A stretch of DNA of 64,000 nucleotides from an uncultured Holophagaceae bacterium (lineage in GTDB: Bacteria > Acidobacteriota > Holophagae > Holophagales > Holophagaceae). Numbering within the stretch: position 1 is the stretch's first letter; each line of letters starts with the position of its first letter. The stretch covers positions 1 to 64,000 of the forward strand of contig CAIZZF010000026.1 of assembly GCA_903937385.1 (NCBI GenBank), written 5' to 3'. Position numbers and translations under genes: made by a program. The notes beneath the pieces are model-generated. The model made no database searches. It worked only from the letters and a program-made list of their open reading frames with translations, and was not told the origin of the DNA. Of this stretch, positions 1-64,000 are shown in pieces.

Positions 1-134
1 GGGCCCGAGACCAGGCTGAAATCACGCCTCGAGGCAGGCCGGCTGCGGTCGGGCTACGCCCTCCCTACGCCGGCCTGCCTCGCACCTAGGGGGTCAGGAG
101 TTTTGTCGCTAAGGGGGGTCAATAGTTTTGTCGG
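1..134. mobile_element. Terminal part of an insertion sequence (rest lies left of the window)
   Basis: Two near-identical short direct repeats lie in tandem at 89-108 and 114-133; both read ggggtca..agttttgtcg, with only two differences in the shared core. This arrangement is typical of the multiple terminal repeats of some IS families such as IS21. A perfect 13-bp inverted repeat (31-43 with 69-81) sits just inside and may end the transposase transcript. No transposase is visible, so the family is inferred only from the repeat architecture. Confidence 0.45.
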
Positions 135-462
135 TTGACACTCCTCCCTGTGCCAATCCGATAGCGTCCACCTGGGTCGAACCCAAATCAATCGCAACCC
201 TGTTACTGGCTGGCGTGCCCGTCGCACCCTGATCCAGGTTTCGCTGACCCTTTTGCAATTCCTCGACCCGGGACTTGAGCATTTGGATCCTGGCAGAGAG
301 TAACTGGATCCTGGTCCTCCCTGCAGCCGTGTTCGCGGTCGCGCAGTTCAAACAGGCTGCAAGCTGGCTTTCCACCTGGGCCAACTGGTCCTGCACCACG
401 CCTGACGAGCCCCTAGCTAAGGACTGACCGGCGTACCGAATAGGACCGATCCTCTGGATCAT
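109..462 (-). pseudogene. Truncated hypothetical gene fused to the IS end
   Basis: A 117-residue frame opens at an ATG preceded by GAGG at a plausible distance. The middle part (about residues 25-75) is rich in Gln, Leu, Glu and Arg and could form a coiled coil; a CxxC-less pair of Cys lies near residues 37-40. The last residues (VSTDKTIDPP) are encoded by the terminal repeat of the IS. The native C-terminus has therefore probably been replaced and the gene is a remnant. No family is recognised. The 226 bp to the next gene on the right hold no convincing coding frame. Confidence 0.35.
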
Positions 463-688
463 ATGCCTCGCTTAGCCAAGAGTGGGTTGGCATGGGTGAA
501 ATGGTTTTGGTTGCTCCAGCGATAACTGGTGTGACAGGCCCTCGAAGCAGGGTCGGGAACTGACCGGAACGGCCCTGCCAGACGAAGAGCCCACGGCTCC
601 TGAGCTCGCTCATGGTTCAAGTTCCACCGAGCCGGGCCAGGCTACTCCCGAGGCCAGCCAGGTTTCCGAAGGGTCCACGTCGTGTGGA

Positions 689-940
689 CTAGGCCTGCTT
701 TCGGATGGCTTCCTGGACCTGGGCCAGCAGCTTCTCGGCGGATTCCGGTGCCTGGGTCGGCGCTGCCAGGAGCATTTTCCCAAGGCCGGACAGGGCATGC
801 ATGCCGCGCAGGAAACCCGAGCAGGCCCGGCAATACCGGAGGTGGACCCAGATGCCAATTCGCTTTGAGACGGGAAGTGCCCCTTCGGTGTATTCGGTGA
901 GGTCCATCTGGACGTCGTGGCAGGAAGGCAGGAATTTCAT
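689..940 (-). CDS. Anti-sigma factor with zinc-finger (zf-HC2-like) domain
   Basis: This short cytoplasmic protein (83 aa) carries an H-x3-C-x2-C signature (HLRYCRAC, about residues 34-41) preceded by an upstream Cys-His pair near residue 7. That is the layout of the ZAS/zf-HC2 anti-sigma domain, in which the zinc site binds ECF sigma factors and can sense redox or metals. There is no transmembrane segment after the finger, so it is a soluble type. The start is chosen at the ATG with GGGAGG just upstream. It overlaps the sigma gene by four bases (ATGA), indicating translational coupling and a cognate pair. It closes the metallophore operon, which suggests that it senses the same stress the operon answers. 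Confidence 0.75.
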   Translation of the reverse strand: MKFLPSCHDVQMDLTEYTEGALPVSKRIGIWVHLRYCRACSGFLRGMHALSGLGKMLLAAPTQAPESAEKLLAQVQEAIRKQA

Positions 941-1554
941 GATCGACCTCCCGTGACATAAGTTTTTAGGCGAGCCTGGATCAGGAGCCTGGCTCGGTGT
1001 AGCCGCTGCCGGACCGTGCCGGCGGCGAGTTGGAGATGCACCGCAATGTCTTCCGTCTCCCAGTCCTCCAGGTCTTTCAGGATGAACACGATTCGTTGAG
1101 TGTCCGGTAACTCGTCCAGGGCTCGGGTGAGACATTCCCTCATCTCCTGGCCCTCGACGAGCACGTGGGCCTGGGCAGCCTCCTGCCATTCGGGCCGATG
1201 GTCGGGCTCCAGATGGTGTCCCCGGGCATCGAAGGGTCCCAGCTCCAGAGACTCGGAACGCTCCATGTCCTGGATCCTCACTCGGCTACGACGCACCATC
1301 AGTGCTGCATTCAGGCAGACCTTGTAGCCCCAACTGCTGAAGCGGCTGCGACCCTCGAACCTGGGCAGATCGCGGTGGATGCTGATGAGGGCATCCTGCA
1401 GAGCATCCTGCGTATCGGCGGTGTTGCCCAGGATGCGCTGGATGCCATTGTGGAATAGGGCAAGGTGGGGCGTGACGAGTGCGCCGAAAGCGTCAGAGTC
1501 GCCGCTTGCGGCTCTCTGGATCAGTTCAGATTCGGTGAGTGCGAGTTCCGGCAT
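937..1554 (-). CDS. ECF-type RNA polymerase sigma factor
   Basis: The protein is 205 aa, the usual ECF size. Region 2 is visible around residues 15-80 (ADTQDALQDALISIHRDL, then RFEGRSRFSSWGYKVCLNAAL), which matches the -10 recognition and core-binding helices. Region 4 with its helix-turn-helix follows near residues 140-195 (LDELPDTQRIVFILKDLE, then IAVHLQLAAGTVRQRLHRAR). The start at 1554 gives the standard short lead before region 2; in-frame starts upstream (e.g. 1614) are possible because no strong Shine-Dalgarno precedes 1554. It lies 168 bp downstream of the maturase partner gene and overlaps the anti-sigma gene. It probably drives the operon itself, as in other MNIO-linked sigma circuits (inference). 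Confidence 0.82.
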   Translation of the reverse strand: MPELALTESELIQRAASGDSDAFGALVTPHLALFHNGIQRILGNTADTQDALQDALISIHRDLPRFEGRSRFSSWGYKVCLNAALMVRRSRVRIQDMERSESLELGPFDARGHHLEPDHRPEWQEAAQAHVLVEGQEMRECLTRALDELPDTQRIVFILKDLEDWETEDIAVHLQLAAGTVRQRLHRARLLIQARLKTYVTGGRS

Positions 1555-1722
1555 ACAACTGCCAGTGTCCGTGGGGATCGAAGAGGGAGCAAGCGTTACT
1601 TCCCCCAACCGCATCCCCCAAGGCCATGTGACAGACCCCAGAAACCAACTCGGGATATCGATGCACCGGGTTGACCAGGCGAAAGGTCCCCAGACAGGGA
1701 TGAGGACCTTGGTGTGCATGGG

Positions 1723-2505
1723 TCAGATAGGAGCTTGGAACCCGGCGATGGCCCCGACACGGTGAAGGTCCCGTAGCAGGTGCATCAGGGGACCCAGATC
1801 GGTAAGGCCCAGGGCCCGGGCTGATTCGGCCAGCGTCTGGGTGCCCGCCATGACCAGGAAGGCCGCCGTTGCCTGGGTCAGCTCCATCAGCCCCGGCTCT
1901 CCTTCCCGGCTTCTGTACGCGAGGAGGTAGGTCGGAGTAGCGACTGGGATGGGTGAAGCTTCGCTGGCCTTGTGCACGGCGTGCCGGTAGGCAACCACCT
2001 GAGTGGCTACCTCCAGGAGGATGCGATCCTCGAGTTCGGGATCGGCATGGATCTCCTCGGCAGTTGTCGTGTCTGGGAAATGGGCCACCAGGACCTCCAG
2101 AAGTTCGGCGTGGGCCAGTTCAAGTAGGAAGGGCCATCGGTCCTGGCCCCATTGTGTGGTTGCCAACCATCCCAGGAAGGCTGGTGCAATATCCCGGTAG
2201 TGGGAACTCTTAACTCTTCGAGCGTCGAGAAAGGCCTGGACGCATCCATCCCAGGCGTCTGCTTCCTCAAGAAGCGCCCTCAGGATAGGGAACGTGTCTT
2301 CCAATGGCTCGATCAGGCTCATCCGGGCCAGTTCGCGGTAGGTCATCAGGGCCGGCACCTGATCCCTGAAGGACTGCACATCGGCCTCAGCCAGCCCCTG
2401 CATCTGGGCCGGGAAACCAGGATCCGCCTCGAGTAAATTCTCGTCCCCGTCCAGAATCAGGGAAGCCATGGCCCGCTGGAGCCTAAGGGTTCGAGACTCA
2501 GACAT
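1723..2505 (-). CDS. bufC: DUF2063-family RiPP maturation partner (BufC/HvfC-like)
   Basis: A 260-residue protein following the MNIO maturase with an 8-base overlap. The N-terminal part (MSESRTLRLQRAMASLILDG) and the helical first half fit the DUF2063 putative DNA-binding/partner family, which nearly always accompanies DUF692 proteins and is thought to recognise the precursor leader and pass it to the oxygenase. The second half (about residues 160-260) fits the family's second, winged-helix-like module. The start at 2505 was chosen over in-frame upstream codons because it aligns with the family N-terminus and overlaps the bufB stop. The family call rests on context and length as much as on motif, since the sequence is divergent. 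Confidence 0.7.
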   Translation of the reverse strand: MSESRTLRLQRAMASLILDGDENLLEADPGFPAQMQGLAEADVQSFRDQVPALMTYRELARMSLIEPLEDTFPILRALLEEADAWDGCVQAFLDARRVKSSHYRDIAPAFLGWLATTQWGQDRWPFLLELAHAELLEVLVAHFPDTTTAEEIHADPELEDRILLEVATQVVAYRHAVHKASEASPIPVATPTYLLAYRSREGEPGLMELTQATAAFLVMAGTQTLAESARALGLTDLGPLMHLLRDLHRVGAIAGFQAPI

Positions 2506-3349
2506 GGCGGACCTCGCTTGGAAGCAGGACCGCGTCGTAGGCAAGTTGCAGGCGCGATCGTTCCGCCAGCAGCAGATTGAGATCTGGAATGTGATTGTCC
2601 CGTTCCAGGAGGACAGGAACGTGCCGACCAAGGCGTGCCAGAGTCCACTGCATCAACTCGATAACGGGTTCGATCACGTCGGCTCCGTGAGTATCGACGG
2701 TCAGGTTACCGAAGCGCTTGTGGCCTGCGATATGGAACTGCTTGACCCGATCCAAAGGCATCCGGGAGAGCCACTCTTTTGGGTCAAACCCGAAGTTCAC
2801 GGAGTTGACGTAGACATTATTCACATCCAACAGCCAACCCACATCCGCTCCCTCGATCACTTCCGTAATGAAGTCGGCCTCCGCCATTTCAGGGACACCC
2901 AGTTCGGCATAGTAGGTGATGTTCTCCAGCAAGAGTGGAACCGGCAAGCGGGCCTGGAGGTCTTTGGCTCGGGCGATGGTATGGCGAACCGCCTCGCGGG
3001 TGAAGGGGATGGGCAACAGTTCGTGCAGGCAGTTGTCGTCCACTGTTGTGAAGCAAAGGTGCTCGGAGTGCCAGGGGGTTCCCGTGCGGATCAGAAATTG
3101 CTCCAGACCGCGAAGGTATTCCTGGTCCCAGGTGTCGAAGCCTCCCACGGACATGGCCAATCCGTGGGTGAGCACCGGGTCCCGATCGAGGATGGACCAG
3201 GCCAGCCGATTGAACCGGCCCCCATCTCCGACGACATTCTCAGGACAGGTCTCCCAGAAGGGGACGCCATGGCCTTCCAGCCCGGCAACCTGCTCAAGGT
3301 GGGGACGTCGAAGTCCCAATCCCACCCCCGTAAACCTGCCCTGAGTCAT
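2498..3349 (-). CDS. bufB: DUF692 multinuclear non-heme iron oxidase (MNIO) RiPP maturase, BufB/HvfB-like
   Basis: This cytoplasmic TIM-barrel oxygenase (283 aa) modifies Cys residues of RiPP precursors using a two- or three-iron centre. Family metal ligands are visible in order: HSEH at residues 94-97, EN at 142-143 (LLLENITYY), D175 with N177/N178 (GWLLDVNNVYVN), H206 and H210 (FHIAGH), and D219/H221 (DTHG). Length and motif order are those of complete family members. It starts 18 bp after the precursor gene and overlaps its partner gene, so precursor, oxygenase and partner form one unit. In characterised relatives (methanobactin MbnB, bufferin BufB, HvfB) the products bind copper. The actual modification here is unknown. 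Confidence 0.9.
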   Translation of the reverse strand: MTQGRFTGVGLGLRRPHLEQVAGLEGHGVPFWETCPENVVGDGGRFNRLAWSILDRDPVLTHGLAMSVGGFDTWDQEYLRGLEQFLIRTGTPWHSEHLCFTTVDDNCLHELLPIPFTREAVRHTIARAKDLQARLPVPLLLENITYYAELGVPEMAEADFITEVIEGADVGWLLDVNNVYVNSVNFGFDPKEWLSRMPLDRVKQFHIAGHKRFGNLTVDTHGADVIEPVIELMQWTLARLGRHVPVLLERDNHIPDLNLLLAERSRLQLAYDAVLLPSEVRHV

Positions 3350-3367
3350 GTCGTTTCCCCTGGAAAA

Positions 3368-3733
3368 CTACTTCTTGTCCGCGCCGCAGGAACCTTCCTT
3401 CTTGTCCTTGCCGCAGGAGCCATCCTTCTTATCCTTGCCGCAGGAACCGTCCTTCTTGGCCTTGCTGCTGGCCCCTTCTTTCTTGTGCTTCTTGACGTCC
3501 TTACTGCCACAGGTGCCCTTGCCGCAGCCACCGTCCTTGGCCTTGTCTTCCTTGGCCTTGGCGGGGGCCTTGGCTTCGTCCTTGCCTTCCTTGGCTCCGC
3601 AATCACCGGCCTGGGTGAAGGCGGCCTCGGCGCCGAAAGCCTGGACAGGCGTGGCACCGACGGTGGTCGAACCACCGGCCATCAGGGACCCGGCGGCAAA
3701 GAGAGTGGCAACACCGATCATCTTCGTGAACAT
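3368..3733 (-). CDS. bufA: Secreted Cys-Gly-rich RiPP precursor, BufA/HvfA-like metallophore
   Basis: A 121-residue peptide with an N-terminal signal sequence (MFTKMIGVATLFAAGSLMAG, cleavage probably near residue 30). A Lys/Ala/Glu/Asp-rich low-complexity core holds six Cys, each followed by Gly (C45, C70, C75, C98, C107, C116). The last three sit in an exact 9-residue period (DGSCGKDKK, DGSCGKDKK, EGSCGADKK). Known HvfA/bufferin peptides use EGKCG-type motifs, whose Cys become oxazolone or thiooxazole groups; the DGSCG form here is a variant. The start has GGAGG seven bases upstream and is the first gene of the operon. Function as an exported copper-binding or buffering peptide is inferred from the family and the neighbouring MNIO. 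Confidence 0.8.
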   Translation of the reverse strand: MFTKMIGVATLFAAGSLMAGGSTTVGATPVQAFGAEAAFTQAGDCGAKEGKDEAKAPAKAKEDKAKDGGCGKGTCGSKDVKKHKKEGASSKAKKDGSCGKDKKDGSCGKDKKEGSCGADKK

Positions 3734-4046
3734 GAATCCTCCGTGCGGTCAGAGCCGCATCAGGGGTCGCACTGCGACCCCAGTGATGCAGCAGACGAGG
3801 CCCTCTCGGACGATCCGATCAGTGCCAAAGTGCTGCTGTTAACAATTCGGTGCAGCCTCGGTGGCCATTGTTACATTTTTTTATTTTTATGAACCTGGCG
3901 CCTGGTAGCTGCGGGGTCACCCGGCGTCCCTGCTGTGCTCATGGGGCAGAGACCGATGGGGGGTCGAGGAACCCGAGTCCAGGCCTCCCTGCCTATATTT
4001 AGAGCCTTGATAGCGGCAGGCAACTGGAACCCGGAAGTAGATGGGC
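3734..4046. promoter_or_regulatory. Control region of the metallophore operon with a perfect 19-bp palindrome
   Basis: No gene is seen here. A perfect inverted repeat with 9-base arms and one central base occupies 3763-3781 (ggggtcgca / tgcgacccc), some 30 bp upstream of the bufA start. It could be an operator or an mRNA hairpin in the 5' leader. Further upstream on the minus strand an A/T tract (about 3875-3890) precedes a TGTAAC element that resembles an ECF -35 box. The matching -10 was not found at a standard spacing, so the promoter position is uncertain. Confidence 0.4.
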
Positions 4047-4388
4047 CTAATGCGAAGAGAAATGGTCGAATGAGCCAGAATGCTCATCCAACCATAGTTG
4101 TGCCCACCGCTGCTGGACGACATAGCCGTCCAGATAATCCTTCTCCCCATAAGTGAGCAGGACTTCATATTTCGGATTGGCAGTCTTCTTTCCATAGTGA
4201 AGCATCGCCATGAGCCGACGGTATCGGATCTCCTCATCCTCGCTCAGCGGAGGTACAGCCATGGCGAATAGACGACTTTCCAAATCGTCGGGCTGCTGCA
4301 CGGGACCGCGCAGTCGTGCTTCGACCTCAGCCTGAAGCAGCGATTCCCTTAACTTCCTTTGCCTCATAAATTGAAACGGTAACCTCAT
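4047..4388 (-). CDS. Hypothetical protein, 113 aa
   Basis: No family is recognised. The start at 4388 has AGGAG six bases upstream, which favours it over the longer in-frame opening at 4490. The protein is soluble and highly charged, with a basic helical N-terminus (MRLPFQFMRQRKLRESL) and an aromatic, acidic C-terminal part (about residues 75-113: Tyr-, Trp- and His-containing). There are no Cys clusters and no membrane segment. It lies 139 bp downstream of the GIY-YIG-like gene in the same direction, so the two may be co-expressed. It is probably accessory cargo of the island. Confidence 0.5.
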   Translation of the reverse strand: MRLPFQFMRQRKLRESLLQAEVEARLRGPVQQPDDLESRLFAMAVPPLSEDEEIRYRRLMAMLHYGKKTANPKYEVLLTYGEKDYLDGYVVQQRWAQLWLDEHSGSFDHFSSH

Positions 4389-4527
4389 GTAATCTCCTAG
4401 CGAATCTGGGTGGGCAAGCATTGGACCACCCGTTTCGTGCCCACCTTCAAAGGTGATAGCGATTGTCGGGGGTGGCCCCACCAGTGGCAAGAGCCACCCC
4501 CGAATGCTTTGCAGTTATTCGAAAAGC

Positions 4528-5724
4528 CTAGCTACAGCTTGGGATCCAGCGGTTACCAACCCACTCCTGGACCTTCTTCGGGACTGGGCGTCCGGCCATG
4601 GCCAGCACGCCTGCCGCCCTGGCTGCGCGTTCCCAGAGGGACCCGACACACAGAGGTAGGGTGAAGTCCTGAATGCGCAGGCCCTGCTCGGAGCAGTGCT
4701 TCAGCCCCAGCCAGAAGCGGATCCCGGGGAGGTCCTCGGGATACTGGAGGATGGTGGGGTACAGGTCCAGCGGCAGCGGCGCACGCACGCCCAGGCCTTC
4801 ATAGAGGCAGGAATCGTCGTACTTCCCACCGAGCAGCCCAAGCGCCGCCAGATGCTCGGGAGAGATCCGAACCTCGTCGGGCTTCTCCTTCACCGGAGGA
4901 AGGAACGTGTTCTGGAACTCCATATGCTCCAAGTTGGAGCCCAACAACAAGGTCATCGCATAGGGCTCCACCGGGATCTGCTCCAAAGAGGTCGGGCAGG
5001 CTGCGAAACTGGTTGTGGAGGCCAGACTGAGGTCCGCCTCGGCCTGCGCCTCGAAGAGGGCTGCTTCCAGGGACGTGGGGTAGATCTTAAGGTTCCCGCC
5101 ACGGTAGAGGGGCACCTGGATGAACTCCAGGTCGGTGCCCACAGCCAGATCCCGAATCAGGTAGCCCAGAGCGAGAACATTGCGCACATGATTCCGTGGA
5201 CGCGCCATGGCGACCATTCCCTGTGGCGGCTGACACTGCTTTTCTAGCCAGGCGTTGTAGGGGCAGGCACTCCTCACTTGCTTGCCTTTGCGGAGCTTCT
5301 GCCAGGTTCGGCTATTTAAATCACGGGCCCGAGCCTGCATTGCATCGACATCCAGAGCCGTATACCGATACCCCAGCCGGGCCAATGCCTGATCAACGAG
5401 GCGGGCCAGGAGCGTCATGCTGCCATCAGGAGCAGGAAAGTTCTCGCCGAACTTCGCGAGCCCCATGCCTTGGAGATGGAAGTGAACCATCGTTTCAACA
5501 TCATCGATGGACACATTCGCTGGAAGTTCGACCGCGAAAGCGGCCTCCAAAACAAAGTGGAAAATCCGGTCCGCCACGCGATAGGACAGAGCCCTCTTTT
5601 CAAGGAATTCAGGGTTTTCGACTCTTCCGACCTTTCCAAGGACGGTGGCGAGTTCCCCTTCTGTGCGCCCAACGTAGATTACGCCAGGGAGATTTGGGTT
5701 GGTGTTTTGGGTGTTCTGGTCCAT
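4528..5724 (-). CDS. Unknown protein with a possible GIY-YIG (T5orf172-like) N-terminal domain
   Basis: 398 aa, cytoplasmic. The N-terminal 100 residues show the outline of a T5orf172/MUG113-type GIY-YIG nuclease: GVIYVGRT near residue 14, LGKVGR near 29, then SYRVADRIFHFVLEAAFAVE, and VETMVHFHLQGMGLAKFGENF spaced like the family's E..H....GE.F block. The rest (about 110-398) is not recognised; it contains several Leu-rich stretches and scattered Cys. This is a weak motif match, not a clear family assignment. The start ATG has GGAGTCC upstream on the coding strand. It lies between the metallophore operon and the mobilization genes. Confidence 0.45.
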   Translation of the reverse strand: MDQNTQNTNPNLPGVIYVGRTEGELATVLGKVGRVENPEFLEKRALSYRVADRIFHFVLEAAFAVELPANVSIDDVETMVHFHLQGMGLAKFGENFPAPDGSMTLLARLVDQALARLGYRYTALDVDAMQARARDLNSRTWQKLRKGKQVRSACPYNAWLEKQCQPPQGMVAMARPRNHVRNVLALGYLIRDLAVGTDLEFIQVPLYRGGNLKIYPTSLEAALFEAQAEADLSLASTTSFAACPTSLEQIPVEPYAMTLLLGSNLEHMEFQNTFLPPVKEKPDEVRISPEHLAALGLLGGKYDDSCLYEGLGVRAPLPLDLYPTILQYPEDLPGIRFWLGLKHCSEQGLRIQDFTLPLCVGSLWERAARAAGVLAMAGRPVPKKVQEWVGNRWIPSCS

Positions 5725-6531
5725 TTGGACTCCTTTGGTGGTTTAGAAATCAACTGTTTCTAGCGGTGCTCGTGGTCTGACCTTTCCTTCGTTTCCTGAG
5801 TGCCCAGGCCAAACTGGGACTGGGCTTGACATCCGCTCTAGAGGTCACTTGGTGGTGCTCTTCCCTCGCTGCATGTCAGAGCCTGGAGGGCCTTCTCCCT
5901 CTTTCTTGCACTTCGCGGTGGTGCAACCGCCGTGTTCTTCTCTGTGCATGTCGTCACCTGTCGGACCCCCCCGCGAGGGAAGGGGGTCCGCCAGGTGGCG
6001 TGATATGGCCATCAAACCCACAACGTCCCTAACGCATCGATGGGTCGCACGCTCATCCGGGACCCTCGTAGCCGATGGCATGACAGGGGCGATTTCTCCC
6101 CTGGCGTGCCATCGGCGAGGGGCTCCGGCGCAGTACCCTTCATCCATGTGTTTTCGGTTCAGATGAGATCACTGAGTGTCGTGGAAGGGCCCATTCAGGT
6201 ATGACGGATTGGTTCCTCGGCAAGAACAGACGGAGTGCCATAGTGGGCTTCGGTTCCGATGTCAGGAGGTGTGAAGGCTGCCTCACGTCAACAGACGTCG
6301 TCCCATTGCTAAGGCAGAGCAAAGGAAATGGAGCTAGGCTGGCTGCAACTTCTGAGCCCCATCTCATCGCCTTGTCTGCCAAATTGGCCCGTACTACTCA
6401 GCAAATAGTGATGCTTATTGGCCCATCTCAATCCAGGCAAGGCTCGACCATCTACGACGAACCCCTATGGGAGACTAGCGAGCGCCTGGTCAGGCATGTC
6501 GCAGAGCCATAGAGGGCCATGCTCTGCCTTA
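5725..6531. other. Gene-free stretch with a long hairpin
   Basis: The short open frames here have no ribosome binding sites and no recognisable protein character. The main structure is an imperfect inverted repeat at 6072-6115: arms of about 18 bases beginning ccgatggca and ending tgccatcgg, with an 8-base loop and no following T-run. It could be a terminator for the mobilization operon (which reads toward it from the right), a transfer or replication site, or a folded RNA. Nothing else stands out. Confidence 0.35.
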
Positions 6532-7416
6532 CTATTCAAGCCCACCGTTCTCGCCGCCAAACGTGAAGTAAAGGGCACTCTCGGCCATGGCGCCCCAGGC
6601 CCATTTATTCCACCATTCCCTTGGAATCCGCATCGACCGACCATCACACTTCGAACAGAGCATTTCTCCGTGGCAGCCGTGGAAGGAAACCTCCCTGAGT
6701 CCAGGAATCCAATCCTTCGGGGCAGCCACGAGGAGGGGGATCGTGAACCCTTCCTCGGTGCGATACGGGCCAGGGTCGATGCCCAGCGTAATGATCCAGG
6801 CACTCGCATCAACCGGAAGGAAGGGCCCGGCCAGCGACCAGTAATTGTCCTTTCGCAGGCTAGAAGGCAGCCTGCTTCGCCTAAGGCCGCGCTTCGTTAC
6901 CTCTTCCCAGTTAGCCAGAACGAATTCCCATGGAGCCAAGTGTGGCGGCAGGGAACTAATTGGTGGGACAAAGACAATCGTCTCGCCAGCCACCCCCGTT
7001 TTTTGGGGCATACCCCTATGCCTCCGCTGGTCCCAGTCGGAAGAGAGGGCCTTGATCTGCTCCTGGGTGGTGGCCAAGAAGATCTCAGGCAGGGTGTCCA
7101 CGAGGTCTCTCGAAACTCTGGCTGAGGTCTGGTTTGAAGTTGAGGCCTGAGCAATTGCCTCGACTTCATGATTACTCTTTTCTGCTCCCGGCATCGCGAT
7201 CGAGTCGGGATTTGCTCCGGGATCCACGGATTCCAAAGGCTCTTGGGTCCGCTCGGATTCCCTAGCCTCTTCCGGGTCGCCTTCCGGGCTTCCGTCCAGG
7301 TCGAGGTCCTCCACCGGGGAACGGGATTCCTCGGTCCTTTGGCCCGATGGCACGGATGGATCCTTCGCGGGCTCGACGTTGCTCCTCGCGCTGGTATAGG
7401 GAACCTTGGCTTTCAT
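6532..7416 (-). CDS. Hypothetical protein of the mobilization cluster, 294 aa
   Basis: The start ATG has a strong GGAGG eight bases upstream. The first third (residues 1-90) is low-complexity and rich in Glu, Asp, Pro and Ser, probably disordered. The C-terminal part (about 170-294) looks folded and holds a HGCHGEMLCSKC segment that could bind zinc, followed by Trp-rich residues (REWWNKWAWGAM). No family is recognised. It overlaps the 3' end of the relaxase gene by 155 bp in another frame, an unusually long overlap that supports co-transcription. A role in DNA transfer processing is plausible only by position. Confidence 0.55.
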   Translation of the reverse strand: MKAKVPYTSARSNVEPAKDPSVPSGQRTEESRSPVEDLDLDGSPEGDPEEARESERTQEPLESVDPGANPDSIAMPGAEKSNHEVEAIAQASTSNQTSARVSRDLVDTLPEIFLATTQEQIKALSSDWDQRRHRGMPQKTGVAGETIVFVPPISSLPPHLAPWEFVLANWEEVTKRGLRRSRLPSSLRKDNYWSLAGPFLPVDASAWIITLGIDPGPYRTEEGFTIPLLVAAPKDWIPGLREVSFHGCHGEMLCSKCDGRSMRIPREWWNKWAWGAMAESALYFTFGGENGGLE

Positions 7417-8395
7417 ACGCTTCCTCCAGAAGGGCTAGCAAGTTGACGGATGGAACGACCTTTGGCGACTTCGGTCGCATTGGAATGGACGGCATCTCAC
7501 GAGGCCGACTGAATGAAAGGGCAGCGTCAAAAGATTTACTTCCTGGTGCCTTCCGCTCGGCAGCAACGGCGGAGTCATGGTCCTGGATAGACCTGATATG
7601 CGGTTTCAGTTCCTTCCACTGGTATTTCTCGCCGAGGGTGCAGGCCTTCCACTTTTCACCCTCGATGCAATAGGAGACTCCCACCGTGTCTCCCTTTTTG
7701 TTCAGGAGGACGTCGATTCCATCCGCTGCCAGCCGTTCAGAGAAGTCCGAATAGAACAGGGGTGAGCCCTCAACTGGCCACAGTGCGTCCAATCTCGCCC
7801 TCGCGAGTTCCTTCTTGGTGGGCAACCTCCGATCCTCCATCTCCTTCTCAGATCGCGTTTTCCTAGGTCCCTTCCCTGCCCTCCCTGGGCCAACGGGTAT
7901 TACCTCAGGCACACTGCTCGTGAGTTCGCGGAGGCCATATTTTTTCTCAACCCTTCGGCAAACAGCCTGTGAAATGGCGCAGTCACGGAATACGTCGCGG
8001 AGCAGACTGCCATCGTTTCCGACCCGACAAAAAACGGGATGAACATGGTCGTGACCTTGATCCAGATGACGGATGGTCAGGAATGAATGCTTATCCCTTT
8101 CGAGACCATGAGCACTGATGAATTCATCATTGATGTCCTTCCATTTCCCATCTACAGACTCACTATTGCCGATCGCGAGGCTCCAGTGACGAAATGGGGA
8201 GACGACATCCGGTCGAAGGTCGCAATTGACTGACAGCAATTCTGCGAGGTATTTCACGCAATCTGGGGTATCGATCGTCGGTGGTAACAGAGCCAGGATG
8301 TCCGGAGAGGCATCGACAATCTCGGCGTTCCGGCCCACCAGAAGGTAGAACAGCGCTTTCTCCAGGCTCCGGACCTTAATTTTTTTGCTGATCAT
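7262..8395 (-). CDS. Relaxase / mobilization nuclease (MobA/VirD2-like, PF03432 type)
   Basis: A 377-residue protein that would nick oriT and pilot the single strand during conjugal mobilization. The relaxase metal-binding motif is visible at residues 110-125: H110, D112, H115, H117, H119 in HLDQGHDHVHPVFCRV. It is preceded by the family's conserved HWSLAIGNSES segment near residue 70. The catalytic Tyr is not certain; Y17 in the N-terminus is the likely candidate. The C-terminal third is Arg/Pro/Gly-rich and probably disordered. The start has GGGAG upstream and overlaps the mobC-like gene by 20 bp. No type IV secretion genes are seen, so it probably relies on a helper element. Confidence 0.8.
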   Translation of the reverse strand: MISKKIKVRSLEKALFYLLVGRNAEIVDASPDILALLPPTIDTPDCVKYLAELLSVNCDLRPDVVSPFRHWSLAIGNSESVDGKWKDINDEFISAHGLERDKHSFLTIRHLDQGHDHVHPVFCRVGNDGSLLRDVFRDCAISQAVCRRVEKKYGLRELTSSVPEVIPVGPGRAGKGPRKTRSEKEMEDRRLPTKKELARARLDALWPVEGSPLFYSDFSERLAADGIDVLLNKKGDTVGVSYCIEGEKWKACTLGEKYQWKELKPHIRSIQDHDSAVAAERKAPGSKSFDAALSFSRPREMPSIPMRPKSPKVVPSVNLLALLEEAYESQGSLYQREEQRRAREGSIRAIGPKDRGIPFPGGGPRPGRKPGRRPGRG

Positions 8396-8759
8396 GCTGG
8401 ATCTCCCGCCGTAAACCTTCTACAGCCGTGAGCAGCGCATTCAGAAGTGGTTCGACAGCAGACTCGACAGGGAATCCACGGTGCAACATCTGGAGCAACT
8501 GGTTCAGGTTGATGGCCAGTCGACGGATCTCCGTCAGGACCAGACGGTCACCAACAGGGGGCGGAATCGATTCGATCGCGCTCCTTAGCACCCCGGCCAG
8601 CGTGCACCCATGGATCAGAGATAGCCCGAGGATGCGTTCATATTCGGCGGAGGATACGGGGAGGACGATCCGGCGATTCCGAAGATCAGCCGGATCCTTC
8701 CGGGGCCGGGGATTGGCCGTGGGGATGTAGAACTCAATGGGATGCGGCGTGGAGGACAT
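8376..8759 (-). CDS. MobC-like mobilization accessory protein
   Basis: 127 aa. The family signature is seen around residues 70-95: LTEIRRLAINLNQLLQMLHRG, equivalent to the 'nqi.rnlNQla...n.g' block of MobC proteins, which help the relaxase melt and bind oriT. The N-terminal portion contains RKDPADLRNRRIVLPVS, which fits the ribbon-helix-helix DNA-binding part of this group. The start at 8759 was chosen over longer openings because the upstream frame has no family-like sequence. It is the first gene of the mobilization operon, directly next to the hairpin-rich candidate oriT. Confidence 0.7.
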   Translation of the reverse strand: MSSTPHPIEFYIPTANPRPRKDPADLRNRRIVLPVSSAEYERILGLSLIHGCTLAGVLRSAIESIPPPVGDRLVLTEIRRLAINLNQLLQMLHRGFPVESAVEPLLNALLTAVEGLRREIQHDQQKN

Positions 8760-8839
8760 GGGCGCCTCGGGGACAGAAATCATGAAGGTGGCCAATGGGG
8801 AGAGAGCAGGCATCAGGGAGAAGGACAACCAGCAGGGGT

Positions 8840-8925
8840 CCAGGGGCGGAGCCCCTGGCGAGTGACGCGAACTGCACATCGACGCGAGCCCCTTGGGGCG
8901 ACCGGAGTATGTGCAGGTTCGCCTC
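8840..8925. other. Candidate origin of transfer (oriT)
   Basis: Immediately upstream of the mobC-like gene are nested inverted repeats. A perfect 8-bp hairpin lies at 8840-8858 (ccaggggc / gcccctgg, 3-base loop). A larger imperfect one pairs 8869-8879 (gaactgcacat) with 8909-8920 (atgtgcaggttc). A repeat of gacgcga lies at 8864-8870 and 8881-8887. Hairpins next to a relaxase operon are typical of oriT regions. No nic site can be assigned by eye. Confidence 0.5.
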
Positions 8926-9246
8926 GCTCGCAGTAGTTGATTTTCATGCCCAATCGTTGAGCGTGATTTCCTATTCGGTTCATAGCCAGAACTACTTGAG
9001 CCTGCTACAGACATTATTCGCGTTAGGAATAGCTCTAGTAATTTATAGTAAGTAGGCAACATCCGGGGTTCGCAAAGGACTTAGGAGGTAATGAAGACGA
9101 AAATAATTTGGATATGCCAGATATGCAAGACTTGGGTCATGTGACGATCATCCGAACACTTTGACCCGGCTAAATGACAGAGCCAGGCCTACATCCCTAA
9201 TATTCGTCCACATGTTTGATAATTGTGATCCATCAAAGGAGATCAC
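8926..9246. promoter_or_regulatory. A/T-rich intergenic region between divergent units; possible leader peptide
   Basis: Composition is clearly more A/T-rich than the genes on either side, so promoters for both directions are expected here. A tiny frame at 9091-9144 (+) follows TTAGGAGGTA directly and would encode a 17-residue peptide with a CQIC motif; the spacing from GGAGG to ATG is very short. No other gene is seen. Confidence 0.3.
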
Positions 9247-9471
9247 ATGCGCTTCCAGCCGACCCCCGAATCCAAGAAGATGAAGGTCATCCGTGTTCGG
9301 ATCCCCGAGGTCCTTGAGAAGAAGTACCAGGCCAGCGCCAAAGATGAAGGGATGGACATCCAAGCCCTCTACCGGCAGGCCCTGGAGTTCGCCGCAACCG
9401 ATGAACCGTCGCTAATTGAACAGCCTGTAGAGGCTGTTTCAAAAAAGGCTAAGAAAAAGGCCGCGATCTAA
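9247..9471 (+). CDS. Small ribbon-helix-helix-like DNA-binding protein
   Basis: 74 aa, preceded by AAAGGAG at good spacing. Residues 12-50 (KVIRVRIPEVLEKKYQASA, then DIQALYRQALEFA) follow the strand-helix-helix pattern of Arc/MetJ/CopG-type repressors. The C-terminal tail is Lys/Ala-rich (KKAKKKAAI). It is transcribed away from the mobilization genes and toward the defence block. It could regulate the mob operon, the defence operon or both. The family is inferred from pattern and size rather than a decisive motif. Confidence 0.55.
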   Translation: MRFQPTPESKKMKVIRVRIPEVLEKKYQASAKDEGMDIQALYRQALEFAATDEPSLIEQPVEAVSKKAKKKAAI

Positions 9472-9839
9472 GCCTGGCTAGGCCTCTAGAACATCCTGAT
9501 ACCTCGATATGGGTCAGGATGCCTCGTTGTGCCTTCTCGATCGGATAGCACCCTGTAACGATTCGTTACCTTCCCCGGCTAAAACTGATGCCGGCGAAGG
9601 TCCTCGCCGTTGTCGCGCCTGCGGTCGATAGAGGTTCACAGATGAGCCCTGACTTGAACACCTCCCCCGGTCTGGGAGCAACCCGCAACGAAAGACACAA
9701 CTCAACTGCCCCGCATCAAGGCAGGTGGGAGCACCGTGTTCGACTGCTAATCTCTATAGATCCTAGCTATCGGCAACTGGCCACACCGTTCTACCGCCAG
9801 GTCCCCGGTTCTAGGTCGTCATGAGGGAGTCGCACCCGT
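9472..9839. other. Intergenic region upstream of the defence operon
   Basis: About 370 bp without a credible gene. A hairpin at 9492-9521 (catcctga / tcaggatg arms) follows the small DNA-binding gene and may end its transcript, although it lacks a T-run. The defence operon promoter should lie in the remainder; no clear -35/-10 pair is recognisable by eye. Confidence 0.35.
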
Positions 9840-12800
9840 ATGCTCAGCACGATTCTGCCAGGCACCCAGGTCCAGGCACGCGGCCTGGCTTGGGAGGTGG
9901 TGCACTCGGAACCGGCTGGCGGTGAGCACCGTTACCGTCTGAGGTGCACGGATGGCGACCTTCGAGGCATGGAGCTTGACCTCCTTTATCCCTTCGAGGA
10001 GATCACCCCCATCGTTACTGAATTGGACCCAAAACGGGCTGGTCGGCTTGCCCAGTGGCGGCTCTATCACGAGGCCTTCCTTTTGGAGCAGGCCCTCGGG
10101 CCCTCCGCGCTGCTGGCTGTGCAACCTGGGCGCTTGGATATTGCTCCTTACCAGCTCGTTCCCGTGATGCGGGCGATCCGCATGAGTCGTCCCCGATTGC
10201 TGCTCGCGGATGGTGTCGGACTCGGCAAGACGGTTGAAGCTGGCCTAGTCATCGCTGAACTCATCGCGAGGCGTCGGGCCCACCGAATCCTCATCGTGTC
10301 CCCAGCCGGGCCCCTGCTCGAACAGTGGCGAGGCGAGATGCGAGATCGGTTCGGGCTTCGGTTTGATACCGTGTGCAGCTCCGGGGAACTCCAGGAGCGT
10401 CGAAGGTCCCTGGTGCTGGGCGCGAATCCCTTCGACCACCTGTCCTTCTGCCTGACCTCGATCGACTTCGCCAAGCAGGAGAAGGTTCTCCAGGAACTGG
10501 AACGTACTGTTTGGGATCTCGTGATCATCGACGAGGCCCATCACTGCGTCAGCCTGGGTTCCGGCGGTGACTGGGAAGACTCCCAACGCAGGCGTCTGGC
10601 CGAGGTCCTGGCGAAGCAGACCGACGGCCTCCTTCTGCTGACTGCCACGCCACATGACGGGTTCGATGCCCACTTTGCCTCAGTCATGGAGTTGCTCGAT
10701 CCCAGCCTCGTGGATGGTCGTGGCGGACTCCGTGGTGAGCGATACCGCCAGCACGTGGTGCGTCGCTTGAAGCAGCACATCAAGGACCCAGAGACGGGCG
10801 CTCCCCTGTTCAAGGATCGCCAGGTCTTCCCCTGCCCGGTGAGCTACTCACCGGAATCTCATCCGCTTTTTGCGGCCATGCAACAGGCCCTGATGGCAGC
10901 CATCGCGCCGCGCCTGAAGCAGGCCGTGCGCCAGCAGAAGTTCGGCGAAGTTCTGGCCTTCGTATCGCTGCTGAAGCGGTCCGTCTCAACAGCCGCTGCC
11001 TGCCACAAAACCCTAAGCGTGATCCGGGACCGGTACGCGGAAATGGTGGCTCGGGGAGAATCTGAAACAGAGACCCGTCGTCAGCGCCTCAAGACCCTGA
11101 AGGATTACCAGCGGAGGCTTGAGCGGTTCGGTGCCTTGTCCTTCGAAGAGGAACAGGATCAAGCCTTCCTGGAGGCCGAGGACATGGCCTCGGACCTGCT
11201 CTCCAATGGCCTGGAAGAGTTTGCGCTCAAGATCGACGAGATCCAGCGGACCCAGCGTCGCCACCGCGAGCAGGGCAAGCGCATCCAGACCACGCGGGAT
11301 GCCCTCGATGCGCTTGTGACCCTGGCCGAAGAAGCCCTCCCGCAGGATCCCAAGCTGAGCGCCGTTCTCGACCAGGTCCAGGCCATCCGGCAGGCCAAGC
11401 CCGTGGCCAACATCCTGGTCTATACCGAGTACACGGACAGCCAGGATTCGCTCGTGGCCTACTTGAAGCCTGCCCTGGCACAGGGCTCCCTTTCAGGTGA
11501 AGTCTTGGCCATCAGTGGCAGTGATTCTGAAGCGGTCCGAACCTCCATCACGGAGCGATTCAAGACCCACGATGGCATCGTCCTGGTCAGTACCGATGCC
11601 ACCTCCGAGGGCCTGAACTTGCACGCTCGGTGCCACCACCTGATCCACTTGGAACTTCCCTATAACCCGAATCGGCTGGAGCAGCGGAACGGACGCATCG
11701 ATCGATACGGGCAGAAAGAAACCCCTGTGGTGCGCTACCTGTATCTCGCCGGGTCGTTCGAAGAGCGCCTGCTGATGCGACTGGTGGCCAAGTTCGAGCG
11801 CCAACGGGCGAGGCTCACCTTCGTCCCCAATACCCTCGGCGGGATGACAACGGACGATGCCCAGACCGTGCGCCTGCTTGAAGGCCTCTCCGAGGAGGAG
11901 AACTGCCTCTTCAAGACCGCCCCGAGGGAGATCCGGCTGGTCGAGGAAGAGCCTGAGGACACCACCACGCCTGCCTACCAGGAGTTGCTGGCCGAGGTGG
12001 AAAGAGCCATGACTGGGTTCGAACAGAAGGCCAAGTCCCATGCCTGGCTCGGGGACATTGGATTGAACGCGGAGGCCCGATTCGTCGCCGATGCCGGGAA
12101 GGCCCTGGAGGAAGGTGCGCGACTCAGCGATGTAGACCTTCTGAAATTCGTATGTGCGGCCCTGGAGGCAGACTCCCAGGTTGGCTCTATCCAAAATGGG
12201 ACGGATGGCACCGTCGAGCTTCGGCTACCCCCCTCCTGGAATCACGACCTCAAAGAGGTCCCCGGTTATGACGCCAGTGGCCCCACGATGCTGCTCACTT
12301 CGGACCGCGCCCGGACCCAGGACGAGCGTGAGCGACGCCTGGGTTTCCTCGGGCGAGCCCACCCAATAGTGCGCCGCGCCCTGTCAAGGGTGAGAAACAT
12401 CCGGTTCGGTGATGCGAACGCCTGGCTGGACCGCCGCGTGAGCGCTCTGGAACTCCCCATTCCGGAACCGGCCCTGCTCTGCACCTACCTTGGAGCCATC
12501 GAAAGTCCCCGTGGCCATGAATACGAGCGGGTCCTCGCCGTCCAAATCGAGCGCAGCGGGCGATGCACGGTCTATGACCATCCAGACCAATGGCTTCGGC
12601 TGGTGGACAGCGGTCGAGCCATCTCCCCAAAGGACCTATGGGAGGGACACTTCGAGTCCTGGGCCCAGGACTGGTCGGATGCACCAAAGGCAGCGGCCAT
12701 GGAAACCTTCAACCGGATTGCAGAACCGTGGTACTCCGAGGTGGCTCGTATCTCAGAGGATGAATACCGGGAACTGGAGGCCTGGTTGCGTACCCGAGTC

Positions 12801-13073
12801 GAGGCCATCTGCGGCCCCATTCGCCAGGCCCAGCAGGGCCTGTTCGAGGAAGCGACTGAACTGCCCCGGTGGGCTGTGCTGAGTGATCCCATGGAACGGC
12901 TCGCGGCCTTCGCCACAGACGGTAAGAACCCGGTCAGTGGCCGTCGGGAGGCCGATGGGATCATCCGCCTGTTCCGTCGGCGCGAAAAGGATCTGTTCCC
13001 CCACCGTGAGGCCCGCACCCTGCCCCCCTTCCCTTTGGGGTTGTTGATGCTCATGCCGGAAGGGGGGCGCTGA
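9840..13073 (+). CDS. SNF2-family helicase/ATPase, DISARM DrmD-like
   Basis: A 1077-residue superfamily 2 ATPase. Lobe 1 shows Walker A DGVGLGKTVEAGLV (about residues 120-135), DEAH box VIIDEAHHC (about 228-236) and motif III LLTATPHDG (about 263-271). Lobe 2 shows VSTDATSEGLNL and the motif VI block QRNGRIDRYGQ (about 580-625). Some 400 unrecognised residues follow. This is the RapA/SNF2 architecture of DrmD, which in class 1 DISARM accompanies an adenine methylase, as here. GGGAG precedes the start. The methylase ATG begins one base after its stop, so the genes are translationally coupled. It probably remodels or translocates on invading DNA. The DrmD name is by analogy and needs a profile search. 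Confidence 0.78.
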   Translation: MLSTILPGTQVQARGLAWEVVHSEPAGGEHRYRLRCTDGDLRGMELDLLYPFEEITPIVTELDPKRAGRLAQWRLYHEAFLLEQALGPSALLAVQPGRLDIAPYQLVPVMRAIRMSRPRLLLADGVGLGKTVEAGLVIAELIARRRAHRILIVSPAGPLLEQWRGEMRDRFGLRFDTVCSSGELQERRRSLVLGANPFDHLSFCLTSIDFAKQEKVLQELERTVWDLVIIDEAHHCVSLGSGGDWEDSQRRRLAEVLAKQTDGLLLLTATPHDGFDAHFASVMELLDPSLVDGRGGLRGERYRQHVVRRLKQHIKDPETGAPLFKDRQVFPCPVSYSPESHPLFAAMQQALMAAIAPRLKQAVRQQKFGEVLAFVSLLKRSVSTAAACHKTLSVIRDRYAEMVARGESETETRRQRLKTLKDYQRRLERFGALSFEEEQDQAFLEAEDMASDLLSNGLEEFALKIDEIQRTQRRHREQGKRIQTTRDALDALVTLAEEALPQDPKLSAVLDQVQAIRQAKPVANILVYTEYTDSQDSLVAYLKPALAQGSLSGEVLAISGSDSEAVRTSITERFKTHDGIVLVSTDATSEGLNLHARCHHLIHLELPYNPNRLEQRNGRIDRYGQKETPVVRYLYLAGSFEERLLMRLVAKFERQRARLTFVPNTLGGMTTDDAQTVRLLEGLSEEENCLFKTAPREIRLVEEEPEDTTTPAYQELLAEVERAMTGFEQKAKSHAWLGDIGLNAEARFVADAGKALEEGARLSDVDLLKFVCAALEADSQVGSIQNGTDGTVELRLPPSWNHDLKEVPGYDASGPTMLLTSDRARTQDERERRLGFLGRAHPIVRRALSRVRNIRFGDANAWLDRRVSALELPIPEPALLCTYLGAIESPRGHEYERVLAVQIERSGRCTVYDHPDQWLRLVDSGRAISPKDLWEGHFESWAQDWSDAPKAAAMETFNRIAEPWYSEVARISEDEYRELEAWLRTRVEAICGPIRQAQQGLFEEATELPRWAVLSDPMERLAAFATDGKNPVSGRREADGIIRLFRRREKDLFPHREARTLPPFPLGLLMLMPEGGR

Positions 13074-13074
13074 G

Positions 13075-16000
13075 ATGGCACTGAATCTCCGCGACTGCAC
13101 CTTCTTCGGTCCAGCCCTCCCCGAGCCTTTCGTCCTCGCCCAACTGGAAACGGAACTTGCCCGCCGGTCCCCGCTCCCCAAGAACACGGGGGAGGAAGGT
13201 CGGGCCCTCCAAGAGGCCTGGGATGCCTTCCGCAGGAAGTTGAGAGCCCTGGGTGAACAGGGTGGGGATTGGCGCGTGTTCAACCACGTGCTGGAGCCCT
13301 TGGCGGTCCACTTCGGCTACACCTCCTGGGAAGCCCACGACACAGTGGTGACCCGCGAAGGCGCCGAAGACGGTGGCTACCTCCTGAAGACGCCTGACGG
13401 CAAGAGGCTGAGGGCCTGGGCCACTGCTCTGGGCACGGATTTAGATGCCCCGAATCGTCGAGGGCGAGCCTACCGTTTCAGTCCCTCCAGGGTGGCCCAG
13501 CGCGTTCTGCTGGCCAGCGGGGAACGTGTCGGCCTCCTGACGGATGGCGAGGAACTGCGCCTCCTGATCTGCGATCCGGCCCGTCCCGATAGTCACATCT
13601 CCGTGTCATTGAGCCGATCCGGTGGGTGGCGAGAGGCTCGCAACGCCCCAGATTCCTACCGACTGTTCCGAGCCCTGGCTTCGCCTGTAGGCGTGGCCGC
13701 CATTCCTGACCTGACCGACGCCGCTCGATTGGCCCAGAGCCAGGTTACGAAGAAGCTGCGGGTGCAGGCCCGAAAGGCCATTGAGGGCTTCATCCAGGAA
13801 GTCATGAACAACCCTTCCAATCGGGAGGCTCTCGCATCAGCAGGCCCCACGGACCAGCTTGCGAAGGTGATGTGGCGTGAGGGCCTGATCTTGGTCTATC
13901 GCCTGCTCTTCGTCTTCAAGCTGGAATCGTCTGCCGATCCGGCGAGGGCCTTCAGCTTCGCGGCCACCAGCCTCTGGCGGAACACCTACTCACCCAATAC
14001 CGCCATGGCGCCGATCGTCCGCAAGGTGATCGACCAGGGGGCCGACAGCGGCGGTTTCCTGGAAAGCGGGCTTCGCGCCCTGTGGCGCATGTTCTCAGCG
14101 GGCATGAGTTCCAGCGAACTAGAGATCAAGGCCCTCGGGGGCATGCTCTTCGGGGAAGGAGCCACGCCGCTATTGGATCGGTTGAGTTGGGGCGAGCCTG
14201 CCGTCGCCCAGCTTCTGGATGCCCTCCTCTGGACACCAGGGGATGGGCGGATAGAGCGGGAGCGCGTGCATTACGGTGCGCTCGATGTGGAAGATTTGGG
14301 CCGAGTCTATGAGGCCCTGCTTGAACTGGAACCAGGCATCACCACCGAACCCATGTGTCGCTTACGCCGGGCCAAGCTGGAAGTGGTTGTGCCCAGGACC
14401 CAGGGCAATGCCTATCGTGCCAATGTGCCGCAGGAGGAAACGGAAGCGGATGTCACTGAAGACGAGGAAGAGGATCAGGGGGATGAAGAAACCCCAACCC
14501 CCCGAGGCGCCACCAGGGTTGTGTTTATCGAGGACATCCCCGCAAACCGGTTCTTCCTCCGCGTGGGACTTGGCCGTAAATCGACCGGCAGCTACTACAC
14601 GCCCCATCCCTTCGTCCGCTTCCTGGTGCAGGAAACCCTGGGGCCCCAGCTTCTGGAACGCAGCCCTAAGGAAGATCCACAGCCCGAAAGGATCCTGGGG
14701 CTGAAGGTCATCGACCCTGCCATGGGCAGCGGCCACTTCTTGGTCGAGGCCTGCCGGTACCTGGGAGAGGCCCTCTATGAAGCCTGCCGCCTCTGCGATG
14801 AACTGGCCGTTCAGGCCGAGGATCAGGCAGCTAATGAATCTGGAGATGAACGCGACAAATTTCTGACCTATGCCCTCCAACTTAGAAAGCGGGTTCAGGA
14901 TCTACCCGATCCGGACGATGAGTTGATGGCCTACCTTCCGAGCCGAGTGGCGGAGGGTGAGGCGAGCGGATTGTCCCAGAAGAAGGCAGAAGCCTTGTGC
15001 CGACGCCTAGTGGCGGTTCACTGCCTTTACGGGGTAGACAAGAACCCTCTGGCAGTCGAACTTGCCAAGCTCTCCCTCTGGCTCGAAAGTTACGCCGAAG
15101 GATGGCCCCTGACATTTATGGATCATCGACTCATCTGCGGCGATTCACTTACTGGGCCCTTCTTCGAGCACCTGCTTACTTTCCCCAAGGGTGGAGAGAA
15201 GCTCGATGGGCTTTTCGCACAAGGGCTAACCACCCAACTTCGAGAAACACTCACTGCTGCCATGGTCCACGTACATGACCTTGAGGCTAGTGTGGGCAAA
15301 GATGTAGCGGATCTTGAGCACAAACATTTCGCCAAGGAGCAACTGGACCTCACCTTAACTCCTCTGAAGCTTCTCGCCGCTGCCTGGAGTGGTGGGGCCA
15401 TGCTCGGCGACGGATGTGATGACGAAGGTTACCAAGCACTGGCACAAGCTGTTGGGATGGCAGAGGACCTGAACCATGTAATTAGCCTGCGACCGAGGCT
15501 CCGAGAAATGGTGGATGTGGGACAAGAGGGCGTCCCTTTCGATTTGGCCTTCCCTGAGGTTTTCTTTTCTACGGAAAGAAGGCGAGGATTTGATGCAGTA
15601 CTCGGGAACCCGCCATGGGATCGCCTTAGGCCCTTTGAAAAGGAGTTTTTTGCAGGTTTTGATATCGGGATCTTGGATGCCAGAAATGCTCGGGCACGAT
15701 CTTCAGTAGTGAGTGCCCTGCTTGCCAGTGAAGAAATTAAAAATGGGTTTGAGACTTACAAAGCCGAGTTCCAAAGACTCGCGGCTGTGCATGGCACCCT
15801 ATACCCTCATGCACACGTTGAGATCGAGGGCATCAATGCTGGTAGGGGCAATGCAGATGCCTACATTCTCTTTGGATTGCGAGCACTTCAACTCACCTGT
15901 GCGCATGGGCTCGTTGGGCTAGTCCTACCCTCTGCATTCCATGCAAATGAGGGCGCAACTGGTTTGCGTCAACAGTATCTTAAACATGCTGTCCTGCATT

Positions 16001-17460
16001 GTTGTTTTTCATTTGAAAATCGAAAAAAACTATTCGAAATCGATTCGCGCTTCAAATTCGCCGTTGTCGTTCTTGGGGCAAAGGACAGTAGTGATGTGAC
16101 GCCCCAACGCCCCTTCCTGGTCCGCTTCTATCTTCAAGACGCGGGCTGGCTGTTTGCCCAAGAAGGTGCACTGTCTTACGACCAATCACTCGTAGCGGCG
16201 ACAGGTGGGAGCCACCTTTCCTTCGTCGAGTTAAAGACACCTGCTGACCTTGCTATCGCGCAGGTATGTCACGCGACAGGTATCACCTTTGGGAAGGCCT
16301 GCTCTTCGCAATCTCTACGTTTTAGCGTCCAAGCGGATGTCACTCGTGACTCGTGGCGATTTGTGGAATGGAATGATCGTGACGAGACGACACTCCCTTT
16401 GGATGAGGGCAAGACTCTTCATCAATTTACAGACCGTTGGCTATGGCCACCCAGGTTTGGGGTTCCACTCCAGCGTATGAGGGAGAAGCGTGATTGGCTC
16501 GATCGTGTTCGATTTTTCCGAGTGGCATTCCGTGGCATCGCAAGCTCGACTAACGAGAGAACTTCAATCTTCTGCATGTTGCCGCCAGGCTCGATCGTAG
16601 CCAACAGCGCACCAGTTGATGCTGCTCCTGCGGAAAGGACCAACGCCAGTGCATTGATTATTGTTGGTGTTATGAACTCTTTTATATCCGACTGGTGCCT
16701 ACGAATCAGGGCTTCGGCAAACGTCAATCAATTCATCCTGAACGGCGTTCCGTTACCAAAATTTTCACCTTTGATTGCATGTTTTTTAGCACACTCGTCG
16801 CTTCGCCTGACATGCAATCACGGCGGGTACGCTTCCCTTTGGGCAGAACAACTCAATAACATTTGGCGAGAGGCTGGGCCAATGCATTCCTGGCCGGTGT
16901 TAGAGAGTGGCGAGGAGCGTTGGGCTGTGCGCGCTGCAATCGACGCAGTAGTGGTAGATGCCTATGGCCTTGACCGCGAACAGTATGTCCATGCACTTTC
17001 AAGTTTCAGTCACAGGAGCTACACGCAGGCTCCAGAACTTTGCCTTGCAACTTTCGACGAGTTAAAAAAATTGGGCCTCGAAGCCTTCACCAAGAAGCAT
17101 GATCCCTACTGGGACATTCCCCTCAACGAGAACCTACCTGAGCCCGCCATCGACCTTCCCGTCCTTGGCGAGGAGTTGGACTCGCAAGCCCGGCTAGGCC
17201 CATTGTTCGATGGCATTCAAGAGGTCGTGACAGAAGGAAGACCTTCCGCTCGCAGACCCATCCAGAATGCGATCAACCCTGATGTCTTTGACCTTCTTGT
17301 CCGCCTCATCCAAGAACGCGGAGAGATCACTTCCGGCGATGCCCAAACGGCAACCGGCCTCGATGCCACAGGTGTCAGACCACTCCTTCGTCAGCTTGTG
17401 GATGAGGGGCATGCCGTGGTTGAGGGCCAGCGCCGGGGCACCAGATACCGTCGAGCCTGA
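13075..17460 (+). CDS. N6-adenine DNA methyltransferase, DISARM DrmMI-like / type IIG-like
   Basis: 1461 aa. An N-terminal region of about 480 residues, including a very acidic linker (near 455-480), precedes the methylase core. Core motifs are GSYYTP (about 503), motif I DPAMGSGHF (about 547) and motif IV NPPW (about 844). A specificity (TRD-like) region follows, and a winged-helix-like C-terminus (about 1400-1461) ends it. No PD-(D/E)XK motif is obvious at the N-terminus, so cleavage may be done by partners. Base use changes inside the gene: 36 of 60 G/C in the line at 14101, but 24 at 15721 and 26 at 16021, which points to exchange of the specificity region. It probably marks self DNA for the flanking helicases. 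Confidence 0.85.
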   Translation: MALNLRDCTFFGPALPEPFVLAQLETELARRSPLPKNTGEEGRALQEAWDAFRRKLRALGEQGGDWRVFNHVLEPLAVHFGYTSWEAHDTVVTREGAEDGGYLLKTPDGKRLRAWATALGTDLDAPNRRGRAYRFSPSRVAQRVLLASGERVGLLTDGEELRLLICDPARPDSHISVSLSRSGGWREARNAPDSYRLFRALASPVGVAAIPDLTDAARLAQSQVTKKLRVQARKAIEGFIQEVMNNPSNREALASAGPTDQLAKVMWREGLILVYRLLFVFKLESSADPARAFSFAATSLWRNTYSPNTAMAPIVRKVIDQGADSGGFLESGLRALWRMFSAGMSSSELEIKALGGMLFGEGATPLLDRLSWGEPAVAQLLDALLWTPGDGRIERERVHYGALDVEDLGRVYEALLELEPGITTEPMCRLRRAKLEVVVPRTQGNAYRANVPQEETEADVTEDEEEDQGDEETPTPRGATRVVFIEDIPANRFFLRVGLGRKSTGSYYTPHPFVRFLVQETLGPQLLERSPKEDPQPERILGLKVIDPAMGSGHFLVEACRYLGEALYEACRLCDELAVQAEDQAANESGDERDKFLTYALQLRKRVQDLPDPDDELMAYLPSRVAEGEASGLSQKKAEALCRRLVAVHCLYGVDKNPLAVELAKLSLWLESYAEGWPLTFMDHRLICGDSLTGPFFEHLLTFPKGGEKLDGLFAQGLTTQLRETLTAAMVHVHDLEASVGKDVADLEHKHFAKEQLDLTLTPLKLLAAAWSGGAMLGDGCDDEGYQALAQAVGMAEDLNHVISLRPRLREMVDVGQEGVPFDLAFPEVFFSTERRRGFDAVLGNPPWDRLRPFEKEFFAGFDIGILDARNARARSSVVSALLASEEIKNGFETYKAEFQRLAAVHGTLYPHAHVEIEGINAGRGNADAYILFGLRALQLTCAHGLVGLVLPSAFHANEGATGLRQQYLKHAVLHCCFSFENRKKLFEIDSRFKFAVVVLGAKDSSDVTPQRPFLVRFYLQDAGWLFAQEGALSYDQSLVAATGGSHLSFVELKTPADLAIAQVCHATGITFGKACSSQSLRFSVQADVTRDSWRFVEWNDRDETTLPLDEGKTLHQFTDRWLWPPRFGVPLQRMREKRDWLDRVRFFRVAFRGIASSTNERTSIFCMLPPGSIVANSAPVDAAPAERTNASALIIVGVMNSFISDWCLRIRASANVNQFILNGVPLPKFSPLIACFLAHSSLRLTCNHGGYASLWAEQLNNIWREAGPMHSWPVLESGEERWAVRAAIDAVVVDAYGLDREQYVHALSSFSHRSYTQAPELCLATFDELKKLGLEAFTKKHDPYWDIPLNENLPEPAIDLPVLGEELDSQARLGPLFDGIQEVVTEGRPSARRPIQNAINPDVFDLLVRLIQERGEITSGDAQTATGLDATGVRPLLRQLVDEGHAVVEGQRRGTRYRRA

Positions 17461-17585
17461 GAAATCCAGCCCTTCAGGGAATTGGTCACCTTTTGTCACA
17501 TCATGGACATTAAGGTTAGTTATGGAATCATGGAGGTTGAATCCTCCCTGCATGAAGCCATTGATCTGATTCCTCCGGAGCCGGT

Positions 17586-20500
17586 ATGTCTCTGAACCCC
17601 ATCACCGTCGTAGACCAGGTGCTTGAGGAATACCGCAGCTACATCTCCACGGAATTTCAGGCCCGCGACCCCCAGCTCCGGGCCGCCCTGGAGGCCGCCC
17701 TCGGCGAGGCTGGCTTTCTTGCCCAGGAACCTTTCTTTCAGGCGCACCGGGCCTTCCGCCCCGGCCAGCGGTGGCGGGATCTGGGTCTGGATGCCCGGCT
17801 GGCCCAGGTCATGGAAGCCCGGAGCGGGAGCCCCACCGCCTACCTCCACCAGAGCGAAGCCCTCACCCATCTGCTGGGCCCCGAGGCCGGGCCCCTGGTG
17901 GTCACTACGGGAACAGGTAGCGGCAAGACTGAGTGCTTCCTCCTTCCGGTCATCCAGAACGCCATCGAGGACTCGGTCAAGTTCCAGCGTTCGGGCGTGA
18001 CGGCATTGTTGGTCTATCCCATGAACGCCCTGGCGAATGACCAGGAAGAGCGCATCCGGCAGTATCTGGAGGAGTCTGGCCATACCCATGTGAAGGTGGC
18101 CCGGTACGACCGTTCCACCAAGGATGATGAGCGGCAGCGCCTCCGCCAGAACCCGCCCCACATCCTGCTGACCAACTACATGATGCTTGAATACCTGCTG
18201 GTGCGCCCCGCCGACCGGGACGCCCTGTTCGCGAACCATCGCTGTCGCTTCGTGGTTCTGGACGAGGTGCATACCTACCGGGGCGGCCTGGGCGCCAACA
18301 TCGCCCTCTTGTTCCGTCGCCTCCTGGCCCACCTCCGCAAAGCACGGCAGGACTGGGCCGCAGATAACCGGAGTGATCGGCGCAGGTTCCCCGAAGTGTT
18401 GCCCGTGGCCACCTCCGCCACGATCAAGAGCCTGGATGAGGCCAACTATTCGGCAGAGGAGATTCAGCGGCTTCGGGTGGAAGCGGTGCAGGAGTTCCTC
18501 GGGAAGCTGACCGGCATCCAATCAATCCGGTTCAAGGTGATCGGGGAGCAGTTGTGCGACCTGACTACACCGCCTGAAGCGAGATGGCCAGCAGCCCCCG
18601 TCGCAGATGTCACCCTCTCCCTGGGGGACGAGGCTGGCCTTCGGGCTACCCTTGCCCAGCTTGTGGGCAGCAGTCCTGAAAAGACCCTGGACGCACTCGT
18701 CCGCGAGGCTGGCGTGCTCTGGCACCTGAATGGCCTATTGGCCCGTCGGCCCATGTCCGTGAGCCAAATCGCCGAGCGCATTCGGGCCGAGGTGCCACAG
18801 CGTGCTGGCACCGACCTGGAGGCCATCCGGAAGGAAGTCACCACTGCCCTGGTGGTCGGTGCGGCGCTCCCGGAGGCCATGCCTGGAGGGCTGCGCCTCC
18901 GCGTGCACCGTTTCATCCGGGGTGGGTGGCGTTTCACACGATGCGTGGACCCTGGGTGCGGTCGCCTCTACCCGATGGGCGAGGAGCACTGCGAATGCGG
19001 ACATGTGGCCGCGCCGTTGTATCTCTGCCGCTCCTGTGGTGCGGATACCCTTCGATTCATAACGGGTGACAATGGCCCAGGGGAAGATGTCCTTCGGCCA
19101 AATGCCAACCGTCACAACGAGAATGAGTGGTTGCTCTATGACCGCAGCCGTCAGGAGCCCGAAGAGGAAGAAGAAGGGCTAGTCGGGGTCGAACAGCAGA
19201 TGCGTGGGAGGCAGGTTCTGGAAGGCAGTTTTGATCCAGTAGAGTGCCTGTTCTCGCCTACCGAAACCGACTATGCCATGCGGGTGGTGTTGGCACCTGC
19301 TAGGAACCGTTGCCTTGTGTGTGGAGGCACGGCTGGCGCACGGGATGTCATCACGCCGGTATCGCTGGGGACTTCTGCAGCCGTCCGGGTGATCGCTGAA
19401 GGACTGGTAGAAGGACTTGCAGAGCAAAACCATGGCCGCCCAGGCCACGATGGCAAAGAGCGGCTGCTGGTTTTCTCGGACAGCCGTCAGGACGCCGCCC
19501 ACCAGGCGCGATTCATCACCTATTCAGGCCGCTACGACCGAATGCGCCGCAGGGTGGTGCAGGCCCTGCGGCAGTTGCCCAATCGCCGTGGAACCTTGGA
19601 TGAGACCCTGACTCGGCTGGTGGCTCTTGGCGTGGAACGAGGGGACAACCCTCACTGTCAGGGGTTCGACAACGCTGCCTACCTTCCGAGCAATGTCCAG
19701 GCTAAGGCCCGAGCATGGGAAGAGGCCCCCCTTCTCGATGACCTCGCAGTCAGTACCGGCTACCGCGCCTCTCTGTTCAACCTTGGGCTTGTCGGTGTTC
19801 GCTACGAGCATCTGGATGCCTATGTGGCAGAACAGGGACAAGCCCTCGCGGATGCCTTGGGGATTACGACTCACCAGCTCCGATTCCTCAGCCGATGCCT
19901 GCTGGAAGAGATGCGCCGTCGTTCCGCCATCTCGCGCCCGATGATTTCCTTCCACCCCGGCAGTCCGAACTGCTCTGAGGAGTTCAAGGCACCGGCTGAC
20001 TGGGAGCGACGTATCAAGACGCCGAATGGATATGCCTGTGATCTTGAAGGCAATCCTGTCGGTTCCATCGATAGAAGCGAAGTGCCCGATGGCATCACAC
20101 ACCTGAACATCTTGCGTCGACCCAGGGCCGGTGGGCGAGGACCGAGTCTCGAACGGCTTTTCCGTCATCTGATGGAACGCATGGGTGGCGCTGAGGCCAC
20201 GGAGGAAGGGCTGCTTGGTGTGCTCGCATTCCTCACTCGGGGGCCCCGTCTTCTGCGGTCAAATGCACTGCATGGGTTCAGGCGTCCCCGGAACCTGCTT
20301 CAAATTAATGCGGACACCGTGCTGCTTGAATTGATCGCCCCCACGGATCGCTATCGCTGCTCGATCTGCAATGTCCGGATGCCGTGGGTGGTGGATGGCA
20401 GCCCGTGCCCGAAGTGCCGTGGCAGCCTTCAGCCCTGGGCGGACGAGGAAGTCAGTCGGAACCGATACGTCCAGCGCATTCTGAACCCCGACATCATGGC

Positions 20501-22928
20501 CTTGGTGGCTGGAGAGCATACCGCCCAGATCACCGGAGATGACCGGAACGAATTGGAGGCCAAGTTCAAGGCGCCACCACCGGGTGGCCCGACGGGGAGG
20601 GGCGAGGCGGGCCTTCGGTCCACGATCAATGTACTGGCGTGTTCGCCGACCCTTGAGATGGGTATCGATGTGGGTGGGCTGGATGCCGTGGTGATGAGAA
20701 ACATCCCACCGCGCCCCGACAACTACGCCCAGCGTGGGGGCCGCGCAGGGCGCCGCACTCGGGTTGGCATCGTTCTCGGCTATGCCCGTAGCACTCCGCA
20801 CGATGGCTACTTCTTTGATAAACCAGCAGAAATGATCGCCGGGGAAGTCCCTGCTCCAGGCGTGGGCCTGGGTAACCGGGATGTGGTCCTACGCCACCTT
20901 CACGCCATGGCCTTTGGATCTGCGGACCCTGGGCTTGCCGGGCGGATGGGTGACTACATCAACATCCAGGGGCAGATTGATGAGGCAAAGATGGAGGGCC
21001 TGATTGAGTCCGTTCGGGCCCAGTTTCCCCATGCCATCGACCTGGCACTAGATGCCTGGGGCGAAGATGTTCTTGGACCTGCGGGCCTCGGATCACGAGA
21101 GGCCCTGGAAAGGGTATTGGAACTACTGCCTGCTCGAATCCGGGACCTCTTCGACCGGGTGAGGATCCAGATCGTGAAACTCCAGGAGACCATTGACCGC
21201 TGGAACGAATTGGGCCGAGGCGACCGTTCGGCCATCCACGCCCAGGACCTCAAGCGGCGCCTTCTTGGATTACGTGATGACCGGAATGCGGGGGATGCGG
21301 ACGACCGAAGCAGTGGGCACCCGATGCGCCGCTTCGCCGAGTTCGGGATCCTTCCTGGATATGAGTTCCCGACTCAGCCCAGCACCCTCAGGTTGCTGAA
21401 CGACGAGCACGAAGAAGACCCCCTCACGGTGGCAAGGAGATTCGGCTTGGCTCAGTTCCAGCCCGAAGCTCTTGTCCATGCTCGCGGCCACCGCTGGCGC
21501 GTTGTGGGACTGGACCTGTCCTCACCATGGAATCCGAAGTCTCAGGAACCTGATTGGGTATATGTGCGGTGCAGGCGTTGCACCCTTAAATTCGACGCCC
21601 AATCGCCTGCCTGCCCGCGATGTGGTTCCGAGGAGGTCCTTGATGGACAGCGCGGAGGATATCCGGGTTACGAATACGGAGGCTTCCTGGCTACCAGGCA
21701 GGACACACCCGTATTGGAAGAGGAGGATCGCTTCTCCATCGCTTCTCTGGTGAGTTGCCACCCCCAGAGAAACGGGCGGGTAACCGCCCGATACCGGCTT
21801 GTCTCTGGGTGGGTTGCCGAGCTTCGAACCGCCGAGACCGTCCGCTGGGTCAATGAGTGGAAAGCACCTGCGGAAGCAGATCTTCGACAGGGGAAGCCCC
21901 TGCTCCATGAGGGAGCCAGGGGTTTCTATCTCTGCCCTAGTTGCGGCAAGAACCTCACCGTCCCCGATGAGGCGAACCCGAACGGCGCCCGTCGACGCCC
22001 GCGCCGGGCGGAGGGGCCTGATCAGTTCGGCCACGGGGGAGGATGTCAAAGGAGTGGACAGCCCCCGGTTCCTGCCGCCATCACCACATCCCTGCCAGCC
22101 ACTACCCTCAGGATCACGGTAGCCTTGCCCAGGCAGTTCGAGGAATCGGAATACCTGCGCTGGGGCTACTCCCTTGGCTATGCCCTCCGCACCGGACTCC
22201 GGCAACTCTACCTGCTGGACGGTTCAGAGATCGAATTCGAACTCGAACCCATGTGGGAGGAACGTGAGGGCGGAGGGACTCGCAAACTCGGATCCCTTAC
22301 CTTCATTGACCCTGCCGTGGGTGGGAGTGGCTTCCTGGAGCGCTGTGCAGAGGAAATGCACCTCGTGGCAAGACGGGCTATCGAACACCTGGATCACCCC
22401 AGGTGTGAGACAGCCTGCTACCGCTGCCTGAAGTCCTATGCCAACCAGCGGCATCACGATCACCTTTCCTGGCCGCACATCATGCCAGACCTAGAAATGC
22501 TCGCCGCCGAGCCCCCTGCCCCGCTCCCACCAGAACGCGGAGATGCCGATGACCCCAGGCCCTGGCTGGAAGCCTTTGATTCTGGCGTGGGATCGCCCCT
22601 TGAATTGAAATTCCTCCGCCTTTTCGAAAAGCATGGCCTGGAAGTCGAAAAGCAGGTGTCCGTGGGCCCAGATAGCACCAGCGCACCGATCAGCGCCGCA
22701 GACTTCCGTATGACTGGAACCAAGACCCTCATCTATGTGGACGGCGCTGCATTTCACACAGGGATGCGACTCCGACGGGATCGAGCCATTCGGGAAGCGC
22801 TCAGGAAGGGTGACATTGGGTGGACAGTGGTTGAACTTCGAGCCGCTGACCTGGCTCAAGGAGAGGCAGTGATATCGAAAATACGTGCAGCCGGCCGAGA
22901 ATTCAGTGCCAACGAAGGTGGAGCCTGA
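17586..22928 (+). CDS. Giant DEAD/DEAH helicase with DUF1998, zinc clusters and C-terminal nuclease-like domain (DrmA-DrmB fusion or DruE-like)
   Basis: 1780 aa. Lobe 1 has Walker A TGTGSGKTE (108-116), YPMNALANDQ (144-153) and DEVH (226-229). Lobe 2 has FSDSRQDAAHQARF (about 630), SPTLEMGIDVGG and QRGGRAGRR (about 1020-1060). Cys clusters lie near 455-485, 575, 920-940, 1335-1350 and 1450. CYRCLKSYANQRHHDHL near 1604 is the DUF1998 signature. The last about 110 residues carry an E..F, ADF, VDG and late E pattern like Vsr/DUF559-type endonucleases. In DISARM, helicase (DrmA) and DUF1998 (DrmB) are separate proteins; in Druantia they are one (DruE). It follows the methylase by 125 bp. Confidence 0.8.
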   Translation: MSLNPITVVDQVLEEYRSYISTEFQARDPQLRAALEAALGEAGFLAQEPFFQAHRAFRPGQRWRDLGLDARLAQVMEARSGSPTAYLHQSEALTHLLGPEAGPLVVTTGTGSGKTECFLLPVIQNAIEDSVKFQRSGVTALLVYPMNALANDQEERIRQYLEESGHTHVKVARYDRSTKDDERQRLRQNPPHILLTNYMMLEYLLVRPADRDALFANHRCRFVVLDEVHTYRGGLGANIALLFRRLLAHLRKARQDWAADNRSDRRRFPEVLPVATSATIKSLDEANYSAEEIQRLRVEAVQEFLGKLTGIQSIRFKVIGEQLCDLTTPPEARWPAAPVADVTLSLGDEAGLRATLAQLVGSSPEKTLDALVREAGVLWHLNGLLARRPMSVSQIAERIRAEVPQRAGTDLEAIRKEVTTALVVGAALPEAMPGGLRLRVHRFIRGGWRFTRCVDPGCGRLYPMGEEHCECGHVAAPLYLCRSCGADTLRFITGDNGPGEDVLRPNANRHNENEWLLYDRSRQEPEEEEEGLVGVEQQMRGRQVLEGSFDPVECLFSPTETDYAMRVVLAPARNRCLVCGGTAGARDVITPVSLGTSAAVRVIAEGLVEGLAEQNHGRPGHDGKERLLVFSDSRQDAAHQARFITYSGRYDRMRRRVVQALRQLPNRRGTLDETLTRLVALGVERGDNPHCQGFDNAAYLPSNVQAKARAWEEAPLLDDLAVSTGYRASLFNLGLVGVRYEHLDAYVAEQGQALADALGITTHQLRFLSRCLLEEMRRRSAISRPMISFHPGSPNCSEEFKAPADWERRIKTPNGYACDLEGNPVGSIDRSEVPDGITHLNILRRPRAGGRGPSLERLFRHLMERMGGAEATEEGLLGVLAFLTRGPRLLRSNALHGFRRPRNLLQINADTVLLELIAPTDRYRCSICNVRMPWVVDGSPCPKCRGSLQPWADEEVSRNRYVQRILNPDIMALVAGEHTAQITGDDRNELEAKFKAPPPGGPTGRGEAGLRSTINVLACSPTLEMGIDVGGLDAVVMRNIPPRPDNYAQRGGRAGRRTRVGIVLGYARSTPHDGYFFDKPAEMIAGEVPAPGVGLGNRDVVLRHLHAMAFGSADPGLAGRMGDYINIQGQIDEAKMEGLIESVRAQFPHAIDLALDAWGEDVLGPAGLGSREALERVLELLPARIRDLFDRVRIQIVKLQETIDRWNELGRGDRSAIHAQDLKRRLLGLRDDRNAGDADDRSSGHPMRRFAEFGILPGYEFPTQPSTLRLLNDEHEEDPLTVARRFGLAQFQPEALVHARGHRWRVVGLDLSSPWNPKSQEPDWVYVRCRRCTLKFDAQSPACPRCGSEEVLDGQRGGYPGYEYGGFLATRQDTPVLEEEDRFSIASLVSCHPQRNGRVTARYRLVSGWVAELRTAETVRWVNEWKAPAEADLRQGKPLLHEGARGFYLCPSCGKNLTVPDEANPNGARRRPRRAEGPDQFGHGGGCQRSGQPPVPAAITTSLPATTLRITVALPRQFEESEYLRWGYSLGYALRTGLRQLYLLDGSEIEFELEPMWEEREGGGTRKLGSLTFIDPAVGGSGFLERCAEEMHLVARRAIEHLDHPRCETACYRCLKSYANQRHHDHLSWPHIMPDLEMLAAEPPAPLPPERGDADDPRPWLEAFDSGVGSPLELKFLRLFEKHGLEVEKQVSVGPDSTSAPISAADFRMTGTKTLIYVDGAAFHTGMRLRRDRAIREALRKGDIGWTVVELRAADLAQGEAVISKIRAAGREFSANEGGA

Positions 22929-23028
22929 AATGGGAAGACTCTTTGGCGATCCTGGCGAGATCAAATTATCGAATGAAGCCAGGTGAAGTGAACTTCGCAG
23001 ATTCACGAATGACCTATAGGGGATTGAG

Positions 23029-24765
23029 ATGTACTCCAAAATTCAAAACGATATCAAACAAAATTACTATCAACAGCAATTCCCAAACGACGGGCAGCGA
23101 TTCGTAGCCTGGTATGTACGAAACATACATGGACAGGATCCCAACCAGGCGCGTTACTGCATCACTGATGGCGCACTTGACAAGCAGATAGATGCAATCG
23201 TCATCGATGAAGACGCTCAGGCAGTATATGTTGTGCAAGGGAAATTCATTGGAGCCGGGACAGTCGATGCCACTCCTCTGCGCGAGGTGCTGTCTTCGTG
23301 GGTCCAACTCAAGGACCTGTCAGCATTACAAGAGAATGCCAATGCCAAGCTTAAACAAAGGCTCACAGACCTTTCGGCAGCATTAGAAGATGGCTATGAC
23401 ATCCATTTCGAACTGATTACAACCGGAGAACTAACCGAAGGCGCGCACAAGGACCTAGCGGCCTTTCAAAAGGAACTGGCCGAAGCAGACGATCTTCCGG
23501 CAACGCTGACTCTAGTTGATACCGACGAATTGTGGCGTCGCTACGAGATGGCGCTAGAAAAAGAAAAGCCCTTTCTAAAGCACCAACTGAAACTGGCTCC
23601 AGGGAAGTTCATGAGTATGGAAATCGCTGGCACATCAGTTGTGGTCGCAGCCATTCCATTGCGAGACTGTTTGGTTTTCCCAGGGATCAAGGATGGGGCC
23701 CTATTCCAGAAAAATGTGCGCCAATCACTAGGTCTGAGCAATAACGTCAACAAGCAGATCAAGGCAACGATTTATGGTGACCGGAATCGTGATTTCTTTT
23801 TCTTTCACAATGGTATCACCGCCATTTGTTCACACATGCAGATAGAAGGCGATACGCTCAGCCTTCAAGGGCTGAGCGTTGTAAATGGATGTCAATCACT
23901 TACAACCATTCTGTCGTGCAGTGAAAAGGTTAAGAAGCTGGATGACACCTTCGTTATGTTTCGGTTCTACGAGATTCCCCAACATGATCGGGCTGACCGA
24001 ATTAGCATTTCTACTAACTCGCAATCCACAGTTAAACCTCGTGATCTACGCAGCAATGACAAACGAGTACTGGCCTTGAAGAAAGCCTTCGAGCAGCGCT
24101 ATACGAGTGGACAGTTTCTTTCCAAACGCGGCGAAAAGGCTCTACCTGAAAAAGACCCTCAACGTGTAGTGGATCTTGGGAGTCTTGGCAAATACCTTAT
24201 GGCGTGGCACTCACAACGCCCGAACATTTCCTACAGCGAGACCAAAATTTTTGACAAATACTTCGAGCAGCTTTTCAAACGAGACTACACACCCGAGAGA
24301 ATTGCCGCGTTACAGGATTGGATGCAACTCATCTATGCTGGCTGGGGCAAGGACAACCCGCATGGGTTCAACGAGACCTTACTGGCTATGCGAGCCTATG
24401 CGCCATTCCATCATTTATATGCTATTTCCATGTGTTTTGCCGTTGCCAGTAAGCATATCGATCGTGTGCCCGCACCAGACCTAACCTGGCAGCAAGCTCA
24501 AACCAGTGGCATCTCAGATTGGGTGGTTTCTGTGGCCGCCACGGCACTCAATTTTGCCTTAGAAACCGCAGCCAACGAGTCGCAGCCAGGTGGCAAGGTT
24601 TTCAGCCCGGTTAACTGGATCAAGACCAAGTCCTGCCTAAGCGGAATCACCAACGCCATTCAAATGCAATTGATGATGATGCCGAATATGCCAGGCGGGA
24701 AGGAAAAACGCGATGCACTGGTCCTGGATACCGACGCATTTGAGTATCGATGGCAAGCGGACTAG
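23029..24765 (+). CDS. AIPR-family abortive infection phage resistance protein
   Basis: 578 aa. The N-terminal segment (FVAWYVRNIHG near 24-34, then DGALDKQIDAIVIDEDAQAVYVVQGKF near 49-75) is a restriction-endonuclease-like core of the type found in AIPR proteins: D, then VxxGK. The middle contains the family's DRNRDFFFFHNGITAIC and LSVVNGCQSLTTI blocks (about 250-295). Length fits the full family. AGGGGAT precedes the start. G/C content is low (24 of 60 in the line at 23761) compared with the helicase gene upstream, so it was probably acquired separately. It may be a self-limiting arm of the defence block; the mechanism of AIPR proteins is poorly known. Confidence 0.8.
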   Translation: MYSKIQNDIKQNYYQQQFPNDGQRFVAWYVRNIHGQDPNQARYCITDGALDKQIDAIVIDEDAQAVYVVQGKFIGAGTVDATPLREVLSSWVQLKDLSALQENANAKLKQRLTDLSAALEDGYDIHFELITTGELTEGAHKDLAAFQKELAEADDLPATLTLVDTDELWRRYEMALEKEKPFLKHQLKLAPGKFMSMEIAGTSVVVAAIPLRDCLVFPGIKDGALFQKNVRQSLGLSNNVNKQIKATIYGDRNRDFFFFHNGITAICSHMQIEGDTLSLQGLSVVNGCQSLTTILSCSEKVKKLDDTFVMFRFYEIPQHDRADRISISTNSQSTVKPRDLRSNDKRVLALKKAFEQRYTSGQFLSKRGEKALPEKDPQRVVDLGSLGKYLMAWHSQRPNISYSETKIFDKYFEQLFKRDYTPERIAALQDWMQLIYAGWGKDNPHGFNETLLAMRAYAPFHHLYAISMCFAVASKHIDRVPAPDLTWQQAQTSGISDWVVSVAATALNFALETAANESQPGGKVFSPVNWIKTKSCLSGITNAIQMQLMMMPNMPGGKEKRDALVLDTDAFEYRWQAD

Positions 24766-25056
24766 CTCTGATCTGCAATTTCAACTTCAACGCCAAAGGA
24801 GATGACCTTGCCTCCAGCAACATTCAATACACTTCCCCATTGTTCGGCACAAGGATGATTCGGATCATGACAACTACCGAACCAGGGAAACCATTCTGGC
24901 AATATCCGAAGGCATGGTGGAAGTTATGTGTATGCGACATCCCTTCCAAGGCAGAATTGACATAACATTCGCCGACATCTAACCCTATCACTCACTAAAA
25001 TCTCACCTGGATTGAATTTCGAGATCATGCAGGGAATTTCTGAAAGCGGATTTTCC

Positions 25057-26742
25057 ATGAAACTCAGCAAATTAAAAATTCAAAATTTTAGAGGTATCAA
25101 AACTCTTGAACTCGACCTCGATAGCACCACGGTGCTGATCGGAGAAAACAATTCTGGGAAAACCGCGATTCTAGATGCACTGCGCCTTTGTTTGAGAGAT
25201 TTGGGGCCACGGCGTGGGGTTGTGTTTGATACTTTTGATTTTCACCTGAAGGATGCTTCCGCCGACCCATCCTCAGCGGACCCAATCCAGATCACCATCA
25301 CCTTTTCCGAGGATGAAGAAGGCGATTGGGAAGCTCCGCTCGTCGGTCGATTCAATCGTCAACGGGTGCTTCAAGTTCACGCCGATGGTCGTAACCATTT
25401 GGTGCTGAGGGTCACATGCGCCTACAATCCCACCACACGAGATTTCGACCAGGATTGGAAATTTCTCGATCAGGCTGGCCACCCCCTCATGGCTGGGCCT
25501 GAGGCCCTTGGCACTCTTCAACGAGAAATTTCATACTATTACTTGGCTGCCCTCCGTGATGCGGCACGTCATTTCGATGCAAAGGGACCATTCTGGCGTC
25601 CATTCTTGAAGGACAGCCAACTCCCTGAAGAAAAAAAGGTCGAAATCGAGCAGAAACTGAAAGATTTGAATGACCTGGTTATTGATTCCCACACCAGTTT
25701 TGAGCAAGCACGAGATCGACTAAACAACCTCCAGCAGATAGTTCCCATGGCTTCGGGTGAAGCCGTTTCTATAGAAGCTGTGCCTGGGCGCATGTTTGAC
25801 ATGCTCGCCAAGGCACAGATCCACCTAAGCACTTCCACAGGCGCAAAGGTCCCAGTTGGCCGTCATGGGGAGGGGACGCAGAGTCTTGCCGTACTTATGC
25901 TATTTTCTGCTTTTCTTGAGGCTTGGCCGGGCGGTGCTCCCATTGTCGCACTTGAGGAGCCAGAGGCACACCTCCACCCATCTGCTATAAGGGCGCTCTG
26001 GGGAATTTTGTCCATGATATCTGGCCAGAAACTGATCTCCACTCACAGTGGCGACCTGCTGTCTGAAATAGATATCCACAACGTGCGTCGACTTGCAAAG
26101 ACCCAGGCTGGAATTGAATCCTTCCGATTACCGCCCGGCCTTCTTTCAGACGAGGAACAGCGTAAATTTAATTATCATGTTCGCCGAGTTCGAGGGGAGC
26201 TATTGTTCGCCCGATGTTGGCTATTAGTTGAGGGGGAAACGGAGTCATGGGTCTTTCCTTCAGCAGCTCGTGCCAGTGGGATCGATTTGCACCGGTACGG
26301 TATCGAGATTGTTGAATACAGCCAGTCTGATGTCGGATTACTCGCAAAGGTTGCGAATGCATTTGGAATCCCTTGGTACTGTGTGATGGACGACGATTCA
26401 GGGCGCGCCAAGTATGAACCCGGTGTGATGGCAAATCTTGGGTCAGCCTTGGAGGCGGACCGCGTCACATTCCCATACCCAAACGCCGAAATCCACCTTC
26501 TAACACATGGCTACGACACAGTATATGCGCCGCTCATGCCAACACAGAACCTTGCAAGGGTGACGAAAGTTATAGGAACTCCAGGATATTGGGAGGAGTT
26601 CGCGTGCAATTTGCCTAGCAAGGCCAAGACACGTGGGGCTGCGGCAGTAGCCTCCGAGATGGAACGACGTGGTGTCACAGGAGTCACTGCGGAACTGGCT
26701 GCAATTCTAAACAAAATTGTCGCCCTTGCTGGAGGTGTTTGA
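25057..26742 (+). CDS. gajA: Gabija GajA: OLD-family ATPase-TOPRIM endonuclease
   Basis: 561 aa from the ATG at 25057, where the family N-terminus MKLSKLKIQNFRGIKTLEL begins; an in-frame ATG exists at 25012 without a better binding site. The ABC-type ATPase has Walker A GENNSGKTA (about 29-37) and the Walker B segment VALEEPEAHLHPSA (about 295), followed by LISTHSGDLLSEID. A C-terminal TOPRIM nuclease starts near 388 (LLVEGETES) with the acidic DDDSG near 448. In Gabija, GajA tetramers nick phage DNA when nucleotide pools fall, and act with GajB. The stop overlaps the gajB ATG by one base, the standard two-gene layout. G/C content is lower than in the helicase genes. Confidence 0.9.
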   Translation: MKLSKLKIQNFRGIKTLELDLDSTTVLIGENNSGKTAILDALRLCLRDLGPRRGVVFDTFDFHLKDASADPSSADPIQITITFSEDEEGDWEAPLVGRFNRQRVLQVHADGRNHLVLRVTCAYNPTTRDFDQDWKFLDQAGHPLMAGPEALGTLQREISYYYLAALRDAARHFDAKGPFWRPFLKDSQLPEEKKVEIEQKLKDLNDLVIDSHTSFEQARDRLNNLQQIVPMASGEAVSIEAVPGRMFDMLAKAQIHLSTSTGAKVPVGRHGEGTQSLAVLMLFSAFLEAWPGGAPIVALEEPEAHLHPSAIRALWGILSMISGQKLISTHSGDLLSEIDIHNVRRLAKTQAGIESFRLPPGLLSDEEQRKFNYHVRRVRGELLFARCWLLVEGETESWVFPSAARASGIDLHRYGIEIVEYSQSDVGLLAKVANAFGIPWYCVMDDDSGRAKYEPGVMANLGSALEADRVTFPYPNAEIHLLTHGYDTVYAPLMPTQNLARVTKVIGTPGYWEEFACNLPSKAKTRGAAAVASEMERRGVTGVTAELAAILNKIVALAGGV

Positions 26743-28625
26743 TGGTCATCGATCTTGACAGCCTCAACGAAAACCAGCGAAAGGCAGTGCTCTGGGAGGA
26801 TGGACCTCTACTTGTTCTCGCAGGCCCTGGCTCTGGAAAAACGAGGGTTCTCACATTACGAGTGGCACGACTTCTTGAGGAGCGAGAAGACATTTCAGTT
26901 CTCGCACTAACATTTACGAATAAGGCCGCCACAGAAATGCGCGAGCGTGTCGATCAACTGCTTGGTCAGCGAGGTGATCGCGCACACCTTTGCACCTTTC
27001 ACTCTTTCGCTACGGACGTACTCCGCCAGCATGGCTCTCACATTGGGCTACGCCCAGACTTCAGCCTGTTGACTCAGGACGAAGACCGTCTTTCAATCCT
27101 CAACGATGTCGCCATGTCTCTGGAAGACCAAGGTTTTCCTTTGCCGACCGATCGTAAGAGTCTTCTGGTTCTTGTTGACCGACTCTTTGCGGAATCTTAC
27201 GAGGGCGGCCCAGAAGCGCCATCGCTGACCAAAACCCCGGACTGGGTGCCTCTGTTGTTCAGGAGCTATTCAGATGCCCTGATCGTCGCGAATCGACTCG
27301 ACTACGGCAGCCTCCTGGGCTTCACTTACCGATTGCTGCGTGAAATGCCCAAGGTGGCGAAAGTGCTGCGGTTGGGATGGACCCATGTATGCGTCGACGA
27401 ATTTCAGGACACCAACAAGGCCCAATACGATTTACTGAAATTATTCGTGGCCGACAAGAATCCAAACCTTTTCGTCGTTGGAGATGATGACCAGATACTC
27501 TATCAGTGGAACGGGGCGAGTCCCGAGAGGCTACAAGCACTGGGCTCTGATTTCGATATGAGTGTGGTCCAACTCCCTGAAAATTACCGATGCCCACCTG
27601 AGATTGTCGACCTTGCGAACAGGCTCATTGTTCACAACAAAATGCGCACCCAAGACAAACGGCCACTTGCTGCGTTCCGAACCGCAAGCTTAGAGGAGCG
27701 AGTCATCCGTTCAGGGGCCTTTGAAACCCCGAATGACGAGGTTCGGACTGTCGCTAAAGACATCTTGAAACGAAAACTCGTACCAAGTGAGTGTGTCGTT
27801 CTTGCTCGAACCACAAAGCTACTTGAGTCTGCGGCAGAGGCGCTCCGCGCAGTGGGACTCGAAGCATACGTGGCACACCGCAAGAATGACTTTGAGTCCC
27901 CCGTCGTGCGAGTTGTATTTCATGCACTTCGCCTTGCCAATGCACGCCATGATCGTGATCTCCTCAGACGTCTATGTGTGGCCTGGAATGAGCTTTCGGA
28001 GGCAACCCTGGAGGTAGAAGACATCGTGGCAAACGCCACTTTGGTTGGGGGCGATTTCCTACGCGCATGGGCTGATGCCGCGATGGATTGTGCTGACGAA
28101 AACGCGAGCACTCTTCTCGGTAGACTTCGCGCTGCCCTGGTGGATCGTCTCGACTTTCCTGGCATCGTGGATTGGTTCCTAACTAAGGGCTGCAAACCAT
28201 GGACGGATGAGGATGATCTTGACCAAAATGATGAAATTGATACTTGGCGCGAGCTTCATGCAGACCTTGTCCGTGAGCATGGGCATGACGATCTCACTCT
28301 CAACCTTTACCTCCAACAAATGGACTTGACTCCGAAAACCACCAAACCAACCCCAAATTCTGTTCGGTGCCTGACAGTACATGGATCAAAAGGGCTTGAA
28401 TTTAAGCATGTCTATCTGATTGGTATGGCCCAGCAAATTCTCCCTTCCTTCCAAGCGTTAAAGAACGGGCCTATCAGTCGGGAGCTTGAAGAAGAACGGC
28501 GCAACTGCTTTGTTGCCATTACAAGGGTTAAAGAAAGCCTGACACTTACGCGAGCGCGTCACTATAACGGTTGGGCAAAGCCGCCTTCTCAGTTCCTTGA
28601 AGAAATGGGATTAGAAACTGATTGA
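26742..28625 (+). CDS. gajB: Gabija GajB: UvrD/Rep-like superfamily 1 helicase
   Basis: 627 aa from the ATG at 26742 (a TTG one codon earlier is also in frame). All SF1 motifs are visible: Q-motif LNENQRKAV, Walker A AGPGSGKTR (about 28-36), motif Ia TFTNKAATEMRERV, motif II VDEFQDTN (about 222), motif III GDDDQILYQWNGA, motif IV YRCPPEIV, motif V TVHGSKGLEFKHV (about 545) and motif VI VAITRVKESL. In the Gabija complex GajB senses nucleic acid ends or products and stimulates GajA. At 627 residues it is longer than the best-studied GajB (about 490). It directly follows gajA and is 36 bp before sbcD. Confidence 0.9.
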   Translation: MVIDLDSLNENQRKAVLWEDGPLLVLAGPGSGKTRVLTLRVARLLEEREDISVLALTFTNKAATEMRERVDQLLGQRGDRAHLCTFHSFATDVLRQHGSHIGLRPDFSLLTQDEDRLSILNDVAMSLEDQGFPLPTDRKSLLVLVDRLFAESYEGGPEAPSLTKTPDWVPLLFRSYSDALIVANRLDYGSLLGFTYRLLREMPKVAKVLRLGWTHVCVDEFQDTNKAQYDLLKLFVADKNPNLFVVGDDDQILYQWNGASPERLQALGSDFDMSVVQLPENYRCPPEIVDLANRLIVHNKMRTQDKRPLAAFRTASLEERVIRSGAFETPNDEVRTVAKDILKRKLVPSECVVLARTTKLLESAAEALRAVGLEAYVAHRKNDFESPVVRVVFHALRLANARHDRDLLRRLCVAWNELSEATLEVEDIVANATLVGGDFLRAWADAAMDCADENASTLLGRLRAALVDRLDFPGIVDWFLTKGCKPWTDEDDLDQNDEIDTWRELHADLVREHGHDDLTLNLYLQQMDLTPKTTKPTPNSVRCLTVHGSKGLEFKHVYLIGMAQQILPSFQALKNGPISRELEEERRNCFVAITRVKESLTLTRARHYNGWAKPPSQFLEEMGLETD

Positions 28626-28661
28626 TCCTTTAATTCAAGGCCAGGCTACTAAGGGACCGGC

Positions 28662-29897
28662 ATGCGCATCCTTCACACCAGTGACTGGCACCTCGGCCAC
28701 ACCCTTCACGATGTGGGGCGTGAGTTCGAGCATCGCGCTTTCCTTAATTGGCTTCTAGATCACCTTCGTGATCTCGAGATCGATGCCCTCCTGATCGCGG
28801 GCGACATCTTCGATACCGCTAATCCATCGGCGGCTTCGCAAGACCTGTGGTTCTGGTTCCTGGCCCAGGCCCTCAAGGCTAGGTCAGCACTCCAGATCGT
28901 GGCCATCGCAGGCAATCACGATTCCGCTGCTCGCCTGGAAGCACCCGATCATCTGCTGCGTCAGTTCGATATCCGGGTGCTAGGCAGCCTTCCTCGAAAG
29001 CCCGATGGGGCCTTCGACCCGGAAGGTGTTCTCGTACGCCTGAAGGATAATCAGGGCGCAGCGCAGGCCATTGTCGTTGCCATGCCCTTTCTTCGTGCAG
29101 GGGACCTCCCGGTAGTCGAAGGAGAGGATCCCCTCATAGAAGGGGTCCGCTGTCTCTACGACCAGGCCTGCGAGGCGGCACGGCCTATGGGACTTCCTGT
29201 TCTCGCCATGGGGCACTGCTACCTGGTGATGGGCCAGCTATCGGATCTCAGTGAACGCAAGGTGCTCGGGGGCAACCAGCACGCCCTCCCGACGACCTTG
29301 TTCCCTGCTGATGTGGCCTATGTGGGGCTCGGGCATCTCCATCTGCCCCAGGCCATGGACGCTGGGCGTATCCGGTACAGCGGCAGCCCCATCCCGCTCT
29401 CCATGTCCGAGCGCCACTATCCCCATTCCGTGACCGTGCTGGAGGTCAGCACCGATGGGGCCGTTCAGCAGGAACAGATCCGCCTCCCCCGCGCCGTGGA
29501 TCTGGTGCGGATTCCCGAGAAGGATTTTCTGCCCTTGGCTGAGTTGCTGGACGGTCTGAGGGCGCTGGCCCCTCGGTCAATCAACGAGGTACCGGGCAAG
29601 CCCCAGCCTTTTCTTGAAGTGGGCGTGCGACTCGAAAAGCCCGAGGCTGCCCTCCGCGCCACCATCGAGGCGGCCCTCGATGGGAAGGGGTATTTCCTGG
29701 CCAAGATCACCCCACAACACGCGGGCTCTGGGCAGGCTCTGGGCGATGCCCCCCAGATCCATGGGCTCCGGGAACTGGCCGTCGAGGACGTTTTTCAACG
29801 GAAATGGTCACGGGATTACCCAGGCGAACCCTCCCACGAACATCTGTCAGCCCTCCACGAGTTGGTGGACCAGGTGAACCAGGAGGCCACCCGATGA
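28662..29897 (+). CDS. sbcD: SbcD exonuclease subunit (Mre11-type)
   Basis: 411 aa metallophosphoesterase that works with SbcC to cut DNA ends, hairpins and protein-blocked ends. Motifs in order: DWHLG (about 8-12), GDIFDTANP (about 47), GNHD (about 87), a later GHCY (about 186) and GLGHLHLPQ (about 222), supplying the metal ligands. Length is normal for SbcD. Transcription continues from Gabija with a 36-bp gap, so the SbcCD pair may be part of the same defence transcript. A housekeeping SbcCD could exist elsewhere in the genome; being inside the island implies a cargo copy. Confidence 0.9.
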   Translation: MRILHTSDWHLGHTLHDVGREFEHRAFLNWLLDHLRDLEIDALLIAGDIFDTANPSAASQDLWFWFLAQALKARSALQIVAIAGNHDSAARLEAPDHLLRQFDIRVLGSLPRKPDGAFDPEGVLVRLKDNQGAAQAIVVAMPFLRAGDLPVVEGEDPLIEGVRCLYDQACEAARPMGLPVLAMGHCYLVMGQLSDLSERKVLGGNQHALPTTLFPADVAYVGLGHLHLPQAMDAGRIRYSGSPIPLSMSERHYPHSVTVLEVSTDGAVQQEQIRLPRAVDLVRIPEKDFLPLAELLDGLRALAPRSINEVPGKPQPFLEVGVRLEKPEAALRATIEAALDGKGYFLAKITPQHAGSGQALGDAPQIHGLRELAVEDVFQRKWSRDYPGEPSHEHLSALHELVDQVNQEATR

Positions 29898-30033
29898 GGC
29901 CGGAGCAGGGAGGTCCCATGTCGGCGAGCTGCGGCGAGCAGGAGCGCACACCGTGCGCGATACATGGAGGGAGGCCCACGGTATGGCCGAAGGACACAGC
30001 CGCCTGTGGGGCGCGGGCACAGGAGGTGCTCGC

Positions 30034-33000
30034 GTGAAAGTGCTGGAAATCGGGGGATGCAATCTGGCCAGCCTGAAGGGCGAGTTCCGCATCGCCCTGG
30101 ACCAGGCTCCCTTTTCTCGGGATGGACTCTTCGCGATCAGGGGCGTAACGGGCTCGGGGAAGAGCACTCTCATCGATGCCATTTGCCTCGCTCTCTACAA
30201 CCAAACCCCGCGCTTCATGGGTCAGGGAGGGGCTGAGATCGGTCTGGCGGATCAAAAGGATCGCCTGAAGGCCACGGATCCCCGGAGCATCCTGCACCGT
30301 GGCATGGCCCAGGGATGGGCGGAAGTGATCTTCCGGGGTGTGGATGGGTCGCGCTGGCGGGCCCGGTGGAATGTGGCCAGGGCCCGGAAGAAGGCTGACG
30401 GGAAGTTTCAGTCCCAGGAGATGGAACTGGAGAATCTAGATACGGGAGAACGCCCGAGCGGCACCCGCACCGAGGTGTTGGAGCACATCCAGAACAAGGT
30501 CGGGCTCACCTTCGAGCAGTTCAAGCGTTCGGTCCTCCTAGCCCAAGGGGAGTTCGCAGCCTTCGTGAAGGCCAGCGAAGAGGCTCGTGCCAACCTTCTG
30601 GAGGCCATGACGGGCACGGATATCTACGCCCGTATCTCCATGGCAGCCCAAAAGCGAAGCGCCCTGGAGGACCAGAGGCTCAAGGATCTCCAGACCCAGC
30701 GCGATCTCCTCGGCATGCTGAGCGAAGAGGCGCGTAGCGAGCAGGAAACCCAGGTCGGAAATATGGGGCAACAGATCGAGCAGCAGGAAAAGGAGCAGGT
30801 GGTACTTCAGCGCAACCTTGGCTGGCACGAGCGAAGTGCACTGCTGGAGCGGCAATGCACCGAAGCGGTGGAGAAGGTGGGACTCGCCGGGGCCACCTTC
30901 GAACAAGCGGAGGCACGGCGCATTCAGTTTCAGCAGGTGGAGCGGGCGCAGCCCCTGCGGCCGCTCCATGTCAATCTCGCCATGACGCGGGCGCACCACG
31001 ACTCCCTCGATCAACAGATCCGGGATCGTCAAGCCGCCCTACCGGACGCTGAACAATCCAGCGCCGATCTTGGCCAGGCCTTCCAAGAAAAACAGGACGC
31101 CCTTGCCAAGGCGGTGGAAGCCATCACATCCGCCAAGCCCGATATCGATGCGGCGCGGACACTGGACACCAAGCTCCAGGAAGCCGTCGTTCAGTCCCAG
31201 CAACTCTTCGAAGAAGCGAAAACACTCGGCGAGGCAGCCCTGGCCGCCGAACGGGACAGGGATGCTTCCCAGCACGAAGAGGAGCGCCAGTCGGGGGAAC
31301 TCGCCCACGTGGAAGAGGAACTGAATGTATCCAGCTCGGTGCAAGCCCTGGCCCACTCGTGGTCTCGCATTGAGAAGGACATCGAGGGGTTCGCCAAGAC
31401 CCGCGAGACCCTTTATCAGGCCAAGACGGCTCTGGTCGCTGTTCGGAATACTGCCATGGAACAAGGCAGTGCCCGCACTCCTCTCCAGAAGGAACTGGAG
31501 GAACTGATCACTGGACTCTCCAGCCAGCAGGCAGCTCTGGACTCGCTTACGCATCGCATGGCCGAAGAGCCTCGCGAGACACTGGATGCCGATAGGAAGG
31601 GGAACCAAACCTCTTTGGATCAGGTTCATGACGCAGAAGGGATTCTTCTGCGCCTTCATCCCCTGCTATCCCAGCTCAAGGCCGCAGAAGATGAAGCCAC
31701 GGCGCAAGCTTCTGCCAAGACCCAGGCCCAAACAGACCTGGACAAGGCCCAGCGAGACCTTCCCATTCTGGAAGGCGGACTGAAGGAGGCCAAGGCCGCC
31801 CTTGAGCGGGCGCAAGCGGCTCTGAGTTTGGAAGACCGCCGCCACCAACTTGTGGATGGGGCGCCCTGCCCCCTGTGCGGTTCGGTTGAGCACCCTTGGG
31901 CCCAGGGCTCGCCCTTGGCTGGTCTGCTCGAAGCCCAGACCCACCAGGTCGCGGACTTGGATCGCCAAAGGAACGAACTGGAGCAGATCCGTACCCGGGC
32001 TCACACCCAGATGGCCGAGGCAGGAAAGGCCGAAACAAAGGCCCTGAAAGAGAGGAAGGCCTATGCCGCCGTTGTCCAGAAGGAGGAGGCGGGCTGGAAG
32101 GAGGCTCGCACACGACTTCCCGAGCTACCGGAGGATGGCCGTTCTCCCCAAGCGTTGACACAGGTTCGCGACCGTATCCTGGATCTGGATGAACGCCTCG
32201 CAGAGATCGGCAAACGGGAAGCGGCTCTCCTGGAACGCGAAAAACAGGCCGAACAGCTTCGAAGGAAGGGGCGCGAGGCTGAGAAACTGAAACAGGCGCT
32301 GGACGGGAAGATCCACTTGGTGGATGAGGCACTCCAGCGTCTCAGTGTTCAGGAGGCTGAGCGTTCCAGGGATATCACCAATCTAGACTCCGCCCTTCGG
32401 GGACATCGTGAGACGTTAGCCTCCGTTCTGAATCCAGATGCCTTGGCAGAACTCACCCATGACCCCGCGTCCTTGCGGACTCGGCTTGCGGCGAGCGTCG
32501 CCAAGCGGCAAGCCGCAGAGGTCGCTCAGATTGAACTGACCCGGCTAATGGCCGAGATCGCCAAAACCCTGGAAGGGCAGCGGGCGACGGCCAGCGAGAA
32601 ACGCAACGCAGCCACGACCGGGGAGGCAAAAAGGGATGAAGCCGTGACGACTATGGATAGGCTCCAGGATGAACGAAAGGGTTTCTTCGAGGGGCGCAGT
32701 GTCGGCGAGGTGGAGAAGGGGCTTGAGGCGCATCGGAAGGCCTGTGATGAATCCATGGAGACGGCCCGAACGACGAGCCAAGCCGCCGATAAGTTCTTGG
32801 GTGAACTGAAACATGCGATCGCCACCCTCCAGGAACAATGTAACCTCGCCGAAACGGCCATGAAATCCGCCGAAAGCACCTTCTTGGAAGCCATGGCCCA
32901 ACGCTGGGAAGGTGACCTGGAAGCACTGGAAACCTGCCTAGGCTGGACCCCGGACCAGGTGCAGGCCGAGCGGGACGCGCTCCAGGCCCTGGAAACGGAA

Positions 33001-33759
33001 TGCTCGAAGACCAAAGCCGTGCTAGATGAGTACCAGAAGGCTTTGGGAGAACACCTAGCCTCGGAAAGACCCACCCAGACGCGAGAGGAACTGGAAACCC
33101 TCTCTGGCTCCCTCAAGGCCGCCCTGGATGATCTGAAGCGAGCCTTGGGTGGTTTGGAAGCGGATCTCCTGCGCGACAATCAGGCGAGGCGGAACGCCGA
33201 GGCCCTGACCCTCGCGATTCAGAGTCAGCAGGACCGCACCCGTCTCTGGAATGAGATGAACACCCTTGTGGGCTCCTCAGATGGCAAGAAGTTCCGGACC
33301 TTTGCCCAGAGCCTGACCCTCGAGGCCCTTCTTGTCTTTGCCAACGATCAGTTGTCTCGCCTGACTCCGCGCTACCGGCTTCAGCGCGTTCCGGGGTGTG
33401 AACTGGAAATCCAGGTCATCGATCAGGACATGGGAGACGAGATCCGTGCCATCAACAGCCTGAGCGGTGGCGAAACTTTTCTGGTTTCACTCGCTCTGGC
33501 CCTTGGGCTCAGTTCGCTATCTGCCAGTGACACACCCATCGACAGCCTGTTCATCGACGAAGGCTTCGGCACCCTGGATTCCGAGACCCTCGAGACCGCA
33601 CTTTCAGTGCTCGATGAACTCCAATCCCAAGGCCGACAAATTGGAATCATCTCCCATGTGGATGGCCTTGCCAGTCATATCCCAGTTCAGGTCAGCGTAG
33701 AGAAACTAGGGGGCGGGAGAAGTAGGGTTGTTCTTCCTTTAGTAGGGATGGTCGGGTAA
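30034..33759 (+). CDS. sbcC: SbcC ATPase subunit (Rad50-type)
   Basis: 1241 aa from a GTG with AGGAGG upstream, where the family N-terminus VKVLEIGGCNLASL begins; ATG codons at 29953 and 29983 are in frame but less likely. Walker A GVTGSGKST lies near 45-53. Two long coiled-coil arms flank a zinc hook CPLC near 612, almost exactly in the middle. The ABC signature LSGGETFLVSLALALG lies near 1144 and Walker B DSLFIDEGFGTLD near 1170. The protein organises SbcD into a DNA-end-processing clamp. Its stop is followed five bases later by the JAB-domain gene, so the two are probably co-transcribed. Confidence 0.9.
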   Translation: MKVLEIGGCNLASLKGEFRIALDQAPFSRDGLFAIRGVTGSGKSTLIDAICLALYNQTPRFMGQGGAEIGLADQKDRLKATDPRSILHRGMAQGWAEVIFRGVDGSRWRARWNVARARKKADGKFQSQEMELENLDTGERPSGTRTEVLEHIQNKVGLTFEQFKRSVLLAQGEFAAFVKASEEARANLLEAMTGTDIYARISMAAQKRSALEDQRLKDLQTQRDLLGMLSEEARSEQETQVGNMGQQIEQQEKEQVVLQRNLGWHERSALLERQCTEAVEKVGLAGATFEQAEARRIQFQQVERAQPLRPLHVNLAMTRAHHDSLDQQIRDRQAALPDAEQSSADLGQAFQEKQDALAKAVEAITSAKPDIDAARTLDTKLQEAVVQSQQLFEEAKTLGEAALAAERDRDASQHEEERQSGELAHVEEELNVSSSVQALAHSWSRIEKDIEGFAKTRETLYQAKTALVAVRNTAMEQGSARTPLQKELEELITGLSSQQAALDSLTHRMAEEPRETLDADRKGNQTSLDQVHDAEGILLRLHPLLSQLKAAEDEATAQASAKTQAQTDLDKAQRDLPILEGGLKEAKAALERAQAALSLEDRRHQLVDGAPCPLCGSVEHPWAQGSPLAGLLEAQTHQVADLDRQRNELEQIRTRAHTQMAEAGKAETKALKERKAYAAVVQKEEAGWKEARTRLPELPEDGRSPQALTQVRDRILDLDERLAEIGKREAALLEREKQAEQLRRKGREAEKLKQALDGKIHLVDEALQRLSVQEAERSRDITNLDSALRGHRETLASVLNPDALAELTHDPASLRTRLAASVAKRQAAEVAQIELTRLMAEIAKTLEGQRATASEKRNAATTGEAKRDEAVTTMDRLQDERKGFFEGRSVGEVEKGLEAHRKACDESMETARTTSQAADKFLGELKHAIATLQEQCNLAETAMKSAESTFLEAMAQRWEGDLEALETCLGWTPDQVQAERDALQALETECSKTKAVLDEYQKALGEHLASERPTQTREELETLSGSLKAALDDLKRALGGLEADLLRDNQARRNAEALTLAIQSQQDRTRLWNEMNTLVGSSDGKKFRTFAQSLTLEALLVFANDQLSRLTPRYRLQRVPGCELEIQVIDQDMGDEIRAINSLSGGETFLVSLALALGLSSLSASDTPIDSLFIDEGFGTLDSETLETALSVLDELQSQGRQIGIISHVDGLASHIPVQVSVEKLGGGRSRVVLPLVGMVG

Positions 33760-33763
33760 AGGT

Positions 33764-34495
33764 ATGGGCAAAAGCGGAAATACAAAGAAGGTCGACAATC
33801 TGTTGCGGAAGGACTATTCCAATCTTCCGTTAGACGAGCGCCCATGGGCAGGGACTAACGGATGGCTCCAGTGGCTGGCACATTTTCGGACGAGACATTC
33901 TCAGGAAGTAAGCCAAATGGAGGCTCCTGGCCGCCATACGGAATACCTTGCACAACGGGCAATAGATGTTCTTGAATTCATGTGGCCTAAAGAATCGGAA
34001 CAGGAACTGATTAGAGTCAAATACGCAAAAAGGCAAGAGGCAATCAAGGAAGACTGGAAACGAAAGGCCACTCCACTCGTCAAGGCGCTAATTGGTAATG
34101 TCGTTCCAAATAGAAGTGTGTCTATGGATGTGTGCGACTCAGTTCTAAAGGTTTTCCATGAGATTGGCTGTGAATCTATTTTTGCTTTATTTCTAGATGG
34201 CGAATCGAAGTGTATCCATTCAGAAATCCGATTTGGAAACGAAGATTCCGTGCTCTTTTCTCCAGTAGAAATCGTGAGGATTGCAATCCAATACAGCGCA
34301 AAAAAAGTAGTCCTTGCCCACAATCATCCCAATGAACACCCAGAGCCTTCTGATGCCGATATTAGGCATGCAGCAGCTATCGCATCAAGGTTGCCTGCTG
34401 AAATCGAATTTGTAGATAATTTGGTATGGTGCCAGTTAATGACCGTCTCTGTTCTGAACGATGAGCGGTACATGGATATGGTTCGCCCGTATTGA
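33764..34495 (+). CDS. RadC-like JAB/MPN-domain protein
   Basis: 243 aa. The C-terminal half carries the JAMM zinc metalloprotease motif LAHNHPNEHPEPSDADI (about residues 183-199), the H-x-H...S..D signature of RadC and related JAB proteins. An N-terminal extension of about 100 residues is charged (KRQEAIKEDWKRK) and not recognised; the usual RadC helix-hairpin-helix is not seen. RadC-like genes are common in mobile elements, where they are linked to DNA repair or anti-restriction, but their activity is not established. It is the last gene of the long plus-strand block and converges on the integrase gene. Confidence 0.75.
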   Translation: MGKSGNTKKVDNLLRKDYSNLPLDERPWAGTNGWLQWLAHFRTRHSQEVSQMEAPGRHTEYLAQRAIDVLEFMWPKESEQELIRVKYAKRQEAIKEDWKRKATPLVKALIGNVVPNRSVSMDVCDSVLKVFHEIGCESIFALFLDGESKCIHSEIRFGNEDSVLFSPVEIVRIAIQYSAKKVVLAHNHPNEHPEPSDADIRHAAAIASRLPAEIEFVDNLVWCQLMTVSVLNDERYMDMVRPY

Positions 34496-34641
34496 AATTT
34501 ATAAATTCAAACCACACTGATCGGATTACTCTCTGCACAAGGGAACGTACGACTGAATATGTTACGCGAACCACCACCTGCACTGAGGTACTGAACGAAT
34601 TTGAGATGACGAGACATAGAGAAGACGGAAGGCAAACTGAC

Positions 34642-36324
34642 TCAGTAGCGCCCTGCCGCACGCTCTTTTGCCCAGTGGCCCCGGGGCATTACCCTTAGGC
34701 CTCGCACCTTGCAGTGCTTTTCCAAAGTCTTCGGTTTCATACCCAGTTCCACCGCCACGACGCTGACTGGGCGCTCAAGAACCATCCTCTGAAGTTCCTC
34801 GTCAGATGGGTAGTCAGCCAGGGTCTTCCGGGGCTTTGGAATCTTGGGCACAGGTGGAGCCTTCTCCTTGGCCTTCCGAACCCCTCGGGGGGGCCAGGAG
34901 CCCACCTGGATCACCACCTGAATTGGTTCCGGAGCCGCCACTTTTGCTCGGGCCCCAGCCGTATAAAACTCGGGGTCGATGGCCACCCCAAGATCCGTAG
35001 CGAAGTCTATTTCCGTGCGGGTGTTCACCTCGGCCACTTTCGCCTTCACTGGGCTGCTGTAGCGGTCCAGGACTTCTGTGGTCTTGATTCCGACGACAGC
35101 GCCGATCATCGGATTCTCTTCGGTTTCAGCCAGCTTCGCGGTCTTGCTGTGCCGCAGGTCGTGAGGGCGGATCGGAGGCTTCTCGATGGTGTTGCCGTAT
35201 CGATCAGTTTCGGGATAATCGGCGTACACACCGGCTCGCTCCCGAACCTTGGTCCAGGTTGCGTTCAGAGTGCTCAGTCCCATCGGGCGCATGGGATCCC
35301 GGCCCGGGAACACATAGGGAGAGTCCAGGATGCGGGGTATGGACTTCAAAATGCTGTATGCCAAAGGTCCAATAGGCAAGTACTGAGGATTGAGGTGTGT
35401 TGCCGTCTTGCTCACCAGCTTTAAATATTTACGTTCGAGATCGACCTCGCGCCACTCAAGCGTAGTGAGCGAATCCCGCCGGAGGCTGGTAGCCAGGGAA
35501 AGCTGTACGGCCCTCAAATAGATCACGTTTGCGGAGCCGTCCAAGATCATCTCGTTCATGGTCTCACCCACCTTGCGGCGAGCCGATTCATCGAGCGGGC
35601 GGTGGATCTTGTGGTCGCCATTCGCCTTCACGTCTCGCGTCGGATTGATGGAAACCCACTTCATCTCCGTGGCATACCTGAAGAACGATTTCAAGGCTCT
35701 GAAAGCTCCATCCGCAGTTGTCTCAGCGGGTCGAGGTTTCCGCTTGCTCTCCTTGTCGACGGCGCAAATGCCCTTGGTAGAGATGTCCGTATGCCACGTG
35801 TCGATCGCCGCATTGTCCATCTGCTTGAGCTTCTTACCGATGAACCGTGGCTTGATGTAGAGATCCAACTTCTGCCGGTAGCTGCGCTGAGTTCCAGGTT
35901 TCAGGTCTGAGACATAGTCTTCCATCCACATCTCAGCGAGTTCTTCGAAAGGGAGCTTCTGGGCCCTTTCCTTACTTAAGGCCTGCCTGGCGTTCGGATC
36001 TTGTCTGGCCATCCGGCGAAGGTCGTCCGCCTGGTCGCGAGCTTCCTTCAGTGACATATCTGCCACCTTGCCAAAGGTCTCCCATAGCTGCCTGGAGCCA
36101 GTCTTGCTCTGGAGGCGGACCTGCCAGGAATGATGCCCAGAAGGCTCAAGGCGAACGCTCAGGCCGATGGAGCGTATGTCCGTCAGACGGATCCGTTCGT
36201 CGGCGGGGCCGAGGTTATTCAGGAAGCCTTGCGTGAGGTGGACGTATCGAGAACCCCGCTCTACACCTTCAGGATCGATTGGGCGAAGCGCCTTCTTGGT
36301 GGTAGTCGACTTCAGTGATGGCAT
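34642..36324 (-). CDS. int: Tyrosine-type site-specific integrase with C-terminal HTH extension
   Basis: 560 aa from the ATG at 36324 (GGAGGT upstream). The N-terminal arm-binding and SAM-like core-binding domain is seen to about residue 260 (e.g. FEELAEMWMEDYV). Catalytic features are R in SLRRDSLTTLEW (about 292), HDLRH (about 390) and the nucleophile Tyr in LDRYSS (about 420). The usual second His (LGH box) is not evident; the aligned segment reads AVVGIKTTEV. After about residue 480 an extra tail holds a helix-turn-helix-like segment (PVSVVAVELGMKPKTLEKHC). It lies 209 bp from the tRNA-Ser fragment and points into the island, as expected for the element's own integrase. Confidence 0.85.
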   Translation of the reverse strand: MPSLKSTTTKKALRPIDPEGVERGSRYVHLTQGFLNNLGPADERIRLTDIRSIGLSVRLEPSGHHSWQVRLQSKTGSRQLWETFGKVADMSLKEARDQADDLRRMARQDPNARQALSKERAQKLPFEELAEMWMEDYVSDLKPGTQRSYRQKLDLYIKPRFIGKKLKQMDNAAIDTWHTDISTKGICAVDKESKRKPRPAETTADGAFRALKSFFRYATEMKWVSINPTRDVKANGDHKIHRPLDESARRKVGETMNEMILDGSANVIYLRAVQLSLATSLRRDSLTTLEWREVDLERKYLKLVSKTATHLNPQYLPIGPLAYSILKSIPRILDSPYVFPGRDPMRPMGLSTLNATWTKVRERAGVYADYPETDRYGNTIEKPPIRPHDLRHSKTAKLAETEENPMIGAVVGIKTTEVLDRYSSPVKAKVAEVNTRTEIDFATDLGVAIDPEFYTAGARAKVAAPEPIQVVIQVGSWPPRGVRKAKEKAPPVPKIPKPRKTLADYPSDEELQRMVLERPVSVVAVELGMKPKTLEKHCKVRGLRVMPRGHWAKERAAGRY

Positions 36325-36532
36325 GTTCGACCTCCAGGATATGATTCGAACCTTGACCACATTTTAGGGCATTTTTGGGTCTCACTGGGGTCTCAATTGG
36401 GTGCTTTCAATCGAATTCAACCGAATGCTTCAGCAGTTCATCATACTGTTAAAATTGCTAGTTAACGTCAATTAATTTCGTTAAATCTTCTAATAAACAC
36501 AACTGGAAAGTGTGTGTAGGTCAAAAGCTTAC

Positions 36533-36561
36533 CGAGGGTTCGAATCCCTCACTCTCCGCCA
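36533..36561 (+). repeat. Attachment site: 3' fragment of a tRNA-Ser gene
   Basis: The 29 bases comprise a T-stem/loop (GAGGG-TTCGAAT-CCCTC), the 3' acceptor strand ACTCTCC, discriminator G and CCA. The matching 5' acceptor strand and the D and anticodon arms are absent upstream, where the sequence is A/T-rich island DNA, so this is not a working tRNA gene. It marks the right end of the element; an intact tRNA-Ser rebuilt by the island should lie left of the window. Confidence 0.75.
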
Positions 36562-36564
36562 ACT

Positions 36565-36590
36565 GAAGCCGCCCCCGGGCGGCTTCTTTT
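36565..36590 (+). terminator. Rho-independent terminator after the tRNA-Ser fragment
   Basis: A perfect stem of ten pairs (36565-36574 with 36577-36586, gaagccgccc / gggcggcttc; the two-base gap means the top pairs open in practice) is followed by TTTT. This is probably the original terminator of the tRNA-Ser gene. Confidence 0.75.
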
Positions 36591-36762
36591 GTTGGCGGAG
36601 TGGGAGGGATTCGAAGTCACAGCAGCGCCGGCTTTCGTCTTGGCGCAGGGAGACAGCCCGGGGGGCTGTCGGACCTGCGACAGAAAGCCGAGCGGTGCGT
36701 GCGGCCGGAGGGGACGCCGCGAAGCGGTGGCCCCGGAGGGAATCCCTCACTCTCCGCCAAAA

Positions 36763-36788
36763 GAAGCCGCCCCCGGGCGGCTTCTTTT
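36763..36788 (+). terminator. Second copy of the tRNA-Ser terminator
   Basis: The same hairpin as at 36565, with identical stem and T-run, within the second repeat unit. It stands 107 bp upstream of the J-domain-like gene, so it would also insulate that gene from island transcription. Confidence 0.7.
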
Positions 36789-36894
36789 GTTGGCGGAGAG
36801 GGAGAGATTCGAAGTCACTGAATGGCTGGCAGGTAGGCGCCCCTGGAGGATGCACCCGCCGATGCATGGGATAGTCAAAGACGGCGGAGGCAGC

Positions 36895-38070
36895 ATGAAC
36901 AGGGCATCCCGGAAAAAGGCCAGGGAGACAACTCTTGCTGACGCGTTGAACCCGGGAGCACGTGCTTCTGTGGTTGTCGAGCAACCAGCCCCAGATGCGG
37001 GTTTGGTGCAGATCCCTGGACCCAAGGACGCACTGAGCAAGGAGCAGCAGGCCTTCAACCGCCTCGCCTCCCGCATCCGGGACCTGAAGGCCCGTCTGGA
37101 GCAGGCCGAGCGGGACCAGCTGGATCTGGACCAGTTCCATCTCACCCAGCACCGACCCGCCCTGGAGGCCCTGGGGAGGGCCTTGTTGGGCTTGGCTTTG
37201 AAGCTGGATGAGACCGCCACCCGGGGTCGTCCGGATAAGACCAGCATCCATCGCCTGAAGCAGGCCATTCCCGGTTTGCTGGACCGCGCCTTCGAGCTCA
37301 TTGAGCCCACGCCAGAAGGACTGGCCCTCCAGGCCAAATACGCCCGGAAGGGGCACGAGGCCAAGCGGCGCAAAGGGGCCACGCCGGAGGCCGACCTGTT
37401 CCTGGATAAGGCGGAGGTGATGGGGTTCGAGATGCCTCCCGAGGAACAGGCCCATCGCCTCGGCCCGGAGGCCATGGATGACTTCGCCGAAAGCCTGGCC
37501 CGGCAGGCCGCCGAGAGACTGGCGGCCGAGGAACGGTCTCGGGCCCAGCGTGCCAGCCACCGGAAGAAGACAAAGAAGCAACTTGAAAAGGAGGCAGCGG
37601 AGAAGGCCAAGGCTGATCTGAAGCAGCGGAGCCTCCGGGACATCTACTTGGCCCTGGCCAAGGTGCTGCACCCCGACCTCGAACCGGATCCCGAGCAGCG
37701 GCGCCCCAAGGAGGACTACCTGAAGCAGGCCAGCGCGGCCTACCAGGACGGGAACCTGCTGGAGCTGCTCCAGCTGGAGCTGGCATGGCTCGAGACCAGC
37801 GGCACCCAGGACGCTCCTCCGGACAAGCTGATGATGTTCCTCGAGGTGCTGAAGGAACAGGCGGCCACCCTGGAACGCGCCTGCCGTCAGACCGAGCTCC
37901 GGTTGGCGCAGGAATACGGCGCCCCCAATGCCAGGGCCGCCCGTCGTGCCATGACCGAGACCAAGCAGGAGGCCGAGCGGAACCGGCACCACCTCACCCG
38001 CCTCCTGCGCGGCCTTGAAGCAGAGCCCCTGTTCCTGGGAGCCTGCCTGGAGGCCCTAACGCTAAGGTAA
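36895..38070 (+). CDS. J-domain-like (DnaJ-type) protein
   Basis: 391 aa from an ATG with GGAGG upstream; the much longer upstream opening runs through the tRNA repeats and is not coding. The protein is mostly charged helix and coiled coil (residues 45-85, and 200-245 with Glu/Ala/Lys runs). Around residues 245-275 LRDIYLALAKVLHPDLEPD resembles J-domain helix II and its HPD loop, the site that stimulates DnaK. The rest of a J-domain (helices III-IV) is plausible but divergent. It is the first chromosomal gene outside the island and converges with a lipoprotein gene. The substrate is unknown. Confidence 0.6.
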   Translation: MNRASRKKARETTLADALNPGARASVVVEQPAPDAGLVQIPGPKDALSKEQQAFNRLASRIRDLKARLEQAERDQLDLDQFHLTQHRPALEALGRALLGLALKLDETATRGRPDKTSIHRLKQAIPGLLDRAFELIEPTPEGLALQAKYARKGHEAKRRKGATPEADLFLDKAEVMGFEMPPEEQAHRLGPEAMDDFAESLARQAAERLAAEERSRAQRASHRKKTKKQLEKEAAEKAKADLKQRSLRDIYLALAKVLHPDLEPDPEQRRPKEDYLKQASAAYQDGNLLELLQLELAWLETSGTQDAPPDKLMMFLEVLKEQAATLERACRQTELRLAQEYGAPNARAARRAMTETKQEAERNRHHLTRLLRGLEAEPLFLGACLEALTLR

Positions 38071-38095
38071 GAATCCGTCCACCGGAGCCCCCCAG

Positions 38096-39580
38096 TCACT
38101 TGGTGAAGCAGACCGTGTCCGTGAGGGTTCTGCTATAGGCGGGAATGAAGATACTCGCCTCCATGCAGTAGGATCCGACCGACAGGCTGGGCAGAGGATC
38201 AAAGCCGTTGTCCATGTCCGGTCGGACCTTCGCGGTGGTGGTGGCCACCACCGCGCCAGTGCCATTCCGGATGGTGATGGTCACCACGGCCCCGAAGAAG
38301 GTGGGGTCCGGCTGGATGGCCCAGGGCGAGGTGCCTGGGGGGTTGAGGGTGGTGAGATCGGATTTGCCGATGACTACGAAACCGGTGACGTTCCGGTCGG
38401 CCATGTCGTGCCGGATATAGCCCCGCCCCGCCCCGGCGTTCATGGTCACGAGGTCGATGGCCAGGGGCAGACTCGCAGGGTTCGCCAAGAACAGCTTGGT
38501 GCCATCGACCCACTGGTCCCTGGGTGTGCCGAGCACCGTCGAGGCGGCGCAGGCGGCCTTCACCGTGGCGACGAGGCCGGCCTTGCCCTGCCACAGCCCT
38601 TTGTTCCACTCCGTGAAGAGCTTGCTGTAGAACGCACTGTCCGCCCGCCAGAGGGCCGCGTAGACCATGCAGGCATCATCGATGGCGGCGGGGTTCATCC
38701 CGTAGTTGTTCGGCCAGGCGGAGTGGATGACCTCGGGCCGAATCGAGCCATAGGCCGCCAGGTAGGCCGGGTCATCCAGGAGGGTCACGGTCTCGCCGTA
38801 GCCGGCAATCTCCTGCGCTGAGAAATACTGCATGAAATCCGAAGACCGCAGCGAATAGAGCACCACCGAGGCGACGGACTGGCTGAGATACTCATTAAGC
38901 CTGTAAAGGTTGGTCTCAGCATCGGTGGTCAGCCCGCTGTAGCCGGGCACATAGAGGTGGGCTACCTCGACCACGTACCAGCTGGCCCAGTAGAGATCCA
39001 CCCTGGGCTTGGCGTCGGCATAGAGGTTGTCGAGGGCGCCACCCCAGGAGCGGTGGCGAGTCGGATCATAGATGAGATTGAACGACTTCACGGGCGCGGT
39101 GCCAAGGAGGTTGTTCAGCACCGCGACCAGGTGGCCGTGGTATTCGCGGATCCAGGCTTCTTCCTCTGCTGTGAAGCCCGTCAGACTGACCGTGATGTTG
39201 CTGGCCGTGGGCAGCGCGGGTGCCCCCACCGAGAGGACAAGGCCCACGGAAGTGGATCCCCCCGGGTTGGATGCGGTGACCACGTAGGAAGCCTGGGCCG
39301 AAGCCACCGTCGGGGTCCCCGTCATCACCCCTGTGGTGGGGTTCAGGCTCAACCCCGCGGGCAGGGTTGGGCTGGCGGTATAGGACACCGCGGCTCCACC
39401 GCTACTGGACGGCGTATTGGCCGTGATGGCCGTGCCCCGGGTGTAGTTCGCAGGGTTGGCGGAATAGGTCAGGGCCGAAGGCGCCTGGACCGTGGGTGTG
39501 CTGGCCCCGCCGCCCCCGCATCCGGCCGAGAGGAGAAGCGCCGCCGCCAGGGGAAACAGCATCCAGCTCGGCAATCTCAT
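38096..39580 (-). CDS. Lipoprotein with an Ig-like (putative Ig/cadherin-type) domain
   Basis: 494 aa. The signal peptide ends in the lipobox LSAGC (Cys about residue 21), followed by a Gly linker. Residues about 35-115 match the 'putative Ig' repeat (SALTYSANPANYTRGTAIT ... LPAGLSLNPTTGVMTGTPT), typical of secreted surface proteins. The remaining 370 residues are not recognised; they are rich in Tyr, Trp and Asp and contain no HExxH zinc motif. The ATG at 39580 has GGGGTC upstream. It converges with the J-domain-like gene 25 bp away. Probable envelope location; role unknown. Confidence 0.65.
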   Translation of the reverse strand: MRLPSWMLFPLAAALLLSAGCGGGGASTPTVQAPSALTYSANPANYTRGTAITANTPSSSGGAAVSYTASPTLPAGLSLNPTTGVMTGTPTVASAQASYVVTASNPGGSTSVGLVLSVGAPALPTASNITVSLTGFTAEEEAWIREYHGHLVAVLNNLLGTAPVKSFNLIYDPTRHRSWGGALDNLYADAKPRVDLYWASWYVVEVAHLYVPGYSGLTTDAETNLYRLNEYLSQSVASVVLYSLRSSDFMQYFSAQEIAGYGETVTLLDDPAYLAAYGSIRPEVIHSAWPNNYGMNPAAIDDACMVYAALWRADSAFYSKLFTEWNKGLWQGKAGLVATVKAACAASTVLGTPRDQWVDGTKLFLANPASLPLAIDLVTMNAGAGRGYIRHDMADRNVTGFVVIGKSDLTTLNPPGTSPWAIQPDPTFFGAVVTITIRNGTGAVVATTTAKVRPDMDNGFDPLPSLSVGSYCMEASIFIPAYSRTLTDTVCFTK

Positions 39581-39836
39581 GATGACCCCAGGGTAGGAAA
39601 CGCCTCCCCCAGTCTGTCATGGCCCGGATCGCCCGGTAGTAGGCCGAGTGTGGGTCCTGGGCATCACCCCTTGCCCCGGAGGGTATCCCAGCACCTGGGC
39701 ATTGCATCAATGCCGGTTCTGTCACACTCTGCCCATCCCAACGGAGCTCCGGCATGGACGCACTTGAAACCCCTAAGGCGAAAGTCTTGCCGGACACCAG
39801 TCAGAGTTAGTCGGCGAATAGCAGTAGGAGCATCCC

Positions 39837-40013
39837 ATGAAGCGACTCGGCGCCGCTCTTCTGCTGGCAGGTCTTCTTGCCTGCGGTTCTCCTACCACCA
39901 CCCCCCGACGCGAAGATGGCAGGACCCAGCCCATCAGCCCGGTCATCACGGGCAACCAGCCTCAGGCAGGAGCGGCCCTGCGCCCACTGTTCCCGGCTCC
40001 GATCAAGCGTTAG
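39837..40013 (+). CDS. Small predicted lipoprotein, 58 aa
   Basis: The ATG has AGGAG six bases upstream. The sequence begins MKRLGAALLLAGLLACGS, a short lipoprotein signal with lipobox LLAC (Cys16), and continues with about 40 polar, Pro- and Thr-rich residues ending LFPAPIKR. Such small lipoproteins resemble lysis-protein or entericidin-type peptides in size, but no family is recognised. It is 100 bp upstream of the amidohydrolase gene in the same direction and could share its transcript. Confidence 0.55.
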   Translation: MKRLGAALLLAGLLACGSPTTTPRREDGRTQPISPVITGNQPQAGAALRPLFPAPIKR

Positions 40014-40113
40014 CGTCAGCGCTCCAGAGCCTTCGCAGAGCCCACGCCAGCTAGGCTCACGACTCGACCCCGTCCCGCACCCAGTCATCACCCCCAGCCC
40101 TCAGGGAGAACCC

Positions 40114-41886
40114 ATGACCCCTTGCACGACGGTAGGACTCAGGGCCATCGCTCTGCTGCTGGCCCTGCCCTTGGCCTCCCTGCGGGCTCAGACCTCGCCC
40201 CGCGCCTACGTGGGTGCCACCCTGGTGAACCCGGGCGAGGCGCCCATCGCGAACGCCGTGGTGGTGGTGAAGGACGGCCGCATCCTGGCCGCCGGACCGG
40301 CGGCCAGGGTGATGATCCCCGCCGACGCGGAGCGGATAAGCGTCCTCGGGAAGTGGATCATGCCGGGCCTGGTGGATGCCCACATGCACTTCTTCCAGTC
40401 CGGCGGGCTCTACACTCGGCCCGATATCAGGGACCTCAGGACCTATCGCAGCTACGAGCAGGAGTCAGCGATGATCCGCCGCGACCTGCCGGACACCTTC
40501 GCGCGCTACCTGCGTTGCGGCATCACCAGCGTCATCGACATGGGCGGGCCCAACTGGAACTTCGAGGTGCGCGAGCTGGCTTCGAAGGCGGCACTGGCAC
40601 CCCATGTGTGGGTGGCGGGCCCCCTGCTCACGCCGGGGCCGCTGAAGGGTCGCACCGGCGGCCCCAACTTCCTCACCACGGGCAGCGACCCGGCGGTCAT
40701 CGCCGGCACCACAGAGGACGCGGCGAGGGCCGAGGTGCGCCGTCAGGCGGCGCTGCAAACGGACCTCTTCAAGATGTGGGTCTCCGAGGGACCCACGACA
40801 GCCGCGCAGCAGGCCGCCTATGACGAGGCGAAGAAGCTGGGGCTGAGGGTGGCGGTTCACGCCACCTCCCTGGCCGGGGCCACCGAGGCCGTGAAGGCTG
40901 GAGCGGACATCCTGGTGCACAGCGTGCTGGATCAGCCCATTCCTGATGCCCTCATGGCCGAGATGAAGCGGCGGGGCGTCATCCTCATCCCCACCCTGGT
41001 GGTGTTCCGGGGCGGGCCCATGCTGCGCACCCGGCGCTTCGTCTTTGAGCCTTGGGAGTTTGAGCTGGCGAACCCCCAGGTCATGGGCACCCTCTTCGAC
41101 CTGCTGCACCTGCCCCTGAAGCTGGACGAGGCCGCGACGAAGACCATCCAGGAGGGCAAAGTCTGGGAAGCACCGGCGGTGGCCCTTGCCAACCTGCGTC
41201 GCCTCGTCGCCGCCGGAGTCACCGTGGCCACGGGCACCGACGCGGGCAATCAAGGGGCGTTCCACGGGGCTTCGTACTACACAGAACTGAAGCTCATGGC
41301 CCAGGCGGGCCTGACCCCGAAGGAGATCCTGACCTGCTCCACCATCAACGGGGCCATGGTGCTGGGCAAGGAGAAGGAGTTCGGCTCCCTGGGGGCGGGC
41401 AAGAAGGCCGACCTGCTGGTGCTGGACGCGGATCCCATGCAGGACATGCTCAACACCCGTCGCATCCACCTGGTGGTGAAGGATGGCCAGCCCTATGCCC
41501 CGGCGGAGCTCCTCAAGCCCACCGCCGAGGACGTCGTCCAGCGGCAGCTCAATGCCTACAATGCGCGAGATGCGGTGGCCTTTGCAGCCACTTATGCGCC
41601 AGATGTGAGTATCCGCACCCTGCCCGAGACCACGGACCTCATGAAGGGGCGAGAGGCACTACTGGCTAGATATGGTGAGCTGTTCAAGCAGCGCCCGGAC
41701 AGCGCCGTCCACATCACCAGCCACGCCGTCCAGGGCCCCTTCGTCATCGACCAGGAGCAGCTCGTCCACCGCTGGGACCCCACCAAGACCAGCTTTGCCG
41801 GAACCGCCATCTACGAGGTAAAGGACGGCCTCATCCAGACCGTCTGGTTCCTCAAGCCGCGCACCGCGGAACCAGGCAAGCCCTAG
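40114..41886 (+). CDS. Secreted amidohydrolase fused to a SnoaL-like (NTF2-fold) domain
   Basis: 590 aa. An N-terminal signal peptide (ALLLALPLASLRAQ) precedes an imidazolonepropionase/prolidase-like amidohydrolase. Metal ligands are visible: HMHF (about residue 91, MPGLVDAHMHF), a carboxylated-Lys candidate in LFKMWVSEG, His in VAVHATS and VHSVL, and Asp in TGTDAG. The amidohydrolase ends near residue 470 (LVVKDGQPY). The C-terminal 110 residues (VVQRQLNAYNARD ... IRTLPETTDLMKGREALLARY) match a SnoaL/DUF4440-type domain. CAGGGAG precedes the start. The substrate is unknown; relatives cleave dipeptides or cyclic amides. The fusion is uncommon but known among periplasmic amidohydrolases. Confidence 0.8.
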   Translation: MTPCTTVGLRAIALLLALPLASLRAQTSPRAYVGATLVNPGEAPIANAVVVVKDGRILAAGPAARVMIPADAERISVLGKWIMPGLVDAHMHFFQSGGLYTRPDIRDLRTYRSYEQESAMIRRDLPDTFARYLRCGITSVIDMGGPNWNFEVRELASKAALAPHVWVAGPLLTPGPLKGRTGGPNFLTTGSDPAVIAGTTEDAARAEVRRQAALQTDLFKMWVSEGPTTAAQQAAYDEAKKLGLRVAVHATSLAGATEAVKAGADILVHSVLDQPIPDALMAEMKRRGVILIPTLVVFRGGPMLRTRRFVFEPWEFELANPQVMGTLFDLLHLPLKLDEAATKTIQEGKVWEAPAVALANLRRLVAAGVTVATGTDAGNQGAFHGASYYTELKLMAQAGLTPKEILTCSTINGAMVLGKEKEFGSLGAGKKADLLVLDADPMQDMLNTRRIHLVVKDGQPYAPAELLKPTAEDVVQRQLNAYNARDAVAFAATYAPDVSIRTLPETTDLMKGREALLARYGELFKQRPDSAVHITSHAVQGPFVIDQEQLVHRWDPTKTSFAGTAIYEVKDGLIQTVWFLKPRTAEPGKP

Positions 41887-41913
41887 TCGGCGAGAAGCCC
41901 CAGCATCTCAGAC

Positions 41914-42021
41914 CTACTTCTTGGTCTGCTTCTCCTGCTTGGTTTTTGATTTCTCTGCCTGCTTCCCTGTCTTCTGTTTCTGGCTCTTCTCTTTGTCCTT
42001 CTTTCCGCCCTTGTCGCCCAC
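41914..42021 (-). CDS. Lys-rich microprotein, 35 aa, GTG start
   Basis: The frame begins at a GTG with GGGAGG six bases upstream and ends in KQTKK. Almost half the residues are Lys and most others are Gln, Glu, Asp and Gly (MGDKGGKKDKEKSQKQK...). Similar 'GDKGxKKDK' microproteins are seen in diverse bacteria, and their function is unknown; nucleic-acid binding would fit the charge. It lies alone between the amidohydrolase and the M14 peptidase. There is no ATG alternative, and upstream in frame there is a stop 28 codons before. Confidence 0.6.
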   Translation of the reverse strand: MGDKGGKKDKEKSQKQKTGKQAEKSKTKQEKQTKK

Positions 42022-42176
42022 GCCGTCCTCCCTGTTGGTTGGTGTCCTTGCCTGGAAAAAGATGTTGGCCCTGGTGCGCCGGCAACGCCAGTCCCATTTT
42101 CATCGTTTTTGGTTCATCACCTTCCAGGACTTCCTGCCCACCCAATTGCCACCAGGTCGAGCCTGATTGCCAGGTC

Positions 42177-43634
42177 CTACTGACCCGCAGCCACCGCGCC
42201 CGGGCCGGTCGCAGCCAGCTTGCCGCCCACCAGCCTGCCGCGGAGCACGGCGCCTTCCAGGGTCAGGGTGCCCGCGCTGCCGGTCCGGTAGAACAGGACG
42301 GCGCCCGCGAAGCCCGGCCGGGCCACGGCGGCCTCGCCCTGGGCGTGGACGGTGGCGAGGAGCTTGGCCTCGTCCGTCGCGAGCAGGCCGCGGGACTCCA
42401 GGGACTCTCGCAGCGCGGCCCAGTCGCCGGGCGGGGCCGGCCAGGGCACCGCCAGCAGGCCGGTGGCGTCCAGCTCGGCGAGGCCACGGAGGTGGGCCAG
42501 GTCACCCACCTCGATCAGGGAGGGCTCTCGGCGGCGGGGTGAGTCCCCCGAGAAGGCGCCGGGCACCAGGAAGGCCAGGTCCGCGGGGAAGGGCGGCAGC
42601 GCCCGTCCTCCGATCAGGCGGATATTCCGGACCACCAGAGTGGTGAGGGCGTCCCGCTCGTTCAGGGGGATCTGCGAGTAGGCCTCGGCGCGGACCGTCT
42701 CAAGGGAGCCATCCGCGATCGCCGTGAGGGACCCGGCCAGGGCCACGAAGTTCAGCCGGACAAGGCGCTCGGCCTCCTCCGCACCGGCCCAGCCGCCAGT
42801 CTCGATGAGCAGGGTGGAGGTGCCCCAGCGGGTCATGGAGTCACCGAAGGCCCGGGCCGTGTAGTCCATGTCGTAGCGCGAGACGCTACCTGGGGCGAGG
42901 GGCTCTACCAGCTCCCGAACCCGCACCGCCAGCTGCTTGGTCCGGCGGGTACCGGGGGTCTCCGTCAGGGCCTCGTCGCCGGGCACCGAGAGCAGCGCGA
43001 TGGCCACCTGGTCACCCTTCAGCCCGGCCCGCAGGTTGGGATTCTGGTTGTGCAGGTTGTAGCCAATCACAGGCTGCACCCGGTCCCGCAGCGCCTTCAG
43101 GAAGCGGCCCTCGGGCGAGGCCAGCCGCTGGGCATCGCGGTTGATGTCAACCTCCTGGGCGTTGCGGCGCTGGGTGCGCTCGGCCCCGTCCGGGTTGAGC
43201 ATCGGGATGATCCAGAGGGTCAGCTTCGAGAGCACCTGCTGGACCGTCGGGTCGGTGGGGTTGGCGCCCAGCCAGTTGAGCAGGTCCAGGAGCGCTGACG
43301 TGGCCGTGGGTTCGTCGCCGTGCATCTGGGACCAGAGGAGCACGCCCGTGGGGCCGTGGCCCAGGCGCAGGGCCGGGATCTTCCGCCCTTCGCTGGAGAC
43401 GCCCTCTTCCACCAGAGTGATCAGCCCCGGATGCCGCTGCTGGAGGGTGTCCAACGCCGCCCGGAGCTCGCGGTGCTTCAGGGCCCAGGGATCAGGCGGC
43501 GACACGCGCACCCGGGGCCAGACCTCCCAGAGCGAGCGGGCCTGGCTGGCGACCGGCGCGGGCGAAGCCGCCCCGGCGAAGCTGCCAAAGAGCAGCAGCA
43601 GGGCCGCAAGGGCGAGGGCGCGTCGCACAGGCAT
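42177..43634 (-). CDS. M14-family zinc carboxypeptidase, exported
   Basis: 485 aa. Signal peptide (ALALAALLLLFGSFAGAASP), then the M14 fold with zinc ligands HGDE (H-x2-E, about residues 107-110) and His in YNLHNQ (about 197), substrate Arg/Asn in DINRDAQR (about 171) and catalytic Glu in LLIETGG (about 279). A further 190 residues after the peptidase domain are not recognised. It follows the S66 gene with only 3 bp between, so both are one operon. Together they would trim peptides, possibly peptidoglycan stems, in the periplasm (inference from the pairing). Confidence 0.8.
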   Translation of the reverse strand: MPVRRALALAALLLLFGSFAGAASPAPVASQARSLWEVWPRVRVSPPDPWALKHRELRAALDTLQQRHPGLITLVEEGVSSEGRKIPALRLGHGPTGVLLWSQMHGDEPTATSALLDLLNWLGANPTDPTVQQVLSKLTLWIIPMLNPDGAERTQRRNAQEVDINRDAQRLASPEGRFLKALRDRVQPVIGYNLHNQNPNLRAGLKGDQVAIALLSVPGDEALTETPGTRRTKQLAVRVRELVEPLAPGSVSRYDMDYTARAFGDSMTRWGTSTLLIETGGWAGAEEAERLVRLNFVALAGSLTAIADGSLETVRAEAYSQIPLNERDALTTLVVRNIRLIGGRALPPFPADLAFLVPGAFSGDSPRRREPSLIEVGDLAHLRGLAELDATGLLAVPWPAPPGDWAALRESLESRGLLATDEAKLLATVHAQGEAAVARPGFAGAVLFYRTGSAGTLTLEGAVLRGRLVGGKLAATGPGAVAAGQ

Positions 43635-43637
43635 GCC

Positions 43638-44681
43638 CTACCGGACCGCGGGTTCCAGCAGCTTGATCAAGCCGCGCACGGCGTCGATCTCCGCACGCAC
43701 ACCAACCGGCACTGTGAACTTGTTCTCGATGTGCCCGATCATCGCGCCCTCCCAGGCCGGCACCTTCAGGGGCCGGAGGTGGTCGTTCAGGACCTCTTCC
43801 AGGGTCAGCGACCCCTGCCCCTCCCCGGGCAGGCACTTGGTGCACTTCCCGAACACCACGCCCGCGACCTTGTCCAGCACCCCCGCGAGCTTCAGCTGGG
43901 TCAGCATCCGGTCCACGCGGTAGATGCTCTCGTTGGTGTCCTCGAGGAAGAGGAGCTTCCCCGACCAGTCCGGCAGATACGGCGACCCGAGCATGGCGGT
44001 GAGCACCGTCAGGTTCCCCCCGACCAGCACCCCCGAGGCGACGCCGGGCGTGATGGTCCGGATCCGGTCCTCGGTGACCACCAGCCCCTTGCCGATCACG
44101 ACGGGGTTGGTCATGGTCACGGCCTCGGCGTTGAACAGCACCCGGCGGACATAGTCCAGGGAGTAGGGGTTCCAGGTCGAGGTGCCCACGGGGCCATGGA
44201 AGGTGATGAGGCCGGTCTTGGCGTAGATCGCCGTGAGCAGGGAGGTGATGTCGCTGTAGCCGAGCAGGATCTTGGGATGGGCCGCGATGAGCGGGTAGTC
44301 GAGCAGCGGCAGCAGGCGGTTGCAGCCCCACCCGCCGCGGATGCACAGGATGGCGTCCACAGAGTCATCGCCGAACATCGTGTTCAGGTCCGCGGCCCGG
44401 TCCGCGTCCGTCCCGCCCAGGTAGCCGTAGCGGTCGAGCACGTGCTTCCCGAGCTTCGGCTTGAGGCCCAGGGCCCGGAGGGTCTCCTGGAGGATCTCGA
44501 GCTCCTCCGTGAGCCACGTGGCGCTGGCCGGGCTCACCAGCCCCACCGTGGCCCCGGGCACCAGTCGCCGGGGCCGGACCGAGGACGCGGAGGCAGCGGC
44601 CCCCAGCAGCTCAGGGGCAACCTGGGTCGAGAGGGCCGCAAGCAGGGTGGCCTGCAGGAAGGAGCGGCGGTTCTGAGTCAT
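43638..44681 (-). CDS. S66-family LD-carboxypeptidase with Tat signal
   Basis: 347 aa from the ATG at 44681 (GGGAG upstream). The N-terminus TQNRRSFLQATLLAALS is a twin-arginine signal, unusual for S66 enzymes, which are often cytoplasmic (LdcA). The nucleophile Ser is in LLGYSDITSLL (about residue 127), in the family context GYSD; catalytic Glu and His would be in LFLEDTNES and IGHIENKF near the C-terminus. S66 enzymes cut the L,D bond of murein tetrapeptides. Export and pairing with the M14 peptidase suggest that it acts outside the cytoplasm. It is divergent from the TPR kinase across 141 bp. Confidence 0.85.
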   Translation of the reverse strand: MTQNRRSFLQATLLAALSTQVAPELLGAAASASSVRPRRLVPGATVGLVSPASATWLTEELEILQETLRALGLKPKLGKHVLDRYGYLGGTDADRAADLNTMFGDDSVDAILCIRGGWGCNRLLPLLDYPLIAAHPKILLGYSDITSLLTAIYAKTGLITFHGPVGTSTWNPYSLDYVRRVLFNAEAVTMTNPVVIGKGLVVTEDRIRTITPGVASGVLVGGNLTVLTAMLGSPYLPDWSGKLLFLEDTNESIYRVDRMLTQLKLAGVLDKVAGVVFGKCTKCLPGEGQGSLTLEEVLNDHLRPLKVPAWEGAMIGHIENKFTVPVGVRAEIDAVRGLIKLLEPAVR

Positions 44682-44822
44682 GGAAGCTCCCGGAAGCTGG
44701 TAGTGGAACACGGCGGATTTCTCTGAGGCAAATGCGGAGGGGTTTCTCAGGCCGGGCGCAATTTCTAGCGGTACCTGAGATTGGCCGGGATCAAAAGACC
44801 CGCACCTGAATAATAATGGGCC

Positions 44823-47800
44823 ATGTCCCCCCAGCCCCTACCGGATCCCAAGGATCAGCCGACGGCCATCCTCCGTGAGGATGTCGAGCTGGAACCGATC
44901 TCCCGGTCCTTGAGCATCCCGGCGGCTCTGCTCGCCTGGGACCGTTACGAGGTGTTCGAGGTGCTGGGCCAGGGCGGCATGGCCAAGGTCTACCGGGCCC
45001 GGGACCGGAAGCTGAACCGGATGGTGGCCCTGAAGTTCATCCGCGAGGAGCACCAGGGCGGCGCCCGCCTCCTGACCCTGGAGGCCCAGCTCCAGGCCAG
45101 CCTGGACCACGAGAACATCGTCAAGGTCTACGAGACGGGCAGCTTCGACGGCCTGCCCTTCATCGCCATGCAGCTGGTGCAGGGAGAGACACTGGACCGG
45201 CTGTGCGCCAACGACCTCCGCGCCAGGGTGGGGCTGCTGGTCCAGATCGCCCTGGCCCTGGACGCAGCCCACCGGCAGGGCATGGTGCACCGGGACCTGA
45301 AGCCCACGAACATCATGGTGGAGGCTGTAGACGGGCGGTTGAAGCCCTACCTCATGGACTTCGGGCTGGCGCGGCTCACCAATGTGGCGGGCCAGACGAG
45401 GGCGACTTCCATCGTCGGCACCCTGGCCTACATGTCCCCCGAGCAGGCCGAAGGGAACCGCCCCCTGGACATCCGCACGGACGTCCACGGCCTGGGGACG
45501 CTTCTCTACGAGTTCCTCTGCGGCCACCCCCCCTTCATGCAGGAGTCCTCCTCCCATGTGGAGATCATCCGCCGCCTGCTGGACGAGGAGGCGACCCCGC
45601 CCAGCCGCCACCACCCCGAGGTGCCCCGGGACCTGGAGATCATCGCCCTGAAGTGCCTGGAGAAGCAGCCGGAGCGCCGCTACGCCACGGCCGCGGCCAT
45701 GGCCGAGGACCTGCAGTGCTGGCTGGACGGGCTGCCCATCAAGGCCCGCCGGACCAGCCTGCTGGAACAGGCCCTCAAGGGTCTCCTGCGCCTGCGGAAG
45801 AACCGCCAGGCCTGGCTCACCACCCAGGCTGCAGGGCTGGCCATCCTGTTCCTGCTCGGGTTGGGGGCCTGGACCCTCTGGCGGGCGCGGCAACGAGCGG
45901 ACTTCGTGGCTCAGATGGGCATGACCCTGATCCGGCTGGAGGAGATCGTGCAGGCCTCGGAGATGGGGCCCCTCCACGACACGCGCTCGGACCGTCGTCA
46001 GGTGAGCGAGCTGCTGAACCTGGTGCGCAGCGACGCCGCCCGCTATGGAGCCACCACCCGCGCTCCCCTGGCCTATGCCATGGGGCGATTCCACCTCGCG
46101 CTTCACGACTACGAAGCGGCCCTGGAGGATCTGCAGGATGCCTGGGACCGGGGCTTCCGGAACCCGGAATCCGCCGAGGGCCTCGGCATGGCCCTGGGCG
46201 AGGCCTACCGCCTCCGCCGACAGGCCCTGGAGCAGATCAAGGATCCCGAACGCCGCAAAGCCCAGGAGGCGCGGCTGCAGAAGACCCTCCAGGAGCCCGC
46301 CCTGGCCTACCTCTCCCAGGCGCAGGGGGGACGATCCGAGGATCAGGACTACCGCGCCGCCTTGGCCGATGCCTTCGCCGGGCGCCACACGGCGGTGCTC
46401 CAGCGCACGGCGCACCTGCTCAAGGACGCGCCCCTGGGCTACCGCTACCTCAGGCTCGGGGCGAGCGCAGAGATGGGGCTCGCGAACCAGGCCATCGAGA
46501 AGGGGGAGCACCCCGAGGCCCTGGCGCACGTGAACAGCGCCTGCCAGTACCTCCGGCAGGCGCTGGAAATCGCGCGCAGCGACAAGGAGAGCTGGCTCAA
46601 TCTCGGGCGGGCGGCGGACCGCCTCATCTACCTGAACCAGTTCCTGGGGGGGGATGCCCAGGAGAGCCACGCCTTCGGCATGGCCGCCTGCGCCAAGGCG
46701 CGCAGCCTGGATCCCGAGGACCCGGAGCCGCTCATCCTCGAGGCGGACCTCATCCGCAGCCTCGCGCGAACGGGGGAAGCCAAGGGCGTCGACTCCAGCG
46801 GCCGCTTTCGGGAGGCCATCACCCGCCTGGATGAGGCGCTGAACCTGGCCCCAGAGAACCTGGAAGCCCGCCGGAAGCTCGGCCTCCTCTACTGGAGCCT
46901 CGCCAACCTTGCGGTGGACCGCCAGCAGCCCTGCCAGGAGCTGCTCGCCAAGGCCGAGGCGGAGCTGCGCCGGGTGCTGGCGCAGCGTCCGGGCGACGTG
47001 CTCGCGATGGCCATCCTGCTCGACGTGATCTTCGACCAGTGCCAGGACCGGGACCGCCGAGGGGAGGACGTCCTGCCCACCCTCGACCAGGCCTTCCAGG
47101 TCTTCCAGAAGAGCCGGGAGCTGGAACCCGCCAACGGCCGCATCCAGAACGTGGGCGTGATCCTCTGCGGCCAGCGCGCCCTGCTCCGGGGCATGCGGGG
47201 CCTGGACCCCCTGCCCGACCTGAACGAGGGCCTGGCCCTCGTGGACGAGGTCATCGGCCGGAACCGCGCCTACGTCTCCGCCATCTCCAACCGCTCCCTG
47301 CTCCTGCGCATGCGGGCCGAGCACAAGTGGCGCCTCGGCGTCCCCTATGAAGCCGACCTCCAGGAGGCCATCGAGACCGCCCAGCGGGGCCTGAAGATCC
47401 GCGGGACCAATGAGATCATCATCAACCTGGGGATGGCCCAGGCCATGCGGGGCGCCCTGCGGGCCCGGGTCGGCGGGGATCCGCACAAAGACGTCGTGGA
47501 AGCGCTGGAACGGTTCGATCAGGCCCAGAAGAAGGACCCCATGAACCCCAATGTCCTCTACTACAAAATCGACGCCCGGATCACGGAGGCGACCTGGCTG
47601 CTCCAGCAGGGCCGGAGCGCCGCCGAGGTGCTGCGGGCCTGTCGCCGGGACCTGGAGCAGGTGCGGCTCATGGCCCCCCAGGCCCCGGATTTCCTCGTCG
47701 ATCAGGCCAAGGCGCTCGAGCTGGAGGGCCTGGAGGTGGCCCGCGCCGGGGGCTCGGCAGCCCCCCTGTTGAAGCGGGCCCTGAGCAGCCTGGACCCTTT

Positions 47801-47993
47801 CGAGCGACAGGCGGTTCAGGTGGCCGAGCACAAAGCGCTCCGGGCCCGCATCCTCCGGCGCCTTGCCGACTGTGAGCGCGGCCCCGGTGCGGAAAAGCTC
47901 CGGGAGCAGGCCCGAGTGTTGCTCATCCGGGCCCTGGCCGAGAATCCCTTCCTGACCGCCGAATACGGCAGTGGCGCCGGCTCGGGGCGCTAG
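44823..47993 (+). CDS. Membrane Ser/Thr protein kinase with TPR-rich extracytoplasmic region
   Basis: 1056 aa. An Hanks-type kinase domain covers about residues 41-305: GQGGMAKVY Gly loop, VALKF Lys, HRDLKPTN catalytic loop (about 158), DFGLA (about 180), GTLAYMSPEQA. A single membrane span follows near 338-356 (AGLAILFLLGLGAWTLW). The C-terminal 690 residues are helical with repeated TPR-like units (e.g. LGMALGEAYRLR, ALNLAPENLEARRKLGLLYW). This is the common kinase-TM-TPR layout of Acidobacteriota and Planctomycetota. The target is unknown. It converges with the acyl-CoA transferase gene 18 bp downstream, with no obvious terminator between. Confidence 0.88.
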   Translation: MSPQPLPDPKDQPTAILREDVELEPISRSLSIPAALLAWDRYEVFEVLGQGGMAKVYRARDRKLNRMVALKFIREEHQGGARLLTLEAQLQASLDHENIVKVYETGSFDGLPFIAMQLVQGETLDRLCANDLRARVGLLVQIALALDAAHRQGMVHRDLKPTNIMVEAVDGRLKPYLMDFGLARLTNVAGQTRATSIVGTLAYMSPEQAEGNRPLDIRTDVHGLGTLLYEFLCGHPPFMQESSSHVEIIRRLLDEEATPPSRHHPEVPRDLEIIALKCLEKQPERRYATAAAMAEDLQCWLDGLPIKARRTSLLEQALKGLLRLRKNRQAWLTTQAAGLAILFLLGLGAWTLWRARQRADFVAQMGMTLIRLEEIVQASEMGPLHDTRSDRRQVSELLNLVRSDAARYGATTRAPLAYAMGRFHLALHDYEAALEDLQDAWDRGFRNPESAEGLGMALGEAYRLRRQALEQIKDPERRKAQEARLQKTLQEPALAYLSQAQGGRSEDQDYRAALADAFAGRHTAVLQRTAHLLKDAPLGYRYLRLGASAEMGLANQAIEKGEHPEALAHVNSACQYLRQALEIARSDKESWLNLGRAADRLIYLNQFLGGDAQESHAFGMAACAKARSLDPEDPEPLILEADLIRSLARTGEAKGVDSSGRFREAITRLDEALNLAPENLEARRKLGLLYWSLANLAVDRQQPCQELLAKAEAELRRVLAQRPGDVLAMAILLDVIFDQCQDRDRRGEDVLPTLDQAFQVFQKSRELEPANGRIQNVGVILCGQRALLRGMRGLDPLPDLNEGLALVDEVIGRNRAYVSAISNRSLLLRMRAEHKWRLGVPYEADLQEAIETAQRGLKIRGTNEIIINLGMAQAMRGALRARVGGDPHKDVVEALERFDQAQKKDPMNPNVLYYKIDARITEATWLLQQGRSAAEVLRACRRDLEQVRLMAPQAPDFLVDQAKALELEGLEVARAGGSAAPLLKRALSSLDPFERQAVQVAEHKALRARILRRLADCERGPGAEKLREQARVLLIRALAENPFLTAEYGSGAGSGR

Positions 47994-48011
47994 GACTGAG
48001 ACGAAATACCC

Positions 48012-49886
48012 TCAGGGCGCCGCGAACAGCATGGTCACGTGAAGGGCGTCGTCCTCCCGGGTGACGCTCACGTTGTCGCAGCACTTCTTCGCCAGGGCCA
48101 CCATCTTCTCGTTCTGGGGCAGGATTTCCGCCACGAACCCGCGGACGCCCCGGGTCATGGCGTGGGCCACCATGTGGGACTGCAGCACTGTGCCCAGGCC
48201 GGTGCCCTGCCAGGCGGGGTCCACCATGAAGGCGGTCTCTGCAAGGTTGCTCGACAGGTTCAGGAAGTAGCAGCACTGGGCCACCACGCACTCGTTCTCC
48301 CGCTCGCCGGTGACGGCCACGAAGGCGACTTCACTCTCGAAGTTGAGGTTGCAGAGGCGCTGCACCTCGTCGCTGGAGAGGGCCAGCACCCGGCGGAAGA
48401 ACCGGGTGTAGACGTCGTCCTTCGACAGGTGGTGGAAGAGGCCCCGGATGGCATCGCCGTCGCTGGCCTTGGCGGGGCGCAGCATCACCTGGCGGCCCCC
48501 CTTGAGGGCGTAGGTCCGCTCCTCCTCCACGGGATAGCTGCGCAGGTTCTCCAGGCGCTGGTCCGCGGGCAGGTAGCCCAGCTGCTTGGCCTCCTCCATG
48601 AGCCAGGGGCGGAACTTGGGATGGGCCAGCTCGATGAGGGCGATGGTGCGCTCGCGGATGGACTTGCCGAAGAGGTAGGCGATGCCGTACTCGGTGATGA
48701 CGTAGTGGACATCCGTGCGGGCGATGCTCACGCCCTCCCCCGCCAGCAGCTGAGGGCGGATGCGCGACATGGAGGCGTCATCGTTGGTGGAGGAGAGGCA
48801 GACGATGGGCTTGCCGCCGGGAGAGCGCGCCGCGCCGCGGAGGAAGGCCGCCTGGGCCTCCAGGCCGCCGTAGAACTCGCCATCGAGCTGGTCCGTGCAG
48901 ACCTGTCCCGTGAGGTCCATGGTGAAGGCCTGGGTGATGGCCACCATGCGGGTCTGGGCCGCCAGGGTGTACGGATCGCAGACCGCCTGGATGGGCTGGA
49001 GCGAGAAGAGCGGGTTGCGGTGGACCAGGTCGTAGAGCCGCCGGGTGCCCAGCAGGAAGCTGGCCACGATGCGGGTCCGGGCCATGGACTTCAGCTTGCC
49101 CGTGAGGATGCCCTTCTCCAGCAGGGGGATCACCGAGTCCGTGATCACGGCGGAGTGGATGCCCAGGTCCTTGCGGTCGCCGAGATACTTCAGCGCCTGC
49201 TCGGGGATGCGCCCGATGCCGATCTGGAGGGTGGAGCCGTCGTCGATGATCCCGGCGATGTACTGGGCGATGCGCTCCACCACCGCGCCCTTGGCAACCG
49301 GGTGGTGGTACTCGATCACCGGGGTGTCCACGGGGATCAGGGCGTCGATCTCGCTCACGTGCAGGGTGGTCTCCCCCATGCTCCAGGGCATGGCCGGGTT
49401 CACCTCCGCCAGCACCAGCTTCGCCTTCTCCACCGCCGCCGCGACGATGTCCACGGAGACCCCCAGGCTGACGTAGCCGAACTCGTCCGGCGGCGTGACC
49501 TGGATGAGGGCCACATCCACGGGGATGCGGCCCAGCTGAATGAGCTGGGGCACCTGGGCCAGGGAGATGGGCACGTACTCCGCGAGGCCCTGGCGGATGG
49601 CGGCCCGGATGTCCGAGCCCACGTAGAAGCTGCGGTGGCGGAACCGCGTCGTGCAGCGGCCCTCGGCATCATGGGGCACCGTGTCGGTGGTGATGAAGTG
49701 CAGCAGCTCGAGGTCCGCAGGCGGCCGCTTCATGGTCTCCAGCGCCGCCACCAGCGCCCTTGGGCTGGCGCAGGCGGTGCCCAGGAAGACCCGCTGCCCC
49801 GGCTGGATGCGGGCCACGGCCTCCTCGGCCGTGCAGACCTTGCTGGCATAGCGCTCAAGGCTGGGCAGCAGGTTCGGCTGGGTCAT
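48012..49886 (-). CDS. Acetyl-CoA hydrolase/CoA-transferase fused to a GNAT acetyltransferase domain
   Basis: 624 aa from the ATG at 49886, where the family-like N-terminus begins; an ATG at 49946 is possible and neither has a strong ribosome site. Residues about 1-440 form two CoA-transferase lobes: GQRVFLGTACASP (about 31), IQIGIGRIPEQAL-like glycine loop (about 222), VITEYGIAYLFGKSIRERT (about 404). The last about 170 residues are a GNAT domain with the acetyl-CoA loop PAWQGTGLGTVLQ. Similar fusions occur in anaerobic bacteria and join CoA exchange with protein or small-molecule acetylation. The divergent sirtuin-like gene next door strengthens a link to acyl-lysine biology. Confidence 0.82.
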   Translation of the reverse strand: MTQPNLLPSLERYASKVCTAEEAVARIQPGQRVFLGTACASPRALVAALETMKRPPADLELLHFITTDTVPHDAEGRCTTRFRHRSFYVGSDIRAAIRQGLAEYVPISLAQVPQLIQLGRIPVDVALIQVTPPDEFGYVSLGVSVDIVAAAVEKAKLVLAEVNPAMPWSMGETTLHVSEIDALIPVDTPVIEYHHPVAKGAVVERIAQYIAGIIDDGSTLQIGIGRIPEQALKYLGDRKDLGIHSAVITDSVIPLLEKGILTGKLKSMARTRIVASFLLGTRRLYDLVHRNPLFSLQPIQAVCDPYTLAAQTRMVAITQAFTMDLTGQVCTDQLDGEFYGGLEAQAAFLRGAARSPGGKPIVCLSSTNDDASMSRIRPQLLAGEGVSIARTDVHYVITEYGIAYLFGKSIRERTIALIELAHPKFRPWLMEEAKQLGYLPADQRLENLRSYPVEEERTYALKGGRQVMLRPAKASDGDAIRGLFHHLSKDDVYTRFFRRVLALSSDEVQRLCNLNFESEVAFVAVTGERENECVVAQCCYFLNLSSNLAETAFMVDPAWQGTGLGTVLQSHMVAHAMTRGVRGFVAEILPQNEKMVALAKKCCDNVSVTREDDALHVTMLFAAP

Positions 49887-50037
49887 GGCGGCGCTCGCAA
49901 AAAAGGCTCTCGCACCGGCGGGGTACGGGAGGTAAAAAGAAGTCATTGGAAAGGAGTCTGGCGCCTATTCTGTGGTTCTTCGCCCCTGGCGCATAGAGGC
50001 AATTCCGGGGCGCTATGATGTCCGCACGGAGGTCCGA

Positions 50038-50745
50038 GTGGCCAGATCGTCCATCGTGGTGCTGACCGGGACCGGAATCTGTCCTGACGGCGGCATCATG
50101 GCGGCCCACGACGGCGACTCCCTGTGGGAGCGCCAGCTCCTCGAGGAAGTGACCGTGCCCATGGCCTACCGGCAGGACCCCCTGCGCGTCCAGGGCTTCT
50201 ACAACGCCCGACGGCGGCGCCTCGCGGACTTGGAACCCACCGCCGCGCACCTCGCCCTGGTCCGGCTGGAGGCGGCCTGGCCCGGGGACTTCCTGCTGGT
50301 GACAGCGAACGTGGATGACCTCCACGAGCGGGCAGGCAGCCGGGCTCCGATCCACCTCTTCGGTGAGCTGCTCAAGGCCCGCTGCACCGAGTGCCACCAC
50401 GTGCACCCCTGGGCGGAGGACCTCGACTTCAGCTCCTGCTGCCCCTCCTGCGCCACCCTGGGCCAGCTGCGGCCGCACCTCGTGTGGTATGGCGAGCCAC
50501 CCCTGGAGATGGAGCGCATCCACGCCGCCCTCGCCCAGTGCAGCTGCTTCCTGGCCCTCGGAACCCCAGGCCATCTCCATCCGGCGGCGGGCTTCCTGGA
50601 GGACGTGCCTCCCTTGGCCCGCACCCTGGTGGTGAGCACGGGACCCGGCGAGGAGGCCAGCGGCTTCCAGGAGCACCGTGCCGGCCCCGCGGACAGCGAG
50701 GTGGCCGACCTGGTGGCGGAACTGCTGGCAGCGCACGGCAGCTAG
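50038..50745 (+). CDS. CobB-like sirtuin with altered active site (probable non-canonical or inactive deacylase)
   Basis: 235 aa from a GTG with GGAGG upstream. It aligns end to end with E. coli CobB: VVLTGTGICPDGGI for the GAGIS loop, FYNARRR (Y55, R58, the class III acyl-recognition pair) intact, DDLHERAGS, GELLKARC, LRPHLVWYGE, and two zinc Cys pairs (C116/C119 and the later CPSC). Key residues are changed: the NAD-loop GAGIS reads GTGIC, the following FR-A-GLW block reads AHDGDSLW, Q of QNID is Ala (A90) and the catalytic His is Phe (F108 in HLFGELL). The fold is probably kept while NAD-dependent deacylation is lost or altered. It is divergent from the acyl-CoA transferase-GNAT gene. Confidence 0.8.
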   Translation: MARSSIVVLTGTGICPDGGIMAAHDGDSLWERQLLEEVTVPMAYRQDPLRVQGFYNARRRRLADLEPTAAHLALVRLEAAWPGDFLLVTANVDDLHERAGSRAPIHLFGELLKARCTECHHVHPWAEDLDFSSCCPSCATLGQLRPHLVWYGEPPLEMERIHAALAQCSCFLALGTPGHLHPAAGFLEDVPPLARTLVVSTGPGEEASGFQEHRAGPADSEVADLVAELLAAHGS

Positions 50746-50886
50746 CCGCCTGCAGCCGGTACCCTGGAATCCGCTGTTGAGCCATCGGGTTCACCCTTCC
50801 CGCCAGGACCGGGCGACAGGGTGGGATTCGCGACCTAACCTCTGTCCTGCGGCGGACGGTTCTCTTTCGCCGCGACGGGAGGCCCC

Positions 50887-52173
50887 ATGAGATTAGGTGC
50901 TGTCAGCGCGATCATCGTCCTGAGCCTCGCGGTCGGCGCCGCCTGGGCGCGGGGGGACCGGCAGCCCCCGCCGCGACCTGCGGGCGAGCCGGACCGCCGT
51001 CCCCCCCGGGAGGGCGGCTACAGCCTGGAGCAGGCCGTTTCGGACCGGGCTCAGCTCCACACCATCGCCTTCAGCGGCTTGGCCTTCCTCACCGGCGAAC
51101 CCGGCGCCTCCAGCTTCATCCCGCCGGGCAAGGTCGCAGACTTCTTCGGATTCCAGTACCTGCGGGACATCGACGCCGGGGGGAAGGGACACAACCCCAT
51201 GTTCCTGGACCGCATCGCCGGGAATGTGATGCGGCTGCTGAGCGGCCCCCAGCGCCGCATCTTCGAGCAGGCCGCCCGAGAAGAGGCCGCGCAGCTGGAA
51301 GCCATCGCCCGCTTCCGCCTGCCCCTGGTGGCTGCCTTCCACCAGGACCTCGCGGGCCGTCTGCCCGCAGGCTGCAGTGGGCTGGATCGCCTCGCGGTGC
51401 GGGCCTATGTGGCCGACCTGTTCGAGTTGGACGCGTGCCTCGCCTGGCACCGCGCCCGAGCCTTCGGTGCGGTGGCCCAGTCCCTCAGCGAGGCCCAGCG
51501 GCGGACCCTCGGCGCCTGGAAGTTCGGCGACTTCCGCACCTGGCCCGAGGTGGACCGGGAGGCGCTCCGGGACCTGCGCCCCCGGGCCGCCTCCAAGCTG
51601 GAGAGCGTCGCCTACATGACCCTGGCCAGCGAGTTCTTCAGCTGGTTGGCCGGCTCCGTGGAGGCCGACACCTACTTCTGCCCCGAGCGTCACGGCACCT
51701 ACTTCGGGGGCTTCTATTTCAAGGACCTGCCCGCCATGGGCCAGAAGGACTTCGACATCTCCACGAGCCTGACCGGCGACTCGGGGGAGGCCTTCCTGGC
51801 GGCCCTGACCCCCGCGCAGCGGGCCCGCATGGAGGCCGTGCCGGACCAACAGCGCGAGCTGCTGCGGGGCATCGTGACCGTGCGCCGGGCCATCGCGAGC
51901 AAGCTCCGCACCTTCCAGAAGGGGGCCGGGCCCACCGAGACGGATCTCCGGGCCCTGGGCCGCCGCTACGGCGAGCTGGATGGCGAGCTGGCCTACCTCT
52001 ACGCCAGCACCTTCACGGCCATCGGCCGCTCAGCGGACGCCCCGCAGCTGGCCCGCCTCCGGTCCCTGCGCGGCCAGCCGAGCCGGGAAGCCGGCACCGC
52101 CTTCCTCTACTCGGACCGCATTCCCATGCCCCAGTGGCCCGACGCGTCCTTCCTCCTGGGCGGCCGGCGCTGA
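50887..52173 (+). CDS. Exported protein of unknown function, 428 aa
   Basis: The N-terminus MRLGAVSAIIVLSLAVGAAWA is a Sec signal peptide, then a Pro/Arg-rich linker. The mature part is helical with several conserved-looking segments (FFGFQYLRDID near 82; NPMFLDRIAGNVMRLL near 99; FFSWLAGSVEADTYFCPERHGTYFGGFYFKDLPAMG near 240-275, shown only in part by its key aromatic and Gly residues). There is no known catalytic motif. The next gene, an EF-hand protein, starts 47 bp downstream, so the two probably form a periplasmic pair. Function unknown. Confidence 0.6.
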   Translation: MRLGAVSAIIVLSLAVGAAWARGDRQPPPRPAGEPDRRPPREGGYSLEQAVSDRAQLHTIAFSGLAFLTGEPGASSFIPPGKVADFFGFQYLRDIDAGGKGHNPMFLDRIAGNVMRLLSGPQRRIFEQAAREEAAQLEAIARFRLPLVAAFHQDLAGRLPAGCSGLDRLAVRAYVADLFELDACLAWHRARAFGAVAQSLSEAQRRTLGAWKFGDFRTWPEVDREALRDLRPRAASKLESVAYMTLASEFFSWLAGSVEADTYFCPERHGTYFGGFYFKDLPAMGQKDFDISTSLTGDSGEAFLAALTPAQRARMEAVPDQQRELLRGIVTVRRAIASKLRTFQKGAGPTETDLRALGRRYGELDGELAYLYASTFTAIGRSADAPQLARLRSLRGQPSREAGTAFLYSDRIPMPQWPDASFLLGGRR

Positions 52174-52220
52174 CCGCGCCGCCGCCTGGCCTCCCGTCCC
52201 TCTTCTGAAGGAGATCACGC

Positions 52221-52706
52221 ATGCACCCCTCGTTCCTGCTCTTCCCGCTGCTGGCCGCGCTGCCCCAGGCGCCGGAGGCCCAGCCCTCGGCTCCCCCGCG
52301 CCCCGTCTCGCCCATCCTGCTGGCCCTGGACCTCAATGGCGACGGCATCCTTGACGCCGACGAGCTGGCCGCCGCATCCCAGTCCCTGCTGAAGCTCGAC
52401 AAGAACGGGGACGGCCAGCTGACCCCAGACGAGTATCGGCCGGCCCGCCCCGACGGCCAGACGACCGCTGCCCCACCAGCCAGGCCCACGGGCCAGGCCC
52501 GGGAGGCCCGCCCCCTGGAGCGCCCCCGCCCGCCCCTGGACGTGGCCCTCGACGAAGACGGCGATGAGATCATCAGCGCCGCAGAGATCGCCCGGGCACC
52601 CCTGCTGCTCAAGAAGCTGGACCGCAACGGCGACGGCCGCCTGACCCCCGATGAATACCAGCCGACGCCGCAGACGGGCAAGTCGCCCAAGGCTGACAGA
52701 GCGTAA
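52221..52706 (+). CDS. Exported EF-hand calcium-binding protein
   Basis: 161 aa. A short signal peptide (MHPSFLLFPLLAALPQAPEA) precedes two pairs of EF-hand loops: DLNGDGILDADE (about 37-48), DKNGDGQLTPDE (about 59-70), DEDGDEIISAAE (about 113-124) and DRNGDGRLTPDE (about 135-146). A Pro-rich linker separates the pairs. All loops keep the acidic 1, 3, 5 and 12 positions, so calcium binding is likely. AAGGAG precedes the start. It is probably co-transcribed with the exported protein upstream and may sense or buffer Ca2+ in the periplasm. Confidence 0.85.
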   Translation: MHPSFLLFPLLAALPQAPEAQPSAPPRPVSPILLALDLNGDGILDADELAAASQSLLKLDKNGDGQLTPDEYRPARPDGQTTAAPPARPTGQAREARPLERPRPPLDVALDEDGDEIISAAEIARAPLLLKKLDRNGDGRLTPDEYQPTPQTGKSPKADRA

Positions 52707-52784
52707 AAGCACCAGCGGCCTGCAGGAGGTATGCGAGTCTGCGCGCCTAATCGCTTGCCCGATCCGGGACGGCCCCCAACACTT

Positions 52785-52814
52785 GGCTCCAGGGCCTGCC
52801 CGGCCCCTGGAGCC
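52785..52814 (+). promoter_or_regulatory. Leader hairpin that hides the ribosome binding site of the PLP lyase gene
   Basis: A 10-bp stem (ggctccaggg / ccctggagcc, 52785-52794 with 52805-52814) ends five bases before the ATG at 52820. The only Shine-Dalgarno-like GGAG (52809-52812) lies in its right arm, so translation would require opening of the stem. No riboswitch family is recognised. Confidence 0.45.
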
Positions 52815-52819
52815 TTGCC

Positions 52820-54007
52820 ATGGACACCCGGAACAGCGGATTCAACACCAAGCTCGTCCACGCGGGCATTCCCGATGACGCCCACGGCAGCGTGGTGACG
52901 CCCATCTACCAGACCTCCACCTTCGCCTTCCGGGATGCCCAGCAGGGCGCCAACCGCTTCGCGGGCACCGAGGGTGGCTACATCTACACCCGCATCGGCA
53001 ACCCCACCACCGTGGCGCTGGAAGAGAACGTCGCGCAGCTGGAGAACGGCTTCGGCGCGACGGCCATGGCCAGCGGCATGGGTGCCGTGAGCACGGTCTA
53101 CCTGGCCCTGCTCAGCAGCGGGGATCACATCGTCAGCACAGATTCGGTCTACGGCCCCAGCCGCGGCCTCATGGAGAAGCACATGAGCCGCTTCGGCGTG
53201 GCCTCCACCTACGTGGACACGTCGGATCTGGCGAACCTGCGGCAGGCCCTGCGGCCGAACACGAAGCTGGTCTACATCGAGTCGCCCTCGAACCCCGCCA
53301 TGTCCGTCACGGACATCGCGGCGGCGGCCGAGCTTGCCCACGCCGCGGGGGCCCTGCTGGTGGTGGACAACACCTTCGCCAGCCCGCACCTGCAGAAGCC
53401 CCTGGACCTGGGCGCCGACGTGGTGCTGCACTCCGTCACCAAGTTCATCAACGGCCACGCCGACATCGTGGGCGGCATCGTGGTGTCCAAGACCGAGGCC
53501 CTGCACAAGCAGATCCGCGCCATGCTCATCAACCTCGGCGCCAACATGGATCCCCACCAGGCCTACCTGGTGAGTCGCGGCCTGAAGACCCTCGCCCTGC
53601 GGGTGGAGCGCGCCGAGCAGAACACCCACCAGGTCGCCCCCTGGCTGGAGGCCCGGCCCGAGGTGGCCTGGGTGCGCTACATCGGCCTGCCCAGCCATCC
53701 CCAGCACGCCCTGGCCACACGCCAGATGACGGGCTACGGCTCGATGATCTCCTTCGAGCTGAAGGGCGGCACCGAGGCCGGCCGCATCCTCATGGACAAC
53801 GTGCACCTGGCGGGCCTGGCCGTCTCCCTGGGCGGCGTCGAGACCCTCATCAGCCACCCCGCCTCCATGACCCACGCCAGCATGCCCCGGGAAGCCCGGC
53901 TGGCGGCAGGCATCACCGATGGCCTGGTGCGCCTCTCCATCGGCATCGAGGACGTGGAAGACATCCTGGCGGATCTGGAACAGGCCCTGGCTTGCATCAA
54001 GGGCTGA
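52820..54007 (+). CDS. PLP-dependent Cys/Met metabolism enzyme, probably methionine gamma-lyase
   Basis: 395 aa, the family's usual length. It starts like Met gamma-lyase/cystathionine gamma-synthase (TKLVHAGIPDDAHGSVVTPIYQTSTFAF), has the substrate and PLP phosphate region YTRIGNPT (about 56-63), and the Schiff-base Lys in SVTKFINGHAD (Lys about 209). The active-site Tyr and Arg are present (Tyr of IYTR). The Cys that marks methionine gamma-lyase (near 116 in Pseudomonas) corresponds here to a Gly/Pro-rich stretch (STDSVYGPSRG), so cystathionine lyase or synthase activity cannot be excluded. The gene has a hairpin leader and converges with the cytochrome gene only 2 bp away. Confidence 0.82.
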   Translation: MDTRNSGFNTKLVHAGIPDDAHGSVVTPIYQTSTFAFRDAQQGANRFAGTEGGYIYTRIGNPTTVALEENVAQLENGFGATAMASGMGAVSTVYLALLSSGDHIVSTDSVYGPSRGLMEKHMSRFGVASTYVDTSDLANLRQALRPNTKLVYIESPSNPAMSVTDIAAAAELAHAAGALLVVDNTFASPHLQKPLDLGADVVLHSVTKFINGHADIVGGIVVSKTEALHKQIRAMLINLGANMDPHQAYLVSRGLKTLALRVERAEQNTHQVAPWLEARPEVAWVRYIGLPSHPQHALATRQMTGYGSMISFELKGGTEAGRILMDNVHLAGLAVSLGGVETLISHPASMTHASMPREARLAAGITDGLVRLSIGIEDVEDILADLEQALACIKG

Positions 54008-54009
54008 GG

Positions 54010-54483
54010 CTACTTGCCCGGCATCTTCTGAAGGTCCATGCGGGTGGCGCGCCGGGACAGGTTCTTGGCGAGCTTGTCCAGGTGGGCCTTGTCGTGGCAC
54101 TTGCCGCAGGTGGCGTCCATGTTCTTCCGGGCCACCCGGGAGGCGGGATCCTTGCGGGACAGCAGCTCATGGGCGTGGCCGTGGCAGGTCATGCAGGTGG
54201 GGGCGTGCTCCTTGCCCTTCTGGCGGGCAATGCCATGCACGCTGTTGGCATAGTCCTGGCCCTGGTGGTCGTGGCAGCGGACGCAGTTGGGCGCAGCCAT
54301 CTTCTCGGGGTGGGGCAGGCTCTTCGCGGCGGTGTGGCAGGTGATGCAGTCCAGGCCCCCGTGGGCACGGGTGCGGAAAACCTCGAGCTTCACCGTGTCG
54401 TGGCAGCCCACACACTCCTGGGCATCCGGGGGTGGAGCGGCGGCAAGGGCTGTGGCCAGGGTGGCCGCAAGCAGCAGGCGCAT
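54010..54483 (-). CDS. Exported multiheme c-type cytochrome (five CxxCH)
   Basis: 157 aa from the ATG at 54483 (AAGGAG upstream). A signal peptide (MRLLLAATLATALAAAPP) precedes five heme-binding motifs in order: CVGCH, CITCH, CVRCH, CMTCH and CGKCH, with additional His residues between them as possible distal ligands. The number and spacing resemble the small NapC/NrfH or cytochrome c7-type carriers, but there is no N-terminal membrane anchor, so it is periplasmic. It would shuttle electrons in anaerobic respiration. It lies in tandem with a TauE-type permease on the same strand, possibly unrelated in function. Confidence 0.85.
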   Translation of the reverse strand: MRLLLAATLATALAAAPPPDAQECVGCHDTVKLEVFRTRAHGGLDCITCHTAAKSLPHPEKMAAPNCVRCHDHQGQDYANSVHGIARQKGKEHAPTCMTCHGHAHELLSRKDPASRVARKNMDATCGKCHDKAHLDKLAKNLSRRATRMDLQKMPGK

Positions 54484-54547
54484 GGTTTCTCCTTGATGGG
54501 TGGCACCCAACCTAGCACAGCCACCGCTGAGGAGCTGGAACGGAATA

Positions 54548-55336
54548 CTAGGCGGCGTAGGTTTTGTAGAAGTACCAGGCGGCCAGGATGAAGCCGATGC
54601 TGATGACGCCGCGGCGAACGGTGGTGCGGCCGACCCGGTGGGCCATGTGGGAGCCGAAGAGGCCGCCCAGGCCCGCCGCGACGGCCATGAAGCCGACGAG
54701 GGCCCACTGCACGTTGCCCGGGTGGCGCAGATACTCCATGCCCAGGAAGAGGAAGATGGCGATGCCGTTGATGCACAGGGCCAGCAGGTTCTTCAGGCCG
54801 TTCATCTGGTGGATGTCCGTCAGCCCCAGGAGGCTCAGGGCCGCCAGCATGAGGATGCCGATGCCGGCGCCGAAGTAGCCGCCGTAGATGCCCACGATGA
54901 ACTGGAAGACCATGGCGCCGATCCACCAGCCGGTGGTCCGGTCGTGGCTGCCCATCTTCTTGAGCAGCTTGCCGACGGGATCATTGGCCGCCAGCAGCAC
55001 CGTGGCCGCCAGGATCAGCCAGGGCACCAGCTGGTCGAACAACTTCTGCGGCGTGACCAGCATGGCCCAGGCGCCCAGGATTCCGCCCAGGAGCGAGACG
55101 GGCATCAGGCGCAGGGCGAAGGCCTTGGTGCCCGCGAGGTCGTCGCGATGCCCCCAGAAGCCGCCGATGGAGCCGGGCCATAGCGCCAGGGTGCTGGTGA
55201 CGTTGGCCTGCTGGCCCGTGAGCCCGATGCCAAGCAAAGCGGGGAACGACACCAGCGTGCCGCCCCCCGCGATGGAATTGATTGCCCCGGCGACAAAGGC
55301 CGCGGCCATGACGGTGATGATGTGTCCGATATGCAT
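54548..55336 (-). CDS. TauE/SafE-family sulfite/organosulfonate exporter-like permease
   Basis: 262 aa, integral membrane, about seven to eight spans. The N-terminal half has the family's Gly/Asn-rich first repeat (FVAGAINSIAGGGTLVSFPALLGIGL) and the second repeat is seen near residues 135-165 (GIYGGYFGAGIGILML). These proteins are thought to export sulfite, sulfoacetate or similar anions. The neighbouring PLP sulfur-amino-acid enzyme makes a sulfur link possible. It is transcribed in the same direction as the cytochrome gene 64 bp away. Confidence 0.85.
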   Translation of the reverse strand: MHIGHIITVMAAAFVAGAINSIAGGGTLVSFPALLGIGLTGQQANVTSTLALWPGSIGGFWGHRDDLAGTKAFALRLMPVSLLGGILGAWAMLVTPQKLFDQLVPWLILAATVLLAANDPVGKLLKKMGSHDRTTGWWIGAMVFQFIVGIYGGYFGAGIGILMLAALSLLGLTDIHQMNGLKNLLALCINGIAIFLFLGMEYLRHPGNVQWALVGFMAVAAGLGGLFGSHMAHRVGRTTVRRGVISIGFILAAWYFYKTYAA

Positions 55337-55377
55337 GTCCTCTAAGATGACAGGCCGGACGGTCCGCTAGAAGGCTG

Positions 55378-56526
55378 CTACTTCCACTTGAAGGGGAAGG
55401 CCGGTTTCTTCGTTCCGAACTCAGGCGGCCACACGGTTTCATGCTTGCCGTTCTGGATCTGCTCCACCAGCATCTGGTGCTTGTTCTGGTTCGTGTAGCC
55501 GTTGAAGTCCACGAAGGCCACCTCGCCCATGATGCCGTTCCACTTGCCGTCGCGCAGGGCGCTGCGGGTCTTCTCACGGTCGCCGCCAGCCTTCGCGGCG
55601 GTCTCGGCCATCACCATGAGCGAGGCGTAGGCATTGGCGGCGTGGTAGGGAACTTCTTCTTTCCCGAACTTGGCCTTGTAGCGCTTGCCGAAGTCCTTGG
55701 CGCCGGGCCATTTCACATCCGTCGTCCACTGGGTGCTGGAGAACACGTTGTTGGAGATGGCCTGCTCCCGCGCGAACTCCGAGGAGGCGAAGCCGGCGCC
55801 GGCGCCGAGGAAGGCCTGAGGCTCGAGGCCCACTTCCCGCGCCTGCCGCATGAGCAGGATGCCATCGGCCACATAGGACACCATGAAGACCAGGTCGGGC
55901 TTGTAGCCCTTGATCTTGGCCAGGGTGGAGCGGTAGTCGGGCGAGCCGGAAGCGTAGGCCTCCTCCACCACCACCTGGATGCCCACCTGGGCCGCATAGG
56001 CCTTGGCGGACTTCGCACCGGAGGTGCCGAAGTCGGTGTTCTCGTTCAGGATCGCCATGGTCTTGGGCTTGCCCAGCTTCTGCGCCATGGAGATCAGGAT
56101 CGAGGCGTAGTCCTCGGTGGTGGCGCTGAGGCGGAACACAAACTTCTGGTTCTGCCGGGTGATGTCCTCCTTGGAGGCCACAGGCACCAGGAGGGGCACC
56201 TTGTACTTCTCGGCCAGCTTGGAGACGGCGTTGGCGCAGGCGGAGCTGTAGGGCCCGACCACCGCGACCACACGGTCGCGGGTGACCAGCTTCTCCATGG
56301 CCGACATGGACACCTGGGGCTTGCCCGTGTCGTCCTCGATCACCAGCTCGACCTTGATGCCCTTCTTCTGAAGGTCTTCCAGGGCCAGCTTGTAGCCGTT
56401 GCTCATGTATTCGCCGATGGGCGCCTGGGTGCCCGTCGCGCAGTTGATGATCCCGATCTTCAGGGGTGTCTGCGCCTGCAGCGCGAGTCCGAACGCGAAC
56501 AGCGAGGATAGGATCCTCTTCTTCAT
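55378..56526 (-). CDS. Branched-chain amino acid-type ABC transporter substrate-binding protein (LivK-like)
   Basis: 382 aa from the ATG at 56526 (GGAGG upstream). A signal peptide (MKKRILSSLFAFGLALQAQ) precedes a type I periplasmic binding fold of the Peripla_BP_6 class: PLKIGIINCATGTQAPIGEY at the N-terminus, VVAVVGPYSSA (about 94), LDN-like NENTDFGTSGAK (about 166) and FMVSYVADGILLMRQA (about 216). No permease or ATPase genes are adjacent, so it works with a transporter elsewhere or as an orphan receptor. The substrate is unknown; amino acids or amides are typical. Confidence 0.85.
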   Translation of the reverse strand: MKKRILSSLFAFGLALQAQTPLKIGIINCATGTQAPIGEYMSNGYKLALEDLQKKGIKVELVIEDDTGKPQVSMSAMEKLVTRDRVVAVVGPYSSACANAVSKLAEKYKVPLLVPVASKEDITRQNQKFVFRLSATTEDYASILISMAQKLGKPKTMAILNENTDFGTSGAKSAKAYAAQVGIQVVVEEAYASGSPDYRSTLAKIKGYKPDLVFMVSYVADGILLMRQAREVGLEPQAFLGAGAGFASSEFAREQAISNNVFSSTQWTTDVKWPGAKDFGKRYKAKFGKEEVPYHAANAYASLMVMAETAAKAGGDREKTRSALRDGKWNGIMGEVAFVDFNGYTNQNKHQMLVEQIQNGKHETVWPPEFGTKKPAFPFKWK

Positions 56527-56592
56527 GCATGCCTCCAAGGCCGATGGATGGGGTTTGGTAACTCCAAACCTAGCATGAGCTGAGGCCAATTC

Positions 56593-57177
56593 TCAGAGGT
56601 GCTCCAGGTGGATCCAGACCAGGCTGGCACCGTCGGAATCAGGCACCAGAGTCAGTTCCGCGGGACCGTCCTCCACACGCAGCAAGTGACTGGTTTCAAG
56701 GTGGAGATTCCAGAGGGGTACAGCCAGGCTCCCGGCAGCGACGAAGACCAGATGCGTGCCCGAGGCCAAGGGAATGGGGAGTTCCGCATCGGCGTGGAGG
56801 ACCTGCAGCGAAGCCCGGCAGCAGCCTGGATCGACCATCAGGTTGAGGTCGATACAGGGTCCTTCCAGCAGCGTCGCGGTGGCCGGCCAGTCCCCGGAGA
56901 AACGCAGCGGCACCCGCGGCTCGTCCAGCAGGACGCAGCCCCGCTCACCAAAGTCGATCCGGAAGCCCGCGCCTTCGAGCAGCAGCAGCCAGCGCTCCAC
57001 TCCGGGGAAGGAAGAGAAGGGCCCCGAGGTAGCCACCTCCGCCGAGCTGAGCCGCCAGCGAAAGCCTGTCTCCAGCGTCGCGCCGGGAGGCTCCACCGCC
57101 AGCTCCAGGGTCAGGCCCAGACCGTTCTTCCAGGGCATCCTGCGGGCTTCCGCCGGGGTCAGGTGCTGCCAGCGCAT
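56593..57177 (-). CDS. hutD: HutD-family protein
   Basis: 194 aa, cytoplasmic cupin-fold protein. The start MRWQHLTPAEARRMPWKNGLG matches the HutD family opening (PWKNGxGxT), followed by FRWRLSSAEVATSGPFSSFPGVER, a highly typical segment, and the second cupin half with LNLMVDPG near 115. HutD proteins are often found with histidine-utilisation genes and are proposed to limit the pathway, but there are no hut genes nearby. It overlaps the start of the membrane methyltransferase gene by one base, so the two are co-transcribed. Confidence 0.88.
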   Translation of the reverse strand: MRWQHLTPAEARRMPWKNGLGLTLELAVEPPGATLETGFRWRLSSAEVATSGPFSSFPGVERWLLLLEGAGFRIDFGERGCVLLDEPRVPLRFSGDWPATATLLEGPCIDLNLMVDPGCCRASLQVLHADAELPIPLASGTHLVFVAAGSLAVPLWNLHLETSHLLRVEDGPAELTLVPDSDGASLVWIHLEHL

Positions 57178-57821
57178 CAGCGGCCCTCCAGCAAGCGGGC
57201 TTCTTCCCGGCTCAGACGCCGCCAGGGACAGGGCACCAGGCCCGGAACTTTTGACATGTACTGTCCATAGGCGGCTCCGAACCGCGCCAGCAGCTTGCGC
57301 TCCTCCAGCCGGGAGCCGATGACGAAGTAGGCCGTGACCGCCAGGGCGGAGACGAGCATGGCGGTGCTCATGTCGCGGGTCCAGATCAGCACCAGGGACA
57401 GGGCATACCAGGGATGGCGCACGTATCGGTGCAGGGCCGAGATCCGGAGTGGTTCCTGGTCCCCAATGCCCAGGCGGCGCTCCCGGAGCTGGCGCAGTCC
57501 CAGGAACTCACTCAGGTCATAGGTGCCGGGGCCGAAGAGCAGCAGCCCGGCTGCCACCAGGGCCAGCCCGTTCATCAGCCAGGCCAGCGGGCCCTGCCAG
57601 CGCCAGAGCCAGGGGCCGGGATGGCTCGCCATCAGCCCAAGGACCGGCACGAGCGCCAGCACCGCCACCAGGTTATAGAGCAGCCGGTAGGCCGGCACCC
57701 AGCGGGGGGCGCGAGTTGCCATCCATACCTTGAACCCAGCCGCAGCCAGCAGCGAGTGCACCGCCCCGTAGGCGGCCCAGGCGATGGCCAGCCAGGCCAG
57801 GTGGACCGAGTCGGAACCCAT
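57177..57821 (-). CDS. NnrU/isoprenylcysteine methyltransferase-like membrane protein
   Basis: 214 aa from the ATG at 57821. There are about five membrane spans (e.g. LLYNLVAVLALVPVLGLMA, WLMNGLALVAAGLLLFG). The C-terminal part shows the ICMT/phospholipid methyltransferase pattern: YVRHPWYALSLVLIW (about 134-148), then a hydrophobic span and EERKLLARFGAAYGQYM (about 180-196). This fits S-adenosyl-Met-dependent methyltransferases of isoprenyl or phospholipid head groups, and also NnrU-type proteins; the acceptor is unknown. It is upstream of and coupled to hutD. Confidence 0.7.
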   Translation of the reverse strand: MGSDSVHLAWLAIAWAAYGAVHSLLAAAGFKVWMATRAPRWVPAYRLLYNLVAVLALVPVLGLMASHPGPWLWRWQGPLAWLMNGLALVAAGLLLFGPGTYDLSEFLGLRQLRERRLGIGDQEPLRISALHRYVRHPWYALSLVLIWTRDMSTAMLVSALAVTAYFVIGSRLEERKLLARFGAAYGQYMSKVPGLVPCPWRRLSREEARLLEGR

Positions 57822-57913
57822 GCAGGGATTGTGGGGGAAGCGGGGGCCCCTAAGAAGGGGTAACAAGACCCAACGACTCCGCGGAAGCCACCGGATGACC
57901 GTATCCTTGTCAG

Positions 57914-58846
57914 ATGACTTTCTCCTGGCCCGCGCCTTCGCGCCTCGCGCTCCTCCTGGTCCTGCTCTGGACAGCCTACGTGCTGCTCTGGACGCCGGGC
58001 CCCCTGTCGCTCCGCGTCCTGGGCCTCTATCCCAAGAAGGCCGGCTCCCGCCTGATCGGTTGGGTCGCCTGCCGCACCCTGCCCGTCTCCTGGCGCCAGC
58101 CCCTGCTGGGCGGCTTTGCCGCGCACTACGGCATCAACCTCCCCGAGGCCGAGCTCGCCCTCACGGACTACCCCAGCCTCCAGGCCCTCTTCACCCGCCG
58201 CCTGAAGCCAGGGCTGCGCCCGCAGGGACCCGCCGCGCCGGGCTTCGTGAACAGCCCCGTGGACGGCCGCATCATCGCCAGCGGCCGCATCACCGCCGGC
58301 CTGGCCATCCAGGCCAAGGGCCTGCCCTACCGCGTCGCGGAGCTGCTCAAGCACGACCCGGGCGCCGCGCGCTTCGAGGGCGGCCACTTCCTGACGCTCT
58401 ACCTCTCCCCCAAGGACTACCACCGCATCCACGTGCCCCTGGAAGGCCGGGTCAGCGCCGTGAGCCGCGTCGAGGGGGAGCTCTGGCCCGTGAACGATGC
58501 CAGCACGGGCCATGTCCCACGCCTCTACGAGCGCAACCGGCGGGCCTCCTGGACCGCCCTGGGCACCGGCCCCTGCGAGGGCCTCGAGGTGGCCGCGGTG
58601 CTCGTGGGCGCCACCCACGTAGGCGGCGTCGTCATCGATGCACGCTGGCTGGAAGGCAAGGCCCTGCCCCGGGACGGCGGCTGCCCCGTTCCCCTGCTGC
58701 CCTGCGCCCCCGGCGATGACCTGGGCACCTTCGAGTTCGGCTCCACCGTGGTGCTGCTCATCGGCGGCCCCCGGGCCGCGGACTGGGCGCCCCTGCGCAC
58801 GGACGGCGCGGCCAAAGTGGGCGAGCGGCTGGGAGCCTACCGATGA
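57914..58846 (+). CDS. psd: Phosphatidylserine decarboxylase proenzyme
   Basis: 310 aa. An N-terminal membrane-associated helix (LALLLVLLWTAYVLLW) precedes the decarboxylase core: NSPVDGRI (about 109; Asp of the triad), YHRIHVPLEG (about 172; His) and the autocleavage site EFGSTVVLL (about 275), where the Ser becomes the pyruvoyl group. It converts phosphatidylserine to phosphatidylethanolamine. The next gene, scpB, overlaps by four bases. It belongs to the membrane-bound PSD-B/type I size class. Confidence 0.9.
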   Translation: MTFSWPAPSRLALLLVLLWTAYVLLWTPGPLSLRVLGLYPKKAGSRLIGWVACRTLPVSWRQPLLGGFAAHYGINLPEAELALTDYPSLQALFTRRLKPGLRPQGPAAPGFVNSPVDGRIIASGRITAGLAIQAKGLPYRVAELLKHDPGAARFEGGHFLTLYLSPKDYHRIHVPLEGRVSAVSRVEGELWPVNDASTGHVPRLYERNRRASWTALGTGPCEGLEVAAVLVGATHVGGVVIDARWLEGKALPRDGGCPVPLLPCAPGDDLGTFEFGSTVVLLIGGPRAADWAPLRTDGAAKVGERLGAYR

Positions 58847-59562
58847 GCGACATGGACCTCTTCCACCAGGATCCTCTCTGGGAGGAGGGCGGCGACCTTC
58901 CCGGCGCCCTGGAGGCGCTGTTCACCGCGGCTGGTGAAGTGCTCGACCTGCCCCGCCTCCGGGAGCTGACGGGGCTCGGCGACGGCGCCCTGCAGCAGGG
59001 CATCGAGAAGCTGCAGGAGCGCCTGCAGGGTTCCGCAGGGCTCCGGCTGCTGGAGGTGGCCGGTGGCTGGCGCATGGCCACCAGCCCGGTCTACAAGGAG
59101 ATGGTCGCCCGGCTGGTGACCACCACCCGCAGCGGCAAGCTGACCCCGGCCCAGATCGAGGCCCTGGCCATCGTCGCCTACCGGCAGCCCGTCACCATCA
59201 CCGAGCTCAACGCCATCCGGAGCGTCACCAGCAGCGCCAATCAGGTGAAGAGCCTCATGGAGCGCCAGCTCATCACCCCCGCGGGCCGCAAGCCCGTGGT
59301 GGGCCGGCCCATGACCTACGCCACCACCCAGGCCTTCCTGCTGCACTTCGGCCTGAAGAGCCTGCACGACCTGCCGCGGCTCGCGGACTTCGGCGAGGGC
59401 CGCCTGGAAGCCGAGGCCCTGGCCGCCCTGGAGCCGGCCCTGCCCGAGGATGGCCTCTTCGGTGCCGGGGTGCTAAACCTGGAGCCTGAGCCAGACCTCG
59501 ACCTGGGCCCGGAACAGACGCCTGAAGCGGATCCCTCGGCCCCTGACGAGGACCCGGCATGA
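58843..59562 (+). CDS. scpB: Segregation and condensation protein B
   Basis: 239 aa. Two winged-helix modules typical of ScpB are seen: the first at about residues 20-85 (GALEALFTAAGEVLDLPRL ... GLRLLEVAGGWRMAT) and the second at about 95-165 (LTPAQIEALAIVAYRQPVT, NQVKSLMERQLI, then PVVGRPMTYATTQAFLLHFGL). The last 60 residues are acidic and Pro-rich, probably disordered. With ScpA and SMC it condenses chromosomes. scpA is not adjacent. It overlaps psd by four bases and the small zinc-ribbon gene by four bases, so the three are one operon. Confidence 0.92.
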   Translation: MSDMDLFHQDPLWEEGGDLPGALEALFTAAGEVLDLPRLRELTGLGDGALQQGIEKLQERLQGSAGLRLLEVAGGWRMATSPVYKEMVARLVTTTRSGKLTPAQIEALAIVAYRQPVTITELNAIRSVTSSANQVKSLMERQLITPAGRKPVVGRPMTYATTQAFLLHFGLKSLHDLPRLADFGEGRLEAEALAALEPALPEDGLFGAGVLNLEPEPDLDLGPEQTPEADPSAPDEDPA

Positions 59563-59807
59563 CCCCACAGACCCTCAGCCTGGAAGAGCAGCCGAAGGCC
59601 CCCGAGCCCAGCCCCACGGGCCTCATCCTCCAGCCCTGGCAGAAGGGGGTCCTCCTCATCGTGCTGCTGGGTCTGCTCTACCTCCGCTTCTGGCGGCGCA
59701 AGCAGGCCAAGATCCAGGTCTGCAGCCACTGCGGCAAGAAGAATCCCCCGCACCAGGTCAACTGCCAGAAGTGCTCCGCGCCGCTGCTGCGGTTTGAGGT
59801 GCACTAG
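59559..59807 (+). CDS. Small membrane protein with a zinc ribbon
   Basis: 82 aa. One membrane span near residues 29-42 (GVLLIVLLGLLYL) is followed by basic residues and a cytoplasmic zinc ribbon with Cys pairs CSHC (about 55-58) and CQKC (about 69-72). The N-terminal 25 residues are Pro/Glu-rich. No family is recognised beyond the generic zinc-ribbon pattern. It overlaps scpB by four bases and converges with the receiver-kinase gene one base away, which leaves no room for a terminator between them. Confidence 0.7.
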   Translation: MTPQTLSLEEQPKAPEPSPTGLILQPWQKGVLLIVLLGLLYLRFWRRKQAKIQVCSHCGKKNPPHQVNCQKCSAPLLRFEVH

Positions 59808-59808
59808 C

Positions 59809-61731
59809 TCAGGACCAGCGGGCCACGACCAGCAGCACCGCCAGCAGCACGGCCAGGGCCAGGATCAGGGGCAGCAGCCAGCGGGGCCGGAGTGGGACGC
59901 CATCGTGGGGGGGCGTGGCGGGCTTTGGCTCGGGCGAGAGCAGAGCGGTCTGGGCCAGCGCCGCCCGGGGGCCGCTGCCTTCGCCGGCGGTGCGGTGGCT
60001 GCCGCTGACGGGGTCGCCCGGCACGGGGAAGCGCTGGGAGACCAGGGTCTGCAGGTCCTCCCGGGTGCCGTTGAGCAGCACCTGCAGGTAGTCCGCCACG
60101 TCATGCTCCGTGACGGACGTTCCCAGCCGCTGCAGGTAGTCCCGGAGGTCCCGCTCCATAAAGCGGGCCGAGGGGTAGCGGTGGTCCACGCCCTTCTGCA
60201 GCGCCCGGCTGACGATGGCCAACATGTCCCTGGAGACCGAGGGATTCAGGGTCGCCAGGTCCGCGATCCGGCCCTGACGGACTTTCTCCAGGACGCCCAG
60301 CTCCGAGTCCGCCTGGAAGCAGCGCTCGCCCGTGAGCAGCTCGAAGAGCACGAGGCCCAGGGAGTAGAGGTCCGAGCGGTTGTCCAGGGGCTGGCCCGTG
60401 GCCTGCTCGGGGCTCATGTAGAGCAGCTTCCCCTTCAGGGCCCCGGCCAGGGTGTGGCTCGCCTTGCTGGCTGCCTTGGCGATGCCGAAGTCCACCAGCT
60501 TGACCGCACCCTCGGTGGAGAGGATCACGTTCTGGGGGCTGATGTCCCGGTGGACCAGCTTCAGTTCCCGGTCGTCGAAGCCCCGCTTCCGGTGCGCGTA
60601 GTCCAGGGCCGCTGCCACCTTCATCACCACGAAGGCCGCCACCTGTTCCGGGAAGGGCAGGCCGAGGCTGCGGGCCCGCTTCAGCAAGGTGCGGAGGTCG
60701 CGGCCGTTCACGTATTCCATGGCGATGTAATAGGACTGGCCGGCCTTCCCTAGGTCGAAGATCTGCACGATGTTCGGGTGGGTCAGCTGGGCCGCCAGCT
60801 TGGCCTCGTCGATGAACATCGTGACGAAGTCCTCGTTGTCGCTGAAGTGCGGCAGGATGCGCTTGATGGCGACGATTTTCTGGAAGCCCTGAACACCGCG
60901 CTGCTGGGCCTTGAAGAGCTCCGCCATGCCGCCCACGGCGATCTTCTCCAGCAGGAAGTAGTTCCCGTATTCCTCGTGGCCGCCGGGCCCCGGGGAGGGC
61001 GGAGAAGGGACCGACTCTTTGGACCAGCCGAAGGGATCCTCGAGGCCCGAGATGCTGCTGAAGGTGAACTCAGCTTCCGCCAGGGGCTCGGCCGGTTTTT
61101 CCGCAGCGAAGAAGCTGCCCTCCGACAGCAGGACCGGCGGCACCTTCACGGAAAGGACAGGCAGCCGACTGCGGTCAGGGATGGCCAAGGTGGACGTCTC
61201 GGCGGGCCCTGGGCCAAGCAGGTAGCCCAGGCTCACGGGCGTCGGTGCCGAGGGGGTATGCATGGCCGGGTCGAAGAGGGCGAAGGGATCCAGCGGTGGC
61301 ACCGGCGGAGGGGTGTCCAGATCCGCCAACAGGTCCCCGAAGAGGTCATCCGAGGACAGCTGGTCCGCCTTGGGCAGGTAGCTGCGCAGGGCTGCGACCA
61401 GGGCGCCGTCCGTCTGGGTCGGGTCCAGGTAGGCCTGGATGTCCAGGACGTGGCCCCGGCCATCAGTCGGGGCCGCCGTGTCCTCCGAGAGCGCCACCAC
61501 CGCCAGGCGGGGATGCCGCTGCCGCAGCACCCGGGCCAGGGTCCGGCCGGCCTCGCCGGGCGCGGCCAGGTCCAGCAGCAGGAGGCTGGGCGTCAGGCCC
61601 GACTGGAGGAACTCCGGGATCTTCTCCCCGTGGGCGCACCGCACCGCCCAGCCGTCGAGCTCCAGCGCCGACGCCAGTCCTGGCGTCCGTGGGGACTCGC
61701 TGTCCAGAAACAGAAGCAGAGGGCGGGGCAT
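59809..61731 (-). CDS. Ser/Thr protein kinase with N-terminal receiver-like domain and tail anchor
   Basis: 640 aa from the ATG at 61731; a longer in-frame opening to 61959 runs through the rpsU leader and is rejected. Residues 1-115 form a receiver-like domain with the phosphoacceptor candidate Asp in LLLLDLAAPGE (about 52), but the usual acidic pair at the start reads FLDSE. An about 130-residue linker leads to a kinase domain (about 250-520) with HRDISPQN and DFGIAKAA; the variation from HRDLKPxN is normal for this subfamily. The C-terminus is a single membrane span (about 617-635), so the kinase is tail-anchored in the membrane. Divergent from rpsU. Confidence 0.85.
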   Translation of the reverse strand: MPRPLLLFLDSESPRTPGLASALELDGWAVRCAHGEKIPEFLQSGLTPSLLLLDLAAPGEAGRTLARVLRQRHPRLAVVALSEDTAAPTDGRGHVLDIQAYLDPTQTDGALVAALRSYLPKADQLSSDDLFGDLLADLDTPPPVPPLDPFALFDPAMHTPSAPTPVSLGYLLGPGPAETSTLAIPDRSRLPVLSVKVPPVLLSEGSFFAAEKPAEPLAEAEFTFSSISGLEDPFGWSKESVPSPPSPGPGGHEEYGNYFLLEKIAVGGMAELFKAQQRGVQGFQKIVAIKRILPHFSDNEDFVTMFIDEAKLAAQLTHPNIVQIFDLGKAGQSYYIAMEYVNGRDLRTLLKRARSLGLPFPEQVAAFVVMKVAAALDYAHRKRGFDDRELKLVHRDISPQNVILSTEGAVKLVDFGIAKAASKASHTLAGALKGKLLYMSPEQATGQPLDNRSDLYSLGLVLFELLTGERCFQADSELGVLEKVRQGRIADLATLNPSVSRDMLAIVSRALQKGVDHRYPSARFMERDLRDYLQRLGTSVTEHDVADYLQVLLNGTREDLQTLVSQRFPVPGDPVSGSHRTAGEGSGPRAALAQTALLSPEPKPATPPHDGVPLRPRWLLPLILALAVLLAVLLVVARWS

Positions 61732-61876
61732 GGTGCTCCGGGCGTGGGGGAGTTCTTCAGGGTAGCGGCAGGGATCCGGCCTCGCCATCTCGGGAAAGAT
61801 AGGATAGACTTCTCGTTCGGCCCGGTCCCGCCCTGCAGGCCCGACGCCAGATCCACGCGGAAGGAGGTGCATCCAT

Positions 61877-62083
61877 ATGCCTTTGGTCAAGGTCAAAGAA
61901 GACGAGACGTTCGAGTTCGCCCTTCGCCGCTTCAAGCGGAAGTGCGAGAAGTCCGGCATTCTCAGCGAGCTGAAAAAGCGTCAGCACTACGAGAAGCCCA
62001 GTGCCAAGCGCAAGCGCAAGATGCTCGCCGCCCGTAAGAAGACCCTCAAGCGGCTCGCACAGGAACGGCGCATGATCGGTTGA
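61877..62083 (+). CDS. rpsU: 30S ribosomal protein S21
   Basis: 68 aa, the usual size. The start [27 protein letters not shown] is the family signature, followed by a basic C-terminal helix ([15 protein letters not shown]). A strong GGAAGGAGG lies upstream. S21 binds the 30S platform near the anti-Shine-Dalgarno and is needed for efficient initiation. The gene is followed by two hairpins, one a clear terminator, and then by mutS2, so it is probably a single-gene transcript. Confidence 0.95.
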
Positions 62084-62103
62084 GATAAAGCTCCGCTTTA
62101 TCT
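62083..62103 (+). terminator. Hairpin directly after rpsU
   Basis: A 9-bp stem (agataaagc / gctttatct, loop of three) begins in the last base of the rpsU stop codon and is followed by a short A/T stretch without a T-run. It may protect the mRNA end or act with the stronger terminator 7 bases further on. Confidence 0.5.
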
Positions 62104-62109
62104 ATATAA

Positions 62110-62133
62110 GGGCCCGCGAGAGCGGGCCCTTTT
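62110..62133 (+). terminator. Rho-independent terminator of rpsU
   Basis: A perfect 8-bp GC stem (gggcccgc / gcgggccc, four-base loop GAGA) is followed by TTTT. Its position after rpsU and before the mutS2 leader fits termination of the rpsU transcript. Confidence 0.85.
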
Positions 62134-62167
62134 GATTTACTGGTAGGGAAAGGCTGTCACGTCACCC

Positions 62168-64000
62168 ATGAACTCTGAACTGCAGGTGCTTGAATTTCCG
62201 GAGGCGGTCCGGCTCATCCAGGGCGAGGCGCGGACGGCGTCGGCGCGGGCGGCGCTGGGGGCCATGGATCCCTGGGATGGGCTGGCGGGACTACGACGCC
62301 TCTACCAGCTGGAGCTGCAGGAAGCCTGGGCGGCCTCGCCGGACCAGCTGCCGGTGCTGCCCATGGACGGGGCCCTGGAGGAGCTGCTCAACCCTGCGGG
62401 CTGGCTGCTGCCGGAGCACTGGCGGGAGCTGCGCGAGGGTCTGCGGGCCCTGTCCCGGCTGCTGCAGACCCTCGCGGGGCTGCCCTGGCCCGAGTCGCGG
62501 TCGGCCCCGGCGGGCACCCACCTGGGCATCGACCGGCTCCAGGTGACGGCGGCCCTGCTGCCGGATCCCGCGCCCCTGGCGGAGCGCCTGGCAAAGAGCT
62601 TCACCCTCGACGGCCAGCTGGACCCCCTGCGCGTGCCGGCCCTGGCCAGCCTCCATCGCCAGCGCCAGGACGCCTTCCAGTCCGTGCAGGCCAAGCTGCA
62701 GAAGATCCTCCGGGGCGCGCCTGAGGCCTGCAACGAGGCCATGGTGGTGGAGCGCAACGGCCGCTACTGCCTGCCGGTGCGCTCCGAGCGCCGGAGCCAG
62801 GTGCCGGGCCTGGTGCTGGATCGCAGCGGCAGCGGCGCCACAGTCTTCATCGAGCCCATGGAGGCTGTGCCCCTCAACAACGCCTTCGTGGAGGCGGACA
62901 GCGAGTACAGCCAGGCGGTGCAGGCCTTCCTGCGCGAGCTGCTGGCGGATCTGCGGGCCCGCCGGGAGGACTTCGTGAGCTGGCGGGACCTCCAGGGCCG
63001 CACGGACCAGGGCCTGGCCCTGTTGCGCTGGGCCAGCCTCTGCGGTGGCCTGCTGCCGGAGCTGGCGCCGAACCCCCGGGAGGGCCGGCTGTGCCTGCTT
63101 GAGGCCCGGCATCCACTGCTGCTGCCCGCCGTGCGTGAGGCGCTGGGTCTGGAGCCCCTGCCCCACCCCGTGGTGCCCCTGAATCTGGTGCTCGAGGCCG
63201 GACGGCCGGGACTGATCATCTCCGGCTCCAACACCGGCGGGAAAACCGTGGTCCTCAAGACCGTCGGCCTGCTCTCGGCCCTCGCCGCCGCAGGTTGCGC
63301 CGTACCCGCCCGGGAAGGCTCCAGCTTTCCCGCCCTGCCCAGCCTCCACGCGGACATCGGCGACCACCAGACGATCACGGGAAGCCTCTCGACCTTCAGT
63401 AGCCATATATTGCATCTGAAAGACATCCTGGAAAACCATCACGTCGGCGGGCTGGTGCTCCTGGACGAGCTGGGCACCGGCACGGACCCCAAGGAGGGCG
63501 CCGCCCTGGGCATCGCGCTGCTCCAGACCCTGTCGCGCCGCCACTGCTGGATCCTCTGCTCCACGCACCTGGGCGACATCAGCCAGTGGGGCCTGCGGCA
63601 CACCCGCTTCCAGAACGCCTCGGTGCAGTTCGACGAGGCGCGCCTGGCTCCCACCTACCGCCTGCTGCTGGGCCAGCCGGGCCAGAGCCGGGCCCTCACC
63701 ATCGCCGCCCGCCTGGGGCTGCCCCGCCCGGTCCTGGACCACGCGGACAAGGTTCTGGGCCAGCGCGAGCAGGACTGGCGGGACTTCCTCCGGGAGCTGG
63801 AGGCCGAGCGGGCCCGGCTGCTGGAGGAAGCCGAAGTCCTGCGCTCCCAGCAGGCGGCGGCCCAGAAGGACCGCGAGATCCTCCGGCAGCGTGAGGAAAA
63901 GCTGCGCACCGAGCGCGAGACCTTCCAGCAGGAATCCCGGGAGAAGGTGGCGCGGGTGCTGGACTTCCTCGACCACGAGGCGAAGCGCCTGGTGAAGGAC
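62168..64000 (+). CDS. mutS2: MutS2-family endonuclease/ATPase, 5' part (runs off the window)
   Basis: 611 codons are present and the frame is open at the right edge. The lever and core helices occupy about residues 1-330. The ABC-type ATPase has Walker A SGSNTGGKTV (about 350-359), the Walker B-like LVLLDELGTGTDPKEGAA (about 428-445) and STHLGD (about 465). A coiled-coil arm follows (RDFLRELEAERARLLEEAE onward). MutS2 lacks the mismatch-recognition domain of MutS and suppresses recombination or splits collided ribosomes in some bacteria; the Smr nuclease domain should lie beyond the window. Confidence 0.92.
   Translation, partial: MNSELQVLEFPEAVRLIQGEARTASARAALGAMDPWDGLAGLRRLYQLELQEAWAASPDQLPVLPMDGALEELLNPAGWLLPEHWRELREGLRALSRLLQTLAGLPWPESRSAPAGTHLGIDRLQVTAALLPDPAPLAERLAKSFTLDGQLDPLRVPALASLHRQRQDAFQSVQAKLQKILRGAPEACNEAMVVERNGRYCLPVRSERRSQVPGLVLDRSGSGATVFIEPMEAVPLNNAFVEADSEYSQAVQAFLRELLADLRARREDFVSWRDLQGRTDQGLALLRWASLCGGLLPELAPNPREGRLCLLEARHPLLLPAVREALGLEPLPHPVVPLNLVLEAGRPGLIISGSNTGGKTVVLKTVGLLSALAAAGCAVPAREGSSFPALPSLHADIGDHQTITGSLSTFSSHILHLKDILENHHVGGLVLLDELGTGTDPKEGAALGIALLQTLSRRHCWILCSTHLGDISQWGLRHTRFQNASVQFDEARLAPTYRLLLGQPGQSRALTIAARLGLPRPVLDHADKVLGQREQDWRDFLRELEAERARLLEEAEVLRSQQAAAQKDREILRQREEKLRTERETFQQESREKVARVLDFLDHEAKRLVKD

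Follow-up and report, generated by a model that had tools for sequence, protein, structure and literature searches.

Operons in which an MNIO gene is accompanied by a sigma factor and a zinc anti-sigma factor are already known, as is the carriage of such operons on plasmids. In Neisseria meningitidis, NMB2140-2145 (NGO1948-1943 in N. gonorrhoeae) is an autoregulated operon that starts with DoxX and continues with MNIO-pathway genes, followed by sigma-E and a ZAS anti-sigma factor (PMC2893595). The SigF/NrsF bufferin operons of Caulobacter are likewise ECF-controlled MNIO operons, with a DUF2282 precursor and an NrsF-type anti-sigma factor (PMC8224329, PMC12452194); copper induces them, and mutation of sigF makes the cells sensitive to it (PMC8224329). 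In the oxazolin and fontiphorin systems (HvfABC and FonABC; captophorins), an MNIO and PME1 act on the repeated Cys-Gly of an exported precursor with the EGKCG motif, 5-thiooxazole peptides bind copper, and in the text consulted no sigma pair is described for those clusters (PMC13097082). We found MNIO genes on 353 plasmid records, 182 of which were typed as mobilizable or conjugative. Plasmid pAURM-2 of Acinetobacter ursingii (NZ_AP018826) has the order precursor-DUF692-DUF2063-sigma-zf-HC2 with a recombinase nearby, and Pseudomonas aeruginosa plasmid pPALO11 (CP075839) combines ECF sigma and zf-HC2 genes with MNIO and DUF2063 genes and EGSCG repeats. A Rhodanobacter plasmid (L108) also has a DUF2282 MNIO operon, embedded in a mer mercury-resistance cluster.

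We analysed a stretch of 64,000 nucleotides (the window) that opens contig C26 of a 3.68 Mb metagenome assembly (G000) of Geothrix (Acidobacteriota, Holophagaceae), a bacterium of soil and sediment. The window was compared with a set of 60 related genomes, 29 of which contain an MNIO, nearly all of them within Geothrix. We consider it likely that the window carries a self-regulated operon of the captophorin/bufferin type on an integrative mobilizable island.

Gene content of the operon and comparison with described systems

The original prediction placed a precursor, an MNIO, a DUF2063 partner, an ECF sigma factor and an anti-sigma factor in this order on the minus strand (689-3733), and all five reading frames were found intact at these positions:

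3849..3875, minus strand: predicted ECF promoter TGTAACA-N15-GCACC (motif search)
3368..3733, minus strand: RiPP precursor, 121 aa (ORF, sequence)
2498..3349, minus strand: MNIO (DUF692) maturase, 283 aa (PF05114)
1723..2505, minus strand: HvfC/PME1-like partner protein, DUF2063 and NGO1945_C (profile search)
1552..1722, minus strand: gap of 171 bp at the YceI slot of relatives (comparison with related loci)
937..1551, minus strand: ECF sigma factor, 204 aa (Sigma70 profiles)
689..940, minus strand: ZAS-type anti-sigma factor, 83 aa (profile and Cys/His positions)

Chance can be ruled out as the origin of this grouping, because the precursor, MNIO and DUF2063 genes recur together in at least 20 Geothrix loci, 14 of which also have the sigma and anti-sigma genes. 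The DUF692 and DUF2063 assignments were borne out by profile searches: the MNIO matched PF05114 (MbnB_TglH_ChrH) with E=3.4e-83 and 279 bits, and its partner matched PF09836 (E=4.4e-12, 46.5 bits against a cut-off of 27.2) and NGO1945_C (6.3e-9). The MNIO scored 259 bits with the HvfB model NF003818, under its 360-bit cut-off, and 31 bits with the MbnB model, whose cut-off is 325. The MbnB, MbnC and MbnA combination of methanobactin clusters was not found, the partner being of the DUF2063 type. Arg14-Arg15, the His/Asp/Glu metal positions and the catalytic Asp251 of the MNIO are intact, as in solved MNIOs of the 3bww type and in the plasmid homologues; the FonB counterparts of Arg14, Arg15 and Asp251 (Arg15, Arg16 and Asp249) have been probed by mutation (PMC13097082). 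By gene content the operon corresponds to a captophorin cluster, with a PF05114 MNIO, an adjoining DUF2063/PME1 partner and a Cys-rich repeat precursor, and it probably makes a modified metal-binding peptide under its own stress switch.

Since Neisseria has the same gene types, and the Acinetobacter plasmid the same order beside a recombinase, the gene arrangement as such was already known. As in Neisseria, the MNIO-pathway genes are followed on the same strand by the ECF sigma gene and then by a ZAS with an N-terminal Cys and Hx3Cx2C, its Cys/His positions matching those of the Neisseria protein (PMC2893595). The Neisseria proteins are distant, however (the gonococcal MNIO is ∼38% identical to that of the window), and the window operon has no DoxX, a role in which Geothrix has YceI or nothing. 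Plasmid pAURM-2 differs from the window in its AKCGA repeats, its divergent DoxX gene and an MNIO identity of 41%, while in pPALO11, whose EGSCG repeats closely resemble those of Geothrix, the sigma genes lie upstream and DoxX is present. Particular to the Geothrix operon are its Acidobacteriota host, which would extend sigma-controlled metallophore operons to that phylum, and three less expected traits: a [DE]GSCG precursor outside the HvfA models, YceI in the DoxX slot of the native operon, and an apparent history of loss and regain within one genus.

The precursor peptide

The precursor begins with a Sec-type signal peptide and contains six Cys residues, every one in Cys-Gly, within nine-residue repeats of the form [DE]GSCGKDKK. 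A Cys-Gly precursor with a signal peptide was present in every Geothrix operon read. The search with HvfA profiles that had been proposed for this peptide came back empty: the window precursor did not match NF050137/NF050188 even at E 10, and none of the precursors of its Geothrix relatives did so at E 1. No match was obtained with Pfam and curated models either, and the DUF2282 domain of Buf1 bufferin precursors was not detected. The precursor also has Ser, not Lys, before most of its Cys residues, and thus shows neither the Lys-Cys-Gly repeats nor the model match by which the HvfA/oxazolin (EGKCG) subfamily is recognised. Studies of MNIO specificity could use such Ser-Cys-Gly repeats as a naturally occurring substrate variant. 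We looked for covariation between the change from Lys to Ser before Cys and the selectivity site of the MNIO, the Asn that follows the catalytic Asp (Phe250 in FonB). Asn is also found in MNIOs of Holophagaceae and Sulfuricurvum whose precursors have Lys-Cys, and the covariation was for that reason rejected.

The precursor could instead be an exported Cys-rich protein, either unmodified or carrying another MNIO product, that serves in redox or sulfur stress and not in the handling of copper. The failure of the HvfA models, Ser in place of Lys, the YceI gene that accompanies the precursor in relatives, and the methionine sulfoxide reductase in the Neisseria regulon (PMC2893595) all point in this direction. 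Yet the arginines and catalytic Asp of the MNIO are conserved, and the HvfA models do match the EGSCG-repeat homologue from the P. aeruginosa plasmid; we regard this explanation as unlikely.

Sigma factor, anti-sigma factor and predicted promoter

The claim that this MNIO RiPP operon has its own ECF sigma factor and zinc-type anti-sigma factor is supported by family profiles. The sigma factor, which starts at the ATG at 1551 as in its relatives, matched the Sigma70_r2 and r4_2 profiles with E values down to 9e-17. The anti-sigma factor matched NF052368 at 8e-10, below the model's cut-off, and its C7, H33, C37 and C40 are positions common to the zf-HC2 anti-sigma factors of plasmid MNIO operons. 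No membrane segment was evident from its sequence, and no credible relative was found among solved structures. This 83-aa ZAS-type protein stands in the place of the NrsF-type anti-sigma factor of Buf1 bufferin operons.

The strict motif TGTMACA-N15-GCACC had a single match in G000, upstream of the precursor gene. It was also found at the operon in G005, G009, G020 and G030; chance matches of this search numbered about one per few genomes. Of 28 related loci, 24 have the shorter form GTMACA-N15-GCAC upstream of the precursor gene and some 470-600 bp ahead of the MNIO start; 25 matches were found in 613 kb of strand, only one of them outside the 24 loci, and a reversed control gave 0. The spacing and form of this predicted element suit an ECF promoter, and the operon's own sigma factor may read it. 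In eight Geothrix loci that have no adjacent sigma gene, operon and motif are both retained, so that another sigma factor presumably can read the promoter as well. A further ECF sigma factor, ∼50% identical, was found in all nine genomes searched.

In the mechanism that we propose, excess copper, another thiol-reactive metal or oxidation would disturb the zinc anti-sigma factor, a small cytosolic protein, and so release the ECF sigma factor. The sigma factor would start transcription at the promoter ahead of the precursor gene and thereby drive the entire operon, its own gene included. Cys residues in the Cys-Gly repeats would be converted by the MNIO and its DUF2063 partner, with 5-thiooxazoles as the likeliest product, and the modified peptide would be exported via Sec and bind metal outside the cytoplasm. 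We infer the stress signal, the sigma-promoter pairing, the Cys chemistry, the metal and the export route; characterised relatives are the source for the 5-thiooxazole chemistry, the role of copper and Sec export (PMC13097082, PMC12452194, PMC13419390), and Caulobacter for the link between copper and the sigma factor (PMC8224329). It counts against this mechanism that oxidative stimuli left expression of the sigma factor unchanged in Neisseria (PMC2893595), that the precursor is missed by the HvfA models, and that eight loci retain the motif where the adjacent sigma gene is absent.

The native locus and loss of YceI

In most of Geothrix, the operon is a chromosomal resident. In many members of the genus it occupies one fixed site, where uvrA-csrA-fliW-rnd are followed by precursor-MNIO-DUF2063-YceI-sigma-anti-sigma and then by a metallophosphoesterase (MPE) gene and a TolB-like gene. 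The sigma/anti-sigma pair is present in 14 loci. In a further eight close Geothrix loci the pair is absent and the first three genes are present; among these eight, L048, L050 and L051 retain YceI, and L042 has neither the pair nor YceI. In some Geothrix operons at another locus, the DUF2063 gene is followed by an FKBP-like gene (L045-L047, 7608-8171).

The original prediction had remarked on the missing DoxX gene, and indeed none adjoins the operon, the sole DoxX match of the genome lying on another contig. We rejected the idea that this is a peculiarity of the window copy, because Geothrix relatives carry YceI in that slot. YceI proteins are usually periplasmic binders of lipids or quinones, and a literature search for an MNIO linked with YceI found no paper in the collection searched. 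The YceI gene is present in the operons of at least 13 relatives; in the window its slot is occupied by the 171-bp gap, and a search of the window found no remnant. The window copy has lost this gene, which raises the question of whether the loss left a decaying, non-functional module on the island. The other five frames are all intact, as are the promoter and the catalytic residues, and L042 likewise does without YceI, making decay very improbable, even with the gene kept by so many relatives.

Evidence for horizontal movement of the operon

The native site is empty in G000 and in the sister species G003, G023 and G030, with rnd and MPE ∼330 bp apart; in a core gene, DNA identity between G000 and these species is 93%. 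A search for an MNIO in G003, an assembly only 85% complete, and in G023 gave no match. In G030 an operon of six genes is present, but at an unrelated site. A second copy of the operon was found in the distant species G004, which also retains its native operon. It is 93.6% identical to the window copy over 1350 bp (2904-4252), and 99.3% identical over a 446-bp part of the MNIO gene, compared with 81.9% for the core region from MPE to uvrA in the same two genomes. In the MNIO tree, the window copy and the second G004 copy grouped with 100/100 support, and not with G030. Horizontal movement, as originally proposed, is thus well supported, and far more strongly than the window alone allowed, because the native site is empty and a near-identical copy occurs in a distant species despite 82% core identity; transfer is the simplest account of the window copy. 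About 4 kb separate the second G004 copy, which runs into the end of its contig, from a phage-type integrase gene. Between operon copy and integrase (L067, 1545-4171) are two long ORFs similar to each other; the first, of 313 aa, has an exonuclease domain, and the second is 411 aa long.

A probable integrative mobilizable island

The following features of the window bear on the claim that the operon is carried by a mobilizable element:

1..135, strand not given: end of the contig, with an inverted repeat and a direct repeat of 20 bp (sequence)
7262..8395, minus strand: MobA/VirD2-type relaxase (PF03432, 2.5e-15)
34642..36360, minus strand: tyrosine integrase
36503..36566, plus strand: attR, an exact 64-bp copy of the tRNA-Ser(GGA) 3' end, adjoining core chromosome (sequence match)

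The relaxase, the integrase immediately to the left of the att fragment, and the tRNA-Ser att fragment itself support the island, and together form the integrase, relaxase and tRNA att duplication of an integrative mobilizable element. The window to the right of 38104 is syntenic with the sister genomes. Between the contig end and the att fragment, a match to the sister chromosome was looked for and not found, and G+C is 0.55-0.61 in the island against 0.69 in the core. The claim stands less firmly at the left end, which is missing from the assembly, as the window opens at the contig end. The intact tRNA-Ser(GGA) gene is present in G023 and G003, but searches with the sister-genome flank and with tRNA-Ser recovered neither it nor the left flank in the G000 assembly, and for this reason we infer that the operon lies inside the element. 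The repeats at 1..135 may represent the end of an insertion sequence. Downstream of the anti-sigma gene, the window also has a 117-aa FlxA-like ORF (109-462), which was not found in the related operon loci.

The missing left end leaves room for an ordinary chromosomal resident near an island, the contig break mimicking mobility, and the fixed chromosomal place of the operon in many Geothrix would agree with this. We consider it improbable, given that the fixed place is empty in G000 and three sister species, that the sequence leftwards of the att fragment does not match the sister chromosome, and that a near-identical copy is found close to an integrase in a distant species. Under our preferred reading of an island-borne operon, the locus would be a clear case within one genus of loss followed by horizontal regain. 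There is perhaps an even chance that the fuller history also holds, in which a distinct captophorin subfamily with [DE]GSCGKDKK repeats and YceI in the DoxX slot formed a portable sigma cassette that was lost from its ancestral site in one clade, regained on an island as five genes, and now occurs twice in a recipient that kept its native copy. A cassette with its own sigma factor and promoter would make it possible to test whether self-regulation renders stress modules portable.

The same island contains a defence-like block (9840-33759) with a DrmD-like SNF2 helicase, a DrmMI-like methylase, a DruE-like helicase of 1780 aa, an AIPR/AbiU-like protein, the Gabija pair GajA (5e-199) and GajB (1e-230), an SbcD-like nuclease and an SMC-like ATPase. 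In G004, this tRNA-Ser 3' sequence occurs twice, at a distance of 52 kb (contig C8, 17442-69594), which suggests another island at the same tRNA gene in that species.

Follow-up and report, generated by a model that had tools for sequence, protein, structure and literature searches.

ARMADA was defined by Bell et al. (bioRxiv 2025, PMC12458937), who called it a missing link between DISARM and Druantia. Its core comprises ArmA, a BrxHII-like SNF2 helicase; ArmB, a PglX-like methylase; and ArmC, a Druantia-like YprA helicase with a C-terminal Vsr nuclease (PMC12458937). Only two types are recognized in that work; Type II adds ArmD, a RelE-UvrD fusion, and the reverse (A-B-C) order within Type I belongs to cyanobacterial and archaeal members (PMC12458937). 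The published phage tests cover Type II only, which needs ArmD, a protein absent from the locus described here (PMC12458937). In E. coli, Type II ARMADA protects against 13 of 80 phages, requires all four genes, works without abortive infection or cell killing, and is synergistic with a neighboring Druantia III system (PMC12458937). Starting at 3' tails, the related helicase-nuclease DruE unwinds DNA and cleaves it (PMC13192584).

In the window, by which we mean the whole 64,000-nucleotide stretch of DNA that was analyzed, we found three intact, co-directional open reading frames on the + strand, with ATG starts and no internal stops (1077, 1461, and 1780 aa). The first, armA (9840..13073, +), encodes a SNF2/RapA-like (BrxHII/DrmD-like) helicase of 1077 aa with SNF2 and Helicase_C domains, Walker A K130, and DEAH D231; its top PADLOC model (2023 set) was DrmD at 375 bits. 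It is followed after 1 nt by armB (13075..17460, +), which encodes a PglX/DrmMI/Eco57I-like DNA methyltransferase of 1461 aa with an Eco57I/N6_Mtase domain, the SAM motif DPAMGSG (G551), and NPPW from residue 845; here the top model was DrmMI at 290 bits. A junction of 125 nt (17461..17585), the site of an accessory-gene slot that is empty in the window, separates armB from armC (17586..22928, +). ArmC is a YprA/DruE-like helicase of 1780 aa with Walker A K114 and DEVH D226, and its top models were DruE1 (403 bits) and DruE3 (391 bits). It carries DEAD, Helicase_C, and MZB (MrfA Zn-binding, DUF1998) domains in one chain, the last at 22176..22430 (+, Pfam PF09369). These open reading frames, Pfam-type domains, and PADLOC matches bear out what the initial annotation had read from the sequence, namely, the order SNF2 helicase, methylase, and DUF1998 helicase and the presence of helicase and zinc domain in a single DruE-like polypeptide of 1780 residues. 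That annotation was also right that no phospholipase-D-like DrmC is adjacent, as we found no PLD match among the scanned neighbor genes. Split DrmA and DrmB genes, a Druantia partner gene, and a RelE-UvrD ArmD were likewise missing next to the trio, and a genome search found no MZB protein in the host besides ArmC. What the first reading missed is the nuclease: the last ~115 residues of ArmC form a Vsr-type PD-(D/E)xK domain (22560..22910, +; residues ~1659-1775), recognized by fold match and conservation.

An adjacent BrxHII/RapA-like helicase, PglX-like methyltransferase, and YprA-like helicase are the genes by which ARMADA is defined, and all three are in the window. The tested locus of E. 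coli ATCC 8739 and the Rhodococcus Type I locus gave PADLOC matches of the same kind as the window, with ArmA DrmD/DpdE-like and ArmC DruE-like. We found that K130 and D231 of the window ArmA align with K136 and D236 of E. coli ArmA, which are essential (PMC12458937), and that K114 and D226 of ArmC align with E. coli ArmC residues whose mutation abolishes defense. The SAM motif of ArmB (G551) also aligns with that of E. coli ARMADA, and NPPW is present at 845. We then compared the proteins in trees with reference loci of Type II (E. coli ATCC 8739, L056; an E. coli plasmid copy, L064; and six more, L108-L113), Type I in both gene orders (including L044-L055), Druantia, and bona fide DISARM class 1 loci (L096 and L106, each in a related genome). 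The ArmC tree covered 59 sequences and 1291 columns, with SH-aLRT and aBayes supports from a fast search; in it, the window clade, Type I, and Type II shared a node (SH-aLRT, 96.4; aBayes, 1) with Druantia, DISARM, and MrfA outside. The initial annotation had proposed comparing PADLOC profiles and trees; the outcome was neither DISARM nor Druantia, the trio falling with ARMADA in a clade of its own. We concluded, as a prediction from sequences and structural models, that the locus is very likely an ARMADA anti-phage system (ArmA-ArmB-ArmC) whose deep lineage is a third one, next to the two published types (I and II). The class is known; the lineage is apparently undescribed. The suggestion that the trio is an intermediate or distinct type thus holds in part. 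The link between DISARM and Druantia stands, and a separate lineage is upheld by all three proteins and a cysteine signature. The claim of distinctness from described systems fails at the level of class, because Bell et al. had already published the link under the name ARMADA, whose three genes are the same and whose gene order matches in Type II and in some Type I loci (PMC12458937); the finding is therefore not a new system in kind. Because the 2023 PADLOC models label their proteins DrmD, DrmMI, and DruE, loci of this clade are readily mistaken for defective DISARM or Druantia systems.

The cysteine clusters of ArmC, which are zinc modules, differ in how widely they are shared. C481/484/576/579, C1329/1332/1343/1346, and C1607/1611/1614 are common to all three ARMADA lineages. 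C925/928/941/944 and C1450/1453/1487 occur in the window clade, Type II, Druantia, and ~10% of Type I sequences. C453/458/469/471 is found in the window clade and in five of seven sampled Druantia, is absent from Type II, and occurs in hardly any Type I. In the Vsr domain, E1673, D1706, D1719, and H1724 are invariant in the window clade and Type II, whereas many Type I sequences have lost some of them. The window ArmC keeps the acidic and histidine residues of this nuclease, which is predicted to be active. A structural model of residues 1-1100 (pLDDT, 83.4) matched MrfA (Z 25.0, 420 residues). In that of residues 1101-1780 (pLDDT, 81.6), the canopy fold matched MrfA (Z 14.1, 239 residues, 4.3 Å) and DrmB (Z 10.5), and the last domain matched I-Bth0305I (Z 11.3), ngo0050 (Z 10.4), and E. 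coli Vsr (Z 9.9, 106 residues, 3.1 Å). A helical stretch is predicted after RecA1, at about residues 349-427, which is the place of the published BrxA-like insert (PMC12458937); no signal came from profile comparison with the BrxA proteins of the phylum. The PDB entry that best matched ArmC in sequence was 9tu7 (a DEAD/DEAH box helicase, 2108 aa), and ArmB had no PDB sequence match.

The window clade formed one group in the ArmC tree (SH-aLRT, 100; aBayes, 1), as did Type I (100/1) and Type II (100/1), and the ArmA and ArmB trees placed the window lineage in the same separate clade, on long stems. Its members come from Myxococcota, Acidobacteriota, Planctomycetota, Cyanobacteriota, Chloroflexota, and others, with ArmC identities to the window of 47-73%; two looser relatives (L031 and L033) lie at the base. 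We applied AU tests to the order of the three lineages and found that most arrangements pass; only a grouping of Type I with Type II was rejected, and for ArmB only (p 0.0095). A scan of viral contigs for a phage origin returned two distant relatives only (29-34% identity). A photosystem search, which asked whether the host might be a cyanobacterium, was negative. Among 36 same-genus genomes, MZB proteins were present in just three others, and the contexts of two of these showed DISARM class 1 in one and a Druantia III-like locus in the other. On a Pseudanabaena plasmid (L057, 12575-24503), an ARMADA locus of the window clade stands tail to tail with a Druantia III-like operon, an echo of the E. 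coli pairing.

Other defense genes lie downstream of the trio. Directly 3' of armC is an AIPR/AbiU-like gene (23029-24765, +), no counterpart of which turned up next to armC in the related loci that we examined. It is followed by a complete Gabija system, GajA-GajB (25012-28625, +; PADLOC, 660 and 765 bits), and by one run of genes (28662-34495, +) for an SbcD-like phosphoesterase, an SbcC/RAD50-like ATPase that also matched LmuB (80 bits), and a RadC-JAB protein, possibly a further defense operon. We rejected the downstream UvrD protein as an ArmD: it is the GajB of Gabija, its helicase domain starts at residue 9 and so leaves no room for RelE, and the gene that follows armC is AIPR, not ArmD. 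A tyrosine integrase gene lies at 34642-36360 on the strand opposite to the defense genes. Adjoining it is a tRNA-Ser-like 3' end with CCA (36530-36561), whose last 20 nt are repeated at 36740; within 36530-36830, a GC-rich hairpin comes after each copy, together with a partial copy in inverted orientation. We found no further copies of this 3' end elsewhere in the assembly, and the repeated end beside the integrase is a likely attachment site. Upstream of the defense genes, a MobA/VirD2-like relaxase gene (7262-8392) points to an integrated mobilizable element. GC content is 0.50-0.65 up to about 40 kb of the window and 0.66-0.72 beyond. The trio lies on an integrated element that is poor in GC; Gabija is part of it too, as is an integrase next to a tRNA-Ser 3' end. 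This agrees with Bell et al., in whose view integrated elements carry such islands (PMC12458937). The window also encodes an MbnB/TglH/ChrH RiPP-modifying enzyme (2498-3346; 279 bits). Elsewhere in the genome there is a BrxA homologue (L122, contig C5, 104805-105347; 141 bits), from which the host probably also has a BREX system.

The trio might be a plain reverse-order Type I ARMADA of the cyanobacterial and archaeal sort, with no separate lineage. Its A-B-C order agrees with this, as does an ArmC of 1780 aa, a Type I-like length without the extra C-terminal domains of Type II; the Type I loci of Rhodococcus (L060), Nostoc (L061), and Natrinema (L063) have the same ArmA/ArmB/ArmC core and an ArmC of ~1.7-1.8 kaa. 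Fast ArmC trees join the window clade to Type I (SH-aLRT, 100), and Bell et al. may have counted the clade in Type I, because they recognized only two types (PMC12458937). However, in AU tests a position sister to Type I was not significantly better than the alternatives, and the tests rejected placing the clade with reverse-order Type I, represented by Thermus and five plasmid loci, for ArmA (p 1.6e-69), ArmB (p 0.014), and ArmC (p 8e-41). From these tests and the trees, the window proteins lie outside the Type I clade. Type I further differs in its usual order, C-A-B, in an ArmC identity of ~26-31% to the window in the genome loci compared, and in a usually replaced Vsr histidine, and ~90% of its sequences lack three of the window's zinc clusters (C453-471, C925-944, and C1450-1487). 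We therefore consider membership in plain Type I unlikely. Type II, represented by E. coli ATCC 8739, shares with the window the A-B-C order, the C925-944 and C1450-1487 clusters, and all Vsr active-site positions. In contrast to the window, it has a fourth gene, ArmD (RelE-UvrD), directly after armC, lacks the C453-471 cluster, and has an ArmC of ~2.1-2.3 kaa with further C-terminal domains.

The gene order and best matches, DrmD and DrmMI, could also be read as class 1 DISARM, which has the same pair of SNF2 helicase and adenine methylase, with DrmA and DrmB fused and DrmC lost. DISARM class 1 has separate DrmA and DrmB proteins plus the PLD protein DrmC, whereas ArmC is DruE-like, reaches at best 54 bits with the DrmA model, and carries its nuclease as a fused Vsr domain. 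In addition, the true DISARM class 1 genes of a same-genus genome (G013, L096) branch far off in the ArmB and ArmC trees. We rejected this reading, which trees and domain content make hardly credible. A Druantia system that took up a DrmD-DrmMI gene pair would explain why the best PADLOC matches of ArmC are DruE models, the fused YprA-type helicase, and the C453-C471 module shared with five of seven sampled Druantia. Druantia nevertheless lacks the SNF2 helicase and methylase pair and has other partner genes and a PLD or inactive nuclease rather than Vsr; no DruA-D, DruH, or DruM/F/G match was found among the scanned neighbors, and the ARMADA ArmC proteins group apart on the node described above (SH-aLRT, 96.4). 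This origin is very improbable and was rejected on the same grounds. Membership in Hma was also rejected, as HmaA scored 232 bits versus 375 for DrmD and no other Hma model was among the listed neighbor matches. Finally, the trio may act not alone but as part of a larger composite system that takes in the AIPR, Gabija, and SbcCD-like genes farther downstream, since all genes from 9840 to 34495 are co-directional and ARMADA II is synergistic with its Druantia III neighbor in E. coli (PMC12458937). But none of the related loci examined has AIPR or Gabija homologues beside armC, and Gabija by itself is a complete known system, so we regard a composite as improbable.

For the preferred reading, a three-gene ARMADA, the most likely mechanism is that ArmB marks host DNA and that ArmA and ArmC attack unmarked DNA. 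The ARMADA II mutants (PMC12458937) and the biochemistry of DruE (PMC13192584) support this scheme. ArmB would methylate host DNA in a specific context and so mark it as self. ArmA and ArmC, probably with ArmB as recognition subunit, would load on unmodified incoming DNA. ArmC would take up DNA that is single-stranded or 3'-tailed, thread it through the helicase and zinc canopy, and nick or cut it with the Vsr domain. The phage would be stopped directly and not by killing of the cell. The methylase may do more than mark self, because mutation of NPPW in ArmB abolishes defense in E. coli (PMC12458937). The genes that relatives carry in the slot between armB and armC probably add a second layer, an effector or toxin that can be exchanged; in the window the slot is empty, and AIPR and Gabija genes follow armC instead.

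We counted slot contents from the gene listings of the loci. The slot was filled, over about 1.3 to 7.6 kb, in 21 of the 23 clade loci with armB and armC in view (window included); it was empty in the window and in L029. Occupants included SLFN_AlbA_2 (as in L030), GmrSD (as in L019), RelE/ParE-UvrD, HEPN-RES, AbiEi, PLD, AAA with DUF234, TPR-EAD7, and ImmA/IrrE. Where armB was off the contig, SIR2, AbiEii, and RES genes lay directly upstream of armC. The RelE-UvrD proteins of the slot are 24-27% identical to E. coli ArmD. Genes in this position are not peculiar to the window clade: reverse-order Type I loci (L061, L062, and L070) have them, and so does one Type II locus (L108). In a same-genus genome (G027; L095, 7839-18447), a Druantia III-like DruE and a 1014-aa partner stand beside a RelE-UvrD protein that has 52% identity with the ArmD of E. 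coli, so that the ArmD cassette is not confined to ARMADA. We infer that slot contents act together with ARMADA. It is possible, and we propose it only tentatively, that the clade is an undescribed third ARMADA type. Such a type would have Druantia-shared zinc modules, a helicase near the ancestor of the ARMADA and Druantia proteins, and a swappable armB-armC cassette (GmrSD, SLFN, RelE-UvrD, RES, AbiE, SIR2, or ImmA), ArmD being one fixed cassette.

A variable slot inside the operon suggests that the core is modular and that the ArmD of Type II belongs to a set of interchangeable partners. The link between DISARM and Druantia was proposed from two types, and a third lineage with a fuller set of zinc modules would allow a sharper test of it.
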